Shown here in pieces: positions 1-64,000 of a stretch of DNA of 64,000 nucleotides. The translations under genes were made by a program, and so were the position numbers. The stretch is taken from positions 558,001-622,000 of the forward strand of contig NZ_OX458333.1 in the NCBI RefSeq assembly GCF_949769195.1, written 5' to 3'. The stretch comes from Methylocaldum szegediense (GTDB taxonomy: Bacteria > Pseudomonadota > Gammaproteobacteria > Methylococcales > Methylococcaceae). Positions within the stretch are counted from its first letter, which is position 1. Every line of letters starts with the position of its first letter. The notes under the pieces were generated by a model, which was not told where the DNA came from, searched no databases, and saw only the letters and a program-made list of their open reading frames with translations.

Positions 1-2
1 AT

Positions 3-185
3 GTGTGCGATGAACAGGGTATTGATCCCATCACCGAATACTTCGATCTGGTCAAACGGCACCTTCGGGGAGCCGTACGTGGACCGTTCAATCGGGAAGC
101 ACGGCTAGCGGCAGGATTTAGCGAATCGGAGCTGGAACGCCTGGAGCAGATGGCGAACGAAATGCCGGCCGCATCGACTGAATAG
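3..185 (+). CDS. 3' end of a gene or a small hypothetical protein
   Basis: The reading frame is open from the first bases of the window and stops at 183-185. A GTG at position 3 could start a 60-residue protein, but the gene may equally begin upstream of the window. The peptide is mostly charged and helical, with an Arg-rich stretch followed by a Ser-Glu-rich helix near the C terminus. I do not recognise a family. It is convergent with ispG, with about 30 bp between the stops. Confidence 0.35.
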   Translation: MCDEQGIDPITEYFDLVKRHLRGAVRGPFNREARLAAGFSESELERLEQMANEMPAASTE

Positions 186-214
186 CCGCGAGCCGGGCAT
201 TTCTGTTTCGTTCC

Positions 215-1453
215 TTATTCGGCGACAGCTTGCTGTTCCCGATTTGCCCCGTAATGGGTCATGACATAACGCTCGACTAATTCCTGAAACTCTTCCGCGA
301 TGCGATCGCCTTTCAGCGTCACGGTCTTTACCCCATCCTCAAAAACTGGGGCGACCGGTTGCTCGCCGGTGCCTGGCAGGCTGATTCCGATATTGGCATT
401 CTTGCTCTCACCGGGGCCGTTGACGACGCAACCCATCACGGCTACGTGCATATCCTCGACACCTGAATATTTCTTGCGCCACTCCGGCATCTTGTGACGG
501 AGATGGCTCTGGATTTGTTGGGCCAGCTTTTGGAAGTAATCGCTAGTCGTCCGTCCGCAACCCGGGCAAGAGATGACCATGGGCGTGAACGATCGAATGC
601 CCATGGTTTGGAGAATTTCCTGAGCGACGATGACTTCCTGAGTGCGATCGGTCCCCGGCTCTGGGGTCAAGGAAATACGGATGGTGTCTCCGATGCCTTG
701 CTGCAGCAGCACCGCCAGCGCCGCCGTAGAGGCGACGATGCCTTTAGACCCCATACCAGCTTCGGTCAGACCCAAGTGCAGCGCATAGTCACAGCGTGCG
801 GCGAGTGACTGATAAACGGCAATCAGCTCCTGGACTCCGCTCATTTTGCACGATAGCACGATGCGATTCTTGGGCAGCCCTAATGAAACGGCACGCTCGG
901 CGCTCTCCAAGGCCGAGGTGATGACCGCCTCGCGCATGACCTCGCCAAGCGGTTTGGGCTGGCTCAGCTTAGCGTTCTCATCCAGTAGGCGCGCCAGAAC
1001 GGATTGATCGAGGCTTCCCCAGTTGACTCCAATTCGTATCGGCTTTTCGTAACGGCAGGCGAACTCGATCATTTGCGCGAATTGAGGGTCACGCTTGGAA
1101 CCACGGCCCACGTTACCCGGATTGATGCGGTATTTAGCCAGTGCTTCGGCACATCCGGGGTACTTGTCCAGCAGTTTGTGGCCGTTGAAGTGAAAATCGC
1201 CGATCAGAGGAACGGAGTAACCGGCCTTATCCAATTCTTCGCGTATCCGGGGTACGGCCTGTGCGGACTCCTCGTTGTTCACGGTAACCCGAACCAGCTC
1301 GGAGCCGGCTTTGGCGAGATCCATAATCTGTTTGACGGTACCTGCAACGTCTGCGGTATCGGTATTGGTCATGGATTGCACGACCACCGGCGCATCGCCG
1401 CCGATCTGGATCTCACCGACTTTTACACCGACCGAATGTCTTCTCTTCATCAT
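215..1453 (-). CDS. ispG: 4-hydroxy-3-methylbut-2-enyl diphosphate synthase IspG (GcpE)
   Basis: IspG performs the penultimate step of the MEP isoprenoid pathway, the reductive conversion of MEcPP to HMBPP on a [4Fe-4S] cluster in the cytosol. The N-terminal TIM-barrel part carries the VVQSMTNT motif. The C-terminal part has the cluster ligands in CPGCGRT and GCVVNGPGE. About 412 residues from the chosen start fits the long proteobacterial type. I chose ATG 1453 because it has an AGCAGG ribosome site and matches the usual N terminus just before the KVG-IQIG motif. A GTG at 1513 would add 20 unusual residues. The gene diverges from the phosphoesterase gene. A hairpin-forming palindrome (CCGAGT/ACTCGG, 1539-1555) lies between the two. 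Confidence 0.95.
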
Positions 1454-1643
1454 GCTGAAAAACCTGCTGGAATGCTTTTGCGAGTCCGCTATTTTATCAA
1501 CGACACTGCTCACGCCTACCGTAGGCTTGCGGTAATTTCCGAGTTCTTTACTCGGGTGTCAAGTTATAATTTTATTGAAAACACTCATATCCTCCGGAAT
1601 GGTAAGCCCCGATGGATGCTCGGGCCAAGGATTAGATAAAACC

Positions 1644-2372
1644 GTGCGCATTCAGTATTTCTCGGATATCCATCTTGAATTCGGACCTCTAGACGCCACG
1701 ACGACCTCTGCCGACATTGTGATCGCAGCCGGAGACATTGGTGTCGGTAATCAAGCTTTGGAATGGCTGAAATCCTTCGGAAAACCCGTCATATACGTCG
1801 CGGGTAATCACGAGTTTTACAGTCAGGAGTATCTCTCCACCATGGCTAAGCTGAGCAACAGCGCCAGGGGAAGTAACGTCCAGTTCCTGGAACAACGCGT
1901 CTGGGTATACAACGGCGTAAGATTCCTCGGTTGTACCTTATGGAGCGACCTCGGAGGCGACGATAACGAGCAACTGGAGGAGCTGGTCTCTATTGTCAAT
2001 GACTTTCGGAAGATTCGATACCGAACGGAGTTATTGAACGTAGACAATTATCGCCGCCTACATCAGAAATCTCGCGAATGGATCTGTGCCGAGCTGGCAA
2101 AACCGTTTTCCGGAAAAACCGTAGTGGTGACCCATCATGCCCCGACGCCTTGGAGCTGGCAGGACAGCCCCGGCCAAATCAAACGCCATGCCTATTGCAA
2201 TGATCTTAGGGAGGTTCTGCACAGCTTCGAAATCGCGGCTTGGTTCCACGGCCATACCCACGCCGTTTCTGACTATCGCTGTTCAGGCACGCGCATTCTC
2301 TGCAACCCGCGAGGCTATGCGCCGAATCAACTCGTCAGCGAGTTCGATCCTGGGCGAATGGTCGAGATATAG
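1644..2372 (+). CDS. calcineurin-like metallophosphoesterase
   Basis: This 242-residue protein has the metallophosphoesterase signature in order: SDIH near the N terminus, GDIG, GNHE, a central THHAP and a C-terminal GHTH. Together these ligate the two metals of the active site. The substrate cannot be read from the sequence; relatives include cyclic-nucleotide and general phosphodiesterases. GTG 1644 is preferred as the start because the fold begins at once (VRIQYFSDIH) and an AAGGA lies upstream. The longer frame to 1575 adds non-conserved residues. A perfect TATAAT lies at 1565-1570, with only a weak -35 box. It is convergent with mtdA. Confidence 0.85.
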   Translation: MRIQYFSDIHLEFGPLDATTTSADIVIAAGDIGVGNQALEWLKSFGKPVIYVAGNHEFYSQEYLSTMAKLSNSARGSNVQFLEQRVWVYNGVRFLGCTLWSDLGGDDNEQLEELVSIVNDFRKIRYRTELLNVDNYRRLHQKSREWICAELAKPFSGKTVVVTHHAPTPWSWQDSPGQIKRHAYCNDLREVLHSFEIAAWFHGHTHAVSDYRCSGTRILCNPRGYAPNQLVSEFDPGRMVEI

Positions 2373-2429
2373 CTACTGCCGGAACGCAAAATGCCAACAT
2401 TTGCCGAATTCGATCGCCGGTTGAGTCGC

Positions 2430-3287
2430 TCAAGCCATCGTCTTGGCGATTTCAAAGATCTCTTCGGCATCCAGAATTTGGTCGTTGCTTTCGAATAGCT
2501 TTGCGATACACGCGCGGTGGAGCGCCAATTTCAAAGTGCCGAAACCGATCGCTCCCCAAACGATCTTTCCGTTCCGCTCTGCCCCGCGGTCCATCATGTC
2601 GGTCCCTCCAATGCCGAGCGGTGGCGTCGCGTTTGCGTCCGCTATCAGTTCAATGGACGGATTGTCCTGCCAATGGCGAGCTTCCAAGAGCTCGACACCG
2701 GCTGCACCGGCCGCGAAAACGATTTGCGCCTCTGCAATGGCCTTTCCGCGAGCGTCGTTATCAGGAGCTTCGATCGGCGAGAGATCGACGCCGAACCGCT
2801 GCTTCATGTTTTCACATGCCTTTTCGGCGCGAGCCATCTGACGCGAAGTAATCGAGACCTGAGCGCCTTCTTTGGCAAGCATTACGGCCGCCCGTTGACC
2901 AACCGGACCGGTGCCAGCGAGAACGACAGCCCGTTTTCCAGCGATCTTCCCGCTCGCAGCTAGCTTAGCAACGCCGGCCGCTGCAGTCGTATTGCTGCCG
3001 TTGCTATCGAGCATCACCGATACACGGAAGCCGCCAAAGAATTTCTTCTTCACTGCCTCCAAGAGTTCCTGTCCGGCGATCAAATCGCTACCCCCAATGA
3101 AAATCGCCGTATTTTTCTTGTCCTTTGGCGCTCGGGTGAAAATGGTTCCGTCCACCAACGCGCCAACCTTGTCCGGCGTCAGACCGCCATGGCCAATGAC
3201 GTGATCCGCGCCGCCATCATAAGCCACGACGGTATCGAACACGGATGGATAAAAATCGGTATCGAACTGGAACAAAAGCTTCTTCAT
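2430..3287 (-). CDS. mtdA: NADP-dependent methylene-H4MPT/methylene-H4F dehydrogenase MtdA
   Basis: MtdA oxidises methylene-tetrahydromethanopterin or methylene-tetrahydrofolate with NADP+ and links formaldehyde oxidation to C1 assimilation in methylotrophs. The 285-residue protein has the N-terminal KKLLFQFDTD and YDGGADH motifs, the pterin-domain stretch MLDSNGSNTTAAAG, the Rossmann motif VVLAGTGPVGQR and a C-terminal FGTLKLALHRACIAKLFES. These match MtdA rather than the NAD-linked MtdB. The ATG has AAGGA at a good distance. The gene diverges from fchA, whose product takes the next C1 intermediate, across about 180 bp that must hold both promoters. Confidence 0.93.
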   Translation of the reverse strand: MKKLLFQFDTDFYPSVFDTVVAYDGGADHVIGHGGLTPDKVGALVDGTIFTRAPKDKKNTAIFIGGSDLIAGQELLEAVKKKFFGGFRVSVMLDSNGSNTTAAAGVAKLAASGKIAGKRAVVLAGTGPVGQRAAVMLAKEGAQVSITSRQMARAEKACENMKQRFGVDLSPIEAPDNDARGKAIAEAQIVFAAGAAGVELLEARHWQDNPSIELIADANATPPLGIGGTDMMDRGAERNGKIVWGAIGFGTLKLALHRACIAKLFESNDQILDAEEIFEIAKTMA

Positions 3288-3466
3288 TCTGCTTCCTTAT
3301 GAATCGTGTTTTTGACGTCGATTAGTCTGGCCGTATTTTTTGGCTTTGTCGCGCGGACTCGGCGGTAGAAGCGCGTATGGAAAATCGAAAATTTTAACCC
3401 GTAACATCTTGTGTTTTATACTCTCCGGCCAACTTTCATACTAGGGCGCTGAGGGAGCGAATCGGC

Positions 3467-4090
3467 ATGATTGAAGATAAGACAATCCGTCAATTCCTGG
3501 ACGAACTGGCCAGCAAGTCGGCGACTCCGGGCGGCGGCAGTGCAGCAGCCATCATGGGTGCTATGGGTGCTGCGCTGGTGAGTATGGTTTGTAACCTCAC
3601 CATAGGAAAAAAAAATTACGAGGCCGTAGAGCCGGAGATGAAAGAGTTGCTGGCGAAAGCGGAAAACCTGCGTTCGCAACTCATGGATATGGTCAGAGCC
3701 GACGTTGAAGTATTCAACAAGGTCATGAGTGCTTACGGCCTTCCGAAGGAGACGGATGAACAAAAGGCGGCCAGAAGCCAACAGATACAGTTGGCTTTGA
3801 AGGCGGCGACCGATGTCCCTATCGAGTGCGCGAAAGCCTGCGCGGAAGTCATCCGGTTAAGCAAAATCGCCGCGGAAAAGGGAAATCGAAATGTCGTCAG
3901 TGACGCGGGCGTTGCCGTAGTGGCTGGCTATGCCGCGCTGAAAAGCGCCGCATTGAACGTCTACGTGAATGCCGGCGCGATCAAGGACGAAACGTTCGTA
4001 TCGTCTCGAATGAACGAGCTAAATGGAATCTTGAGCGAGATGAATATCCTTAATGAAGAGGTCTTTCAAACGGTCAAGAACAAACTCTGA
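3467..4090 (+). CDS. fchA: methenyltetrahydrofolate cyclohydrolase FchA
   Basis: FchA interconverts methenyl- and formyl-tetrahydrofolate. It belongs to the formiminotransferase-cyclodeaminase family. The 207-residue length is normal. The N-terminal FLDELASKSATPGGGSAAA motif and the following glycine/alanine helix are the family hallmark, and the rest is helical with a conserved Asn-rich end. A GAGGGAG ribosome site precedes ATG 3467. Being next to mtdA supports the function, since together they supply formyl-H4F or drain it for NADPH. The tRNA cluster starts 118 bp downstream. Confidence 0.93.
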   Translation: MIEDKTIRQFLDELASKSATPGGGSAAAIMGAMGAALVSMVCNLTIGKKNYEAVEPEMKELLAKAENLRSQLMDMVRADVEVFNKVMSAYGLPKETDEQKAARSQQIQLALKAATDVPIECAKACAEVIRLSKIAAEKGNRNVVSDAGVAVVAGYAALKSAALNVYVNAGAIKDETFVSSRMNELNGILSEMNILNEEVFQTVKNKL

Positions 4091-4130
4091 CAAGCACCTG
4101 TCCTAACCGACACGAGCCCAGGCAGATTGA

Positions 4131-4159
4131 TTGACGATTCATGCCGGCACGGGTATCAT
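4131..4159 (+). promoter_or_regulatory. sigma70-type promoter of the tRNA cluster
   Basis: TTGACG (4131-4136) and TATCAT (4154-4159) are separated by exactly 17 bp. Transcription would begin about 40 bp before the first tRNA of the Pro-Arg-His-Lys cluster. Confidence 0.7.
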
Positions 4160-4208
4160 TGTTCGACTTGATGGTCAGCCCAACGGCTTCTCGTTCAAGA
4201 AGGTCGTC

Positions 4209-4285
4209 CGGGGTATAGCGCAGTCTGGTAGCGCGTCTGCTTTGGGAGCAGAATGTCGGGGGTTCGAATCCCTCTACCCCGACCA
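4209..4285 (+). tRNA. tRNA-Pro (TGG)
   Basis: A full cloverleaf is visible: acceptor CGGGGTA/TACCCCG, anticodon stem TCTGC/GCAGA around loop TTTGGGA (anticodon TGG), T-arm GGTTCGAATCC and an encoded CCA. It is the first of four closely spaced tRNAs. Confidence 0.97.
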
Positions 4286-4286
4286 A

Positions 4287-4363
4287 GCGCTTGTAGCTCA
4301 GCTGGATAGAGCATCGGCCTTCTAAGCCGAGGGTCGCAGGTTCGAGTCCTGCCAAGCGCGCCA
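4287..4363 (+). tRNA. tRNA-Arg (TCT)
   Basis: Acceptor GCGCTTG pairs with CAAGCGC. The anticodon stem TCGGC/GCCGA holds loop CTTCTAA (anticodon TCT). CCA is encoded. It begins 1 bp after the proline tRNA. Confidence 0.97.
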
Positions 4364-4382
4364 TCACTTTTTGGTTTTCTGT

Positions 4383-4459
4383 GGTGACCGTAGCTCAGTT
4401 GGTAGAGCCCCGGATTGTGGTTCCGGTTGTCGTGGGTTCGAGTCCCATCGGTCACCCCA
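4383..4459 (+). tRNA. tRNA-His (GTG)
   Basis: Acceptor GTGACCG pairs with CGGTCAC. The extra G at -1 faces the discriminator C, the histidine identity element. Anticodon loop TTGTGGT gives GTG. CCA is encoded. Confidence 0.97.
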
Positions 4460-4486
4460 CGTTTAGCCCGTCAATCAACCCACGTC

Positions 4487-4562
4487 GGGCCATTAGCTCA
4501 GCTGGTAGAGCAGCGGACTCTTAATCCGTTTGTCGTAGGTTCGAATCCTACATGGCCCACCA
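4487..4562 (+). tRNA. tRNA-Lys (CTT), integration target
   Basis: Acceptor GGGCCAT pairs with ATGGCCC. The anticodon stem GCGGA/TCCGT holds loop CTCTTAA (anticodon CTT). CCA is encoded. From 4522 on, the gene is repeated exactly at 16132-16174, which marks it as the attachment site of the integrative element. The tRNA itself stays intact. Confidence 0.97.
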
Positions 4563-4564
4563 AT
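4522..4564 (+). repeat. attL core, 43-bp direct repeat
   Basis: The sequence from the anticodon loop of tRNA-Lys to 2 bp past CCA is identical to 16132-16174. Just upstream of both copies GGACTC is also shared, with a single T/A difference at the base between. Confidence 0.9.
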
Positions 4565-4574
4565 TAAAACAAAG

Positions 4575-4604
4575 GCTTGCGCGGTTTTCCCGGCGAGCTT
4601 TTTT
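4575..4604 (+). terminator. Rho-independent terminator after tRNA-Lys, supplied by the element
   Basis: GCTTGC (4575-4580) pairs with GCGAGC (4593-4598) with one G-T wobble, and six Ts follow (4599-4604). It lies inside the element, 10 bp past the att core, so the inserted DNA gives the tRNA transcript its end. Confidence 0.5.
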
Positions 4605-4606
4605 CA

Positions 4607-4625
4607 TGGTAGACGCATGGTAGAC
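4607..4625 (+). repeat. 19-bp terminal repeat, putative integrase arm site (left)
   Basis: TGGTAGACGCATGGTAGAC occurs here, 42 bp inside the left core, and again at 15987-16005 near the right end in the same orientation. Each copy is itself a doubled GGTAGAC. A further GGTAGACG follows directly. This fits an arm-type binding site of a tyrosine integrase. Confidence 0.55.
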
Positions 4626-4691
4626 GGTAGACGAAAAATCGAACGTCTTCGCCAGGGGCGTTTGACGGCCATTTGATTTCGTCACGGAAAC

Positions 4692-4722
4692 AAAAAACCC
4701 GGCCAAGGTTTCCCCGGCCGGG
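4692..4722 (-). terminator. Rho-independent terminator, leftward
   Basis: On the minus strand CCCGGCC and GGCCGGG form a strong stem around GGGGAAACCTT, followed by TTTTTTG. It ends the last leftward gene of the element. Confidence 0.75.
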
Positions 4723-4728
4723 CTGCGA

Positions 4729-5331
4729 TCAATGACCAGCCAAGCGAATCTTATCGGCGGCCTTGATATGTCCGAACGAATCGAAAAGCAGCCCGCCGGC
4801 TGCCATGATGAGAGTAAAATCGTCGGGGTAGCCTACAAGGTTGCTCACGCGCTCTCCGAATCGCCAAAAAACCGAATCGCTCCGCGAAACGCCGTCACCA
4901 GGAACCATTGCCTTGCAGCCCGAAAATAAGATCACGGCCGCGTTGTATGACTCTATTGCGTCGCCAAGCGTGTCAAGCTTTTCGGACATGGCGACATCCG
5001 GTTTCGCAAACGTCTTTATCAAGTGTCCATGCGCCAGAACGACCAGCTTGTCCATTATTTCCGCGCGCGTCTCGGGGCCATGGTGCGCGAACGCGACGCG
5101 ATCGGCTATCGCGAGCAATCCGTTCAGGTATTGAATAACGATCCCGACTCGCTCATCCTCGGTGATTTCCCAATTCTCGCCCCATTTGCGCGCTATGCTG
5201 CCATCGATCAGTACGTCAGCGCACGCCACCGCCGCGCCAAACAGATCGTTAGCAAGCGCTTCAATTTGTGCCATCAGCAAAGCCTTGTTGATGCGTTTTT
5301 TGTTGAAGAATTGACCTAGCTTTTTAAACAT
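4729..5331 (-). CDS. hypothetical protein of the integrative element
   Basis: I do not recognise this protein of about 200 residues. It is acidic, mostly helical, without a clear membrane segment, and begins with a Lys-rich helix (MFKKLGQFFNKKR). ATG 5331 is preferred; a TTG at 5343 would add four residues and sits against the preceding terminator. The gene stands alone between two nearly identical leftward terminators, so it probably has its own promoter, as accessory cargo genes often do. Its position at the left end of the element beside the tRNA suggests late-acquired cargo. Confidence 0.6.
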   Translation of the reverse strand: MFKKLGQFFNKKRINKALLMAQIEALANDLFGAAVACADVLIDGSIARKWGENWEITEDERVGIVIQYLNGLLAIADRVAFAHHGPETRAEIMDKLVVLAHGHLIKTFAKPDVAMSEKLDTLGDAIESYNAAVILFSGCKAMVPGDGVSRSDSVFWRFGERVSNLVGYPDDFTLIMAAGGLLFDSFGHIKAADKIRLAGH

Positions 5332-5343
5332 TTCAGTGTCCAA

Positions 5344-5374
5344 AATTAAACCCGGCTAGGTTCCCCCGGCCGGG
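5344..5374 (-). terminator. Rho-independent terminator, leftward
   Basis: On the minus strand CCCGGCC...GGCCGGG-type arms (one arm degenerate, TAGCCGGG) enclose GGGGGAACC, followed by TTTAATTTT. It closes the 5397-6119 gene group and closely resembles the terminator at 4692-4722. Confidence 0.65.
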
Positions 5375-5396
5375 TTCCGCTGCTATTGGTCGTTAT

Positions 5397-5603
5397 TCAA
5401 GCCGCTCCCGCCGCCCGGCATTGGTCGATCAGAAGCCCGGCCCGTTCAACTCTCAGCCGCACGTCGTTCAGGATCAGGTAAGCGCCGGTCGATCCGGGCT
5501 CCGTGGCGATCGATTCACAGCCGAGCGCGACTTGAATCGTTTCCAGGATATGTCCGACCTGCTCCAGGAGCTCGCGGGCGTCGTTCAGGTTCTGCCGTTC
5601 CAT
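5397..5603 (-). CDS. small hypothetical protein
   Basis: A 68-residue helical protein with a leucine-rich N-terminal half (NDARELLEQVGHILETIQVAL) and no recognised domain. A GAGGGG ribosome site overlaps the stop codon of the upstream gene, so the two are probably translated together. It is the last gene of a three-gene leftward group in the element. Confidence 0.55.
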   Translation of the reverse strand: MERQNLNDARELLEQVGHILETIQVALGCESIATEPGSTGAYLILNDVRLRVERAGLLIDQCRAAGAA

Positions 5604-5612
5604 ACGCGCCCC

Positions 5613-5864
5613 TCATCCGCCGATGACCGGAGAGACCGGCCCACGTTCCAGCGTTTCCCGCACGCAACTCAGGTCGTTCCCGATCGACTCGGACCAATAC
5701 AGAACCTGATCGGCCAGCCCCTGTACCGTCGGATCGTCCGACAAACGGCGAATGCCGCGCGCCAGCGCCATCAGATGGTCGCATTCGATTTCGCTGATCC
5801 CGATTACCTCGATCATCTGCTCGCGGTCCATGAATGCCGCGCGGTTTGGTGCATGAATAGCCAT
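5613..5864 (-). CDS. small hypothetical protein
   Basis: An 83-residue protein with a GGGGGG ribosome site at a good distance from ATG 5864. Its middle is helical with an acidic face (ISEIECDHLMALARGI). It resembles the small helical accessory proteins common in integrative elements, but I cannot name a family. It lies 12 bp after 5877-6119 and overlaps the ribosome site of 5397-5603, so the three form one transcription unit. Confidence 0.55.
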   Translation of the reverse strand: MAIHAPNRAAFMDREQMIEVIGISEIECDHLMALARGIRRLSDDPTVQGLADQVLYWSESIGNDLSCVRETLERGPVSPVIGG

Positions 5865-5876
5865 GAATGCCCCCCA

Positions 5877-6119
5877 TCACTTGTATTGCCGCGAAACCTG
5901 CACGACCGTCGCTAGATGGTCCATTCCAGGCGCCCACGGTGCCAGCTTGAAGCCGGGCGGGTTTTCGGCGCGAACGGCCACGATGTCGCCCTCGTCGGGC
6001 GGAACGTCGTCGAGCCGCACGCAGTCGCCCCGCCTGATATATGGGGCGAACTCGTCGGTCTCGACGCGCCAGAATCCGGCAGTCAGGTCGGTCGGGGTGT
6101 TATGATGCTGATTAGCCAT
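5877..6119 (-). CDS. small protein with S24/LexA-like beta motif
   Basis: An 80-residue protein with a near-perfect GGAGG ribosome site 8 bp before ATG 6119. The central stretch (FAPYIRRGDCVRLDDVPPDEGDIVAVR, split here only for description: residues about 24-50) has the GD..V.....P..GDIVAV pattern found in S24 peptidase folds of LexA and phage repressors. The protein is too short to hold the catalytic Ser-Lys pair, so proteolysis is not claimed. It is transcribed divergently from the RHH regulator gene and could take part in control of the element. Confidence 0.5.
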   Translation of the reverse strand: MANQHHNTPTDLTAGFWRVETDEFAPYIRRGDCVRLDDVPPDEGDIVAVRAENPPGFKLAPWAPGMDHLATVVQVSRQYK

Positions 6120-6211
6120 GATTGCAACCTCCGTACAGGTTTGCGGTTGTGGTCAGGGTCGGCGTGGTGTTGGCCCACCATGTCGGCCCGCTCTTGTAAT
6201 GCAATGTGTTA

Positions 6212-6252
6212 CCATTGGCGTTAATTACCGTATCATAGAGTAACGCTAATGG
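6212..6252. promoter_or_regulatory. inverted-repeat operator over the RHH gene start
   Basis: CCATTGGCGTTA (6212-6223) and TAACGCTAATGG (6241-6252) are inverted repeats matching at 11 of 12 positions, 17 bp apart. The right arm covers the ATG of the RHH gene. A -10-like TATCAT (6231-6236) lies between the arms. This fits autorepression by the RHH product. Confidence 0.5.
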
Positions 6253-6440
6253 CAATACAAGAAAAACGACTGAAAACCGAATCCATCAACGTCCGGGTGA
6301 AACCGGAAATCAAAAGACTCGCCGAGGAATTGGCGGAACGTGAAAATCGGACTCTATCCAACTGGGTCGAGTCGCTGATTCTGCGCGAAGCGGAAAAGGC
6401 GGGGATCCGGCCCAAGCGCGGCCCCGGAAGCACACGATGA
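6249..6440 (+). CDS. ribbon-helix-helix DNA-binding protein
   Basis: A 63-residue basic protein with the Arc/MetJ-type layout: a short beta strand (SINVRVKPEI, about residues 12-21), helix A (KRLAEELAERE) and helix B with NRTLSNWVESLILRE. Such dimers bind inverted repeats, and one covers this gene's start. The stop overlaps the start of the next gene (ATGA), so the two are co-translated. It could be an antitoxin or a transcriptional repressor of the element. No obvious toxin domain is seen in its partner. Confidence 0.7.
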   Translation: MAIQEKRLKTESINVRVKPEIKRLAEELAERENRTLSNWVESLILREAEKAGIRPKRGPGSTR

Positions 6441-7141
6441 CGTTTTTTTATCCTGCCGATGGCTTCCAGTCGTGCCCACTCTGCGGCGGAAAGGTTCCGG
6501 CCAGTTCCCGCTATCCTCGCGCCCTATGCGTCCAATGCGCCAGCGAAGCCACGGACGAGAACGGCCGCCGGCTAACCTTCGGTAATGTTGACGCGACTGG
6601 CGGGCTCCAGGTGCGCTACGCAGACACCGGCGAGACTCGGAATCGACCGTTTTGCTATGTCAGGGGCGTTAAATGCCTCGCGGAAGAGGGGCGTTTTGGA
6701 GGGTATGTGATTCAGCCGATTGAAACCCATTTCAAACTCTCGCCGGGTTGCTGGTACGGCTGGGAAATGTCGCCCGGCTACCTCGACGACGGAAAGCCCT
6801 ACTGCTCGCCAATTCTCGTGCGGTCGGTACGCCGGGTCGGGCGTCGATCGGATCGGTTGCACGTGCGGTTCTGGAACGTGCTCTATGCCGACGGGGTCCA
6901 GGATTTCGAAAAACGGCTGCACGTGCTCGAACGGGCGCCCGACCGTCTGACCGCCGCGATTGATCCCGGATACGGCCCGGATCGCCGCGCCGTCATCTGC
7001 GAAATTGATTTCCGTTGGATTGAGCGGCATTGTCCGAACATCCTGCGGTCGTTCCCGGTGTCCCGCTGCTCGCCGTCGGCTCACGGGTCGGTCTCGGCCT
7101 ACCTCACCGAAGTGTTTCTCTGCTCAGGATCGCCCGGATAA
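6437..7141 (+). CDS. zinc-ribbon-type hypothetical protein
   Basis: A 234-residue protein beginning with a CPLCGG...CVQC four-cysteine zinc ribbon (about residues 14-36), followed by a compact region with TFGNV, RYADTG and FGGYVIQP. I recall the first 95 residues as a small family in many proteobacteria. The second part (about residues 98-175) has a separate beta-rich look (CWYGWEMSPGYLDDGKPY). The function is unknown. It is coupled to the RHH gene by an ATGA overlap and overlaps the convergent 7124-7657 gene by 18 bp. The last 40 residues are low-complexity and may be read-through. Confidence 0.55.
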   Translation: MTFFYPADGFQSCPLCGGKVPASSRYPRALCVQCASEATDENGRRLTFGNVDATGGLQVRYADTGETRNRPFCYVRGVKCLAEEGRFGGYVIQPIETHFKLSPGCWYGWEMSPGYLDDGKPYCSPILVRSVRRVGRRSDRLHVRFWNVLYADGVQDFEKRLHVLERAPDRLTAAIDPGYGPDRRAVICEIDFRWIERHCPNILRSFPVSRCSPSAHGSVSAYLTEVFLCSGSPG

Positions 7142-7657
7142 CCTGGCAATCATCCGATCGATCTCTCGAACCATCGCCGTGCTGGTCCGCTCGACGTCGC
7201 TCCCGGCCGGATCGCGCCGCCAGGGTTTCGGGTCGGCCGGCGGTGCCGGATGTTTTGGTTCTTGCGCTTGCGGGGCGATCTCGCGCGCGTTTTCGACCGG
7301 GATCGGTAGGGTAGGATCGGGTTCCGGCGTTTCGTGCTCCAGCGCCGCCCTGTGCTCGCCTGTCGCGGGCTCCGAGTCGCTGGGCAGCAGTGGATTGACG
7401 GCGATCGGTGCGACATAGCCGGCCGGGTCGCCCTCGTAACGCTTCAACTCCCGCGCCGCCCGTTGCTTGAACGCCTGTTCCGTCTCGCCCGCCTCCCGGT
7501 GCAACTCCAGCGCCGTCGGCGATCCGATCAAGCGGCCGTGCATCCGGTAGCACTCCGGCCGATCGTCGAACCGGCCGACGATGCGCCGAACGATCAGCCG
7601 CGCGGGGTGCCGGCCGGCGGCGCTCTCTAGTCGTGCAATGCGATCTCTAAGATTCAC
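7124..7657 (-). CDS. phage-type hypothetical protein
   Basis: The protein is about 177 residues from GTG 7657, which has a GGAGAGG ribosome site and overlaps the stop of the preceding gene by 11 bp. The N terminus (NLRDRIARLESAAGR) and the REAGETEQAFKQRA stretch resemble small proteins I associate with terminase-adjacent genes in prophages. No enzymatic motif is seen. The C-terminal third is Pro/Glu-rich and probably disordered, ending in a helix. It is the last gene of the leftward SSB-capsid unit, and no terminase gene follows. Confidence 0.55.
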   Translation of the reverse strand: MNLRDRIARLESAAGRHPARLIVRRIVGRFDDRPECYRMHGRLIGSPTALELHREAGETEQAFKQRAARELKRYEGDPAGYVAPIAVNPLLPSDSEPATGEHRAALEHETPEPDPTLPIPVENAREIAPQAQEPKHPAPPADPKPWRRDPAGSDVERTSTAMVREIDRMIARLSGRS

Positions 7658-7928
7658 ATCGGTTCCTCTCCTGCTGTAGTTCCAGCGCCTCGACGCGCCG
7701 TTCAAGCTCGCCGGTCTCGATCAGCTTGCCGAGGGTAGCCAGGGTATACGTCAGTTTCGTTCCGTCGCTCGGATCGAGCCGCCCGTTCCGCATGTCCCGG
7801 TAAACCCGCGCCATTTCCCGCTGCACGTCCCGCAGCGTCGCCAATTTGATCCGGCGTTGCTGCGGACGGGGAGGGTTCGCGGGTAAATACTCCTGTCGCG
7901 GCTCGTCGGGCGGCATTGATTGACTCAT
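7647..7928 (-). CDS. small phage-type protein
   Basis: A 93-residue protein with a Pro-rich N terminus and a helical core (LATLRDVQREMARVYRDMRN, then a second helix ending in ERRVEALELQ). Proteins of this pattern occur beside terminase genes in some prophages; here none is present. No strong ribosome site is seen. An ATG at 7916 would be an alternative start. It lies between the coiled-coil gene and 7124-7657 in a leftward unit. Confidence 0.55.
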   Translation of the reverse strand: MSQSMPPDEPRQEYLPANPPRPQQRRIKLATLRDVQREMARVYRDMRNGRLDPSDGTKLTYTLATLGKLIETGELERRVEALELQQERNRCES

Positions 7929-7955
7929 AACGCGCGGTTTAGGCGGCCGTAACGG

Positions 7956-8912
7956 TCAGGTTTTGAGCCCTTTAGCGCGCCAATGGGCAAGCAGCGGTTC
8001 GGGGTCGATCGGCAGCTTCAGCAGCGCCGCCTTATCGATCAGCGGCCGGCCGTCGAATCCTGGGAGGCTTAGGAATCCGTAAATCGGGGTCGTCGGGTGC
8101 CGGTTCTGCGACTGAATTCGGCTGATTTGCATGAATCGTGCGTAGGCGTCGATCAGGTCGTTCGCGGCCTTGACGTAATCGAGTTGGGCGGCCTGTTCCT
8201 GTAGGGCGAGAAAACAGCGAAACGTTTCCTGAAATTCGGCCTCGGCCGCCTCAAGTGTGGCTTCGGCTGCGTGCAGTTTACGGGTGAGCCCTTCGTTCCG
8301 GATTCGGTCCCGCTCGGCCGTTTTCCGAGCGTCCGAGATTTCGGACTCCAGCCGGTCGATGTGTTCTACCAGCGCGGTTAGATGCTCGGCGTCCACCGGC
8401 GTTCCTGCGGCCTCGTCGGCCAGGATGTCACCGTACTGCCGTTTGAGCTCGGCCAATTCCGATTCGCGGGCGGACAGGTCGATCCCGGTTTGTTTCCCGA
8501 TCAGGGCGGCCAATCGATCCCGCTCGGCCTGCGCCACGTCGCGCGCCTGTTGAGCCCGCAGAACGTCGTCAAACGTCGTGTCGGGAACCGTTTTCATATC
8601 GCCCTCGATGGCGAGAATTTCGGCGTTCAGGCGGGCAATCTCGGCCTCGGCTGCGGCTGCGCCCTCGGTCGCTTTCCGGAACGCGGCGCGCAGTCGCTCG
8701 TATTCGGCTCGGGTCTCGTCGTCCGGGTATTCGCCGGCATTCTCCAGGTTCTGGATTGTCCGCTCGATGGCGTCCAGCCGGCGGCCGAGTTCCATTTCGT
8801 CCCGGCGCAGCCGTTCGGCCCGGTTCGTGGCCTCAACGTAGGCGCGGCGGGTCTCATCGAGCCGGGTTCTGATTTCGTGACGGATTGATACGCGATTGGT
8901 AACGGCGTTCAT
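7956..8912 (-). CDS. long coiled-coil protein next to the capsid gene
   Basis: A 318-residue protein that is almost entirely heptad-patterned from residue 10 to about 245 (repeated A/E/R/L runs such as RAERLRRDEMELGRRLDAIE). It ends in a non-coil domain of about 70 residues (TTPIYGFLSLPGFDGRPLID). No enzyme motif is visible. It starts 40 bp after the capsid stop. By position and shape it could be a capsid scaffold or a size-determining protein, but this is inference; a structural or DNA-organising role is also possible. Confidence 0.65.
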   Translation of the reverse strand: MNAVTNRVSIRHEIRTRLDETRRAYVEATNRAERLRRDEMELGRRLDAIERTIQNLENAGEYPDDETRAEYERLRAAFRKATEGAAAAEAEIARLNAEILAIEGDMKTVPDTTFDDVLRAQQARDVAQAERDRLAALIGKQTGIDLSARESELAELKRQYGDILADEAAGTPVDAEHLTALVEHIDRLESEISDARKTAERDRIRNEGLTRKLHAAEATLEAAEAEFQETFRCFLALQEQAAQLDYVKAANDLIDAYARFMQISRIQSQNRHPTTPIYGFLSLPGFDGRPLIDKAALLKLPIDPEPLLAHWRAKGLKT

Positions 8913-8952
8913 CTTTCGTGTTTCTCCGTGGGTCTGGTGAATGGATCGTGGT

Positions 8953-9930
8953 TCAGCCGGCTACGGCGTTGCGGATCAGACAGCCGAGCTCCGGGGAAAC
9001 GATGAATTCCTCGACGTACTCGCCGACGCGGACCACGTGCGCGCCCCGAACGGATCGGTTCGGCTCCTCGTAGGTCCACGCGAATCGGTCGCCCCATGCG
9101 GCCGTTGCACCCCAGCGGTTCGGGTTTCCGGCCTGCCCCATGTAGAGAAATGCCGCGTGCGGTCCCCATAACCGGGTCAAGCTCGCCGCTTGGCCTTTCT
9201 TCGCCGAGTTGTGCCAGGCGTCGCCGACGACAATACGATCGATCTCCAGTAGGTTCGCCACGGCGTCGGGTGTGGCGATCCCGGTATCAGCCCCATCCCA
9301 GATAGTCGCCTCGATGATTTTTGGGTGACGTGATATGTGAGTCCACGTCCGCCGCCCGAATACGGCGATATTCGGCCTCATGATGCACGTGTCCAGGGCG
9401 TCCATGATGGCTTTAACCGGGTCGCTCGACGGGTCGCTCCATTGGTCTGAACCGGCGAGCGTCTGAACGTTGCCGGCCGGGTAGCTGATACTGCTGAACA
9501 CCAGATTCGCAACGCGCCGCTCCCGGTCCAGCAAAATTAGGTCCGTCGTGTCCCTGGTCGCGTTCCGCTTCATTTCGTCCGGGTCCGGTGCGTTCGCCAA
9601 GTCATGCCAGGGAATGACGTGCTCCAGCCCGGCGCCGTGCACCGCGTCCAGGATTTCGCCGGCCGTGAACGAAACTTCGTTCGGCGCACTCTTACGCCCG
9701 ACGCGGGTATCCAGCCGCGCCAGCAACTCGGCCGCGTTCGTCGTCAGATATTTGAACTCCATGCTGGCGACGGGAATCCTCGGTAGAACCTCGTCGGCGA
9801 TGAACCGGTCATTACGGTATTCCCGCGCGACTTTCGTCAACTCTGGGCTGATCGGATACGGGGCATCGGCGAAGTCGAGGGTGCCGGCGCCGGTTTCCTC
9901 GTAATTGGACGTGAATTCAACGGTCTGCAT
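8953..9930 (-). CDS. phage major capsid protein (HK97-fold type)
   Basis: A 325-residue protein from ATG 9930, preceded by GAGGT. The N-terminal segment PELTKVAREYRNDRFIADEV with LPRIPV matches the start of one siphophage-type capsid family. Further matches are the central VFGRRTWTHI...HPKI, the LLEIDRIVVGDAWHN stretch and the C-terminal VRVGEYVEEFIVSPELGCLIRNAVA. A much longer open frame upstream overlaps ssb and is not coding. It lies 22 bp after ssb, so replication and capsid genes share a transcript. No portal, protease or terminase accompanies it. Confidence 0.82.
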   Translation of the reverse strand: MQTVEFTSNYEETGAGTLDFADAPYPISPELTKVAREYRNDRFIADEVLPRIPVASMEFKYLTTNAAELLARLDTRVGRKSAPNEVSFTAGEILDAVHGAGLEHVIPWHDLANAPDPDEMKRNATRDTTDLILLDRERRVANLVFSSISYPAGNVQTLAGSDQWSDPSSDPVKAIMDALDTCIMRPNIAVFGRRTWTHISRHPKIIEATIWDGADTGIATPDAVANLLEIDRIVVGDAWHNSAKKGQAASLTRLWGPHAAFLYMGQAGNPNRWGATAAWGDRFAWTYEEPNRSVRGAHVVRVGEYVEEFIVSPELGCLIRNAVAG

Positions 9931-9952
9931 GGTGGTTACCTCGCGAGTCAAA

Positions 9953-10372
9953 TCAGAAGGGAATGGCGTCGTCAAAACCTGGATCGGTGCCATATGCCGC
10001 GTTCCAGTCGCGCGTTCCTGAGCCGTTCTGCCGCGCCTTTGGCTTTTCCTTGCCGTCCGTATCGCCCCGCCGTTTGCGTGCGTCGTAGGCGCTAAGAATG
10101 CCCATTGCGGTGACGTTGAGCCCCTGGCGCGTCTCGCCGTCGCGGTCCCACGTCGTGAGCTTCGCCGGCCCAGCGACGGCAATGGAGTCCCCCGCTTTCA
10201 GCCGGCCCAACCGCTCGGCCTGGTCGCCGAACGCGATGACGGAAACAAGTTGCCGATCGTCCGCGCCCTCGACGGCTGCGGAAATCATCGCGGTGGTAAA
10301 TGCTTTACCGGATTGCCCCGTTCGGCGTTGCGGGTCGCGTAGCAGTCGGCCCGCGATTAGAACATCGATCAT
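9953..10372 (-). CDS. ssb: single-stranded DNA-binding protein
   Basis: A 139-residue SSB with an N-terminal OB-fold domain (IAGRLLRDPQRR, VSVIAFGDQAERL, LKAGDSIAVAGPAKL; about residues 4-95), a flexible charged linker and the acidic C-terminal tip DDAIPF that recruits partner proteins. An AGAGG ribosome site precedes ATG 10372. Its place between the RepA-like gene and the capsid gene suggests that it serves replication of the excised element. It is clearly distinct from a core ssb by its short linker and unusual OB sequence. Confidence 0.85.
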   Translation of the reverse strand: MIDVLIAGRLLRDPQRRTGQSGKAFTTAMISAAVEGADDRQLVSVIAFGDQAERLGRLKAGDSIAVAGPAKLTTWDRDGETRQGLNVTAMGILSAYDARKRRGDTDGKEKPKARQNGSGTRDWNAAYGTDPGFDDAIPF

Positions 10373-10526
10373 TGGCGTAGCCTCTCATCTGTCGAACAAA
10401 GTCGTCCGGCATCAGGCTCACCTCGTCGTTCTCCGATCCGTCGGTTCGTGTTATCGTTTTGCTCGGCAGGTAGTAGCCGAAAATCATCTGTCGCCCCCGC
10501 TCCGTCGGGGGTTTTTCGTGTCCAAA

Positions 10527-10544
10527 GTCTACCATCCGTCTACC
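10527..10544 (-). repeat. internal copy of the terminal-repeat motif
   Basis: On the minus strand GGTAGACGGATGGTAGAC differs by one base from the 18-bp core of the repeats at 4607-4625 and 15987-16005. It encodes the last residues and stop of the gene at 10529-10807. Confidence 0.4.
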
Positions 10545-10807
10545 GTCTGCCGCCGTCCGTGGCAAAGCCCCCGTTGCTCGGGCGTTTCAGGGTAGCCGAC
10601 AATGGATTCTGAATCCTTTTCCGCTCCGGCCCGCTCAAACTCTCCGCACGCGTGCCGGTCCAAACTCCACCAAAGCCCGCCCGCGCCGGGTGCTCGAATG
10701 CCCTTGGCGCAGTCGGTCAAAACCGGGTGCTCGGTCGTGACCTTGTGCCGGCAATCGGCGCAATGGATCGCCCCGGCGTCGCCCGTCTGTTCAGTCGGGG
10801 CGTTCAA
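10529..10807 (-). CDS. small cysteine-rich protein
   Basis: A 92-residue protein starting at TTG 10807 behind a strong GGAGG ribosome site. Cysteines at CADC, DCAKG and HACGEFE suggest a small metal-binding fold in the first 60 residues. The rest is polar. It lies between the iteron-like array and ssb and may be a replication accessory protein of the element. I do not recognise a family. The minus-strand region between it and ssb (10373-10528) could hold a further short reading frame that overlaps ssb, but support for that is weak. Confidence 0.5.
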   Translation of the reverse strand: MNAPTEQTGDAGAIHCADCRHKVTTEHPVLTDCAKGIRAPGAGGLWWSLDRHACGEFERAGAEKDSESIVGYPETPEQRGLCHGRRQTVDGW

Positions 10808-10864
10808 CGGGCTACCTCCAGAATCGGATTCTCACCAAGCCGAAACGGGTCGAAGATCGCCCAT

Positions 10865-11021
10865 TGCGCGATTGCTGCGCGGTGCTGCGCGAGTCTTCGC
10901 CAGAAAAAGAGAAGTGCAGTTCGCGCATTGGTGCGCGACTGCATTTTTCTCTATAAGGCCGCGCAGCAAACCCGCGCGCAGCAAACCGCGCAGTTTTGGC
11001 TTTGCTGCGCGAAGCTGCGCG
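10865..11021. repeat. iteron-like array beside the RepA-type gene
   Basis: Ten copies of TGCGCG or its complement lie within 157 bp, at 10865, 10876, 10886, 10922, 10932, 10960, 10975, 10987, 11006 and 11016. The longest shared unit is TTTGCTGCGCGG, present exactly inverted at 10959-10970. The stretch lies in the 216-bp gene-free gap after the RepA-like gene. This is the layout of a replication origin with iterons. Confidence 0.6.
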
Positions 11022-11023
11022 GC

Positions 11024-12244
11024 TCAAAGCGTCCACCTCGACGGTGCGAGAAAGTGGTACTTCCCGCCACGCGTTTTTTCGCCATCTGGCAACGGTTTTT
11101 CTACCAGCACGCCGCGCCGCAAAGCCGCTTTGATAACGTCGCGCATCGGGTCGCGCCCTATTCCGTCGAAGATTTGGTTACGTGCGTCAACCAAATCGTT
11201 TTGGGTGAACCGCTCGGTCGGCGTCTGTCGAAGCTTTTCTTCGACGTACGTGACGAGTGCCGATATTCGGGCGTCTAGCTGGCGCTCCCGTTCCCGGCGT
11301 GCATTCGCGCGCGCTTCGTCCTCGGTCGGGATTTCGATTCGCTCGAACAGCCAGCCTTTGCGCCTGATCCATATCGGGTCTTTCGGCTTTTTGGCGTCGG
11401 TCAGCTTGGTTACGTGAAGCGAGAGAATGTTTCCCTGCTCGATATCGGCCGGCGTTGCAATGCCCGCCGCCGCCGTGGGGTCTGGCGTCACAAGCTGGAA
11501 GACGGCTCGCGCACCATCGCCAAGCGCCGCGCCGCCGCGCCCGGTGTGGTGGTCGATAATGCCATCGCGGACAACGGCCTTGCTCGTGTGGTGAACCAAT
11601 TCCACCGCGCACCCAAGTGCACGCTGTAGCCGCATCGCCGCATTGATCGTCGCGTCCTCCGCGTCGTTCGGTGCGCGTTCGCCGGGTGAGAATTTCACCA
11701 GCGGGTCGAACGTGACGATCACGGGATTCACGTCCGCGTATCGCTCGACTATCTGGTCGGCCAAGGGGGTTATCTCGATATTGCCGCGCCCGTCGAACCG
11801 CGCTAGCCGTGCATCCGTGCCGACGAAATCGCGAATGTAGAAATTGTCCGCCACATACTTGCGCGCGCTTTCGTTCAATCCCATTTGGTCGCAAACCTGA
11901 AACAGCCGATAACGCAGCCGATCGGCGCCATCCTCCTTTGTGACATACAGGACAGGACCATCTAGCGCCGGCTCAATACCGAGAAACGGTCTCGACAGAA
12001 TGACGCATATGTTTCGCTGTAGCAAAAGCGTTGACTTGCCCATGCCGCCCGTTCCGATGAATGCACAAACATCGGCCGGTAACAGGTCGGGGAAAATGAA
12101 CTTTGGTTCATTGGGCGGAACCGTCAGCCATTCGAGCGGGATGCGATCGGTGTCCGGTCCCCAATTCGGCGGACCACTGCCGTCCGTGGCCAGGGTGGAC
12201 AGATCGCATAAATCGATCAGCTCGCCATTCAATGGAGCTTCCAT
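11024..12244 (-). CDS. RepA-like AAA ATPase (replicative helicase type)
   Basis: A 406-residue protein with a RecA-like ATPase core: Walker A GTGGMGKST at about residue 65, Walker B VIVTFDPL at about 178, and ELVHHTSK followed by RGGAALGDGARAVFQL. These are typical of the RepA hexameric helicases of mobile plasmids and of many integrative elements. The C-terminal 100 residues are basic and resemble a DNA-binding winged helix. It starts within the end of the preceding gene (16-bp overlap). The adjacent iteron-like array supports a role in autonomous replication after excision. Confidence 0.8.
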   Translation of the reverse strand: MEAPLNGELIDLCDLSTLATDGSGPPNWGPDTDRIPLEWLTVPPNEPKFIFPDLLPADVCAFIGTGGMGKSTLLLQRNICVILSRPFLGIEPALDGPVLYVTKEDGADRLRYRLFQVCDQMGLNESARKYVADNFYIRDFVGTDARLARFDGRGNIEITPLADQIVERYADVNPVIVTFDPLVKFSPGERAPNDAEDATINAAMRLQRALGCAVELVHHTSKAVVRDGIIDHHTGRGGAALGDGARAVFQLVTPDPTAAAGIATPADIEQGNILSLHVTKLTDAKKPKDPIWIRRKGWLFERIEIPTEDEARANARRERERQLDARISALVTYVEEKLRQTPTERFTQNDLVDARNQIFDGIGRDPMRDVIKAALRRGVLVEKPLPDGEKTRGGKYHFLAPSRWTL

Positions 12245-12795
12245 ATCCGCCCCCCTTCGTCTCGGCGCAAGATTTCCACTCGCGCCAACAGCCGGACGAC
12301 CGCATGGCTAGCGCCAGCCGTCAATACCAAACTGGCCGCGTGCAACAGGCTTATGTCGGTTTCCGGTCGTCCAACGGTGATGATGGCAACGTCCATCCCG
12401 GCCGCGAACGTCCAATCGTAGGCGCTCGGGTTGCGCTCGAACGGCAGCGCGACAAACGAGGTCGGAGGATCACCGTACTTGGCTTCTAGTTCGAAGCGCC
12501 GTGCCGCTTCGTCCATCGCGGCCGATCCGGTCAAAACCTCAAGCAGAGTTTCGCGGGTTCGCCGGAGCGCAACCACGCGCCGAGCATATGGCGGAAGTTT
12601 CGGACCAGAGGGGAAGGGAATAACTATGCGTTCGGCGTTATAATGGCTCCGCTCCGAAAAGCATCGCCCCCGGCCGTTCCCTTTTAGCGTGACCCGCTCG
12701 TGATGATCCCGAGCGCTCGGGGGCGCCCCATCCGAGCCGCCTTGAAACGCAGGGCGCACCTCTCCCGACCGCGTGTCGCGGTTGTCGAAGTCCAT
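12229..12795 (-). CDS. hypothetical protein of the replication module
   Basis: A 188-residue protein with an AAGGAGG ribosome site before ATG 12795. The first 60 residues are polar and probably flexible. The rest is an alpha/beta region with YDWTFAAGMDVAIITVGRPE and a C-terminal helix-turn-helix-like stretch (HAVVRLLARVEILRRDEGGRIW). The family is not recognised. It overlaps the start of the RepA-like gene and probably acts in the same operon as a replication or regulatory partner. Confidence 0.55.
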   Translation of the reverse strand: MDFDNRDTRSGEVRPAFQGGSDGAPPSARDHHERVTLKGNGRGRCFSERSHYNAERIVIPFPSGPKLPPYARRVVALRRTRETLLEVLTGSAAMDEAARRFELEAKYGDPPTSFVALPFERNPSAYDWTFAAGMDVAIITVGRPETDISLLHAASLVLTAGASHAVVRLLARVEILRRDEGGRIWKLH

Positions 12796-12809
12796 ACCAT
12801 GCCACCTCC

Positions 12810-13118
12810 TTACGCCGGGTCGGCGGACGTAGAAGCGCGGCTTTCCCGCAGCACGTGCTCCACGACAACGCGCTTCACGTACCGGACATGTCGCCCGTGC
12901 TTGATATACGGGATACCTACACCGGCCCAGCGGTCGCGCTCAAGTTTCGCTTCGGAACAGTCCATCCATGCCGCAACCTGGGCGGTGGTGACTAATGCGT
13001 CGGGGTGAGATTCCGCGAATTCGCGGGCGAGTTCGACGCGGCTCTTTGAGGGAGTGACCCGCTTGCTGATCACTCGATCATGAACGGTTGAAGATTCTGC
13101 GGTGCTAGAAGTCGCCAT
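12810..13118 (-). CDS. excisionase/AlpA-like helix-turn-helix protein
   Basis: A 102-residue protein with a winged-helix pattern in its C-terminal half: TTAQVAAWMDCSEAKLERDR followed by GIPYIKHGRHVRYVKRVV. This is the MerR/Xis layout in which an HTH is followed by a wing with a conserved Arg-Tyr. Such proteins direct excision or activate element genes. A GAGG lies before ATG 13118. The N-terminal 40 residues are Ser/Thr-rich and flexible. Confidence 0.72.
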   Translation of the reverse strand: MATSSTAESSTVHDRVISKRVTPSKSRVELAREFAESHPDALVTTAQVAAWMDCSEAKLERDRWAGVGIPYIKHGRHVRYVKRVVVEHVLRESRASTSADPA

Positions 13119-13206
13119 GTCTTAAACAACCTCGTTAGGTTTGTCTCAAAAACATGGCTAGCTTTATCGATCAGGCGGGGCGAGTCACGGAAAGTAAAAA
13201 AGAATT

Positions 13207-13974
13207 TTATTTTCCGAGTTCAAGCTTGTGCATTGCGGCCAGCTTCCAGTAGTCCCGATGGATTAGATTGTTAGCGGCTTTCAAATACTTATTGATCGTT
13301 TGCGGATCATCGATCCTCAGCCCGTCGGCAATCTCAGCCGCCCCTTTGTTTTCCTGCCGCGCATCGAAAGCACGTAGGTACAGTGGATATTTAGAGCGGT
13401 GATTCTTTCTGTGCTTGAAGCCGCGTATCAGCCCTTTTGTCTCGATGATTGTCTTGATGTTCTCGAACTGTGTTTCAAGCGGAAGGTCAAGGTCGATCGT
13501 GATGACAATCTCGCGGTCCGTTTCCGGCGTCAGTCCGGTTTTTATTCCGTAGTGCTCGTACACCTTGGAAATGTCGTACGTGAGCATCTTAGTCAAGTCA
13601 GTGTCAAACACCGGGGTGTTTGGCGGAAGACTTCGATATGGGTTGGGGACAGCAAGCAAAAGCTTTGAAAGGCGATAGCGTTCGGAAAAATATTCTCGTG
13701 GCGTTCCAATTCGCTTGCCACCTCGTAATGCAAACTGAGTGACTGATTCGCCCGGCATAGCGGCCGGTTCACACTTGCAGAACCGGGAGATAATCCCGTC
13801 AGGACGCAGTAAACCATCCCCTAGAGACTCCCTTGGCAGGCGGGCGTACTCGTCGTAATCCCGCCGATAGGATGGGTTTCGCCTGAAAAACTCCCATGCC
13901 CATTGATATAAGGACGTGGTGTCGGCGTCAGGGTAATCGGCCGGATTTTTCCAGTCTGGATTGTCGTTCTTCAT
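13207..13974 (-). CDS. DUF6499-type transcriptional-regulator-like protein
   Basis: A protein of about 255 residues whose N terminus (DWKNPADYPDADTTSLYQWAWEFFRRNPSYRRDYDEY, residues about 5-40, given here by its key DW..P and WAWEFLRRNP-type motif) matches a domain common at the head of regulators in proteobacterial integrative elements. The remainder has a Lys-rich middle and a C-terminal helical domain resembling a DNA-binding fold (AAEIADGLRIDDPQTINKYL). ATG 13974 has GAGGTGG; a GTG at 13986 overlaps the stop of a 21-codon leader. It probably regulates element genes. Confidence 0.6.
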   Translation of the reverse strand: MKNDNPDWKNPADYPDADTTSLYQWAWEFFRRNPSYRRDYDEYARLPRESLGDGLLRPDGIISRFCKCEPAAMPGESVTQFALRGGKRIGTPREYFSERYRLSKLLLAVPNPYRSLPPNTPVFDTDLTKMLTYDISKVYEHYGIKTGLTPETDREIVITIDLDLPLETQFENIKTIIETKGLIRGFKHRKNHRSKYPLYLRAFDARQENKGAAEIADGLRIDDPQTINKYLKAANNLIHRDYWKLAAMHKLELGK

Positions 13975-13982
13975 CCACCACC

Positions 13983-14048
13983 TCACGGCAGTGCTTCAAG
14001 ATGGTTGCCGCTCCAGCCGGCCAGGGTGATAGGATGAACAGTAGCCAT
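13983..14048 (-). CDS. possible 21-residue leader peptide
   Basis: ATG 14048 has GAAGGTG at a good distance and opens 21 codons (MATVHPITLAGWSGNHLEAL and one Pro). The TGA overlaps the GTG at 13986 of the next gene as GTGA, which would couple their translation. Upstream lies a 110-bp gene-free stretch with hairpin CCGGCGA/TCGCCGG. Too short to be sure. Confidence 0.3.
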   Translation of the reverse strand: MATVHPITLAGWSGNHLEALP

Positions 14049-14160
14049 GATTCACCTTCGTGGTAGGTGGTTGTGGTCAGGGGCGCCCGAGTGTGCCCGC
14101 ACTCTGGTGCCCCGCTAAATCGTCCGCGACCTCCCGGCGATCCTCTCGCCGGTTAGGGAT

Positions 14161-14562
14161 TCACAAGAAAGGGTTAATGACCGTCAAACGGCCGTCGAAT
14201 ACCTGCCCATGCTGCAAGTCCTCTGAATACAGGGTATCGCAGTTCGCCAATAGCGCCGCCGCCACGATCAGACTGTCCCAATGGGAAAGCGGATAACGCC
14301 TCACCAATCGGAACGCCTCCCGTAAAGTCGCCGTTTCGACCGGAACCACTTCACATAGATCGAGCAGGCTTTCGGCGATGTCATGAGCTTCCGCTAGGGT
14401 GAAACCATATTTTCGAGTCAAGACGCTGACGGTCTCGTTGATCACCTGGACACTGATTACCGGACGGTCCTCGATGATCGAGATCGCCCGCGTGGTCTTC
14501 TCGCCGTTCTCCGATTCCGCATAAATGAACAGATTGGTATCAGCGAAGACTCGGGCGGTCAT
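14161..14562 (-). CDS. PIN-domain toxin (VapC-like)
   Basis: A 133-residue PIN domain from ATG 14562. The first acidic residue is in ARVFADTNLFIYA, the central Glu in VINET, and the later acid in LSHWDSLIVAAAL. These form the metal-binding site of VapC-type ribonucleases, which cut RNA when the antitoxin is degraded. The start lies 23 bp inside the antitoxin gene, so both are co-translated. Position next to the integrase suggests a role in keeping the element in the population. Confidence 0.8.
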   Translation of the reverse strand: MTARVFADTNLFIYAESENGEKTTRAISIIEDRPVISVQVINETVSVLTRKYGFTLAEAHDIAESLLDLCEVVPVETATLREAFRLVRRYPLSHWDSLIVAAALLANCDTLYSEDLQHGQVFDGRLTVINPFL

Positions 14563-14758
14563 AGCACGCTTCCCGGTCAAATTTCTCCGCTTTGAATCGC
14601 CCGCGGTATTTCGCCAGGGTAGACAGCGCTTTTTCCCGGCGCGCCTTGTCTTCGATCTCTTGCTTGGTTTTCAAGCTTTCCGCAAAGCTCAAGACCTCGG
14701 CCGCTTGCTGCTCGGGCAGGGCCTTGACGGTTTCGTAAATCTTTTCAGCGATGCTCAT
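14540..14758 (-). CDS. antitoxin of the PIN toxin (DUF2281-like)
   Basis: A 72-residue protein with the opening SIAEKIYETVKALPEQQAAEVLSFAESL (residues 2-29; the key LP..Q..EVL.F...L pattern), known from DUF2281-type antitoxins paired with PIN toxins. The C-terminal Lys/Arg-rich tail would bind the toxin. It overlaps the end of the integrase gene by 4 bp (ATG/stop overlap) and the toxin start. Confidence 0.7.
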   Translation of the reverse strand: MSIAEKIYETVKALPEQQAAEVLSFAESLKTKQEIEDKARREKALSTLAKYRGRFKAEKFDREACYDRPSLR

Positions 14759-15969
14759 ACGGTCACCTCCCGTTTCAGTTCGACAATCTCAGCCGTGGGT
14801 TTCAGTCCAGCCGCCTTTAAAACAAAGTCCTCGATCTTCTGCATCGGCGCCCGCAGCCGCTCGGCCGTGACGATCACATAGCCGGCCGTCACGTCCGCCC
14901 CCGACTTATGGTTCATCAGGGCTTTCAAGGCATAGGCGGGAATGTCCAGCGAATCGGCAATGGTCGCGAACGTCCGCCGTAGATCGTGCGGGGTAAAGCG
15001 AACGCCGGATGCTTTCTCAATCGCGGCCAGGGCGTAGCGGAAATTCGAGATACGCCTGCCAGCGGAATCGGAAAAGACATACTCGGAAACAGAAAAGGCC
15101 TTGCGCCTGTTCATCAGTGCAGACAGATAATCGCCCATCGGCAGGGTATGGTCTCGCCTGTTTTTCGGGTCAACCACAGTTAGGGTGCGGCCCTTCAAAT
15201 CAACATCGGGCCACTTCAGATTAAGCGCCTCTTCCCGCCGCAGTCCGGTCAAAATCAGAACCTGGAAATAGTCGCCGATATCCCGGCTCGGCAGATTCAG
15301 CACGGCCTCGAACCAAGGCTTAAGCTCATGCGGCTTGATGACCGTCGAGCGCCGGTCTACCCGATACCATGCGCGAGTTTCAGACAAGACTGTTACCGGA
15401 TTCTCGCCGATCAGCGGACGGCCTTCGTCGTCTTTGTATCTGGCACGAGCAAAGTTAATGACCGCCCGCAGATAGCGGCACCCGAGATTAGCGCGCGCCT
15501 CAGAGCGCTGCTCTCCGAATTCTTTATGTCGCTTGGCGACCATCGCCGGGGTGATTCTGGTTATTGGCTTATCCAGCCAATCGGAAAACATTTCGTCCAT
15601 GGACGCACGCATGTCGCGCCGCGTTCGCTCCTTTAAATCCTTCCGGGCCTCCAGGTAATCGGCGAACGCCTCGTTCAGCGTCTTTTCCTCCAGCTTGGCG
15701 CGCCTCCTCTTGGCTACGGGGTCGCCGCCAGTTGCGATATCCCCGGCCAGCTTGAGCGCCTGCTTGCGCGCCTGGTCCGGTGTGAGTTCGCCATATCTGC
15801 CAATCGTGATCCGCTTGACTCGCCGATTGATCCGCTTTTCGAGAAAGAAGGATTTCACGCCAGACGGGAAAACCTTCATGCCGAAACCCCTGATCTCGTC
15901 GTCACGGTAGAACGTGGGGTCGGTCTCGGGAATGGGTAGCCGGTCGATTACGGATTTCGTCAGTTTCAT
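14755..15969 (-). CDS. P4-type tyrosine integrase
   Basis: A 404-residue protein from ATG 15969 (GGGGGG ribosome site). The N-terminal DUF4102-type arm-binding domain contains RDDEIRGFGMKVFPSG and ITIGRYGELTPDQAR. The SAM-like core-binding domain follows. The catalytic domain shows the Arg in TGLRREEAL, HDLRRTF, the His in LMNHKSG and the nucleophilic Tyr in TAGYVIVTAERL. This type integrates into tRNA genes, which agrees with the tRNA-Lys repeats. Two GGTAGAC-type repeats and a GAATCGT/ACGATTC inverted repeat (15981-15987, 16009-16015) surround its promoter region. Confidence 0.93.
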   Translation of the reverse strand: MKLTKSVIDRLPIPETDPTFYRDDEIRGFGMKVFPSGVKSFFLEKRINRRVKRITIGRYGELTPDQARKQALKLAGDIATGGDPVAKRRRAKLEEKTLNEAFADYLEARKDLKERTRRDMRASMDEMFSDWLDKPITRITPAMVAKRHKEFGEQRSEARANLGCRYLRAVINFARARYKDDEGRPLIGENPVTVLSETRAWYRVDRRSTVIKPHELKPWFEAVLNLPSRDIGDYFQVLILTGLRREEALNLKWPDVDLKGRTLTVVDPKNRRDHTLPMGDYLSALMNRRKAFSVSEYVFSDSAGRRISNFRYALAAIEKASGVRFTPHDLRRTFATIADSLDIPAYALKALMNHKSGADVTAGYVIVTAERLRAPMQKIEDFVLKAAGLKPTAEIVELKREVTV

Positions 15970-15986
15970 ATCCCCCCCTGGAATCG

Positions 15987-16005
15987 TGGTAGACGCATGG
16001 TAGAC
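15987..16005 (+). repeat. 19-bp terminal repeat, putative integrase arm site (right)
   Basis: Identical to 4607-4625, same orientation, 18 bp upstream of the integrase start and 126 bp inside the right core. The flanking GAATCGT...ACGATTC palindrome could let the integrase or a regulator repress the gene. Confidence 0.55.
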
Positions 16006-16131
16006 AGTACGATTCAAACAGCTTCAAAGACAGTCGGATTTATTATGCCATGTAAGCGACTGATTGCAAGCATGTTTTATGTCTCTTTCAAACTTGGTAG
16101 AGCTCGGTAAAACAGCCAAAACTAGGACTCA

Positions 16132-16174
16132 TAATCCGTTTGTCGTAGGTTCGAATCCTACATGGCCCACCAAT
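16132..16174 (+). repeat. attR core, 43-bp direct repeat
   Basis: Exact copy of the tRNA-Lys 3' part (4522-4564). Upstream a degenerate TTGGTAGAGC at 16094-16103 also resembles the tRNA D-arm, but no full tRNA can form. Confidence 0.9.
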
Positions 16175-16374
16175 CCAATCAGTCGCATCGATGTAAGCCG
16201 TTTTAGCTTCTGGCTTCTGCCCAAAAGCGTTTTTGCGCAGGCGCCGCGCTCGGATTATCGGGTTGAGATAGCTGCAAAACCGATACCTGCTTTGAACAGG
16301 CGTTTTTGCGGGACCACAGTTAGTTGAGCATGAATCAAGTGTGGCCGGGATGCGAGCGGTGGTTGAACACCCTC

Positions 16375-16510
16375 TTCCGCATCATCAAACGCCTGTTTGG
16401 TTATACCAAGCTCCATTACCGGGGCCTGCTCAAACATGCCAACAACTCTACCTACTGTTCGCCTTGGGGCACCCTTTATTACACGCGGGATGCGCTGAAG
16501 GGGTCGTCTC
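16375..16510 (+). pseudogene. C-terminal remnant of an IS5-family transposase
   Basis: In successive frames one reads KRLFGYTKLHYRGL, AQTCQQLYLLFALG and TRDALKG, the conserved C-terminal sequence of IS5-type transposases (FG..K..YRGL.KN..QL..LFAL.N). At least two frameshifts are needed and nothing upstream remains. Confidence 0.65.
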
Positions 16511-16759
16511 GGGATGAATCCGTTCTTAGTTTCGGAAAAACCGGGACGATGGCCGAAAGCAGGGCCCGGATCAGGCTCTCATCAAAAATGCGGCCTTCTT
16601 CGGTCTATTTTCCCGGTTTAGCTCCTCGCAGCCCCCATAACTTGCACTAATTTAGAGTTTCCGAAAAGTAGCACGGGAATTCTCGACTCTGAAAAGAGTT
16701 TGGGACAGCCGGAAGCATGCCTTGTTCAGATTCGTCACGGAATCGAAAAGAAGATGCGC

Positions 16760-16789
16760 TTGTGCAAGCGTACTGAGATTTTTTATAAT
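16760..16789 (+). promoter_or_regulatory. promoter of tRNA-Thr
   Basis: A perfect TATAAT (16784-16789) lies 14 bp before the tRNA. TTGTGC (16760-16765) is 18 bp upstream of it. Confidence 0.6.
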
Positions 16790-16803
16790 GCGCGCTTCAT
16801 GAC

Positions 16804-16879
16804 GCCGGTGTAGCTCAGTCGGTAGAGCAGCACATTCGTAATGTGCGGGTCGTAGGTTCAAATCCTATCACCGGCTCCA
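16804..16879 (+). tRNA. tRNA-Thr (CGT)
   Basis: Acceptor GCCGGTG pairs with CACCGGC. The anticodon stem GCACA/TGTGC holds loop TTCGTAA (anticodon CGT). CCA is encoded. Confidence 0.97.
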
Positions 16880-16954
16880 ATTCTTACAGGTAGGACCGTT
16901 CTGTGTCTTCGGTTCCGGGACACTTTAATCTCCGGGTAACATGCTGGAGATAGC

Positions 16955-17290
16955 GCCGTAACCATCTGCATTACCACCACTAGCACCAAGGGCGATGTCG
17001 GCGAGACCAGCTGATCGCCTATCTCACCGATCTTGGCCAGACGATCCTGCTCGTTGACGCCGATCCATAGCTCACCTTCTCCTGCTTTTTTCTGCTCCGA
17101 CGCCGTGGAACGGGTTCATCAGGTTCTTGCTCGAAGCGATCTGCGCGGGCCTGATGAGCGAGACCACGATCGACCGCCTTGATTTCGTTTCTTCCGACGA
17201 TCCGGACGGCAAGCTCCGCGATGCCGTCGACGGGCGGACGCGTCTCAAGCACCTCTTCAGCCGTCCACTCGGTGAACTGAAAAGTAATAA
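16955..17290 (+). pseudogene. decayed ParA-like ATPase
   Basis: In one frame TTTSTKGDVGETS resembles a decayed ParA Walker A (KGGVGKTT). After a stop another frame continues LIAYLTDLGQTILLVDADP, the ParA switch region. From 17127 a further frame reads LEAICAGLMSETTIDRLDFV. At least two frameshifts and a ruined P-loop make it non-functional. It is probably debris of an earlier integrative element beside tRNA-Thr. Confidence 0.45.
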
Positions 17291-18032
17291 CCAAAGCCTA
17301 CCTCCTTTGCGTGGGAGGCAACCGCTCGGTGATTCTGCGTATGACGCTTGCCCCAGCGCTGCCGGCCAGGTGATGCTTGGTGCCGAAACTGCCGAAAAGC
17401 CTTCCGGAAACGAGGCCATCCTTTTCCATTGTTACGAATTTGTCCTTATCCCTTGAGGTTGTACTCCGTAGTAATGTTTGGAGATAAGGCGAGAGTTTTG
17501 GCTACGGAAGTCTCCCGGCGCTTGGACATTACACCTCGTTCGAAAGGTTATCTCTTAAGACGCCTCAAGCTCATGGTGGAGTAAGCTATGAAACCAACAA
17601 GGAACGTTGTAGGAGCTATCGTTGCATCTGCTGTCTCTCTGTTTCTGACCAGGTGCGTTCCGGCATCAACATGACTGGCTGCCGGCTGGCACCATCTCCA
17701 CCACTATGGTCGTTCCCGTTCAACTCACCGGCGCGCAAGGCGCCAACGGACCCGTATTGCGGCTGGATACGGTGAACAACTGGAAGGCCCTGCTATTCAA
17801 CACCGGTTGGAGAGATTACAGCGTCCAGACGGCTACAACCGTCGGCGGCATTACCAACATTCGGATAATCGACTGGCAGTACAAGCACTATCTTGAGTCC
17901 ATCTTTTATTTATCGATCAGTTCGTTCCAAAGATGCGTGCCACGGTAAATTAATCGAATTGCTCGTAACGCTTGAGTCGGTCTAACCTTTAACTCAATCG
18001 TTAAGGGCACGTCTACCGGAGGAGTAAAGATA
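17291..18032. other. stretch without a convincing gene
   Basis: Only short frames are present. One (17588-17671) opens like a lipoprotein signal (NVVGAIVASAVSLFLTRC) but stops after 27 codons. Another (17706-17948) has no upstream ribosome site. Probably decayed sequence. Confidence 0.4.
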
Positions 18033-18827
18033 ATGCACATACGAGATATTCTGAATCTATCCTCCGCCTTAAACCATTATTTTAGGTGTCGCTTTCCCAA
18101 TATACTCCATAACGTAAATTATCGTGCAGTATCGGCCGGTCGCCAGCAGTATCCATCCTTATTAAGAAAAAATCCTGTAATACGTCAATTTCTATTGAAT
18201 GCCGTGCTCTTGGTAATGCTGTATGGCATCACATACTCGGTGTCAGCACTCACCAATGCAGAGATAAACGACATGGTCGCCGCGCATAATGCCGTTCGCC
18301 AGCGTGTGGCTCAAGCTGAATCCCTGCGGCTCGGCGGCAGGGTCAGCATTCCTAATCTCGCTTGGGAGCCCGCTATTGCTGCGGTCGCCCAAGAATGGGC
18401 GGACACTCTCATTAAAAATAATCCGCCAATTATTGTGCATCGTGAAGACTTGCAGCAGCGAGGTCTAGGCGAAAACATTTACGAGGGCTGGGCGACGAAT
18501 GTACCCATCGATCAGTCGGCTGGAAAAGCCATGGAATTCTGGGCTAGTGAGGAACCCTGGTACAACTATACCAAAAACACCTGTGAAGCCCCGCCCGATA
18601 GATCGTGCGGACATTATACGCAGGTGGTATGGAGTAGTACGCGATGGCTTGGCTGCGGTCGAGCAACTCGCAAGATCGATAACAAGGAATACGTGATTTG
18701 GGTCTGCAACTATAAACCTCCTGGTAATATATCTGGGCAACGTCCTTATAGTGTGAGGCCCGAAGGTGTTATAAATGGAGGACAAAAACAGAATTTAATA
18801 CCACTGTTTCATCTTCTACTTAAATAA
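18033..18827 (+). CDS. secreted CAP/SCP (PR-1-like) domain protein
   Basis: A 264-residue protein with a GGAGGAG ribosome site. An N-terminal hydrophobic segment (about residues 52-71, FLLNAVLLVMLYGITYSVSA) serves as signal or anchor after an unusually long basic lead. The CAP domain follows: the helix EINDMVAAHNAVR, then LAWEPAIAAVAQEWAD, HREDLQQRGLGENIY, and the signatures CGHYTQVVWSSTRWLGCG and VCNYKPPGN. The conserved His and Glu residues of the CAP cavity are present. The eukaryote-like CAP2 signature is unusually complete for a bacterium. Such proteins act outside the cell; the role here is unknown. Confidence 0.88.
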   Translation: MHIRDILNLSSALNHYFRCRFPNILHNVNYRAVSAGRQQYPSLLRKNPVIRQFLLNAVLLVMLYGITYSVSALTNAEINDMVAAHNAVRQRVAQAESLRLGGRVSIPNLAWEPAIAAVAQEWADTLIKNNPPIIVHREDLQQRGLGENIYEGWATNVPIDQSAGKAMEFWASEEPWYNYTKNTCEAPPDRSCGHYTQVVWSSTRWLGCGRATRKIDNKEYVIWVCNYKPPGNISGQRPYSVRPEGVINGGQKQNLIPLFHLLLK

Positions 18828-18981
18828 ACATAACCGTTAATGTTTTGAAAACATAAATAACCTATAAATTATCTATTTGAAGAGCCGTATCTTTTAAGCA
18901 TAGTCAGGAGCTATTTCTCGTATGCTGAACTAGATTAATGGATTAGGAATTACAATATTCAATGAATTACTGGAGGACAAA

Positions 18982-19329
18982 ATGAAGACCAAAGCTCTCT
19001 TTTTTGCCATAGTATTTAGTATGGTAATTCGATCTAATCTGGCTATAGCGGATCAGGCTGTTTCGGAATGGGGGCGTATTCTCTGGTTCGAAACTGGCTG
19101 GAGTGCTGATACAATGGCTGTAATGCTTAATGTTGAAACCGTAAATCCAACAAATCCCTCGTGCAACGTCCTCGATGCTGGATATGCACTGGATCCTCAG
19201 GATCCAGGAGTGAGAGTGCATCAAGCGGCAATTATGGGCGCTTTTTTTAGTGGCAAGCAGGTACGCATCCGTGCGGAAGGTTGTGTTTACGGTAAGCCTA
19301 AAATCATTGCTGTTGCAGTTAAAAACTAA
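18982..19329 (+). CDS. small secreted protein
   Basis: A 115-residue protein with a GGAGG ribosome site and a clear signal peptide (MKTKALFFAIVFSMVIRSNL..AIA, cleavage after about residue 23). The mature part has a cysteine pair (PSCNVLDAGYALDP and AEGCVYGKPKIIAV) and alternating beta strands. The pattern (LD-GYALDP-DPG ... GC..GKPKI..V) loosely recalls small OB-fold secreted subunits such as B-type toxin subunits, but this is only a resemblance. It follows the CAP gene by 150 bp on the same strand. Confidence 0.6.
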   Translation: MKTKALFFAIVFSMVIRSNLAIADQAVSEWGRILWFETGWSADTMAVMLNVETVNPTNPSCNVLDAGYALDPQDPGVRVHQAAIMGAFFSGKQVRIRAEGCVYGKPKIIAVAVKN

Positions 19330-19689
19330 ACGACAACAAGAAAAAGAGCCAGATTAAGCATCTACAATGGGTGGTGAGTTGATTGAGTTGACCCCACGCG
19401 GTAGGCCAGACCAAAAAGGGTTGCATGAGATTCATAAACTAATTCAGCCCACCGCCCTAATAAAAACGATAGAAATTTCAAAGGATCGTTCCCCATTGGA
19501 AATTGGGGAAAAACGCATAGAGCACATTGCCAACAACGGTGATAGTGTGAGCCGCCGTTTCCACGCCTTTAAGCATGAGTCTGCGAGGAGGAGTAGGCCT
19601 CTGTGATTGTCTCCGATCTTCGCGATGAGACGTAAGCGTCCCGCCTAGGACCATCGTGATGGATATAGAGGCTCATGATTGCAAGACCT

Positions 19690-20180
19690 GCCCCCCTGGT
19701 GTTCGCTAAGGTGCGACAATTGGAAACGCAATTGCTAGGACGGGGCCGCCCCCACCGTACGCCCCTCTATCGAGGCGGTGCTTGCCGCCCTCGTTGCCGA
19801 GATCGTCGGTAGCCGAGGCCGCATCTGGGCACACATCGATCACGGTTCCGGACCGCCGCCAACGGCGTGACCTACTCGACATCACTCCGGGCTTGGGTGA
19901 CACCAAGATGTCAGTGCTGCTGACTGCCCTGAGCGAGGTTCACCGCTTTGAAAAACGCGCGCTGTGTTGCCGCCTTCGCCGGTCTCTCGCCCAAAGAGCA
20001 CTAGTCCGGAAAATGGAGGAGTCATACCCGGCTACCCAAGACCGGCGATGCCTTGCTCCACAAGCCTCGCTACCTGCCGGCCATCGTCGCCCGGCGGCAT
20101 AATCCGGCGATCCACGCCTTCTGTGAGCGCCTTAAAGCCCGCGGCAAGAACGGCAAACTGAAGGCATTGACAATCTGATC
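19690..20180 (+). pseudogene. remnant of an IS110-family transposase
   Basis: Frames in sequence give LAALVAEIVGSRGRIWAHID, DLLDITPGLGDTKMSVLLTAL, VAAFAGLSPKEH and YLPAIVARRHNPAIHAFCER with LKARGKNGK. This is the C-terminal half of IS110 transposases in correct order, broken by at least three frameshifts. The N-terminal DEDD part is missing. From 20181 to 20521 I see no gene. Confidence 0.75.
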
Positions 20181-20597
20181 GCCATTGCAATCTCTTGACC
20201 GTTCATTCGGTACCCTGAACGAATATCTAGGACGGCAAGGCGAAATTCCGCTGTTCGACTAGTTTTGGCATTTGAGTTAACCGACGCCGGTCATTCGCCG
20301 ATAGAGACTTCTTTCTTCAAATTCGAATGTAGCGCGGGATTAAAAAATTGGCATTCGTCCAATTTTGACGCATATGATCGGATTTAGGCCTGACGCAGCT
20401 GAAGCGCGCCGCTGATGCGGTGTGGAGAAGCTGCGAAGCTTTCCGGCGTCGTTTCCAGAGCCTGCTAGCGCCTTTGGACTCGAGGAATATAGAGTCGTAG
20501 TTGGGTTATGCTTCGTTTAACTGTCAACGCCGACTGAAAAGTGACCCCTTTTGAGGGTTTATCGCCGAAGTAAAATTGACCCCTTGAGGCCCAAAAG

Positions 20598-22399
<1,802 letters not shown>

Positions 22400-22485
22400 T
22401 TCCGCGGCTCAAAAAAGCCGCCATTTTCCCCCAAGGGGTCAAATTTACTTCGGTGTCAGGGGTCATTTTTACATCGGCGGTGACA

Positions 22486-22732
22486 CGGAAGAACCCGGCA
22501 GCCGGACGGGATCCTGAACTCTGACCAGGGCGTCTGTACCTCGAACAAAAATCCGGTTTAGCTGAGTAACGCAGGCTGAATGTCTGCTACCGATCGGTGC
22601 CGTATCGATGACTTCCCCCTCGATGAGTTCCACCCGGTCATCTTCGGAAAAGATGCCGGCTTCGCCCATGCGATGGTACTCCTCGACGGTGATCCGGTGA
22701 CGGCGAGGAAACGATTCGGCATTGACATTCAT
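22486..22732 (-). pseudogene. truncated Uma2-family (DUF820) endonuclease
   Basis: About 80 residues remain: HRITVEEYHRMGEAGIF, DDRVELIEGEVIDTAPIGS and HSACVTQLNRIF are the usual start of Uma2 proteins. The frame then runs into the IS21 end at 22485, which removes the PD-(D/E)XK active site. The other half is not found on the far side of IS21. From 22733 to 23009 I see no gene. Confidence 0.75.
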
Positions 22733-23009
22733 GACGGTCCTCCAGAGGAGAGTGGATAATCCAAAACTTAGATGCGCGAGAGGCAGCTGTCAATCGGTGG
22801 CTTTCGGGGCCGGATCGACAACAAGATATCCGACCGCCCGGCTTGGGCACCTCTTCATAAGACCCGAAGAGTGGGAAATCGACGCCGCGAATAGCAAGGC
22901 CAAAGAAGGTTGTCATACGGACTCGGCAGAGACGCACACCTTCCTTGGTATGTGAGCTTCCCAGCGACACTAGGCCCTTCGTGCGAGTACCTTGATTTTT
23001 CCGTTCATC

Positions 23010-23978
23010 TCAGCGACGGCTGCGGGTGGGAGTAAGGCGCTTATCCAACACATGCCATATATCCCTAACAGTGGCGACTCGGCTAGCTTGAATTTTCTTG
23101 CGCTTCGCCCAAGCTTGGGGCAACGCTTTGATTGCATGCCACTTGGCGCGGAGAATGACCCGGCCTTGCCCGCGAGCTGTGAACCACACTACTGTGACAA
23201 GGTTCAGCAATAAATGGAGGGGCAAGAGCAGCCAAAAGAGTGCACCCGGCATGTTCTTTACAAAGGTCCATACGAGATTGCGGTGGCCGTGGTAGACAGA
23301 AAAGTCGCTATGCTGGCCCCCGGTGGTTGCGGAGCCTACATGGTGCACTACCGCTTCCGGTACATACATGGCTTTGTGTCCCGCTAAGCGCAATCGGAAA
23401 CCTAAGTCTACGTCCTCCACGTAACAAAAGTAGTCCTCATCAAAGCCGCCAACGTCAACCAAAGCCTGTCGTCGATATAGAGCCGCAGCAGCGCACGGCG
23501 AAAAAAATTCTTTCGCGGTATTGTCGGCATCGCCTTGAAAACGACCATGGCCGTCACGCCAAACTAACCCGGAGACATGATAGACATCTCCCTTTCCGTC
23601 GAGCATTCCGGGTACTCCGTGCATCATCTGTCGTGAACCAAAAGCAACTATATCTGGATGGGCGTGAGCAGCTTGGAGCAAGTGAGCCAACCAATGAGTA
23701 TCAGGGAAAGCGTCCGGATTGAGCAGTGCCACAAATTCTGTGTCACATTCCTCCAAAGCCCGATTGTTTGCTGCGGCGAAACCGACATTCTCGCCGATCC
23801 GCCGAACCTTAACTCCCGGTACCAATTCTGCACGTTCAGCCGAACCATCGGTGCTGCCGTTATCTATAACCAAGACGGCCGTCGGCTGGACCGACTGCGA
23901 TGACAAATGCGTCAGACATTGATCCAGCAGAGTGCTTCCGTTCCAATTAACGATGATGACCGTCACCGATGTTGCCAT
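23010..23978 (-). CDS. GT2 glycosyltransferase (rhamnosyltransferase-like)
   Basis: A 322-residue family-2 glycosyltransferase. The N-terminal VIIVNWNG and VIDNGSTDG, the DxD-like LLNPDAFPD, and GGFDEDYFCYVEDVDLGFRL are the family motifs. A C-terminal hydrophobic segment (FWLLLPLHLLLNLVTVVWF, about residues 240-260) followed by a Lys-rich tail suggests membrane attachment. The closest familiar type is the WbbL-like rhamnosyltransferase, though the donor sugar is not readable. It is the first complete gene on the left side of the polysaccharide locus. Confidence 0.85.
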   Translation of the reverse strand: MATSVTVIIVNWNGSTLLDQCLTHLSSQSVQPTAVLVIDNGSTDGSAERAELVPGVKVRRIGENVGFAAANNRALEECDTEFVALLNPDAFPDTHWLAHLLQAAHAHPDIVAFGSRQMMHGVPGMLDGKGDVYHVSGLVWRDGHGRFQGDADNTAKEFFSPCAAAALYRRQALVDVGGFDEDYFCYVEDVDLGFRLRLAGHKAMYVPEAVVHHVGSATTGGQHSDFSVYHGHRNLVWTFVKNMPGALFWLLLPLHLLLNLVTVVWFTARGQGRVILRAKWHAIKALPQAWAKRKKIQASRVATVRDIWHVLDKRLTPTRSRR

Positions 23979-24400
23979 CAGTTCTGTCCAATATTTAGAT
24001 TAATCATCGAAAGGTCAAAATTAGCGGATTAGCAATGAAACTCGGCCAAACAAACGGAATGTGCAGCTGGCGTTTTGGAGGGACGTACGGCCATTCGACC
24101 TCGCAGCTGAAGACACACCCTAAGATCGAATCGCCGATTGGGTCGGTATTCTAAATTCTAACCCGGGGCGGATGCCGCGGGTATTATTCTCGAAATCAAA
24201 GGCGCGATAGGGAGCGGAAATAGCGACTTTTACACATTTGCCCAACGAAAAATAGACTGTTGTGTCGACATTTTCCCGGACTGCAGGATAGGGTAAGAGA
24301 GGAACACGACGATCATGTTTTCGCGTTTCCGAGGGAGGGTTAGGTTCGTTGTTGGTGTCCGTTATTCCAAAACGCTGGAGGGTGAGCTTCTTGACCGAAA
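23979..24400. other. gap without a recognisable gene
   Basis: This 420-bp stretch between two minus-strand glycosyltransferase genes has only short frames without ribosome sites. No repeats or terminators are obvious. Confidence 0.5.
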
Positions 24401-25423
24401 TTACTGGCGTGAGAGATCTGCTAGCAACAGTCGTTTGGTCTTGGCAACAGCCTCAGACCAGCGAAATCTACTTCTACAGAATTCTTGCGCCTTGATCGCG
24501 TAACGCAACAACATGTCTCGATCAGAATCGAGAGCTAACAACAACGAGCGGAGCTCAGTCAGATCCGATACAACAAACGGCGTGACTTCAGGATGAGCGC
24601 CGACGTCGAACGCTATTGATAACACTCCAGACATCTGCGCCTCCACCAACGGCAGGTTAAATCCCTCCCACAAGCTTGGCGAAATAAAAACATCCAAATT
24701 TTGCAAATACGACGATCGTTCTTCGTTCGTACCATTAAGATGCACCAATATCCCCGCGTCCCGAAAGTCCTTTGCATCCGCCTCGGTACCCTTTCCCATC
24801 ATCGAGAATACAATGTTGTGTTTATCGCGCAGATTCCGTGCGAGTTGAATGAATACGTCGCCACCTTTGTAGAAACGTTCACCGATTCCGAGTCGCATCA
24901 ATGTTCCAACCCTAAGCGGGCCCTTTTTGGTACAGGTCGGCTGCCGCAAAGGGACATGATCCGCGCCATTCAAAACGACGTCCGCCATAGGCCAACCGAT
25001 GTCTTCTCGTACGAACTCGGAGATTGCGATAACCCTGTCCACCAAAGGGTAAACATTACGGCGCTTGTTATCGATGACTCTTTCCCGTTCCCCATACTCG
25101 GATGGGAACAACTCGGGACTGGGATCACCGTGTTCCCAAACCCAGCACCTTACCCGTCCCCTGAATTCGGGAAGCACCTCGAAGTAGGGAGACGTATGGG
25201 CCACTACGTGGGTTACCGAACGAGGATCAATATGGCGCATTAAGATGTCTGGATCGGGATCAAGCTGGAAGACGTTAGGATAACGGTTATAATGATCGTC
25301 TGCCTCAAGGCAACCAATGTCTACGTCTATTCCGTCCAGAACAAGGCGCTTCGAGAGCTCATCGACGACAACGGTAACCCCGTATCCCATACTCATCCGG
25401 GCTGCGAGGAACAAAACACGCAT
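24401..25423 (-). CDS. GT4-type (GT-B) glycosyltransferase
   Basis: A 340-residue GT-B protein. The N-terminal half opens RVLFLAARMSMGYGVTVVVDEL, the usual Gly-rich acceptor loop. The C-terminal half has LRVGTLMRLG..ERFYKGGDVFI and the nucleotide-sugar site SPSLWEGFNLPLVEAQMSG with the E-x7-E pattern. Its ATG overlaps the stop of the giant protein upstream (TGATG), so the two are translationally coupled and probably extend the same glycan. Confidence 0.85.
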   Translation of the reverse strand: MRVLFLAARMSMGYGVTVVVDELSKRLVLDGIDVDIGCLEADDHYNRYPNVFQLDPDPDILMRHIDPRSVTHVVAHTSPYFEVLPEFRGRVRCWVWEHGDPSPELFPSEYGERERVIDNKRRNVYPLVDRVIAISEFVREDIGWPMADVVLNGADHVPLRQPTCTKKGPLRVGTLMRLGIGERFYKGGDVFIQLARNLRDKHNIVFSMMGKGTEADAKDFRDAGILVHLNGTNEERSSYLQNLDVFISPSLWEGFNLPLVEAQMSGVLSIAFDVGAHPEVTPFVVSDLTELRSLLLALDSDRDMLLRYAIKAQEFCRSRFRWSEAVAKTKRLLLADLSRQ

Positions 25424-28400
25424 CAGAAAGCCACCTCGCAGAATCTACTCCACTTTCTCACAAATCGGGCTCGATCCTGATGATTTTCTTCCCCTTTTGG
25501 GCGGGTGGCATTCTCGATATGAATAACTTTTCCCACGTGAACCAACTTCGTATTCCAACCCAGACGCTTAGCTTTCAGACATAAGTCAACGTCTTGCGCT
25601 TCTGTGCTGTAGCGTTCATCGAAACCGCCACATTCCCGGAATAGGGAGGAGCGAATCAGTAAGCAAGCACCGGTGACGGCCGGAAACTCTTGAGTCTCAC
25701 CTAGAGGCAAAACGCTTTTGATTTCCTGTCCATGACCGGGGTGATAGCAAAGCCCTTTCAGTTCCCCATCTTTGAATAGATCGATGCCGCCATGCTGAAG
25801 CCTACCATCCGGATACACCAGTCGTGTTCCAACAACGCCGGTTGTCGGTTCCCGGTCCAATACACGACACATCTCGAGTATTTGTGCTGACGGGTCTGAA
25901 AAGACGATGTCGTTGTTTAGAAATAGTACCTTGTTGTAATTGACATAGCGTGCGAAGAGGTCGTTATTGCATCGAGAAAAGTGATATCGCATGCCATTTT
26001 CGAGGCGAATGTTTCTTTCGTGTCGAGCATAGATAGATCGTACGTCTTCGAGCTTCGAGCCGGTATCCCCGACTATGATCTCCATTTCAAACCCAAAATT
26101 CCGTTTCAGAACTTGCCGTGCCTCAACCAATGCGTCCAACAACGGCCCGATTAACTCAGGCTTTTCAAGCGTGAGGACAACTACAGAAAGTCCCGGTCCA
26201 AAGTGTTTTGACGTGTCGAACGAACGCCCCCCTGCGAGCACTTGCCTTGCACGGTCTATGCTGGATTCAAACGCGTACGGTTCACGAGCCGGGTTCGGCG
26301 ATTCTCTTCCTGGGCGTTTCTTTTCTCGACGTAGCCACCTGGTCGACGGTCGAAATTCGGCATCAGATAACCCAAGGTTGATGTTGTAAGCCGGGTCGTT
26401 CATGATCCAACGATGCCACCGGACCTTCATGAAACGGATTTCTTGAGCAAACGCTTCGATTCGATCCGCGTCATCGCCTCGTGACTCGGATTCGCGGTGC
26501 ACCAACCGCACATGGGGTGTCCAGCAGACTTTGAGGCCTGCTTCTCTCACTCGGAGACAATAGTCCACATCATTGAAAGCAACAGCGAGGTGCCGCTCGT
26601 TAAAACCGCCAAGCTTCACAAATAGCTCTCGCGGGGTTAATAGGCACGCGGCGGTGACAGCACTGTAATTCTGTACCGTGACCAGCCGATTTTGGTAACC
26701 GGTTGCCTCTGGATCTTTGCCACGGAATATGTGTCCGGCTACACCACCCTTTCCGATAAGCACACCTGCATGCTGCACGTTCCCATTTGGATAAAGTAGT
26801 TTAACGCCGACGCAGCCAGTGCCAGGCTGTTTTGCTAGCGAGACCATTTCCTTGAGCCAATCTGAATCGATAATCTCCGTGTCATTATTAAGAAAACATA
26901 GAAAATCCGACACTGTCTGCTCAACAGCGAAATTATTAATGGCGGAAAAGTTGAATGAGTGGTTGTATTGAAGTATTCGAACCTTATTATGCTCTCCGAT
27001 CTTTTTTAGATATTTTTTCGTTCGTTTCTTGCGTGATTGATTGTCCACGACCACTAACTCATAGTTAGAATACCGCGTATTTTCCAATAATGTTGAAATA
27101 CAGCGTTCCAGCAGATCGACTCTATCGCGGGTAGGAATAATGATGGTTACGCGGGGTTCATCATCGGGTGGACTGTACTTTATCCGAAAGGTGGCGTTGT
27201 ATTTCCCGGTTACTGCCGACGCTTGGAATGATTTCAGCTCCTCGTTCAGCAGTTGCAGTCGGCGCTCTAACTTATAAAACTCGTCTATGTTCTTTTCGCG
27301 GTGAAACAATACAAACGGAATGTGCAACACATGGGCGCAGAGTTTACCGACAGCCTGCTGAAGGAGAATCCACCAGGCCATCAGCTCCGCGTCTGGGCAA
27401 GCATATATCTTGCTGGTTGCCAATACGGATTTCGAGACAGAGACCACCCTGTCGATATAGTCGTATTCGAGGAAATAATCTGGACTCCAATCGGGTTTGA
27501 AATTTGGATCGCAGCGCGAGCCTTGAGAATCCAGGAGATCGTTATCCGCGTATACAATATACGGTCTTTCCGAAGGTCCTGATAACTTCTCATTTAGAGC
27601 GAGCAAGTAGTATGGTGATAGGATTGAACCCGGTGAAATGAGTGTTACTATTTCGTTTTCCAGACGAGAAATCTCCGATCTTATTTCATCCGAACCAAAC
27701 GATTCAAACCGTATCCTTTCATCTTCGCTTGCAAGCGCCTGAAAGTGTTTAGGCTCGACGTTCTCACAAAATATCGTGGCTCGCCAAGAAGCGACTTTCT
27801 GCGTTGTTATCGAGTGCAGTAATGATGGTAACCAGGAAGCCGATTGTGATGTTACAAATACAAAGAAAACATGTGCCGGTGTTTCCTCAGGCGCAGGTTT
27901 CTTTTCCTCCAGACTTGTGAAATATGCTTTCTCGATGCGATCGATCCACTGCTCGTAGGTCAGTTCGACGTCTTCTTCGATGACCGGAGTGGATGTTGCC
28001 GGCAAGTGCTTGAGCTTGGTGACAAGCTGCCTAGGTCCGAGCTGCCTGATTAATGCCAAATAATGGGCCACAACTCCAATCGGAGACATTCCCCGTTGGC
28101 GGTCCCGTCTATAGTTTGTAATCGCCTTCTCGGCAAGAATAGCGAATATCCACCTGCGCTTGATTATTATTTTTCTTAAGCTGAATTCTCCCGGAATCTC
28201 TCTTGGATCGAATCTCACTCGAGAGACCGGTTTGTTGAGCTTGAAGCTAGCCTCGAAATGCCCATTGCGTAATACGAGCGGGTGACATTCGCTGTTGTTG
28301 TAGTCGCTGTTCCCGCGGTCCAGATAAAGTTTCGGCTGCTGGAAACCTTGGCCTTCAATTTCAACTCGGTACCATCCGCGGCTTAACCCGAAACGGCCCG

Positions 28401-29559
28401 GTTGCACGTCGAATTGTGGATCTTCATCGAGCGCACGCCATCGCCTGTTCTCTAATGGCTCTAGCCCACGTAAAGGAACAAACCGGTTTCTTCGCGAAAA
28501 TTTGATGTGATCAAGCGTATACGCCAACAGCTTATGACTCCAGCGAAGAGGCGCTGTAACTATCCAACTGCGCGAGCGATAAACCTCCGACAATTCACGA
28601 TCTCGGTCTGCCACGGTTTGCCTCAGGCTGGCGATTTGAATATCACGTTCGGTCAGGGCTTGGTTGAGACTCGCGATCTGGGCATTGCACTCGGCTATCG
28701 CGTGGTTAAGGCTAGCGATTTCTTCAAGTCGTTGCTGCAATTCTTCGGCAGGGGTTGCGGGTCGCACAGTCCAGAAGTTGTGTTCCTGTGGAACAGACGG
28801 TACTAATGTCCCGTTCAATTGCAGATGTCCGGAAGTAACGAGTTCGGTTTGTCCAGCAATGACCCGATGCCCTAGCCGATTGAACTCCACGTTTTGCTTT
28901 CGCACAACACAGAGCGAATTGCTAAATTCAACCGAGTGAATCTGCGCGAGTACGTCGTCGTCAAGACCTAGCCCATATTTCTCACGGAAGCCGACAAGTA
29001 ATGCACTGCAACTTCTATCGATGCCCCAGTGTTCTTGATTTATTATGTCGATCAATAGTTTGAAGAAGCTGACGGAAGAAAATGGGTGGAACAGCCCACC
29101 TTCGAATTGTTGCCAATAGCTGCAGTGAAGGTCTTCTGCAACAAAAACACCTCCGTCTTCGAGGCATGGAAAATAGCGACAGAACGTTTTGACTATATCA
29201 GAGGACTGATGCGATCCGTCACCAATAATGATATCGAAACGATCTGACTCCTTTTGAATCCTTTTTTGCGTGTCATCTGTATTTGCATCGCCAATGATTA
29301 CCGAAATTCGCACGTCGTCGTACAGGAGCTTGCTGCAATCGTGATTAATATCACAACCCACAAGTTTTTCAGCTTGAGAAAAATACTTGGACCATAACTC
29401 AAGCGAGCCGCCATTTTGAATGCCTATCTCAAGCAAGCGAATAGGCTTATCCCGATAGTCAGCAAAAAGTCGATCGTATGCGGAAAGAAAGTTAGACCAT
29501 TTATCCGATACTTTACCCCGATGTGTCGCGTATAGTTCTTGGAGCGTTTTCTTATCCAT
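25423..29559 (-). CDS. giant methyltransferase-coiled coil-triple GT2 protein (giant C)
   Basis: A 1378-residue multidomain protein. In order: a class I methyltransferase (about 20-190, LLEIGIQNGGSLELW and GDGSHQSSD), a coiled coil (about 265-325) built of IASLNQALTERD-like repeats, the short SEVYRSRSWIVTAPLRW motif, a beta-sandwich-like region (about 375-470), then three GT2 units. The first (about 575-800) is divergent; the second starts at VTIIIPTRDR (about 803) with FLNNDTEI; the third starts at LSVVVLTLEK (about 1123) with FLNNDIVF. It probably adds and methylates several residues of one glycan. The frame is intact. Part of its coiled-coil/sandwich region is duplicated at 31664-33335. 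Confidence 0.82.
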   Translation of the reverse strand: MDKKTLQELYATHRGKVSDKWSNFLSAYDRLFADYRDKPIRLLEIGIQNGGSLELWSKYFSQAEKLVGCDINHDCSKLLYDDVRISVIIGDANTDDTQKRIQKESDRFDIIIGDGSHQSSDIVKTFCRYFPCLEDGGVFVAEDLHCSYWQQFEGGLFHPFSSVSFFKLLIDIINQEHWGIDRSCSALLVGFREKYGLGLDDDVLAQIHSVEFSNSLCVVRKQNVEFNRLGHRVIAGQTELVTSGHLQLNGTLVPSVPQEHNFWTVRPATPAEELQQRLEEIASLNHAIAECNAQIASLNQALTERDIQIASLRQTVADRDRELSEVYRSRSWIVTAPLRWSHKLLAYTLDHIKFSRRNRFVPLRGLEPLENRRWRALDEDPQFDVQPGRFGLSRGWYRVEIEGQGFQQPKLYLDRGNSDYNNSECHPLVLRNGHFEASFKLNKPVSRVRFDPREIPGEFSLRKIIIKRRWIFAILAEKAITNYRRDRQRGMSPIGVVAHYLALIRQLGPRQLVTKLKHLPATSTPVIEEDVELTYEQWIDRIEKAYFTSLEEKKPAPEETPAHVFFVFVTSQSASWLPSLLHSITTQKVASWRATIFCENVEPKHFQALASEDERIRFESFGSDEIRSEISRLENEIVTLISPGSILSPYYLLALNEKLSGPSERPYIVYADNDLLDSQGSRCDPNFKPDWSPDYFLEYDYIDRVVSVSKSVLATSKIYACPDAELMAWWILLQQAVGKLCAHVLHIPFVLFHREKNIDEFYKLERRLQLLNEELKSFQASAVTGKYNATFRIKYSPPDDEPRVTIIIPTRDRVDLLERCISTLLENTRYSNYELVVVDNQSRKKRTKKYLKKIGEHNKVRILQYNHSFNFSAINNFAVEQTVSDFLCFLNNDTEIIDSDWLKEMVSLAKQPGTGCVGVKLLYPNGNVQHAGVLIGKGGVAGHIFRGKDPEATGYQNRLVTVQNYSAVTAACLLTPRELFVKLGGFNERHLAVAFNDVDYCLRVREAGLKVCWTPHVRLVHRESESRGDDADRIEAFAQEIRFMKVRWHRWIMNDPAYNINLGLSDAEFRPSTRWLRREKKRPGRESPNPAREPYAFESSIDRARQVLAGGRSFDTSKHFGPGLSVVVLTLEKPELIGPLLDALVEARQVLKRNFGFEMEIIVGDTGSKLEDVRSIYARHERNIRLENGMRYHFSRCNNDLFARYVNYNKVLFLNNDIVFSDPSAQILEMCRVLDREPTTGVVGTRLVYPDGRLQHGGIDLFKDGELKGLCYHPGHGQEIKSVLPLGETQEFPAVTGACLLIRSSLFRECGGFDERYSTEAQDVDLCLKAKRLGWNTKLVHVGKVIHIENATRPKGEENHQDRARFVRKWSRFCEVAF

Positions 29560-29734
29560 TTATTACCTCGCGAGACATGGGCTCAAACGAAAGCCCTGTC
29601 ACCTCTCTGGACGAAGCTTACTCGATGAGACATTGACAACATAGGTTTGTTAGGACCGGCCCCGATTCCTTTCAAAAGGAGAACGAATCATCAATGAAAT
29701 AGCGGCCTTCCAGTCGGAGTGCGCGATAAAATCC

Positions 29735-30045
29735 AATTACGGGCGATGTTGCAAAAGAGCCAGGGTCAAGGCCTGAATCAGCCGCTCACGGGTCATCCGC
29801 TCTTCGGTGGACCATCCCACTTCTGCACGGGAATACACGGCACCGCCGCCAAGTACAGCGAGCCCTCACGCTCCCACAAATAGGTTATGTCGGAAATCCA
29901 TTTCTGGCTGGGCGCGCCAGTCCGTTGTCAATCAGACTATCGCTCACCCCTAATGCTGTGCCACCGCTGCAACGGCACGTCCGGACAGCACTCGCTTCAC
30001 CACGTGTTGTTCAAATTCCGCCGTATACCGCTGGCAGTTTCTGTT
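29735..30045 (-). pseudogene. remnant of an IS3-family element
   Basis: On the minus strand an OrfA-like start (RYTAEFEQHVVKRVLSGRAV) is followed after a break by OrfB pieces: ISDITYLWEREGSLYLAAV and AEVGWSTEERMTRERLIQAL. The middle is deleted and frames are broken. The remaining sequence from 29560 to 30322 holds no other gene. Confidence 0.7.
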
Positions 30046-30322
30046 TTTCTTTTCAACTCGCGGAACACCTTCAAAGGTTTAGCTCTGAACGATGGGGTAT
30101 CCATCGAATCGTAGCAAGAGAGGGCTGTTTGGACAGATCAATAAAGCGATCGAAAACTACGTGGAGATACCTTTCTTCCAAAAAGCACTCAACCGTGGCG
30201 TCGGCATTCGAGATAAATATAGAGACCAGGGCGGCGATATAGGAAATAGCTCAGAAAAGTTCGATTGCCAGGACAGATTTCATATAACGTGAGACTTAAT
30301 CTTACTGTATTTTTGAAGTGCT

Positions 30323-31018
30323 TTAAAGCAATACCATATCTTGTCGTTTTAGTGATAACACTGTTCCGATATGAAACCCTCGCCAATGATTTTCTGGAAT
30401 GTTTGCTTCAATCAAAGTCTTTGGTGAAAAATCTTCGGTGGCGTCGAACTTTGACGGGAGCTTGAGTAATTTTCCAAGATGAGCGTGAATGTCATCAGAC
30501 CCAAACCTACGCACATGATCATTTTGTCCAAATCGCCTTATACGCTCATGATCGCCTATATCTTGAAAACATTCATCATATTTTCCAGGCATAAAGGGAA
30601 TAATGCATAAATGAGTTCCATTGTTGCTTAACATTCTATGTAAATGAAATAGCGTATAAGCAATATTACATGGAACATGCTCGAGAACATGAGAATGAAT
30701 GATTAAATCGAATTCAAACGAAGGCCAATCCTCTAAGTCGCAGAGATCAATTTTTTTGCACTCTGGCGCGAAAGAGTAAGCTTTTGGATTTATATCCGCT
30801 ACGACATAATTGCTCTTGTCTGTTAAGGTTTTTATGCGGTCGTATAAACCTCTTTCAGGAGCTAAATGCAAAATTCTCGTATTCTTGCTTATTTCAAGAC
30901 GCTGAAGGTATAACCAAAGTAACCTAGTACGCTCCAATGACCCGCATTTTTTGCAGCGTACGGATTTTCTTGAGTTCATATCCAAAAACTCATAACAACC
31001 ACATATATTGCACCTCAT
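30323..31018 (-). CDS. class I methyltransferase with N-terminal zinc ribbon
   Basis: A 231-residue protein from ATG 31018 (AAGGGG ribosome site). It opens with a CNICG...CKKCGS zinc ribbon, then NTRILHLAPERGLYDRI (SAM-binding motif I), VVADINPKAYSF, and the LIIHSHVLEHVP post-motif. The C-terminal half has an HVRRFGSDDIHAHLG stretch seen in small-molecule methyltransferases of glycan loci. It probably methylates a sugar or a glycan terminus. The GC content is visibly lower than in the neighbouring core genes. Confidence 0.75.
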   Translation of the reverse strand: MRCNICGCYEFLDMNSRKSVRCKKCGSLERTRLLWLYLQRLEISKNTRILHLAPERGLYDRIKTLTDKSNYVVADINPKAYSFAPECKKIDLCDLEDWPSFEFDLIIHSHVLEHVPCNIAYTLFHLHRMLSNNGTHLCIIPFMPGKYDECFQDIGDHERIRRFGQNDHVRRFGSDDIHAHLGKLLKLPSKFDATEDFSPKTLIEANIPENHWRGFHIGTVLSLKRQDMVLL

Positions 31019-31373
31019 TCTCACCCCTTAATTTCGCATCTTTAGATGATAAAGCCTATCAATATGAGAGAAACACTTGTAAACGGAACATGATCAAAAA
31101 TCTGCGTTCTTCCTTATTCCCCATTTTTCGCCGTTTATACAAGATTCGGCAGTATGGTCACTATCGTTTATTTTTATATTTAGAATATACAAAAAGAGGT
31201 CAAGTTGCACGCGTTTCTGCATGGATTGATTGTTCTGTTTAAACTGAGATACATTGTAAAGATCCTTTATAATCGTTTACCGAGAAGACGTAATACTTTG
31301 TTCGGGGCCCGGGTAGTGAACAACTCGGGAATGATGAAGTCTGAAGTAAATCCATGCTTCAGAGGTCTCAGCG

Positions 31374-31660
31374 ATGGTGGTTCAAATGCTTGTCTGTCAG
31401 CACTGCGGAAGTGAATGGATCGTCCGAAACCGTCGCGCACCGAACGGGAAACAACGCTTTCTGTGCCGCACCTGTGATCGGCAATGTCGTCAAAATCCCG
31501 CGCCCCGTAGCTATGTAGCTATTTTCTCAAGCCGAGCGCGAACAGATTCTGCGTGCCTATCAGGAGCGCAGCAGTTTGTGGGGGCTCCAACGGACCTTTG
31601 GCGTCGCGCCCGCCACGGTGGTCGCCAAGTGGCTCAAAAAAAGTCCAAAGCCTGACGCCT
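31374..31660 (+). pseudogene. remnant of an IS1-type transposase OrfA
   Basis: The start MVVQMLVCQHCGSEW has the zinc-finger CxxC pair and RFLCRTCDRQ. After a frameshift near 31505 it continues YSQAEREQILRAYQERSSLW and FGVAPATVVAKWLKK, the HTH of IS1-type InsA. The DDE part is absent, and at 31664 it abuts a copy of giant C sequence. Confidence 0.65.
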
Positions 31661-31843
31661 CTGAACGTTCGCTGTTGTTGTAGTCGCTGTTCCCGCGGTC
31701 CAGATAAAGTTTCGGCTGCTGGAAACCTTGGCCTTCAATTTCAACTCGGTACCATCCGCGGCTTAACCCGAAACGGCCCGGTTGCACGTCGAATTGTGGA
31801 TTTTCATCGAGCGCACGCCATCGCCTGTTCTCTAATGGCTCTA

Positions 31844-33065
31844 GTGCTCCGTCACCCGTCAAACGTGGGGTAAAGCTTACGGAGTTTGATCCGCGCGTCG
31901 GCCGTGGTGAATTGCCAGTTGGCTTTCACTTGGGTTTGGTTACGGCGCTGCGCCCAGGCGGCGACATGCCGGACCCGGTCGGCCCGTTCGCCGATCCGCT
32001 CCGGCAAATCGCGGGCCAAAGCGCTGAGTTCAATTTCCGCCATGTCCAGCCAGCTCCCGTGCTTCGGCGTGTGGTGAATCTCCAGCCGCTCGGCGAGCCG
32101 TCGAGCCTCCTCCGGCGCAAAAGCTTCATAGAGGCGCGCCGTCGAATGGGTGTTTAGCTGATCCATCACCAACACGATTTTATCTGCCTCCCGATAGCGC
32201 CCCTCCAGCAGGGTTCGCACAACCTGGGCAAAGTCCTGACGGGTCCGGCCATCGGTGACCTGAACGTCACGCCACCCGGCCAGCGGCTCGAAGGCCAAGA
32301 ACACACTCGCCACCCCGTTCCGCACATAGACGCTGTCATAACGTGCCACCCGCCCCGGCTCCCTCGGCAGCGGTTCTCGGACCTCGCCGATCAGCTGGAT
32401 AAAGGTCTCGTCCAAACAGACGACCGGCCGTTCGCTCCGGTACGGCCGCTGATAAACTTCTAGGACATCCTCCATGGCCGCAACAAACTCGGCCGAGGCT
32501 TTCGGCGGAATGACCCACCGCTTGCAGAGGTGCGGTTTGAGTTCGTTTTTTTCAGCACGCGCCGGACCGTTTCGTACGAGACGGTCTCAGCCATTTCCAG
32601 CTCGACCAGACGCTCAGCCAAGAGCCGCAAGGTCCAGCGCGACTTGCCCTCCGGCGGCGGCGAACAAGCCAGCGCGATCAGCCGGGCTTCCTGGGCACCA
32701 TCCAGCCGCCGGAGATACACGCGTTCGCTCGGCTTGGGCACCAAGGCCGCCGGCAGACCTTGTTCCACGAACCGCTGCCGCACCCGTTCCACCGTACGAA
32801 CGTGGACGTTTAACGCCCGAGCAATTTCGTCATCGGTGCGGCAAGGCCCGCCCTCGGCTTCATCGGCCTGTAACAAAATCCGGGCATGGGCCAGTTTTCG
32901 CGCTTCGCTCTTGCCCTTGTTGACCAACCCTTCCAGTTCGCGCCGCTCCTCACAGGTCAGCGTCACCCGATATTTTTTCGCCATCTTCGTCTCCTAACCA
33001 AGGATCCGGCCAGAAGCGCCGGACCGTCATTCCTTGGAATCGGCAATCGACGATTGATGCAGTAC
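31844..33065 (-). mobile_element. IS630-family insertion sequence
   Basis: A 1222-bp element flanked by TA (31842-31843, 33066-33067), the target duplication of this family. Its imperfect ends read GTGCTCCGTCA and GTACTGCATCA. It interrupts the giant C fragment cleanly. Confidence 0.85.
31852..32984 (-). CDS. IS630-type transposase in two overlapping frames
   Basis: The first frame (32984 to about 32550) gives the HTH half (IARALNVHVRTVERVRQRF, then YETVRRVLKK). The second (to 31852) gives the DDE half (VVCLDETFIQLIGE, IVLVMDQLNTHS, SWLDMAEIELS). The switch lies at a run of seven A (32546-32552 on the opposite strand), where KKTNSN becomes KKNELKPHLCKRWVIPPKAS. A -1 slip at the A-run would produce the full enzyme, as is known for IS630 elements. 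It could also be a mutation. Confidence 0.8.
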
Positions 33066-33473
33066 TAGCCCACGTAAAGGAACAAACCGGTTTCTTCGCG
33101 AAAATTTGATGTGATCAAGCGCATACGCCAACAGCTTATGACTCCAGCGAAGAGGCGCTGTAACTATCCAACTGCGCGAGCGATAAACCTCCGACAATTG
33201 GCGCTCTCGTTCTGCCTCGGCCCGGCTGAGTTCGGTGATCTGTTTGTTACGTTCGGTCATGGTTGACTCAGGCAGGCGAGCTGATTAATGCGTTCGGTCA
33301 AGGTTGGGTTGAGACTCGCGATCCGGGCGTTGTGCTCTGATAGATCACAAGCAAACACAGGAGCGCTGACATGACGAGCTTGCTAATACTCAAAAGGTGC
33401 ACAGTTTTCACGTATTTGTTGGCTGACTTTTTCCAAAAGTGATGTCACGCAACCGCAGATCATCTACCGCGTG

Positions 33474-33880
33474 TTATCCATCTGTCGAGAGTCCCAGAAA
33501 AGCAGTGTAGAGCGTCCTTGCAGTCGCCGGTCCAGCCTTGTCCAACTTCAAATCGTCCTCCCGGTATCGAGTGTGGTGGCAAGTATCTCCAACGACCTGG
33601 GCTTGGTACTCCGCGAATTCGGGACCTTCGAGATTGAAAGTTAGACCTAAAGCCTGGCTTATTCTCGTCAACTCGCTAGCCGGATCGTCGATCAAATGAT
33701 CATAGTCAACGACGATACGGGTCCGGTTCGCTTTTTGCCGGAAAGAAAAACGTGTGTTCCACCAAAGGTATAACCCTTTTTCTAGGTCGAAGCCATCCCT
33801 TTTGGGGAGCGATCGCGTCACACTCTTTGGTTGTTGGAAGCAATGGCGTAACTCGCTCGGACTCGCTACTGACCGAACAC
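33474..33880 (-). pseudogene. C-terminal fragment of a sulfotransferase-like gene
   Basis: The reading frame contains CFQQPKSVTRSLPKRDGFDL, RIVVDYDHLIDDPASELTRI and SQALGLTFNLEGPEF, which fit the C-terminal half of sulfotransferase-family proteins (PAPS 3'-phosphate loop and family tail). The P-loop N terminus is missing. Upstream the frame runs into the next pseudogene. Confidence 0.55.
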
Positions 33881-34438
33881 ACTCTGTCGAAATGTTGGGC
33901 GTAGGTAGTTTCCTATTGCCTTCATTCGATATTATCGATTTGTTCACTAGGTTAGCGCTTTCGGATGACGGCCAGGGCATCTGCGCTATTAGGCCCGCCC
34001 ATATAGTCCATTGAATCAAAGAAGCGGATTTCTGCTATCTCGTCAACGAGATATTTCACATCTTCATCAGAAATGAATGGTGAGTGACATGGCTCCTTTT
34101 TTTGGAGAGCATAAAGAAAGTCTCTGGTTTTTAGCGCGTCTTTTTTCTCAAGGTGGGGTGGTTGATAGCCCAAATCTTCGATGAAATAAATTCCACCACG
34201 CGCCAGGTGTTTAAATAAGAAGGCAAGAGATATTTGTTGGTGGTGTGACGCGTGGCTTGCATCGTCAATGATTACCCTTATTTCATGATTGCAGCGCTGT
34301 ACGGCTCTTGTGAGATCGTCAAGATTCGATTGATCTGCCTGGGTAAATGTAATTTTACCGCGCACAGCTTGCGAAAAATCGGCAATATCGATTCCGTGTA
34401 TTTGAGCGCGTTCGAAATAGTCATCCCACATATATAAT

Positions 34439-35474
34439 AGAGTTGTTTCTGATGCTAAACAATTGTAAATCAACAGATTTTGTAGTTCCAAAGACCGGCG
34501 GAAAGTGAGAAAAAATAATCCACGAAGTGACCCAGATGATTTCTAATCCGATGCATCAAGCAGTGGAAGAACTTCATGCCACCGATGGCATGCTCAACGA
34601 TGACCCGCGTGGCGGCTTGTTTTCTGTTCTGTTTCTTCTGCTCAGGCGTCAATGTCGGATTAGGGTTTTTCTTGGATTTTCTGGGTTTCTTGTGGGGTAG
34701 ATATATTTGGGTACTTTGATAATCTTTGTCCGCGCCCAGAAATCCTAAGTCAAGCCATAAATTGACCTTCTCGAACCACGCTGAACCCGGTGTGAAGACG
34801 TCTTTCATGAGTGTGTAGTCATGTACGCTGCCTGCCACAATGCAGCACAAAAACAATATCCTTCGATTAAAGTCGGAGATTACGAGGGATTTGAGCGTAT
34901 GTCTTTTTTTTTCCGCTGTAATGCTTTTCCTGTTCAGTTTCATCTTGGGGTCGAACGCAAGCGACCTCTACGCCATCGATCACTATGTTCTTATATTGAT
35001 CAATGAGTTGAGAGAATTCTTCTGGGGTTGTTAGTGTGCGCTCCGGCATGACGTTGAGGCTTGTCAACGCTCGCACTAAAACCGGCAGCAACCGGTCGAT
35101 ATGGGCATGGGCATGTCCGCCACTAAAACCGAAATGAAAGCCCAGAACGTCAAAAGTGGGATAGGTTTTCAAATAGTACAAAACGAAAAACAGCTTTTTC
35201 TCGTAAGAATCAAGATAACCTTTAGGGCCGCCCTGTTTGACGTGTTTTATCTCGCCCTTTTCGACACGCTCTCGATCGATGGCGAGAGCGGCCGACTCGA
35301 ATACTTTGACGAGGGCTGTGAACTTCGCCTTGGGCATTCCAATCAACGATGCCACGATACGGTCATCGGTTATTTGGCTAAATTTGTCGTAGATCACGGA
35401 AGGTTTTTATATTCGGATTTGTTTGAGAAACAAGTGGGCTATCAATACCATGCATTAGCATCAGGTACAACTCT
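34439..35474 (-). mobile_element. IS5-like insertion sequence (DDE_Tnp_4 type)
   Basis: A 1036-bp element with ends AGAGTTGTTTCTGATGCTAA and AGAGTTGTACCTGATGCTAA, flanked by a 3-bp duplication AAT (34436-34438, 35475-35477). It sits inside the DUF616-methyltransferase gene. Confidence 0.85.
34470..35397 (-). CDS. IS5-like transposase in two frames
   Basis: Frame one (35397 to about 34905) has the N-terminal region and the first DDE Asp (NIVIDGVEVACVRPQD). Frame two (to 34470) has HTLKSLVISD, WLDLGFLGADKDYQS and RVIVEHAIGGMKFF. They meet at GKKK/EKKR over nine consecutive A (34904-34912 on the opposite strand). A slip of the polymerase or ribosome on the A-run would join them, as in related IS5 groups. 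Confidence 0.78.
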
Positions 35475-36661
35475 AATGATGGCGTGTCATCGAAGGATTT
35501 GCCTTCTGACGCTTTTTGCACATCGTGTCTAAGGAGTCCGATCTCTAAAAGAGTGAATTCCTCGCGGCGGAGGGGCGATAAATAATATTCATAAATTCTT
35601 GTATAAAAATGTCTATTATAGTATAAGCTACCCTTATCAGTGCGATATTTATTTGCTAATTTGTCGAGAACAAGAGTATTTCGATATTTGTAACGTCTTT
35701 TTTCGTTGTATCCGAACTTAAACATATGTTCATGCGGATCAATACACGCTCTTGCTACATCTGGATTTAACCAAAGATACTCTTGGGCGTTAAAGTCATA
35801 AGGAATTCGTCGTTCTCCGACCGGCCAGTCAAACAGAGGATTTGAATTTAGCTTTAAGTCAATTGCCTTGTACGAAAAGTTTTCTCTCCATGCGATGAAG
35901 TTAAACGATAATTGATCTCTTTTCGAATATCTGAGGATATGGTTGAACCATATTTCGCTGACTCTTTTAACATCAGCTTGATTGTGCCTGCGTAGAATAA
36001 ATCCTCCAGCAATCAATCCAGATCCAGGAGGGAAGCCTGCATTGCGATAGACGTCCATTTGCTCGCGAACGCGACTTTCGTCGTCCATCGCGTTCTTAAT
36101 TATCACTTCTGCTTCATCGAAAATGCAATTGCGCCATGGATGCCTTAGACAAACAAACCCGGGACCGCCTCTGGGTAAAAATTCGTCAAACAACGAAGAT
36201 GGATCTTTCTTTAATACAATACGATTATCAATATAAAGCGATTCATCATAGTCTGATAAATATAAATGAGGTAACAACTTGAGACGACGGCTTTCACGGG
36301 TACTACCAATCGCAATTGTGTCGATGCGTCGTATGTCCCATGTAGCCGACGTAAGATCATCTCTATCGGTGAAGCAAATAAATTTTATATTCTTCTTATT
36401 TTCACAATGTTGTTCATTTAAGGTCTCATAGTTACCGAATAAGCATTGTATAAACGACTCTCTTAGGTGACTTTAGGCGTAGCATTCTCAGTATTAAACA
36501 ATAAAAAGGGAGGATAATAAAATCTGGTTTACGTTTAATGCTTTGATTGACCTAAGGATTGGAAGGTTGTCTTATTGGGACTGTTATGCGTTTTCAATGA
36601 GTTCATTCCATATTTTCGGTCCGTCTGTCGGACATCGTCGGCACCTGGCATCTTCGAAAGA

Positions 36662-37504
36662 TTATTTAGCAAGAATCCGATCCAGCAACTTGTAATAGCG
36701 ATCAATGTTCGCGGTGATCGTGTAACGTTCGCATACCATGCGATGGGCTTCAGACGCGAGCCTTTCACGCAACTGCCGGTCGACTATCATTTCGCGCAAG
36801 GCCTTGTACCAGGATTCGGTATCGTTAGCCACCATTAATGCATTTTCTCTGTGGCGGCCGACTGGTCTATACGTGTCAACATCAGAACAGATTATTGCTA
36901 ATCGTAGCGCGGAATATTCCAAGAATTTCAAATAGCTCTTGCTGCGGTTGAAGACATCATCACGAAGCGGAATGATGCCAATGTCCCAGTTGACCTTCTT
37001 GATTAACCAGTTAACGAAATCCGGGTAAGCGTTTTTCTCCGGCAACGGTATTTTTCGCCCAAACATGGGCTCTTTACCTTCGAACGCGCCGATCACCTCG
37101 ACCTCTATCTTTTTGCCAAAGTCGCGTTCGATGCGTTGTATGGCTTCAACCACAATCTCGAGATCTTGGTCGTGTGTCGGGGTGCCGATATACCCGATGC
37201 GTATCGGGTCGCTGTCCGTCTTATTCCGCGCATTGGCACGTGGAGAGGAGTTCAGTTGCCATAGTTCGGCGTCCAAGCAGTTTTCTAATAGTACTAGCTC
37301 ACCGCGTGGGGACAGTTCGTGCACGCGGTCCAGCAACGCCGGGGTGGAAACGGTAATCAAATCTGCAAGGTTGATAAAAGCGATGATACGTGACGTCGTT
37401 TCAATCAAGTCCCTTTCGTTCCGACCAGTCCTTTTAGCCAAGCCTTCAGCATCTAACATATCATCGTCTAGGTCATAAATTATTTTTCCCCGGAAGCCTT
37501 CCAT
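36662..37504 (-). CDS. GT4 domain, frameshifted 3' end of giant A
   Basis: A 280-residue frame starting KIIYDLDDDMLDA, the middle of a GT-B glycosyltransferase. Then come LADLITVSTPALLDRV, IRIGYIGTPTHDQDLEI (second Rossmann domain) and YLKFLEYSALRLAIICSDV with a C-terminal helix. The N-terminal GT-B domain lies in the preceding frame (AYVRLLQPF ... WKASGEK, end of giant A), and the two overlap by 25 bp. A shift of one base at GGGGAAAAATAA joins them into one protein of about 2020 residues. ATG 37504 has no clear ribosome site. From 36473 to 36661 I see no gene. Confidence 0.75.
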   Translation of the reverse strand: MEGFRGKIIYDLDDDMLDAEGLAKRTGRNERDLIETTSRIIAFINLADLITVSTPALLDRVHELSPRGELVLLENCLDAELWQLNSSPRANARNKTDSDPIRIGYIGTPTHDQDLEIVVEAIQRIERDFGKKIEVEVIGAFEGKEPMFGRKIPLPEKNAYPDFVNWLIKKVNWDIGIIPLRDDVFNRSKSYLKFLEYSALRLAIICSDVDTYRPVGRHRENALMVANDTESWYKALREMIVDRQLRERLASEAHRMVCERYTITANIDRYYKLLDRILAK

Positions 37505-40500
37505 CTAAATGACCACGAGAGAAATTCATTTAAGTTAATTTTTGCCATATCACGCTGAAGGTACACAGCTCTAGCAGTGCCGGGTATGGGCAGGCCGTGA
37601 GACATATTGACCGTGATGTTCAGTCTCGAAGTCAGCTCTTTCTGAGAAAAGGGTTGTAGCAAACGCACATAAGCTGAACCTACCGGTAGACCTTTCCTGG
37701 TGAGAACGGGCAAGATCTCCATGCGCGGAGCATCGCCTTTCAACAACTGAGCGCGTTGACGCAAACCCACGAAGATCGGATTCTCTTCCATGGTCTTGAC
37801 CGCTCGTCGCACTCGATGAACACCGTGAAGGCGAGATAAAGTCTCCGATGCCGCAGTCATAAGCGGTATTCGTTCATCGTCGGTATAGCTTTTTGATTTA
37901 GCGTGAAACACATAGGTATGTGTCGCAATGACGAGCTGAAAGCCGGCGTCCGTTGCGCGGAAACAATAATCGTTTTCCTCGCCGTATCCTTTGGGAAAGT
38001 TTTCTTCGTCAAAGAGCCCGATCTTATTGATGACTTCACGGGTTACTCCAAAGCAAAACCCATGGACGAGCGGCACAAACGGCAATATGTGCGCGGTGGT
38101 CCACTGCTCGCAATAGCTATTCATGTCATCGGCCGTCAGTCCTGGAGGAAGGTCATTGATCGCCGTTTGCTGCTTGGAACCCCGGTGCTCGGGAATGGAT
38201 TGATGGCTGGCTGCGTTCGACATCGGTCCAACAATTCCGGCGCCTGGTGTCGAGAACACCGCGTCGGCCATTTTTTCCGCCCAGCCGTCGGTGACGATGG
38301 TATCGCTATTGAGCAGTATCACAAGTTCGCCGGTCGAAGCCGCCAGTCCCTGGTTTGCCGCCTTCGTATAGCCTTGAGCTCGCTCGTTTCGGTGTAACTC
38401 GCACCAAGAGGTACGGTCTGCAAAAGCTCTAAGGTATTCGGCAGTAGCGTAATCGGAACCGTCATCGATAAGGATCAGCCTTTGTTGTTCGCTGTTTCGT
38501 GCCCTGGCAATGGACTCAAGGCAGCGCTTGACCTCTTCAAGCGCATTATGAACGCACACGACGACGTCGATCCGGCGATGCTTCTGTGCGGCAATCCGTT
38601 CGTTTCGGACAGCCGCATACGACGGGCCGGCATAAGGATCGGCGAACGGCGCCTTGAGGTCGTAGACCAGTTCGCCCGCTACATCGTCGCCGGTACCATG
38701 CGTCACAAACGCAAAATGAGGGTGGTTGCGGAGGCTGTTGGGACGTCTCGTCAACGGGTGCCAGCTGATCCCAGTCAGTGCGAGTGCGTAATTGATGCTC
38801 AGCTGATCGCGTCTGCTATAGCGGTCGATTTCGGCCCACCAAGTATCAAGAAAATTCCTGGTGCGCTCATCCTTAAGGTCGAACATGAGCAGATTGCTTT
38901 CGATCAAATCATCATGTGCGAATCCTTGGCTGCGATAACGAGCTATTTGCTCATGCATGATTTCCTGGGCGTCCCTCTCATGCTTAATACACGCCCAGCG
39001 CTCCTCATAAATGGATTTTCTCATCGGGTGAGGTACGGCGCCGACAGGCTTGCCCGAAGCTAGAAAATTCTCGATCAGGGGATAGATGTCACCTAGAATC
39101 ATGATGTTGGCGTCAATCCAAATCGCCAAATCGTAATCTTGGAGTAATACATGCGGATGGGTTTTTATATAGCGGGCGGTACGGGTTGCGTCTTCGTGAA
39201 AGTAGGTTATGGGTCTTATTTTGTAGACGCCGGTATCCGGCGCAGGGGTATCCGTGAACAGCACGTAGTCGAAGCGTGGGTCGAGTTTCTCGGGCAATTT
39301 AATGGAATCGTAACCCCCGGCAATTGCGGTATAGATCGCAATCTTCTTCTTGTCTTTTCCCCCTGAGATGTTTTCCGCGCGTGCCGCAAGATAGCTAGAG
39401 ATCTGCTCCTTGTATGCATCGATGTGAGATAAGCGATAAATAACACTGCGGTCCACCTTCCTGCCCGCAGCGGCCAAAAGTGCTCCTGCCACTTCCTCGG
39501 TGATGCATCGGTCTTGAGTGAACTCAAAGTCTGCCCATGGCCTCCGGACACGCGGCGCGTTGGCGAGTTTAAAGGATGCCGAGTCAAGGGAAAGATTCGG
39601 GTTATAGTACGGATCGTTGTCCAGAATCGGGCCCCATTGCCGGCGCATATAGGCGCGCTCGGCATGATTCCTGGAAGCCTTTTTCGGCGTGGCCAGCGGA
39701 TCACCGCGTGACACACTCTCATAATGGTAAAGCTCCGCGTGCGGTGTCCAGATGATCTTGTAACCCGCCTGCCGAACCCGAAGGCAGAAGTCCACATCGT
39801 TGTACGAGACGGCGAGATCCTGCTCGTTGAAGCCACCGACCGCGTCGTAAATCTCTCTACGTGTAGCAATGCACGCTCCGGTCACGCAGGAGAGGGAATG
39901 GGTCAAATTGAGCCGGTTCGCATAGCCCGGAGAATTCCGGGGGACGGTACGATGTACGTGTCCTCCCACAGATCCTCTCGCATTGTAGATTCCCAGAATC
40001 ACGCCGCCATGCTGAAGGGTATCGTCGGCATAATAGAGCTTGGCTCCGACGGCCCCCACTTCGGGCCGCAGCGCATGACCGACCATTTCGCTCAGCCACT
40101 CCGGATTGATCACGTCTACGTCATTGTTCAGCAGCACGCAGACGTCCCCGGAGGAGACCGCGACGCCTCGGTTGACCAGCCGGGAGAAATTGAACGGCGC
40201 CGGATCGTCCACAACCTTGACGTTTTCCCGCGTCCTCATTTCGGCTAAGAAAGCAAGCGCGTCCGGTTCGCTGCTTCCGTTATCCACGATGATGATTTCA
40301 ATCGGTTGGTAGTCAGTCCGGTTGACAAGGCCATCGATGCAGGTTCGTAGTAGACCGCACTGATCCTTCGTAGGGATCACAATGGAGACGAGGGGGCGTT
40401 GCGCCGGCAGATTCCGTCTGATACGTAGGTGATTTAGATGTCCGAGAGGACTTGCCATGGCGGATTGGCCGGTCCGCGTGAAGTGCTCGTTAACGGCGCG

Positions 40501-42717
40501 CTGGGCGGCATCGAGCGAAGCCCGTGAAAACTTGTCGGCTGTCTCGCGTCTATGACACAGGATAAAGGGAACGTGCCGCACTTTCGGACCCGAAGCGGCC
40601 TCCAATATCCGGAACGCGAAATCCCAATCGTGGGATCCTTCGAATCCTTCACGGAAGCCACCGACCTGGCGAGCCAGATCGGTGCGGTAGGCTGCAAGGC
40701 GACTGATCAGGTTCTGGCCTAGAAACAGGTCGTAATCCCAGTCAGGTTTGAAATAATGGTGGGAGCGACGGCCCACCGTATCGATCCGATCCTCGTCAGA
40801 ATAAACGATCGCCGTGTCGGGGTCGCCGTTAATCGCCTCGGCAAGGAGATAGAGTGCGTGTTCTGAAAGCACATCGTCGTGGTCCATCAAGACGATCCAA
40901 TCACCGGACGCCAGACCAAGGGCGGTGTTGGTACAGGCTGAGACGCCGCCGTTCTTGTTCCGGAAATACGGCTTAATCCTGCGATCCTTGCGGGCATATT
41001 CGTCCAGCAGGCCACGGACTTCCGCCGACGTGGACGCATCATCAACGGCACAGAGCTCCCAGTTTTCATAAATCTGGCCGCTTACGGATTCGAGTGCCTG
41101 CCGCAAATATGTTTTAGGCGTGTTATACACCGGCATCAGAATCGAAAACGTCGGCCTGTACTCGAAAGATTCAATGTGCCAGCGGATTAGGGTGCGGTCA
41201 TAGTCGCTTAGCGTGTCGTTTTCGGCGATCCACTCACAGTAATCGATTTTTTCGTTGCTAAATCTTGTTTCAAACTTTCTTGCTCTTGCCGTGTTCAAGA
41301 CGGTGCGACCAAAGCGCCGGGGCGAGCGCCCTTCTTGTTGGCCTGCGATGATGTAATGATAAAGGGGATTGACGCGCGCTCTGCGTACGTCTGGGTAAGC
41401 GTCGAGATAAAAACGGGTCTCGAAACTCGCGGAAGGATTCCGGCCTTCGTTTGCCCCATGTACGATATAGTGCCGGACTGGATCGATTCCTGCGGCGGCG
41501 ACGTCGGGATACTGGGAAAGATACCACGCCTCATCGAACAAGGGGGAAGCGCGCAAAACCTTGTATACACGCCACTGTTTCAATCGAGCTTTCCATGCCA
41601 TAGGGTTCGTGGCCAATTGGGTAATTCGAAAGAGGCGGATTAAGTGGCCACGAACAGGGGTCGGTATATAACCTGACAGGATTCTAAGCGGCTTAGTCAA
41701 GCGCCAGGATGTCGATGACAGAATGGCCTTGTTTTCCTGCTCCAGGCATAACGCCCGGTTTTCAGCCCATGTAACGCGCTCCTTCAATCTTTGGATTTCG
41801 GCGTCCTTATCGGATAGTCGTTTTTGAATTTTGGCATCTTTGTCGGATATCCGCTTTGCGGCATCGGTTTTCACACGCTCAATCTCGCAAGCCATTTTTT
41901 CTTCGATTTTTTTGATCTGATTCAGATGATCGGTCTTTTCCTTAATCGCTTTGGCTTCAGTGGCCCACAGCGAACCAAAGGCCTGAAAACGATTGCGGAC
42001 CGTGGATATTTTTTCGTCGTCATCGAGACTGCACAGCTCGATAATTGCCGAGGGAGCGTTTTCTCCGACCGCAAGCACGCCGAGGCCATGGCTATGAAGG
42101 AATTCGAAAGACGGATAGCGTTCGCGCATTTCCGCCCAAAAGCGCCAAACGCCGAAGTCTTTCCTGTATTCGTTGGTATCGTGAAATAGTACTACCGCTC
42201 TGTCAGACAGCTTGGGCTGCCAGGATGTAAAATCATGACTTACCGCTTCATAGGTATGATAGCCATCGATGTGGAGAACATCGATGCTATTATCCGCAAA
42301 GTGATCAAGCGCTTCATCGAAGGTGCATCGCAGGAGGGTGGAAAAATGGCCATACCGTTTGTCGTTGAAGTTTTTTAGTTCATCGAATATTTCGTTGCCA
42401 TACCAACCTGCGTGTTCATCGCCCATCCACGTATCCACGGCATAGCATCGCGTTTGAGTTTTCTCCTTGATCACCGCCGCACAAAAGGCCGAGTAAGAAA
42501 CTCCTGCGTACGTTCCTAGTTCGACCAGTATCCTCGGACGCGTAACCCTGATTATCCAGTGAGCGAAGGGGATGTGACCAAACCAGGCGCTGGTTTTGTC
42601 GAGAAGATCCGGTCTTGCGAAAAGAGGATCCAGCTCATCACATAATAACGCCTCTAGAGAAGGAAATTTCTCGAATTGAGCCGCTTTCATATCCGATTTT
42701 GTAATGTTCATATTCAT
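37480..42717 (-). CDS. giant methyltransferase-coiled coil-GT2/DUF616 protein (giant A)
   Basis: A 1745-residue protein. In order: methyltransferase (about 60-220, ILVELGTYAGVSYSAF and VLHIDGYHTYEAV), coiled coil (257-345), SSTSWRLTKPLR motif, tandem YPDV...HYI..G..EGR repeats (395-490), GT2 number 1 (from about 522, VLMDHDDVL), GT2 number 2 (from about 775, LLNNDVDV), a DUF616 domain (1129-1340, IAIYTAIAGGYDS, IWIDANIMI), GT2 number 3 (from about 1384, LLNSDTIV), and the start of a GT4 domain that continues in another frame. Each catalytic unit retains its acidic motif. It would build, and perhaps methylate, a multi-sugar unit for Wzm/Wzt export. Confidence 0.85.
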   Translation of the reverse strand: MNMNITKSDMKAAQFEKFPSLEALLCDELDPLFARPDLLDKTSAWFGHIPFAHWIIRVTRPRILVELGTYAGVSYSAFCAAVIKEKTQTRCYAVDTWMGDEHAGWYGNEIFDELKNFNDKRYGHFSTLLRCTFDEALDHFADNSIDVLHIDGYHTYEAVSHDFTSWQPKLSDRAVVLFHDTNEYRKDFGVWRFWAEMRERYPSFEFLHSHGLGVLAVGENAPSAIIELCSLDDDEKISTVRNRFQAFGSLWATEAKAIKEKTDHLNQIKKIEEKMACEIERVKTDAAKRISDKDAKIQKRLSDKDAEIQRLKERVTWAENRALCLEQENKAILSSTSWRLTKPLRILSGYIPTPVRGHLIRLFRITQLATNPMAWKARLKQWRVYKVLRASPLFDEAWYLSQYPDVAAAGIDPVRHYIVHGANEGRNPSASFETRFYLDAYPDVRRARVNPLYHYIIAGQQEGRSPRRFGRTVLNTARARKFETRFSNEKIDYCEWIAENDTLSDYDRTLIRWHIESFEYRPTFSILMPVYNTPKTYLRQALESVSGQIYENWELCAVDDASTSAEVRGLLDEYARKDRRIKPYFRNKNGGVSACTNTALGLASGDWIVLMDHDDVLSEHALYLLAEAINGDPDTAIVYSDEDRIDTVGRRSHHYFKPDWDYDLFLGQNLISRLAAYRTDLARQVGGFREGFEGSHDWDFAFRILEAASGPKVRHVPFILCHRRETADKFSRASLDAAQRAVNEHFTRTGQSAMASPLGHLNHLRIRRNLPAQRPLVSIVIPTKDQCGLLRTCIDGLVNRTDYQPIEIIIVDNGSSEPDALAFLAEMRTRENVKVVDDPAPFNFSRLVNRGVAVSSGDVCVLLNNDVDVINPEWLSEMVGHALRPEVGAVGAKLYYADDTLQHGGVILGIYNARGSVGGHVHRTVPRNSPGYANRLNLTHSLSCVTGACIATRREIYDAVGGFNEQDLAVSYNDVDFCLRVRQAGYKIIWTPHAELYHYESVSRGDPLATPKKASRNHAERAYMRRQWGPILDNDPYYNPNLSLDSASFKLANAPRVRRPWADFEFTQDRCITEEVAGALLAAAGRKVDRSVIYRLSHIDAYKEQISSYLAARAENISGGKDKKKIAIYTAIAGGYDSIKLPEKLDPRFDYVLFTDTPAPDTGVYKIRPITYFHEDATRTARYIKTHPHVLLQDYDLAIWIDANIMILGDIYPLIENFLASGKPVGAVPHPMRKSIYEERWACIKHERDAQEIMHEQIARYRSQGFAHDDLIESNLLMFDLKDERTRNFLDTWWAEIDRYSRRDQLSINYALALTGISWHPLTRRPNSLRNHPHFAFVTHGTGDDVAGELVYDLKAPFADPYAGPSYAAVRNERIAAQKHRRIDVVVCVHNALEEVKRCLESIARARNSEQQRLILIDDGSDYATAEYLRAFADRTSWCELHRNERAQGYTKAANQGLAASTGELVILLNSDTIVTDGWAEKMADAVFSTPGAGIVGPMSNAASHQSIPEHRGSKQQTAINDLPPGLTADDMNSYCEQWTTAHILPFVPLVHGFCFGVTREVINKIGLFDEENFPKGYGEENDYCFRATDAGFQLVIATHTYVFHAKSKSYTDDERIPLMTAASETLSRLHGVHRVRRAVKTMEENPIFVGLRQRAQLLKGDAPRMEILPVLTRKGLPVGSAYVRLLQPFSQKELTSRLNITVNMSHGLPIPGTARAVYLQRDMAKINLNEFLSWSFRWKASGEK

Positions 42718-42720
42718 AGG

Positions 42721-42992
42721 CGTTATTATTTCCCGAAATAAGCTTTCGTGACGACGATGGGATCACCATCCATGCGAATCCTTCCATGGTCGAGCCAAAT
42801 GACGCGATTGCAGGTATGTAAAATCAGGTCGCGTGAATGGCTGGCTAATACAAGTATGTTGGTAGCCTGAACCAGCTCCTTTGTTTTTCTATTCGCGTTA
42901 TATTCAGAAAATCAATGCAAACATTGCGATATTCAACGAATGCTAGCGTTGAGGATTCGTCCTATTTTATAGGCAGTAGGCGATGCGGCGCT
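42721..42992 (-). pseudogene. wzt remnant with internal deletion
   Basis: 42721-42891 is identical to the 3' end of the intact wzt (53231-53401). It then jumps to a diverged copy of the wzt 5' end and the wzm 3' end (matching about 53920-54020), so about 510 bp of wzt are missing. It ends at the decayed IS481 copy. Confidence 0.8.
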
Positions 42993-43882
42993 TGCCATTT
43001 TGTCATGGCTTGAACCGAGATGAGATGGCTCAAGGTCCGTTGAGGCTTTGTGGTGGTTGTGCAGTCGAACGATGGGTTTGCAGGACCACCTCATACGGCC
43101 GTTGAGGCGGAATCGGGCGGTGTTCGATGGTCTGCTTAGCTCGAAGTCCGTCGGAATCATCGTCGTCCGAGAGCTGCCGAGTTCAGGTCAGGAAACGGTC
43201 GGTCAACGCTTAGCGGTCGTCGGTTAGGCACGTCTAGCTAAGACAGGGGCGGTATGAATCGCCAATTTGAGGAAGACCTCGGCGCTCTCAGGGCGGCGCG
43301 GTTGTGCTCGAAGGCGACAAACCCAAGCAGGTGTCGCTCTCGATGGCGAACCAGGACTTGACATCCAAGCGAACGAAGCCGGGCTCATAGGCCTTGAAGA
43401 GTTTGACCTTGGTCTTCTCCGCTGGCGGGAGCAGGGCCTTGAGGGACGTCACCCCGTAGTGGCGCAGGCAGCGGTCCAGCCCAGAACAGGGCGCAGCGGG
43501 ATTGAGACATTCTCGCGTCACCGCTAGGAGCTCGTCCACGGGCAGGTGCTGGGACTAGCAGAGATGGAAGACGATGCCTTTCTGGGAGGCTGAAGCGTGG
43601 TGTGCAGGGTGCGGGGCCGGTGCGAGGCATCCTCGATAGAATGGCGGCGTTTCCACTTGCGGACGGTCGTTTCGCTGATGCCATGCTTTTTGGCCAAGGC
43701 TCGCTCGCTCAACTCGGAATCTCGTGTTTCCTACGGTACGGTGGGGGTGATGCAGGCGTTTGTGTGAAGGCAAATCTCCACCATGACGAACCTTAACTGG
43801 CAGAGCCAAAGATCTCCAGAAGAAAGGTCTAGGCCTCAAACAGAGCATCACGCTTCTCGGTAAACCATTACACGGTACGTGA
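42993..43882 (-). pseudogene. decayed IS481-family element
   Basis: The sequence is a mutated copy of the three intact IS481 elements (for example GGCTCATAGGCCTTGAAGAG, and LSERALAKKHGISETTVRKW in one frame), with deletions and stops. The right end (CGGTACGTGACG) is recognisable; the left terminus is lost. Confidence 0.8.
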
Positions 43883-44947
43883 CGTGAGGGAATCGATGAC
43901 TCGCTCCCAAGCGTGCCTGGTGGAATCATTTTCTAGCCGATTTATAGCGCGCTTGTATGCGCAATCAATAATCCGTTGTCGAAGAACATTATCGGTGATT
44001 AGTTGAATTATGGAAGATTGCCATGATTCAAAGTCGTTTTCACAAAGCATTCCCGTTTTCAGATGCTCAACAGATTCGGTATACGGAGGCACTTTGCTAA
44101 AAATTGTCGGCACGCCGGCAAGAGCGTAGTCAAATGCTTTTATGTCAGACTTTGCGTTATTAAAGTGTGTATCCTTAAGTGGAGCCAAACCGATAGTGGC
44201 AGTAGTTGCAATAGCCCTGAACCAGGCAACAAAGTCAGGATATTCACAATATCTTTTTGGGACTGAAAGATAGCGAGCTCCTGGTAATTGATATCCACCA
44301 CCAATTTGAATGATCTCAATATCAGGGTATTTCTCCAAAACGTAGCTCAAGGCAGGTGCGATCATTTCGAGATCTTCTTTATGGGATTTCGTACCCATAT
44401 ACAAGATGCGACGGCACTTCAGATCCAAGCCTTGCTCTCTGATAACTGATTCACACCATGCTTCTGAATTTGGTTTTAACCAGTATTGCTTGTTGATCCC
44501 ATTGGGAATTATAAAAACAGAGGGGTTAATCTCGGCGGCCAAGTTTGCCAGCGAAGCCGTCGATGTAACAATTAGATCTGCATGCGACATCAGTTCGAGA
44601 ATAGAACTTTTCTTAGCTTGATAAATTTCGTACTCAGGATGATTAGGAGGAATTTCCCACAGCAAATCATCGATTTCATATGCATATTTTAATCGAGCGT
44701 CCTTAACTTTCTTAATTAGAAGATGAGAAACTTCCGCCGATACCGCATCCCTCTGAATCACTAAGGCATCAATAGCGTTTATTCCTCCTGAAAGTAACCA
44801 TGTTTCGCTGACTACTCGAAAATTTATTCGGTTATTAGAGATTCTGGAAAGTGGACCAAAGATTCGGATATATGTAGTGGCAGGAAAGGAGTCGTTTTCG
44901 GGGTTTACAAGCAAACCTAGAGTTGGTACATGCATTCGTGTATTAGC
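43868..44947 (-). pseudogene. GT4 domain, 3' part of giant B cut off by IS481
   Basis: About 355 residues: PTLGLLVNPENDSFPATTYI, AYEIDDLLWEIPPNHPEY (GT4 middle), VFIIPNGINKQYW, CRRILYMGTKSHKEDLEMI and IKAFDYALAGVPTIFSKVPP. It reads continuously from giant B once IS481 copy 1 is removed (RVAN-TRMHVPTLG), so it is the last domain of that gene. The 3' end merges with the decayed IS481. A short open frame across the IS end provides an ATG, but separate expression is doubtful. Confidence 0.78.
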
Positions 44948-46012
44948 TGTCACGTCCCGTATGATTATTTACCGAGAAGGAGTTATGCTCTGTTCGAAGC
45001 CCGGAGCCTTCTCCAGGAGATATTCGGTTCGTCCAAGTGAGGTTTCTCTCCATGCAGATTCGTCTTCATAAGAACGCCCGTACCACCCCGGCCGTTCGGC
45101 AGGCCATTCAAGCGTCCACGTTGAGCGAGCGCGCCTTGGCCCAAAAGCATGGCATTAGCCGAACGACCGTCCGCAAGTGGAAACACCGATCCTCGGTCGA
45201 AGATGCCTCACACCGGCCCCACACCCTCAGAACCACGCTCACGCCCGCCCAGGAAGCCATCGTGGTCTACCTCCGCCAAGCTCTGCTCCTCCCCTTGGAT
45301 GATCTCCTGGCCGTGACCCGGGAATTTCTCAATCCCGCCGTGTCCCGTTCCGGGCTAGACCGCTGCCTGCGCCGCCACGGGGTGGCGTCCCTCAAGACCC
45401 TGCTTCCGCCTACAGAGAAGGCGAAGGTCAAACCCTTCAAGGCCTATGAGCCCGGCTTCCTTCACCTGGATGTTAAGTACTTGCCCGCCATCGACGGCGA
45501 ACCCCGCCGATACCTGTTCGTCGCCATCGACCGCGCCACCCGCTGGGTCTATGTCGCCCTCAAGCCCAACCGCACCGCCTTAAGCGCAAAGGACTTCCTC
45601 AAAGCGGTGATTCAGGCCGCGCCTTTCCGCATCCAGAAATGCCTGACCGACAACGGCTCGGAGTTTACCGACCGTTTCCTGACCCGAACTCGGCAGCCCT
45701 CGGGGACGCATGAGTTTGACCGCCTCTGTACTGAACAAGGCATCGAACATCGCCTGATTCCGCCGGGCCGGCCCCAAACGAATGGCCTGGTGGAACGCTT
45801 CAATGGCCGCATCGAGGAGGTGTTGCAAACCCATCACTTCGATTCAACCGCCGATCTGGACACCACCCTGCACCGCTATGTCGAGCTGTACAATCATCAC
45901 ATTCCCCAAAAGGCCTTACGCCATCTCACCCCGATCCAGGCTCTCAAAAACTGGCAACTGTCCCATCCTCATCTTTTTCACAAGAAGGTTTACAATCATT
46001 CGGGACATAACA
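44948..46012 (+). mobile_element. IS481-family element, copy 1
   Basis: A 1065-bp element flanked by a 6-bp target duplication ATTAGC (44942-44947, 46013-46018). The left end is TGTCACGTCCCGTATGATTA. The right end is slightly altered (GGGACATAACA). It lies inside giant B. Confidence 0.92.
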
Positions 46013-46017
46013 ATTAG
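45037..46017 (+). CDS. IS481 transposase, copy 1
   Basis: A 326-residue IS481 transposase. The N-terminal HTH is LSERALAQKHGISRTTVRKW. The DDE core has FLHLDVKYLPAIDG, CLTDNGSEFTDRF and TNGLVERFNGRIEE. The frame reads through the right terminal repeat and its stop TAG lies in the flanking target DNA. Confidence 0.93.
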   Translation: MRFLSMQIRLHKNARTTPAVRQAIQASTLSERALAQKHGISRTTVRKWKHRSSVEDASHRPHTLRTTLTPAQEAIVVYLRQALLLPLDDLLAVTREFLNPAVSRSGLDRCLRRHGVASLKTLLPPTEKAKVKPFKAYEPGFLHLDVKYLPAIDGEPRRYLFVAIDRATRWVYVALKPNRTALSAKDFLKAVIQAAPFRIQKCLTDNGSEFTDRFLTRTRQPSGTHEFDRLCTEQGIEHRLIPPGRPQTNGLVERFNGRIEEVLQTHHFDSTADLDTTLHRYVELYNHHIPQKALRHLTPIQALKNWQLSHPHLFHKKVYNHSGHNN

Positions 46018-49000
46018 CTACTCTTTTATAAATCTTGCGATATTCCTGTGCCATGGCAGCCGTATTGTTTTGAATTCCCTCCGATGTTTGCCAGTCACGG
46101 ACTGCCTGAAGTTTTTCTCTATAGTCACTTCCGTCCTCAATGACAGAAAGAATTTTTGACAGAATTTCGCGCGCAGAGGCTCGGTGATCTAGTAGCCAAC
46201 CTGCGCCCGTTTTTTTAATGCGCTCCCCAACAGCGCCAATGTTTAATCCGATCACAGGAATTCCACAAGCCCACATTTCAGTAAGCGTATGGCAATAAGT
46301 CTCAGGGCAAATAGACAATATTACGCCCAATTGCGGGCTAATCTTGGCTGCCATCGAGCTAAAATCATTCCGACTATACATGCCATGATGTACACCGATT
46401 CCCCTAAGGCCATCCCAGACACGCCCGAGAAAGTGGAACTCAAGTTGCTTATTTTCATCAAGCTCCGCAATCTCTTTAATTAGTAACGCACCTTTGGAGA
46501 AGGATATGTTACCGGGTACAAGGACTTTGATTTTATTTCCGTAGAAGGGGAGAGACGCCACTGAGTAGAAGTTAGAGAAATCTCGTCCGTGCGGGATAAT
46601 ACTAAGCTTACTGCTCGTGTCTGGATACGCACGAACAATCAGTTCTGCGGCAGATTGTGAAGTGGTGATCAAATGATCACAATCTGCAATGAACTCACTG
46701 AACATTTCTCTCCAGCGAAACACAAAACGGTGTTTAACCGGTGGCAAATCGTTTGGGGACCAAAGGCCAATCTGACAGGTACCGTCACCGCTAGTGCAGA
46801 TGCCACCACAGAACTTGAGATTTTCATCCAACAAATTAAGAGAAGGGCAGAGCGAATAAAAATCGTGGAACGAATATACGACCGGAATTCCGATGGATTT
46901 CGCGGCTCGGGCTAAACCTAAGCTATGCCAAGCAATATGCCGGATATGCAACAACTCGATGGAGTATCGGTATAGCATATCCAGTACTACTCTATCATAT
47001 TCATCGGAGCGATGAGTCACTGGATCGATAGGTCGAGAAAGTTGATAGGTCTCAAGGGTTTCAAGTTTGTCGCCTCGAAGCTCAAATAATGTTATTTGTC
47101 TTGAGTCTGAGCGAAGTAAGAAGCATTGATAGTATCCTTCCATGGCACGCATCAAGTCCATGTTGGTTTGTGGCGTGCCGCCAGTTTGGGTTGATAAGAC
47201 ATACATCGCTCGTGGTAATATAGGTTTAAGCCGATCGCGGGTTGCGGCGACTCGTGCGAGAGATCTAACATAAGAAAACTCAAGATCAACAAAGCGCCGC
47301 GTCAGGAAGCTGTAATCTGGATAGTCCTTATTAAGTTGTGAGCGACCTGCTTCCATTAAGTGAATTTTTTCCCTACCGAAGCTCTTTGACCTCTTATGGA
47401 AGACATAGACTTTATCACAAACGAGATTCTGCCAACCCTTGCGAAGTGCGCGCATGCAGAAATCGTTTTCTTCGCCATAACCCCTGGGATATTTGAGCTC
47501 ATCAAATACCCCCAACTCATCAAAGGCAGCACGACGGATATACATGCAAAAACCATTGCCTGTCGGCACCGGCAGCAGACGTCCTTTTGCTGCTCCTGTG
47601 ATAAGTCTGGCGTATGAACTACCATCCAGATGCGCCGGTACAGGGTTCAATACTCCAATCTCTGGAGCAGAAAAGGCGCCGGCATTGTCCGATAACGGAG
47701 TGACGGTTGCTACTTTAGAATGTGCGTAGGCGCAGTAGCGTAAGTTTTCGAGCCAGCGATCAGTAACTACTGTGTCACTATTGAGTAGAACAACATCACT
47801 CCGTCCACAAAGCTCGATACCCTTATTAATTGAACGCGTATAACCTATGTTTTCTGAGTTTCGCACTATACGGAAACGAGAACGATTTGCGTATGTAGAC
47901 AGGAGATCCCGGATCCTCGTATCGGTGCTGCAGTCATCAATAAGGACAACCTCCACGTCGGGGCTTGTTGTGCGCTCTAAAGATAATAAGCACTCGCTAA
48001 CTGCTTCAAAGGCGTTGAAGATCGTTACAATGATTTTGACATCATTGATTTGACCTGTGCGGTGAAAATCCAGCCACGAAAGATTTGCTCGCTGCGGTTG
48101 ATGAGTTGAATTCTTTACGACACGTGGACTCATTAGAAGAGACTGACCTGTGGCCTTGAAGCGTAGATCGACGTTCGCACCGTTATGTAATAAGTCAGGG
48201 GGGTATCGCAGTGTGAAGCCCGCGCGATTCCCTTGAATGCCATTAATGGTTAGATCGCTTCTTGGCTCAGAGGTCTGAATATCAGTAATATGAATTCCGT
48301 CAATGAACAGGCTTAGCTCGACGGGCGCACCTGGTTTGGACTGATCAACCGCCCAACCGGATAAACGGTCTGGTGTGAGTTGATCAAAGTATCCCGTAAA
48401 GATTTGTGATTTATTTGTTTTGGCATGACGGGATGCTAAACGCCCTTCCTGCTGCCCAGCGGTAAGATAGTGGAAGAGGGGATTGACGCGCGCTCTGCGT
48501 ACGTCTGGGTAAGCGTCGAGATAAAAACGGGTCTCGAAACTCGCGGAAGGATTCCGGCCTTCGTTTGCCCCATGTACGATATAGTGCCGGACTGGATCGA
48601 TTCCTGCGGCGGCGACGTCGGGATACTGGGAAAGATACCACGCCTCATCGAACAAGGGGGAAGCGCGCAAAACCTTGTATACACGCCACTGTTTCAATCG
48701 AGCTTTCCATGCCATAGGGTTCGTGGCCAATTGGGTAATTCGAAAGAGGCGGATTAAGTGGCCACGAACAGGGGTCGGTATATAACCTGACAGGATTCTA
48801 AGCGGCTTAGTCAAGCGCCAGGATGTCGATGACAGAATGGCCTTGTTTTCCTGCTCCAGGCATAACGCCCGGTTTTCAGCCCATGTAACGCGCTCCTTCA
48901 ATCTTTGGATTTCGGCGTCCTTATCGGATAGTCGTTTTTGAATTTTGGCATCTTTGTCGGATATCCGCTTTGCGGCATCGGTTTTCACACGCTCAATCTC

Positions 49001-49060
49001 GCAAGCCATTTTTTCTTCGATTTTTTTGATCTGATTCAGATGATCGGTCTTTTCCTTAAT
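46013..49060 (-). pseudogene. giant B: coiled coil-repeat-GT2-GT4 protein, broken at both ends by IS481
   Basis: About 1016 residues of uninterrupted frame. It starts within the coiled coil (IKEKTDHLNQIKKIEEKM), followed by the SSTSWRLTKPLR motif and tandem YPDV...HY repeats identical to giant A up to 48478. It then diverges: a beta-rich region (TGYFDQLTPDRLSGWAVD), a GT2 (IIVTIFNAFEAV, LLNSDTVVTDRW), and a GT4 (AMYVLSTQTGGTPQTNMDL ... FLGRVWDGL). The C terminus continues in frame at 44947. The N-terminal methyltransferase part lies at 51783-53227. As present it cannot make the full protein. Confidence 0.82.
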
Positions 49061-50036
49061 TGTCAAGTCCCGCACGATTGTAAACCCTCTTTCGAAAAAG
49101 ATGAGGATGGGACAGTTGCCAGTTTTTGAGAGTCTGAATTGGGGTGAGATGGCCTAAGGCCTTTTGGGGAATGTGATGATTGTACAGCTCGACATAGCGG
49201 TGCAAGGTGGTGTCCAGATCGGCGGTTGAATCGAAGTGATGGGTTTGCAACACCTCCTCGATGCGGCCGTTGAATCGTTCCACCAGGCCATTCGTTTGGG
49301 GCCGTCCCGGCGGAATCAGGCGATGTTCGATGCCTTGTTCAGTACAGAGGCGGTCAAACTCATGCGTCCCCGAGGGCTGCCGAGTTCGGGTCAGGAAACG
49401 GTCGGTAAACTCCGAGCCGTTGTCGGTCAGGCATTTCTGGATGCGGAAAGGCGCGGCCTGAATCACCGCTTTGAGGAAGTCCTTTGCGCTTAAGGCGGAG
49501 CGGTTGGGCTTGAGGGCGACATAGACCCAGCGGGTGGCGCGGTCGATGGCGACGAACAGGTATCGGCGGGGTTCGCCGTCGATGGCGGGCAAGTACTTAA
49601 CATCCAGGTGAAGGAAGCCGGGCTCATAGGCCTTGAAGGGTTTGACCTTCGCCTTCTCTGTAGGCGGAAGCAGGGTCTTGAGGGACGCCACCCCGTGGCG
49701 GCGCAGGCAGCGGTCTAGCCCGGAACGGGACACGGCGGGATTGAGAAATTCCCGGGTCACGGCCAGGAGATCATCCAAGGGGAGGAGCAGAGCTTGGCGG
49801 AGGTAGACCACGATGGCTTCCTGGGCGGGCGTGAGCGTGGTTCTGAGGGTGTGGGGCCGGTGTGAGGCATCTTCGACCGAGGAGCGGTGTTTCCACTTGC
49901 GGACGGTCGTTCGGCTAATGCCATGCTTTTGGGCCAAGGCGCGCTCGCTCAACGTGGACGCTTGAATGGCCTGCCGAACGGCCGGGGTGGTACGGGCGTT
50001 CTTATGAAGACGAATCTGCATGGAGAGAAACCTCAC
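49056..50036 (-). CDS. IS481 transposase, copy 2
   Basis: Nearly identical to copy 1 (326 residues; HTH LSERALAQKHGISRTTVRKW, DDE motifs intact). It ends RAGLDN with the stop codon just outside the element. Confidence 0.93.
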   Translation of the reverse strand: MRFLSMQIRLHKNARTTPAVRQAIQASTLSERALAQKHGISRTTVRKWKHRSSVEDASHRPHTLRTTLTPAQEAIVVYLRQALLLPLDDLLAVTREFLNPAVSRSGLDRCLRRHGVASLKTLLPPTEKAKVKPFKAYEPGFLHLDVKYLPAIDGEPRRYLFVAIDRATRWVYVALKPNRSALSAKDFLKAVIQAAPFRIQKCLTDNGSEFTDRFLTRTRQPSGTHEFDRLCTEQGIEHRLIPPGRPQTNGLVERFNGRIEEVLQTHHFDSTADLDTTLHRYVELYNHHIPQKALGHLTPIQTLKNWQLSHPHLFRKRVYNRAGLDN

Positions 50037-50125
50037 TTGGACGAACCGAATATCTCCTGGAGAAGGCTCCGGGCTTCAAACAGAGCATAACTCCTTCTCG
50101 GTAAATAATCATACGGGACGTGACA
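49061..50125 (-). mobile_element. IS481-family element, copy 2
   Basis: 1065 bp, ends TGTCAAGTCCCGCACGATTG and TGTCACGTCCCGTATGATTA. The flanks differ (left CTTAAT, right CCTACA), so no target duplication exists. This suggests recombination with another copy. Confidence 0.9.
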
Positions 50126-50525
50126 CCTACATGGCCGCCTCATTCCCGACGAGGTTGAACTAGCGCCATTGGTTGATAACGTGACGCTTTTGTAATTCAA
50201 GACGCGGTCATGGTGCCTCGCTTTATCCTAAAGGGCGGCGCGAAATGTTGGATTGGCCTTTGTGACGTCGGAGAGTCAGCGCGAAATGGCGAAGACGGGC
50301 GCATACGCCAGGGTTCTTACAGATGCAGCCGCCCCGACTGGCTCACGATATGAACCTAACTAACCTTCGTCGCTAATCAGGAAACTTCTTGATTATTCCC
50401 GTCTCCAACGTTGCTACGTGGGATTTGGCTTTAACACTGTGCCAATTTGTGTACCACGCCGCATGCCATTGTTAGGCGCAAGTGTAGGTTGTCAGTACTT
50501 ATTCTTATTCCTCTTTTTGATCTGC
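50126..50525. other. gap without a recognisable gene
   Basis: 400 bp with short frames only, no match to giant B and no IS remnant that I can see. Confidence 0.5.
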
Positions 50526-51149
50526 TCACTGTGCTAACGCCATCTCTCCTGTACGCTCTAGGCGGAAGTCATGTACGAGTTCCGGTCGCGCCACTTGCTT
50601 GAATACTTCTAAATATCTTTCGTACTTTATCCCATTCAAGATAGGCACAATCTTTCTGTAAAGATATTCCTCCTCGTAGATAAACCTCGGAAAATATAAT
50701 AGCGTTACAGGGATATCCCGTTTCGCAATTGTGTAAATAATCTTGTATAGTTGTTCTGCCAGAACGGATTCCTGTTGTTGTGGGTTACTTGCGTGCCAAA
50801 GACCTCCGGGAATGTTGCCTGAATAAAGACTGGGATCAGTTCTCCGGGCCACATCCCTGCGACTCTCAGCGGCTGAGTAGAGATGCCTTATGGGGATAAT
50901 CGCGTGGTCGATAACAATGTTTGTACTCCCTAACACGTCATCCAGATAATCACATAGCCAGGGGCTTTTTATTATGTAAGGAGCATTTGCCCGGCGAATA
51001 TCCCATTCCATGCCCGCATTGCAGTTTGAGTGTACTGCTGAGGTAAGGTCAGAGAAGCCAGTATCGAAGCCTAAGGCTGTAAATAATTGAATCAAGAATG
51101 TTGTTCCGGAACGACCAGTACCGGATATGATTACATGGTGCTTTGACAT
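50526..51149 (-). CDS. sulfotransferase-like P-loop protein
   Basis: A 207-residue protein opening HHVIISGTGRSGTTFLIQLF, the PAPS-binding P-loop (GRSGTT). Later IKSPWLCDYLDDV fits the second PAPS motif, and VIIPIRHLYSAAESRR matches the 3'-phosphate R-x7-S region. Such enzymes add sulfate to sugars. It is short but could be complete. The low GC and its place between IS481 copies 2 and 3 indicate an inserted gene. Sulfation of the glycan is possible if it is active. Confidence 0.65.
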   Translation of the reverse strand: MSKHHVIISGTGRSGTTFLIQLFTALGFDTGFSDLTSAVHSNCNAGMEWDIRRANAPYIIKSPWLCDYLDDVLGSTNIVIDHAIIPIRHLYSAAESRRDVARRTDPSLYSGNIPGGLWHASNPQQQESVLAEQLYKIIYTIAKRDIPVTLLYFPRFIYEEEYLYRKIVPILNGIKYERYLEVFKQVARPELVHDFRLERTGEMALAQ

Positions 51150-51419
51150 AGTAATCCTATAGTCCTGACGGACAGCAATTTTTATTTATGGTTCAGGCAG
51201 CTTAACTAGTGCTTAATTGTAAAAATAAACGATTCACAAATTTTACATAACAAAATGTTTTGCTTAAATTTTTGTATTCAATGATTAGTGTTAAACACTA
51301 GTGTGTCTAAACGACAGGGAAACGCCTAGATGGACTAAGCCGTGAAAACGATTGCCACTGAAGGGGCAGGGCTATTTCTAAGCCTCGTTCAGAGTTTAAG
51401 AGCGATGCGCTCTCCCTAC

Positions 51420-51782
51420 TTATAGAGTTTTCGATAAATCACGAAAATAATAGTTCTCGTCATATCCATAATCCCACATGACGGGCCCACAAACCGTTCT
51501 GAAATACTCGATTTCCTCATCGGCCCATCCCGCCCCTCTAGATAGCAGTTTACGGAGTTTTTTGCAGTTCAAGAGTCTCTTCCCAGCGATCGTTTTCGAC
51601 GGCGCTGGCAAGGCCCTCGCCAAATAAGGCATCCAGGCACAAGAAATCGGCAAGACGCCGAGCTACTCTACGAGAAGCATTGAAAATTTCGTATTGATCG
51701 ATCTCGATCCTGTTCGGCGCGGGAATCGAGTCCCTGATGAAGGGCCAAGAGTCTAGCGTATATGCCCGGTCATCGCAATGGG
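51420..51782 (-). pseudogene. fragment, possibly sulfotransferase C terminus, fused to giant B start
   Basis: One frame reads RAYTLDSWPFIRDSIPAP and NASRRVARRLADFLCLDAL; another (to 51420) reads KLRKLLSRGAGWADEEIEYF and VCGPVMWDYGYDENYYF. The second looks like the tail of a sulfotransferase-type protein. Frames are broken and the upstream end joins giant B methyltransferase sequence at 51783. From 51150 to 51419 the DNA is AT-rich without genes. Confidence 0.4.
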
Positions 51783-51853
51783 AATGGCCATACCGTTTGT
51801 CGTTGAAGTTTTTTAGTTCATCGAATATTTCGTTGCCATACCAACCTGCGTGT

Positions 51854-52861
51854 TCATCGCCCATCCACGTATCCACGGCATAGCATGTCAAGTCCCGCAA
51901 GATCGTAAACCTTCTTTCGAAAAAGATGAGGATGGGACAGTTGCCAGTTTTTGAGAGCCTGGATCGGGGTGAGATGGCCTAAGGCCTTTTGGGGAATGTG
52001 ATGATTGTACAGCTCGACATAGCGGTGCAAGGTCGTTTCCAGATCGGCGGTTGAATCGAAGTGATGGGTTTGCAACACCTCCTCGATGCGGCCATTGAAG
52101 CGTTCCACCAGGCCATTCGTTTGGGGCCGGCCCGGCGGAATCAGGCGATGTTCGATGCCTTGTTCAGTACAGAGGCGGTCAAACTCATGCGTCCCCGAGG
52201 GCTGCCGAGTTCGGGTCAGGAAACGGTCGGTAAACTCCGAGCCGTTGTCGGTCAGGCATTTCTGGATGCGGAAAGGCGCGGCCTGAATCACCGCTTTGAG
52301 GAAGTCCTTTGCGCTTAAGGCGGAGCGGTTGGGCTTGAGGGCGACATAGACCCAGCGGGTGGCACGGTCAATGGCGACGAACAGGTATCGGCGGGGTTCG
52401 CCGTCGATGGCGGGCAAGTACTTAACATCCAGGTGAAGGAAGCCGGGCTCATAGGCCTTGAAGGGTTTGACCTTCGCCTTCTCTGTAGGCGGAAGCAGGG
52501 TCTTGAGGGACGCCACCCCGTGGCGGCGCAGGCAGCGGTCTAGCCCGGAACGGGACACGGCGGGATTGAGAAATTCCCGGGTCACGGCCAGGAGATCATC
52601 CAAGGGGAGGAGCAGAGCTTGGCGGAGGTAGACCACGATGGCTTCCTGGGCGGGCGTGAGCGTGGTTCTGAGGGTGTGGGGCCGGTGTGAGGCATCTTCG
52701 ACCGAGGAGCGGTGTTTCCACTTGCGGACGGTCGTTCGGCTAATGCCATGCTTTTGGGCCAAGGCGCGCTCGCTCAACGTGGACGCTTGAATGGCCTGCC
52801 GAACGGCCGGGGTGGTACGGGCGTTCTTATGAAGACGAATCTGCATGGAGAGAAACCTCAC
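51854..52861 (-). CDS. IS481 transposase, copy 3
   Basis: 335 residues. Identical in the catalytic core to copies 1 and 2, but it runs 32 bp past the element end into the interrupted gene before reaching a stop (LAGLDMLCRGYVDGR). Confidence 0.92.
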   Translation of the reverse strand: MRFLSMQIRLHKNARTTPAVRQAIQASTLSERALAQKHGISRTTVRKWKHRSSVEDASHRPHTLRTTLTPAQEAIVVYLRQALLLPLDDLLAVTREFLNPAVSRSGLDRCLRRHGVASLKTLLPPTEKAKVKPFKAYEPGFLHLDVKYLPAIDGEPRRYLFVAIDRATRWVYVALKPNRSALSAKDFLKAVIQAAPFRIQKCLTDNGSEFTDRFLTRTRQPSGTHEFDRLCTEQGIEHRLIPPGRPQTNGLVERFNGRIEEVLQTHHFDSTADLETTLHRYVELYNHHIPQKALGHLTPIQALKNWQLSHPHLFRKKVYDLAGLDMLCRGYVDGR

Positions 52862-52950
52862 TTGGACGAACCGAATATCTCCTGGAGAAGGCTCCGGGCT
52901 TCAAACAGAGCATAACTCCTTCTCGGTAAATAATCACACGAGACGCGACA
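51886..52950 (-). mobile_element. IS481-family element, copy 3
   Basis: 1065 bp with a perfect 7-bp target duplication CATAGCA (51879-51885, 52951-52957). Ends TGTCAAGTCCCGCAAGATCG and TGTCGCGTCTCGTGTGATTA. Confidence 0.93.
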
Positions 52951-53235
52951 CATAGCATCGCGTTTGAGTTTTCTCCTTGATCACCGCCGCACAAAAGGCC
53001 GAGTAAGAAACTCCTGCGTACGTTCCTAGTTCGACCAGTATCCTCGGACGCGTAACCCTGATTATCCAGTGAGCGAAGGGGATGTGACCAAACCAGGCGC
53101 TGGTTTTGTCGAGAAGATCCGGTCTTGCGAAAAGAGGATCCAGCTCATCACATAATAACGCCTCTAGAGAAGGAAATTTCTCGAATTGAGCCGCTTTCAT
53201 ATCCGATTTTGTAATGTTCATATTCATAGGCGTTA

Positions 53236-53979
53236 TTATTTCCCGAAATAAGCTTTCGTGACGACGATGGGATCACCATCCATGCGAATCCTTCCATGGT
53301 CGAGCCAAATGACGCGATTGCAGGTATGTAAAATCAGGTCGCGTGAATGGCTGGCTAATACAAGTATGTTGGTAGCCTGAACCAGCTCCTTCATACGCTT
53401 TTCTGCTTTGTGTTTGAAACTTTCATCCCCCACTGAGAGCCATTCGTCCATCAGGAGAATATCCGGGCGAAGAATCGTGGACACAGCGAACGCCAATCGA
53501 AGGTGCATCCCCGACGAATAGGTGCGCACCGGAAGATCGATGAAGTTGCCCAACTCGGAAAATTCTATTATGTCGTCGATTTGCCTGTTAATTTCGGCTC
53601 TGCTGATTCCAAGCATGCCACCGCGTAGATAGATATTTTCTCTGCCTGTGGCTTCGGGGTCGATGCCAAGGGAAATGGCTATTAATGACCCGACTTCTCC
53701 TTCTATGCGAGCGCTTCCCGACGAGGGCTCGTAAACACCGCTGAGAACACGAAGTAGCGTTGTTTTGCCCGCACCGTTATGGCCGAGTAGTCCAACGCGC
53801 TCACCGTCTCTGAGCGTAAAGCTCAGATTTTCCAAGGCTCGGACGACAACAAGCCCTTGTTGATTCGCGCCGATTTGCCCACCTGTCGCAACTTGGAATA
53901 AGCGGTTTTTTAATGATCTTCCATTTGCGTTGTATATCGGAAAATCAACGCAAACATTACGAAATTCAACGAATGCCAT
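53236..53979 (-). CDS. wzt: polysaccharide ABC exporter, ATP-binding protein Wzt
   Basis: A 247-residue ATPase with Walker A GHNGAGKTTLLRVLSGVY, the signature YSSGMHLRLAFA, Walker B ILLMDEWLSVGD and the switch His in LASHSRDL. The N-terminal FPIYNANGRSLKNRL segment is typical of Wzt/KpsT-type exporters. It has no C-terminal carbohydrate-binding domain, so export is of the type that does not depend on a specific end cap. It follows wzm by 18 bp and precedes the giant B start by 8 bp. Its 3' end is duplicated at 42721-42891. Confidence 0.93.
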   Translation of the reverse strand: MAFVEFRNVCVDFPIYNANGRSLKNRLFQVATGGQIGANQQGLVVVRALENLSFTLRDGERVGLLGHNGAGKTTLLRVLSGVYEPSSGSARIEGEVGSLIAISLGIDPEATGRENIYLRGGMLGISRAEINRQIDDIIEFSELGNFIDLPVRTYSSGMHLRLAFAVSTILRPDILLMDEWLSVGDESFKHKAEKRMKELVQATNILVLASHSRDLILHTCNRVIWLDHGRIRMDGDPIVVTKAYFGK

Positions 53980-53997
53980 ATTGAATATTCTTCCTAT

Positions 53998-54810
53998 TTA
54001 TAGCCAGTAGGCGATGCGGCACTTAAAGCGCCCATAAATTGCCAACGCTATACTCCATCCGGCGAATGCTAACGCAAGCGATACGACCCAATTCGTTAGG
54101 GATGGCATTTGTCCTAGCAAAGGGGAGCGAATGAGTTCAAGCAAATGATAAGCCGGATTGGCGTCGAGAAAAAAAAGCCCCGCTCGCTTCGGTAGGAGAG
54201 TAGGCATCCATATAACGGGTGTTAAATAGAAGAGAACCTGAAGCAGATTTCCGACCATTTGTGGAAGATCACGATATCTCGTACAGAGGACCGATAGTAT
54301 CAGCGCGACCCAAGTCAAGTTGATGATCACTAGCAAGAAGCCGGGAATACTAATGAGTGCCAACCAATTTAAGGGTTTACCGACGACGAGAAGCGCCAGA
54401 GGAAAAATCACGAAATTATGTGCAAGAAGTAATATGTTACGCCAAACCATTCGTAAAATATGCACAAACAACGGAAAGGGAAGTTGTTTGATAATCGCTT
54501 CAGCAGAAATAAAGCTGGTACATCCCTCGTTTATAATTGAAGACATAAATCCCCAAAATATTATGCCAGCTGCAAGAAATGGCAGAAACTCTGTCATAGG
54601 AGAGCTAAAGATTTGCCCGAATACAACGCCAATTGTGCCGATCATTACTGCCATGCTGACGGTAAGCCAGAATGGCCCCAGGAAAGATCGGCGGTAACGT
54701 TGGCGCACATCCTGCCATCCTAACATTCCAACCAAGGAATAGCGTTTTGTTGCTGCTTTTATATCGGACCAGGCGACGTTTAAGGCTGTAGTTAACGTAT
54801 AGGTTCGCAT
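53998..54810 (-). CDS. wzm: polysaccharide ABC exporter, permease Wzm
   Basis: A 270-residue ABC-2 type permease with six hydrophobic segments (for example PFWLTVSMAVMIGTIGVVF, LLVIINLTWVALILSVL). It has the N-terminal WQDVRQRYRRSFLGPFW motif, the standard coupling-helix sequence of Wzm/KpsM proteins. It forms the membrane channel for export of the undecaprenyl-linked glycan with Wzt. It appears to be the first gene of the leftward export/glycosylation operon; the 370 bp upstream (54811-55178) contain no other gene and should hold its promoter. Confidence 0.93.
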   Translation of the reverse strand: MRTYTLTTALNVAWSDIKAATKRYSLVGMLGWQDVRQRYRRSFLGPFWLTVSMAVMIGTIGVVFGQIFSSPMTEFLPFLAAGIIFWGFMSSIINEGCTSFISAEAIIKQLPFPLFVHILRMVWRNILLLAHNFVIFPLALLVVGKPLNWLALISIPGFLLVIINLTWVALILSVLCTRYRDLPQMVGNLLQVLFYLTPVIWMPTLLPKRAGLFFLDANPAYHLLELIRSPLLGQMPSLTNWVVSLALAFAGWSIALAIYGRFKCRIAYWL

Positions 54811-55178
54811 TAAGGATACCGAGTTATTTCAAGAAACCGTGACGAGCCATTTCAGTAGGATTTTCAGAAAAATGGTCTTAAACGGTCGCAAATACGGCTG
54901 ATGACCGGGAGATCATTTGGGCTGTGCCTAACGGGATTAGCTTCGGCTCGGCCACGTGGCAAGCCGAACCGGCCATACCTTCATAAACTCCGCGGCTTGC
55001 GTGATGACTATTTCGTTCACCTCACGAAGAATCCATTACTCACGATGGTCTTGCGTAATCGTGTCTTAAAACCCTGTTTTAACGATCGGCGCGCTGCCGC
55101 GTTGGTCGAGCCTCGACCCGAGTGGCAATTTTGCTTGGCTAAAGCTAATCAAGAATCAGGATTTTCAATGGTAGTTAT

Positions 55179-57041
55179 TTAAGAAATGAATCTTCGAGGT
55201 CTGAAGCTAATATCAGTCGTTGCATCGGAATGATCAAAACACATATCGAAATTGATTCGATTTGCGGCTTCCGGTGTTACTTTTCGATAACCGGGAAGAT
55301 TGGATAACCAACCTAAGGCAAATCTCATAAGCGGTAGGGGTATATGGATGATTTTGCATCTCGTTCCAAGATGCGCGGATATACGATTGACCATCTCCCT
55401 ATAGGTGAGAACTTCGCCGCCGCTCAGGTTGTAAGACTTGTTGAATGTCCTGGGATTGTCGACCGCATTGAGGCAGGCTAAGGCTAAATCTTCCGCGTGA
55501 ACAGGTTGACGTAGGCCATTTCCGGTTCCGACCAATGGAAAGAACCGGAATCGCTTGATGAACCGGGCGATGGTGGTGACGTTTCTATCCCTTCCCAAGC
55601 TGTAGACCATCGTGGGACGGAAAATCGTCCAGTCGATGTTCCGCTCAGTGCAAAACGATTGAAGATTTTCCTCAGCTTTCTTCAGATTGGCGACCATCTG
55701 GCGCTCTCGCTCGGAGCCGGAGTTCTCTTTGGTGAAGAGGCTGGTCGAGCTGAAGGCGAGGATGCGCTTAATATTGCCTTCGGCGAGACTGTTCAATAAA
55801 GGGGGCAAGGTCCATAAAGGGGCTAAATGGATCAATACATCGGCTCCGTAAGTCTCGGCCAATCCGCCGGTTCCGACATCTAGTTTGTGCCAAACAGTGT
55901 GTCGATGAGGTCTCAGTGTCGGCGGTTTTCGGCTGATGGCGTGGACTTCGAAGCCGGCTCGAACCAAGGCGGGCAGCAGGAAATCGCCGATCAAGCTGGT
56001 GGCTCCGGTGACGATGACCCGCCGGGTGGGAACAACATGCTCGGCGGATTCGGTCGAGTGGGGGTAGGCGCTCTTGGTAGACGATGGGCACGGCTTGTTA
56101 GTTGTTTTGGTTTCCACTGGGGGTTCATGGGTGGAGCTTGCCTGAGTCGGATCGATACCGTCGGCTTTCTTTTTCGAAAGGATCATGACACCAAGCGATT
56201 TTGTGAGATATCGAAGGACGATGCCCGCCATGACCAGCCACATAAGGCCGGCCGGATACTGGTGGCGGAAAAACTTTCTGTAAAAGCGGACCATTCCTTT
56301 ATGTTTGTAGTATTCGACCAGAGCCGGACGTGAGGCACTACAAACGCCGCCGACGTGTAGGATTTCGACGTCGGGTACGAAGAGTATCGGGAATCCGGCT
56401 TGTCGGAATCGCATGCACCAGTCCAAGTCCTCGCAGTGCATGAAATAGCCTTCGTCCAAAGGGCCGACTTTCTCCATGGCGCTGCGACGCACTAACATGA
56501 ACGCGCCGGAGATGGCCTCGATCTCGACCGGCCCGGCGGGCAGGGGAGCATCCGTCTGGATAAAGCTGTCCAGTTTTGGGTGGTACTTCGACAACTTGTC
56601 GAGATGGCTGAGCCGAACGAAAGTACGCCACGGTGTCGGTACGTTACGCCGGCAGCCCGCCTGTTCGCTGCCATCGGCGTTGCGGATCAGGCAGCCGGCC
56701 ATCCCTGCCTGCGGATGCTTTTCCATAACGGCCCGCATTTTGGCAAGCGTATCAGGCCCAATAAGACAGTCCGGATTAAGGAACAGAATGTAATCGCCTT
56801 GCGCAAAGGGCAGGGCGATATTGTTTGCCTTGGCGAAGCCGAGATTCTCCTGGTTCTCGATTAGCCTTAAGCGTTGCTCGGTCGGGAAGTCTCGCCGCAA
56901 CTGATCGATGCTGTTGTCGGAAGATCGGTTGTCGACAACGATGACTTCCACCGGTTCGGTGGACGCGAGTACCGACCGCACGCATTCGGAAAGGAACTTG
57001 CCTGCATTGAAGTTAACGATGACAACGGATGTTTGCTTCAT
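55179..57041 (-). CDS. GT2 glycosyltransferase fused to an NAD(P)-dependent epimerase/dehydratase
   Basis: A protein of about 620 residues from ATG 57041. The N-terminal GT2 (about 1-270) has SVVIVNFNAG, VVDNRSSDNS, LFLNPDCLIG and YFMHCEDLDWCMRF. A hydrophobic segment follows (LMWLVMAGIVLRYL), then a Pro/Ser/Thr-rich linker. The C-terminal part (about 345-600) is an extended SDR: VIVTGATSLIGDFLLPAL, LIHLAPLW, FSSTSLF and FRPTMVYSLGRD. The usual Tyr-x3-Lys is not evident (NLKKAEENLQ follows the Ser), so dehydrogenase activity is uncertain. The fusion ties sugar modification to transfer at the membrane. Confidence 0.82.
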   Translation of the reverse strand: MKQTSVVIVNFNAGKFLSECVRSVLASTEPVEVIVVDNRSSDNSIDQLRRDFPTEQRLRLIENQENLGFAKANNIALPFAQGDYILFLNPDCLIGPDTLAKMRAVMEKHPQAGMAGCLIRNADGSEQAGCRRNVPTPWRTFVRLSHLDKLSKYHPKLDSFIQTDAPLPAGPVEIEAISGAFMLVRRSAMEKVGPLDEGYFMHCEDLDWCMRFRQAGFPILFVPDVEILHVGGVCSASRPALVEYYKHKGMVRFYRKFFRHQYPAGLMWLVMAGIVLRYLTKSLGVMILSKKKADGIDPTQASSTHEPPVETKTTNKPCPSSTKSAYPHSTESAEHVVPTRRVIVTGATSLIGDFLLPALVRAGFEVHAISRKPPTLRPHRHTVWHKLDVGTGGLAETYGADVLIHLAPLWTLPPLLNSLAEGNIKRILAFSSTSLFTKENSGSERERQMVANLKKAEENLQSFCTERNIDWTIFRPTMVYSLGRDRNVTTIARFIKRFRFFPLVGTGNGLRQPVHAEDLALACLNAVDNPRTFNKSYNLSGGEVLTYREMVNRISAHLGTRCKIIHIPLPLMRFALGWLSNLPGYRKVTPEAANRINFDMCFDHSDATTDISFRPRRFIS

Positions 57042-58225
57042 TGCGTCCAATTTTTGGCTAATCCTAAAGAAGACCGAAAACGATCCAACTTCGCTGCTTG
57101 AGGAAGCTCGGGGACGCTTCGCAGCGAGGCAAACAGCTTGGGTTAACACATAAGTGTTCACTCGACCCAATTACTTCACACTTTCGCTGCGCTGAACCGT
57201 AAGCGGTGCTCGGGTATGCACCCGTTTGCCGGGAGCGAACGGGAAGCTTCGAAGTACGGCCCGAAGGGCGAACCTCAGGGATAATGTGAGTAAAACGAAC
57301 TCGCCGTGCTACGCTGACCCATTTCGCGTGCGAGTTCCGGACAGCGTATCGCCGGTTTGCCCACTCAGCGCGTCGTGTCTCGCTCCACCGGCTTGTCCCG
57401 GCGACAGAGGGCGTAATCAAAGCTTGCTTAAGGTCACTTGCCCTCACATACAAGGTGTCGGCAAAGAAATGCCAGCTGACGAGCCATGTATCGAGGACGG
57501 TGCGGGTCATGCTGCATAATCCCTGTCCTGCATTTTTTGCGTCGTTGGTTGCATACCAGTTCGCTGACGGCCTGGTGCAAGATAAACGACGTTTAGCCTG
57601 CGACCAAAGCCAGGGATGGCTTTCGTCGATTGGAATGTGAGGCACGCCCTGAAGGGACCGCGTCGCTGTTAATCGTTTGTCCTGCTGATTCGTCTTACGT
57701 GCATTCATTCCAGAAAGGCACCCGGCGGTCAGGAATTGCGGACCCACAAGCCATGTGGGGCACGCACCGAACGCATTGTGTACTTGATACCTCACGTTAT
57801 AGGAACCGTCACCATGCAGGGTTTGAGCAACTCACGAAAGCCTTGGTCGAAAGTGACCAGGTGCAAATGTCGGCTTTGCGTTGCCGCGGCAATCCAGGTA
57901 TCCCGGACTGCATTGCCGCTCAATTTGTGTTGTGTGCACAATTGCTCGACCTTTGGTCATTCGTCGCTCAACGATGGTAAGCCCCAAGGGCGAATCCAGC
58001 ACGGCACGAAGAAAAGCCAAAGCCGCCACCGAGAGACGTGGTTCCACAAACCCCTTAGCCGCCAAAGCACTAGCGTCACTCAATAGGCAATTATCGATAT
58101 CTGGCGTCGTTCGCACGGCGTAATGCCGGTACGGATTTCTACATAACTTATCCTTAGCCGGTGTTCCACGCACTGAAGCTGGCGATCGAGATGAATCTAT
58201 CGCTGCGTTGGATTAGCCTTGCCGA
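57042..58225. other. 1.2-kb gap with one PIN-domain fragment
   Basis: No complete gene is seen. The stretch next to the GT2-epimerase gene has frames without ribosome sites. The only recognisable piece is the PIN fragment at 57792-57956, listed separately. Confidence 0.5.
57792..57956 (-). pseudogene. C-terminal fragment of a PIN-domain protein
   Basis: VEQLCTQHKLSGNAVRDTWI, AAATQSRHLHLVTFDQGF and a normal stop match the end of a VapC-type PIN domain. The frame is closed by a stop right upstream, and no start or N-terminal half is visible. Confidence 0.55.
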
Positions 58226-59593
58226 TCAGCCCCGCCGCAACGCGTCTTCGACCTTCTTGTGAATTCCGCCGAAGCTGCCGTTGCTCATGAAAACCAGGTG
58301 ATCGCCAGGGCGGGCGTCCTTCGCCAACAGTTCCACGATGGAATCCAGCGAACGACAGACAGTGACGCTTTCGGCGCCCTTGATCGCCTGTTCGGCATCC
58401 CAACCGAGATCGTCCGGCTGGAAAATGATGGACTTGTCGGCGGCTTTCAGCGAATCGGCGATTGTGTCGGCGTGAACGCCCATGCGCATGGTATTCGATC
58501 GCGGTTCGAGCACGGCGATGATGCGGGCGCTGTTGACACGCGCGCGTAGACCTTGGAGTGTCGTGGCGATTGCGGTGGGATGATGGGCGAAGTCGTCGTA
58601 CAGCGTGATTCCGTCGATGCAGGCGAGTACTTCCAGCCGTCGTTTGACGTTCTTGAACGAGCTCAATGCGGCTGCGGCTTCCTCAGGGCTGACGCCGGCG
58701 TGGTGGGCCGCGGCAATGGCCGAAAGGGCATTCATGACGTTGTGGCGGCCGGTCAAGCCCCACTCCACGATACCGCTAGGCTGCCCCCGGTGGAAAAGCT
58801 GAAAACGGCCACCGTCGGGTGTCAGTATTTCGGCGCGCCACACGGCGTTTTCAGAGGTTTCCTCGAGCGTCGTTTTCTCGACCGGAGTCCAGCAGCCCAT
58901 TCGCAGCACTTCGGTCAAAGTCTCGTCGGTCTCGGGCGCTATAACGAGACCGTTTCCCGGTATGCTGCGTACCAAATGATGAAATTGCCGTTGGATTGCG
59001 GCCAGGTCGGGAAAAATATCGGCGTGGTCGAATTCCAGGTTATTGAGGATCGCGGTGCGCGGTCGGTAATGGACGAACTTGGATCGCTTGTCGAAGAAAG
59101 CAGTGTCGTATTCGTCCGCCTCGACGACGAAAAACCGACCGTCGCCCAGTCGAGCCGACACGCCGAAATTGAGCGGAACACCGCCGACCAGAAACCCGGG
59201 CTTCAGCCCTGCACTTTCCAGAATCCAGGCGAGCATGCTCGATGTGGTGGTCTTGCCGTGCGTCCCAGCCACAGCCAGTACCCAGGTGTTCTTTAGCACA
59301 TAGCAATAAAGCCACTGCGGCCCGGAAGTATAAGCGAGCCCACGGTTGAGCACTGCTTCGATTTCCGGATTGCCACGGGAAATGGCATTACCCACGACGA
59401 CCAGGTCAGGCGCCGGATCCAAATTAGCCGGGCTATAGCCTTTCATGAGCGCAATCCCTTGCTCCTCAAGCTGGGTGCTCATGGGGGGGTAAACGTTCTG
59501 ATCCGAGCCGGTGACGTGATGGCCCATTTGTTTGGCCATGATCGCCAAACCACCCATGAATGTTCCGCAGATGCCCAAAATATGAATGTGCAC
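58226..59593 (-). CDS. mpl: murein tripeptide ligase Mpl
   Basis: Mpl joins UDP-N-acetylmuramate to the recycled L-Ala-gamma-D-Glu-meso-DAP tripeptide using ATP, in peptidoglycan recycling. The 455-residue protein has the N-terminal HILGICGTFMGGLA, the ATP loop VAGTHGKTTTSSML, FFVVEADEYDTAFFDKRSKF (the DEYDTAFFDKRSKF block is typical of Mpl rather than MurC), ILNNLEFDHADIF and YDDFAHHPTAI. Complete and ordinary. It lies 28 bp downstream of the ankyrin gene and may be co-transcribed with it. Confidence 0.95.
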   Translation of the reverse strand: MHIHILGICGTFMGGLAIMAKQMGHHVTGSDQNVYPPMSTQLEEQGIALMKGYSPANLDPAPDLVVVGNAISRGNPEIEAVLNRGLAYTSGPQWLYCYVLKNTWVLAVAGTHGKTTTSSMLAWILESAGLKPGFLVGGVPLNFGVSARLGDGRFFVVEADEYDTAFFDKRSKFVHYRPRTAILNNLEFDHADIFPDLAAIQRQFHHLVRSIPGNGLVIAPETDETLTEVLRMGCWTPVEKTTLEETSENAVWRAEILTPDGGRFQLFHRGQPSGIVEWGLTGRHNVMNALSAIAAAHHAGVSPEEAAAALSSFKNVKRRLEVLACIDGITLYDDFAHHPTAIATTLQGLRARVNSARIIAVLEPRSNTMRMGVHADTIADSLKAADKSIIFQPDDLGWDAEQAIKGAESVTVCRSLDSIVELLAKDARPGDHLVFMSNGSFGGIHKKVEDALRRG

Positions 59594-59621
59594 GTTCCTG
59601 TCCTCTTAAGTTTCTGTCCGT

Positions 59622-60134
59622 TTAGTTCTTGACGTCGTCCGGATTCCTATTCGTAGTTATTCCGTTGTCCGCTGCGTTTTCGGACAGAGGCTTGACCGTT
59701 GCCGCCTGTTCCAGTAACGCCGCAATTCGCATATGTCCAGCTTTATTCGCTCGATCGACCGAGGTGAGGCCCGAGTGGTCCTTCGCGGAAACCTCCGCCC
59801 CACCGGCGATCAGCACCTTGACTGCTTCCTCGTAGCCTTGCGCGGCAGCCTCCATGAGGGCGGTCACGCCGCGTTGATCCGCCGCATTAGGATCCGCGCC
59901 GAAAGCCAGAAGCTTTCGGATGACCCGTACGTTACCCGAAAACGCGGCTGCTATGAGTGGCGTTCGGCCGGCTCCGTTCCTGCCGTTCACGTCTGCCCCC
60001 TGCGCAAGCAGCGAATCCAGCCGTTCCACTTGGCCGGCGGCGGCTACCGCGAACAAGGCGTGATTGATGTCTTCCGCTCGCGGATCGGCTACCGACGCAA
60101 GCAGGGCGAGGGCGAACATGGCTTTTTTTAACAT
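59622..60134 (-). CDS. secreted ankyrin-repeat protein
   Basis: A 170-residue protein from ATG 60134 with a signal peptide (KKAMFALALLASVADPRA). Three to four ankyrin repeats follow: LFAVAAAGQVERLDSLLAQGA, TPLIAAAFSGNVRVIRKLLA, TALMEAAAQGYEEAVKVLIA and a partial fourth. The tail is Asn/Asp-rich. It probably acts in the periplasm as a binding protein. The longer frame upstream lacks a ribosome site. Confidence 0.8.
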   Translation of the reverse strand: MLKKAMFALALLASVADPRAEDINHALFAVAAAGQVERLDSLLAQGADVNGRNGAGRTPLIAAAFSGNVRVIRKLLAFGADPNAADQRGVTALMEAAAQGYEEAVKVLIAGGAEVSAKDHSGLTSVDRANKAGHMRIAALLEQAATVKPLSENAADNGITTNRNPDDVKN

Positions 60135-60339
60135 ATCGGAAACTTGTTCAGGCAAAAAGCATGACTGATGCAGGTGCGTACCCGATGAGATCAACTGAAT
60201 GCATCCGCGGAAGTGTTCCACCGGATGTGCGCCTGGCGCTGGCGATCGGGCACGTTGAACGATACCTAGGATGCTCGAAGCACGCTCTTCTGTTTAAACT
60301 ATCGGCAAAAAACACTTGTCCGCAACCATTAATCAAACT

Positions 60340-60717
60340 ATGAACAACAAGTATCGAATCGATATCGACGCAGTCAGCGACTATCTGGAAGCGGAGTCCT
60401 CCCCGGAGACGAACCGCTATGTGTTCGCGTATACGATCACCATACGCAATGTAGGCCAGGTGGCTGCGAAATTGTTGTCCCGCCATTGGATCATCACCGA
60501 CGCGCACGGAAAGGTACAGGAAGTCCGCGGCGAAGGAGTAGTAGGGGAACAGCCCCATCTTCTGCCGGGCGAGTCTTTCCGTTATACCAGTGCCGCTATG
60601 ATCGAAACGCCGGTGGGCACCATGCGCGGCGAATACCAGATGGTTGCCGATGACGGCGAGCATTTCGACGCCGAGATTCCGTTGTTCACCCTGGCCATTC
60701 CCAGAACCTTGCATTAA
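60340..60717 (+). CDS. apaG: ApaG-family protein
   Basis: A 125-residue protein with the fibronectin-like ApaG fold: RYVFAYTITIRNVG, HWIITDAHGKVQEVRGEGVVGEQP and LLPGESFRYTSAAMIETPVGTM. ATG 60340 is the usual start; a TTG at 60316 is in frame but less likely. Its role is not settled in the family. It sits 3 bp before apaH, as in other Gammaproteobacteria. Confidence 0.93.
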   Translation: MNNKYRIDIDAVSDYLEAESSPETNRYVFAYTITIRNVGQVAAKLLSRHWIITDAHGKVQEVRGEGVVGEQPHLLPGESFRYTSAAMIETPVGTMRGEYQMVADDGEHFDAEIPLFTLAIPRTLH

Positions 60718-60720
60718 GCG

Positions 60721-61548
60721 ATGGCGATCTACGCGATCGGCGACGTACAAGGCTGCTTCGCCGAGCTTCGGCATCTCCTCAATCGGATTCGCTTCGATCC
60801 GACCCAAGACCGGCTTTGGTTCACGGGGGATTTGGTTAACCGCGGTCCGCAATCTCTGGAAACCTTGAGGTTTATCCGGTCCTTGGGCGACGCGGCCGTC
60901 ACCGTGCTGGGCAATCACGACTTGCATCTTCTTGCCGTGGCGTACGGTGTGTCGAGGACAAAGCGCAAAGATACCTTCGCCGATGTCCTTACCGCTCCCG
61001 ATCGGGACAGCCTCGTCGACTGGTTGCGTCATCGTCCGTTGTTGTATCGGGAGGGGACATTTTACCTGATCCATGCCGGTTTACCGCCTCAGTGGAGTAC
61101 GGAAGATGCCGAGCGCCATGCCAAGGAGGTGGAGAGCTGTTTGCAGGGCGACGATTTCATCGAGCTGTTCCGGCATATGTATGGCGATCAGCCTGATCTG
61201 TGGACCGAGAGTTTGAAAGGCTGGGACCGGCTGCGTTTCATCACCAATAGTTTCACCCGCTTACGGTACTGCGATCGGTACGGGCGAACCGATTTTGAGG
61301 AGAAGGGCGCGCCTGGGACGCAACCGCCACATCTCATGCCGTGGTTCAAGGTGCCGGGGAGGAAGAGCGCCGGGGCGGAGATCGTTTTCGGCCACTGGTC
61401 CACGCTAGGGTTTTATGTGGGCGACGGCGTTTACGGGATCGATACCGGCTGCCTGTGGGGGGGCGAATTGACAGCGCTTCGACTCGACGGGGAAAAGCGG
61501 CGCTTCTGCGTCTCTTGCCGAGAAGGCGGCTATATGAGTCCTTTTTGA
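60721..61548 (+). CDS. apaH: symmetrical diadenosine tetraphosphatase ApaH
   Basis: ApaH splits Ap4A into two ADP and also removes Np4-caps from RNA. The 275-residue protein shows the phosphoesterase motifs GDVQGCF, GDLVNRGP, LGNHDLH and the C-terminal FGHWSTLG followed by YGIDTGCLWGGELTAL. Length and motifs are normal. It probably forms an operon with apaG. Confidence 0.95.
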   Translation: MAIYAIGDVQGCFAELRHLLNRIRFDPTQDRLWFTGDLVNRGPQSLETLRFIRSLGDAAVTVLGNHDLHLLAVAYGVSRTKRKDTFADVLTAPDRDSLVDWLRHRPLLYREGTFYLIHAGLPPQWSTEDAERHAKEVESCLQGDDFIELFRHMYGDQPDLWTESLKGWDRLRFITNSFTRLRYCDRYGRTDFEEKGAPGTQPPHLMPWFKVPGRKSAGAEIVFGHWSTLGFYVGDGVYGIDTGCLWGGELTALRLDGEKRRFCVSCREGGYMSPF

Positions 61549-61581
61549 ATTCGGCGCGACCGGGCGGTTTGTTCTTGTTTT

Positions 61582-62697
61582 ATGGCTGTAGCCAAACGTT
61601 CGGACTTAACGGATAAGGACATCGTTTCGATCGCGTCAGGGAGACTAACCATCGACAGAGTTCTGCGCTTCATCACGCTCGGCCTTTTTTTGACCGTACT
61701 CGTGTTCTTGATCTTTCGGGTCATGAGCGCATTCCTCGAGCCTATCGGCTGGGCGGTGATTCTGGTTTACGCCACCTGGCCTGTCCACGTTCGGCTGAGC
61801 GGCTGGCTGGAAGGACGCAACGCCCTGAGCGCGCTCATCATGACACTGCTCTTCGGGACCTTGCTGGTCATCCCGTTCATCGCATTGACCGTAGTTCTTC
61901 AAGCCGAGATCGTCGAGTTTTTTCTGCGTCTTCCTGCTTGGCTGGAACAGAAGCCGGAGTTACCGGGATGGTTAAGCAATGTTCCTGTTCTCGGTGCTGA
62001 GCTTCAGTTCATATTTGATCAGTTCGAGGACTTGCAGGGATTGATGCGCCGATATCTGCTGCCCTGGCTGAGTCGAGTTTCGGGGCGGGTCGTCGGTATG
62101 TTGGAAGGCGTAGGGTACTTGGGGGCGAAGCTCTTCTTCACCGTCTTCTTGATGTTTTTCGTCTACCGCGATGGACACCGGCTGATTTACGAGGTGCGCC
62201 AGGGCTTGCGGCTCGCTCTGGGCGAACGGGCCGACGAGTACCTTTCCACGACTGAAGTTACGGTGAAGGCGGTGGTTTACGGCATCGTGCTGACCGCCAT
62301 CGCCCAAGGTGTCATGGCCGGGATCGGGTATTGGATCGTCGGCATCAGGGCGCCCGTGATGCTCGCCGCATTCACCACGTTTTTCGCGTTGATCCCGTTC
62401 GGCACGGTGGCGGTTTGGGTTTCCGCAAGCGTGTGGCTGCTCCTAAACGGAGATTATTGGGCTGGAGTCGTATTGTTTCTCTGGGGAGCCTTGGTCGTAA
62501 GTTGGATCGACAACTTGATCCGCCCCCTCGTGATCAGCCGCACCACGCAGATTCCGTTCGTGATCGTGATGTTCGGGGTGTTGGGCGGTTTGGCCAGCTT
62601 CGGCTTCATAGGTTTGTTCGTTGGGCCCGTGATTCTGGCCGTCGGCATGGCCGTATGGCACGAATGGCTGGAGTCGGCACCGCCTTATCGTCCTTGA
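61582..62697 (+). CDS. AI-2E family transporter (PerM/YdiK type)
   Basis: A 371-residue membrane protein with about eight hydrophobic segments in the usual pattern: two at the N terminus (residues about 28-70), a long amphipathic middle, and a C-terminal block with FFALIPFGTVAVWV, VVSWIDNLIRPLVIS and VMFGVLGGLASFGFIGLFVGPVILA, the family signature. Substrates of this family are mostly unknown; some members exchange ions or release signals. It lies 33 bp downstream of apaH. Confidence 0.88.
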   Translation: MAVAKRSDLTDKDIVSIASGRLTIDRVLRFITLGLFLTVLVFLIFRVMSAFLEPIGWAVILVYATWPVHVRLSGWLEGRNALSALIMTLLFGTLLVIPFIALTVVLQAEIVEFFLRLPAWLEQKPELPGWLSNVPVLGAELQFIFDQFEDLQGLMRRYLLPWLSRVSGRVVGMLEGVGYLGAKLFFTVFLMFFVYRDGHRLIYEVRQGLRLALGERADEYLSTTEVTVKAVVYGIVLTAIAQGVMAGIGYWIVGIRAPVMLAAFTTFFALIPFGTVAVWVSASVWLLLNGDYWAGVVLFLWGALVVSWIDNLIRPLVISRTTQIPFVIVMFGVLGGLASFGFIGLFVGPVILAVGMAVWHEWLESAPPYRP

Positions 62698-62785
62698 ACG
62701 AAGCCTTCGAGCTACGGATCAGCCTCAATTCGGCAATCGGGAACAACGTGAAGGAAGCTCTGAGCACGTGGATTCCGTTAGTGCC

Positions 62786-62857
62786 CTTCGACGAGCTCAG
62801 GAGAGCGTTCGACAAGCTCACAACGAACGGAATCAATACCTTACCGTTCGTCGTGAG
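62786..62857. repeat. REP-like intergenic palindrome
   Basis: TTCGACGAGCTCA and TTCGACAAGCTCA form a tandem pair (62788-62800, 62808-62820). CTCACAACGAACGG (62817-62830) and CCGTTCGTCGTGAG (62844-62857) form a 14-bp inverted repeat with one mismatch. It sits between two convergent genes and may act as a bidirectional transcript end. Confidence 0.5.
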
Positions 62858-62936
62858 CCCTTCTCCCAGACGGATAAAGGAGTTTACGCACTCTCCTTCG
62901 GGTTTGTCGGCAAAGGAGTGCCGACTTACTTTGTGC

Positions 62937-63773
62937 CTACGCAAACAGTTGCTGCGCCTCCTCGACCTCGGCGGCGACGCCTTCGATTTCCAAGATCTCG
63001 ATTTCCGGCGTGAGTCCGAGCTTGGTGAATGCGGGGACGCGAGATAGATCGACCGAGGGTGCCGCTTTCGTGCCCATGACGCTTCCCAAGTAGGCGACCT
63101 GAACAAGGTCCACATAATCCGGCGTGGAACCATCTCTCTGGAAGTCTCTGTATTCCCAGGCAGCACGACTCATGCTGTCGGGGAGAGCCCAAGTTTCCAT
63201 GATGATTTTGCCGATCTGCGTATGCAGATTTTCCAAATGGTTTTCCAGGATTGCGTCGTCCTCCAGCAGTTCGGGAAACTTTTCCGCCAGCGTCAGAATG
63301 GGCAGCTTGCCGATTTGGTGAATGAGACCGGCAAGCATGGCCTGGTCCGGATCCAGGGGGCGGGTGCGCACTGCCAATGCTCGGCATACGGCGGCAACGG
63401 AGAGGCTATGTTGCCAGATCTCGTGGAAGCGGCTTTCCAACAGCAGGGAAGACGGTTTGAAGACCTGCTTCATCGCCAAGTTCATCACCACGTTCCGAAC
63501 AGTTCTATGACCGAGGCGGGTGATGGCGGCCCGAAGGGTTTCGATTTTTTGGCGGGTCCTGTAGAGCGGGCTGTTGGCGATTTGCAGGAGCCGTGCGGAT
63601 AGTGCTGGATCGGAAGAAATTGTTTCCGCGATTTCGGTATCCGAAGCGTTGTCCTTATTGATTGTCTGGCGGACTCTGAGGGCGACCTCCGGAATGGTGG
63701 GTAGCTGTAGTTTGTCGTTCTCGATCGCCGCTTTGATGTAATCGAGGAAAACTTGTTCGTTTCTTAGATCCAT
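62937..63773 (-). CDS. HDOD-domain signalling protein
   Basis: A 278-residue protein from ATG 63773. The HDOD core is clear: LPTIPEVALRVRQTINKDNA, ISSDPALSARLLQIANSPLY, ITRLGHRTVRNVVMNLAM, HSLSVAAVCRALAVR and AGLIHQIGKLPIL. The metal ligands of true HD phosphohydrolases are mostly replaced, as is usual for HDOD. Such proteins work in signal transduction. The reading frame upstream to 63986 overlaps ygfZ and is not coding. Confidence 0.88.
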   Translation of the reverse strand: MDLRNEQVFLDYIKAAIENDKLQLPTIPEVALRVRQTINKDNASDTEIAETISSDPALSARLLQIANSPLYRTRQKIETLRAAITRLGHRTVRNVVMNLAMKQVFKPSSLLLESRFHEIWQHSLSVAAVCRALAVRTRPLDPDQAMLAGLIHQIGKLPILTLAEKFPELLEDDAILENHLENLHTQIGKIIMETWALPDSMSRAAWEYRDFQRDGSTPDYVDLVQVAYLGSVMGTKAAPSVDLSRVPAFTKLGLTPEIEILEIEGVAAEVEEAQQLFA

Positions 63774-63798
63774 TGTGCAGAACCCTATACGCGTAACC

Positions 63799-64000
63799 TC
63801 ATGGGACCTCGAAAGTATAGGGTAATGCCAGAAACTCGACGGCGGGGCCGTCGGGCCGAAAGAGCCGGATATCGGAATCTTGGGTGCGCTCGAGAGGCAG
63901 GACTGCCAGCAACTGGAAGCCCCGCTCCTCTTCCGGTGCTGCGGCAACGACTTGCCCAAGCCGCTGGCCTTCGGCTTCGCCTGCACGATAGAGCGGATCG
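63799..64000 (-). CDS. 3' end of a ygfZ/GcvT-like folate-binding protein
   Basis: Only the last 66 residues are in the window. The pattern LYRAGEAEGQRLGQVV, FQLLAVLPLERTQD, DIRLFRPDGPAVEFLALPYT agrees with the C-terminal barrel of YgfZ-type proteins, which support iron-sulfur cluster repair. The gene continues beyond the window end. Confidence 0.6.
   Translation of the reverse strand, partial: DPLYRAGEAEGQRLGQVVAAAPEEERGFQLLAVLPLERTQDSDIRLFRPDGPAVEFLALPYTFEVP

Follow-up and report, generated by a model that had tools for sequence, protein, structure and literature searches.

The window analysed here, a 64,000-nucleotide stretch of the Methylocaldum szegediense genome, holds an 11.65-kb element that is integrated in a tRNA-Lys gene (4487-4562) and bounded by direct repeats (Table 1). 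The recognised genes of the element follow one another on the minus strand in the order integrase, Trans_reg_dom protein, phrog_2528 protein, orf188, repA, orf92, single-strand DNA-binding protein (SSB) and major-capsid-like protein, with a repeat array between repA and orf92. An SSB homologue likewise comes after the array in the related locus L087. By our own reading, the phrog_2528 protein is AlpA- or excisionase-like, a name that no search match gives it. The capsid-like gene is adjoined by a coiled-coil-like gene (7956-8912), and neither a terminase nor a portal could be recognised in the proteins scanned. The small element would accordingly be a satellite that carries a capsid gene, or else a reduced prophage. 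Relative to its closest relative, dN/dS values range from 0.14 to 0.48 across the nine genes tested (0.22 for repA), indicating that selection maintains the element. Repeats of GGTAGAC(G) are located near both element ends (4608-4633 and 15988-16005) and once inside, beside orf92 (10527-10545), and GGTAGACG is present in eight copies in the window (five in the element), compared with 1.0 expected. These repeats are perhaps integrase arm or excisionase sites.

Table 1. Features of the integrated element and of the region behind repA (positions in the window)
Feature	Position	Strand	Basis or remark
Integrated element	4522..16174	.	43-bp direct repeats: attL 4522-4564 (tRNA-Lys 3' end), attR 16132-16174
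Major-capsid-like protein	8953..9930	-	phrog_1005, E 6e-79; element cargo, outside the origin
Single-strand DNA-binding protein (SSB)	9953..10372	-	Pfam SSB 5e-9, phrog_44
orf92, downstream of the array	10529..10807	-	TTG start behind GGAGG; ATG in relative
repA-orf92 intergenic gap, holding the entire proposed origin	10808..11023	-	ORF list; 95.8% identity to L011/L003
Iteron-like repeat array	10865-11021	.	six GCTGCGCG units and TGCGCG counts
GCTGCGCG units	10874-10881(+), 10884-10891(+), 10960-10967(-), 10975-10982(-), 11004-11011(+), 11014-11021(+)		
Covariance-model match	10903..10970	-	R1 55.9 bits; R2 27.1 bits (within the weak-match range), E 2.1e-5 in 167 kb, at 10902-10969
Central hairpin (predicted)	10908..10952	-	RNAfold; inner stem containing two facing TGCGCG; arm covariation over 18 loci
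Conserved motif CCTTATAGAGAAAAA	10944..10958	-	
repA	11024..12244	-	RSF1010-RepA-like helicase, Pfam AAA_25 3e-26, C-terminal winged helix
Winged-helix-coding part of repA, proposed repeat reader	11039..11320	-	AF2 pLDDT 94.6
orf188	12229..12795	-	overlaps repA start; no primase domain detected in scans
Small protein, phrog_2528	12810..13118	-	phage family of unknown function
Tyrosine integrase	14755..16017	-	Pfam Phage_integrase and Arm-DNA-bind_3

The array begins 2 bp past the repA stop codon and stops short of orf92. An earlier note on this DNA had described ten TGCGCG units beside a RepA-type gene, and the count over both strands of the array is exactly ten, although the copies at 10922 and 10932 are arms of the central hairpin and not full repeat units. 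Several copies were said to lie within a longer motif in both orientations. This holds for GCTGCGCG, which occurs six times and in both orientations, and for the 10-mer TTGCTGCGCG with four copies, whereas the full 12-mer TTTGCTGCGCGG, of which TTGCTGCGCG is the core, occurs only once. The gap was also taken to be the only gene-free one in the replication module, which is incorrect because 10373-10528, between the SSB gene and orf92, is also without a clear gene.

In 2000 dinucleotide shuffles, TGCGCG was found on average 1.4 times (maximum 6) in the 216-bp gap and 2.2 times (maximum 8, compared with 10 observed) in the 157-bp stretch of the array, and composition thus does not reproduce the density. 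The shuffle maximum of TTGCTGCGCG was one copy, and that of GCTGCGCG was three in the gap and four in the 157-bp stretch. At larger scale, the hexamer is unremarkable, with 59 copies over the whole 64 kb (75 expected) and 16 in the replication module at 8953-13118 (9.7 expected; matched in 73 of 2000 shuffles). Every 157-bp window of the 64 kb that starts outside 10700-11100 contains at most two copies, and the array is therefore local. No other 220-bp window within 4401-16900 carries a 9-mer four times.

The closest relative is an IMG/VR contig (L003/L011) with the same module. Outside indels, its identity to the window is 95.8% in the gap, 90.3% in repA and 89.8% in the capsid gene, and its gap has one extra 19-bp unit. 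A non-coding gap that is better kept than repA while its unit number changes is the pattern expected of an iteron array, but recent shared recombination could also raise the identity. Among the stretches compared, 10373-10528 (98.7% identical) is second only to 14161-14580 (99.3%), which encodes a PIN-like toxin by our own reading. The latter adjoins a stretch of only 52% identity (13207-13986), and parts of the element have therefore probably been exchanged.

The array is interrupted in its middle by a conserved motif and a predicted hairpin. Among 18 aligned loci, the motif word C[CT]TATAG is found in 14 and the longer form TATAGRGAAAA in nine. Variants such as CCCTTAAGG or CCTAAG are present in L026, L027, L038 and L040, and the motif was not seen in L045. 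The hairpin is bordered by an A-run on one side and a T-run on the other. When the hairpin arms of the 18 loci were paired in fixed windows with no folding, the pairing energy was -21.5 kcal/mol with their own partners and -13.3 kcal/mol with those of other loci (0 of 20000 permutations), and three control window pairs were not significant. This test supersedes one in which the arms were taken from the predicted fold of each sequence, a procedure that favours own partners. The outer stem alone, which is located away from the units, gave -8.1 compared with -5.6 kcal/mol (0 of 20000 permutations).

We also evaluated how the unit preceding the motif pairs with the inverted unit that comes next. 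There were 28 cells with double-sided changes, compared with 8.7 in shuffles (0 of 500), the covariation score was 0.46 compared with 0.16 (0 of 500), and 92% of the cells were paired, compared with 30-58% in slid controls. Two of the five measures, double-sided pairs (5 and 4.3 in shuffles) and further pair types (12 and 10.6), were at the shuffle level. Because the units agree within a locus, such covariation is expected from protein-read repeats and alone is no proof of a fold. Of the two tests, that of the outer stem speaks more strongly for the putative hairpin.

More distant relatives of RepA, with approximately 25-42% amino acid identity, were collected by protein similarity. Family alignments found more of them than the window RepA by itself, and many are viral contigs. 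As a lone query, the window RepA returned one viral contig and no match in the genome contig collection. A search of genomes across the phylum with the profile of the RepA family yielded nothing new apart from the host. Duplicates were dropped (L003, L009 and L077, equal to L011; L031 to L026; L032 to L027; L034 to L025; L066 and L093 to L041; L008 to L024; L094 to L043; and L080, L081, L085, L086, L088, L091 and L092, each from a contig already present). L043 (contig edge), L036 and L046 (weak relatives) and L029 were left out of the counts, and repeats are visible by eye in L046. L029, which lies elsewhere in the genome (G000:C1:2553775-2554431), is a distant paralogue of the RepA type with an integrase-like gene near; no element was seen there, and no R1 match (see below) was found in 20 kb. 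The 32 loci counted are partly non-independent, as the window and L011 are close and L026 and L027 belong to one genome. L054 was first found through the motif, and the protein search also returned its contig (L086). L059, a 4.9-kb contig with no RepA match, is included only in the 18-locus motif, hairpin and R1 sets.

The DNA behind repA bears repeats in the relatives, and the unit differs between loci and agrees inside each, for example ACCTCGCC, ATTGCGCC, ATTCCGCC, AATCCGCC, ACTGCGCC and ACCCTCGC. The conservation beside repA proposed in the earlier note thus applies to the place and design of the array, but not to the unit sequence. In an automated test that took 500 bp from the estimated end of the winged helix, one 8-mer was present at least four times behind repA in 27 of the 32 loci, compared with 3 of 260 other gene 3' ends of the same loci. 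This re-anchored test replaces an earlier one with queries running through the array (at least four copies in 13 of 32 and 1 of 259, respectively). The 8-mer occurs in both orientations in 23 of the 27 array-positive loci and in a single orientation in L082, where it is part of a different tandem array, L084, L087 and L095. No 8-mer reached four copies in L028, L045, L054, L090 and L098. After L003, the RepA of L078 (42% identity) is, among the relatives collected, the nearest to that of the window, and its unit, CGCTGCGC, is likewise the nearest.

That the array is a dispersed host repeat of the REP or MITE type, or an accident of composition, might be suggested by its G+C-rich, palindromic units. 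However, the gap is single-copy in its genome, where the 17 other matches listed are all short with E-values of 0.9 or worse, the density exceeds that in shuffles, and repeats recur behind repA in the relatives. The host repeat was rejected because its genome has no second copy of the gap, and we assign this explanation a negligible probability.

The same repA-plus-element design is found in a natural 37-kb plasmid of Methylomagnum, pRS11DPr4 (L024). This plasmid also contains 34 tandem copies of an 18-bp repeat (L024:8531-9144) that is built on the unit of its repA-side array. It has a possible second rep gene, with a sub-threshold RepB_primase match among 10 of its 35 proteins that were scanned. 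Its GC skew is noisy, with the detrended minimum at 20526, in repA, and the raw minimum at 34021.

Two covariance models were prepared, R1 from 18 loci including the window and R2 from 12 other loci excluding it. In 369 genomes of the class, R1 (E<=0.001) and RepA (E<=1e-20) matched the same four genomes at five places. All five places are R1 training loci, and the agreement therefore shows specificity and not new detection. Among 12 loci outside the R1 training, five matched at E<=0.001 and eight at E<=0.05, and every match listed for them is at or overlapping the repA 3' end. Four of the 12 (L078, L096, L097 and L098) gave no R1 match at E<=1. With E-values of about 0.001 or better, R2 found seven of eight held-out sources, among them the window. 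In 301 Methylococcales genomes, R1 matched three RepA genomes and three weak places (24-29 bits). The weak places fall within ORFs of 226-658 aa, and the stretch around each gave no match to RepA; one of them (L105) has 8-mers present four times nearby, and the other two have none above two copies. Because the R2 score of the window falls in the range of these weak matches, its weight rests on the correct location.

A motif-only scan of viral contigs returned 24 stretches, about six of which appear element-like by eye (L051, L052, L054, L059, L066 and L067; L051 and L067 are one contig, and L066 is L041). R1 was run on these stretches except L051, L061, L064 and L067. L049 and L052 gave no R1 match at E<=1, and 15 of the stretches outside the element-like six, together with BPP-1 and BUCT618, gave none above 13.3 bits. 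At L051:13927-13954 and L052:681-708, CCTATAGAGAAAA is accompanied by TCTCACAC-like repeats approximately 60 bp behind a 597-aa gene, which is a Toprim-helicase by our own reading and does not resemble the RepA family in BLAST. Judging by these two loci, the motif may reach beyond the RepA family. Because L052 lacks an R1 match, we keep these repeats as a lead only.

The orientation and folding of the element bear on whether it acts as DNA or RNA. Of the 23 repA-bearing loci with an R1 match at E<=0.001, four (L042, L054, L082 and L089) have the element in inverted orientation with respect to repA, and in several loci it overlaps the repA 3' coding end (e.g. L023, L025, L026 and L027). A structured RNA of the repA operon, such as an attenuator, a bidirectional terminator or a small RNA, would be consistent with the folding of the repA-sense strand of the window gap (z -5.3 relative to shuffles) and with the A- and T-runs on opposite sides of the hairpin. 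However, the opposite strand folds even better (z -6.7), the inversions and the overlap with coding sequence speak against an operon RNA, and Rfam at the gathering score found only tRNAs in the window. The inversions, the overlap and the folding of both strands favour a DNA site over an mRNA element. An RNA element was rejected as the best reading on the basis of the four inversions and the better fold of the other strand, and we consider it very unlikely. Less likely still is a site at which a phage-like element is packaged (cos/pac) or recombines. The capsid-like gene and the many viral contigs among the relatives would agree with such a site, but the array and hairpin accompany repA in a plasmid as well as in bacterial genomes, and the ends of the integrated element carry a separate set of repeats, GGTAGACG, close to the att repeats.

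The AlphaFold model of RepA (mean pLDDT 81.7) is most similar to RSF1010 RepA (Foldseek 1nlf, TM 0.80 by target length), which was also the sole significant PDB match of the RepA family profile (E 9e-17). As modelled, RepA is a predicted ring helicase of the RSF1010-RepA type. Residues 309-402 alone were modelled with a pLDDT of 94.6 and gave high-probability matches to winged-helix DNA-binding domains, with E-values of 0.01 or worse. A Pfam scan of the window RepA found no primase or Toprim match. Among six relatives scanned, L026 has a Prim-Pol domain, L028 has PriCT_2 and Toprim_3, L024 has a sub-threshold Toprim_3, and the RepA proteins of L025, L027 and L023 have AAA_25 only, with a sub-threshold Zn-ribbon in the gene upstream of repA in L023. 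With units assigned by eye in 25 loci, unit distance correlated with winged-helix distance (Mantel r 0.30, p 0.007) and with that of the helicase domain alone (r 0.27, p 0.014). When helicase relatedness was removed, the correlation with the winged helix was not significant (r 0.17, p 0.055). The winged helix of RepA probably reads the units, a role for which this correlation test is borderline.

Taken from the sequence comparisons, the array is very probably the initiator-binding part of a composite iteron-plus-stem-loop replication origin that belongs to the adjacent repA. The earlier note, which proposed a plasmid-like origin, overlooked this composite nature, in which the array is one part beside the conserved motif and the hairpin. 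A replication origin remains the best reading, but with its capsid-like gene and SSB the host element looks phage- or satellite-like rather than like a plain plasmid. The winged helix of RepA would bind the units as double-stranded DNA, and the bound RepA rings would load at the A-rich motif, whereupon the region would melt. Melting would expose the hairpin for use in loading or priming, a role that is a guess with slightly less than an even chance, and the host polymerase and the element SSB would then copy the excised circle. We infer that the excised element may replicate autonomously. The element-specific unit would provide each element with a distinct address, by which related elements would stay compatible.

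Iteron arrays can act as control loci. The array could accordingly be a RepA-bound control site for autorepression, copy number or incompatibility, with the true origin elsewhere in the element. Its position behind and not before repA would agree with this role, as would the second array of pRS11DPr4, in which that plasmid's unit is tandemly repeated 34 times further downstream. In contrast, the conserved motif and the co-varying hairpin exceed the needs of a binding array, and the single cluster of repeats within 4401-16900 leaves no second candidate window of this kind. We regard a control site as improbable.

Beyond the composite origin, the variation of the units suggests a more speculative scheme, which we think has well under an even chance. 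A fixed chassis, consisting of the C[CT]TATAG motif and the co-varying hairpin, may carry a swappable address of 8-10 bp, making up a re-addressable origin family, possibly with a conformation switch. The address would be present both in the units and in the hairpin. The winged helix could recognise a given unit as duplex DNA, or the unit could instead pair with its inverted neighbour. Pairing of a unit with its inverted neighbour would exclude the central hairpin and could thereby provide a DNA-conformation switch for initiation.

Several known systems share parts of this design. As described in PMC7581432, SaPIs have an iteron origin directly behind the rep helicase gene that is recognised by the C-terminal domain, and SCCmec Cch2, reported as a 3'-to-5' helicase, behaves in a SaPI-like manner on a putative origin. 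Short repeats right behind a helicase gene and the integrative setting are common to the window and this SaPI and SCCmec pattern-2 rep/ori arrangement. Unlike in these elements, the helicase of the window is RSF1010-RepA/DnaB-like (RecA fold), and its units are approximately 8-10 bp, mostly in both orientations, with the motif and the co-varying hairpin in the middle. RepA-bound iterons are also used in the Vibrio PLE, according to part of PMC7145576.

Replication of the Sulfolobus plasmid pRN1 requires a stem-loop located behind its rep gene. This stem-loop can be moved and is reported to be, together with the replication operon, necessary and sufficient (PMC4234260). The stem-loops of pRN1 and, as proposed, BIP-1 are conserved in structure over sequence and lie behind a primase-helicase-winged-helix gene, and BPP-1 is said to be nearly identical to BIP-1 (the same part of PMC4234260). 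The window resembles pRN1 in having a structure-conserved stem-loop behind the rep gene, as indicated by the arm covariation over 18 loci. However, pRN1 lacks iterons and its helicase is of the SF3 type with prim-pol, whereas the window has iterons and an AAA_25/RSF1010-RepA-like helicase. In BPP-1, we found no motif, no 8-mer above two copies and no R1 match behind the primase gene.

RSF1010 oriV combines iterons with short hairpins that are used for priming (PMC4234260, in part). The core of the window RepA has its closest solved structure in the RepA of this IncQ plasmid (1nlf), with a hexamer predicted. The iterons of RSF1010 are read by RepC, a separate protein, whereas the window RepA has its own winged helix, and some relatives fuse primase-type domains into the same protein as RepA. 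No RepC or RepB' primase domain was recognised among the element proteins scanned, where orf188 and others have no family match. The P4 alpha protein unites a helicase and a winged helix and binds origin repeats (PMC4234260, in part), a likeness to the window RepA that is drawn from this description only. P4 alpha also has a Toprim primase, for which the window RepA gave no match; Toprim_3 was matched in two of the six relatives, one of them below the curated cut-off. In the literature searched, which left most subscription journals outside, there was no description of the origins of these elements, and none of it printed the six forms of the motif word.

The element would join two origin designs, iterons with a winged-helix initiator and stem-loops that follow the rep gene, and it would do so with a helicase of the RSF1010-RepA type. 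It would offer a concrete signature by which the replication origins of a group of elements, whether phage-like, plasmid or integrated, can be searched for. With a fixed chassis and a variable address, initiator-origin specificity and compatibility would become testable by swapping units and winged helices. If the origins are indeed re-addressable, rapid change of the address would sort the elements into compatibility groups.
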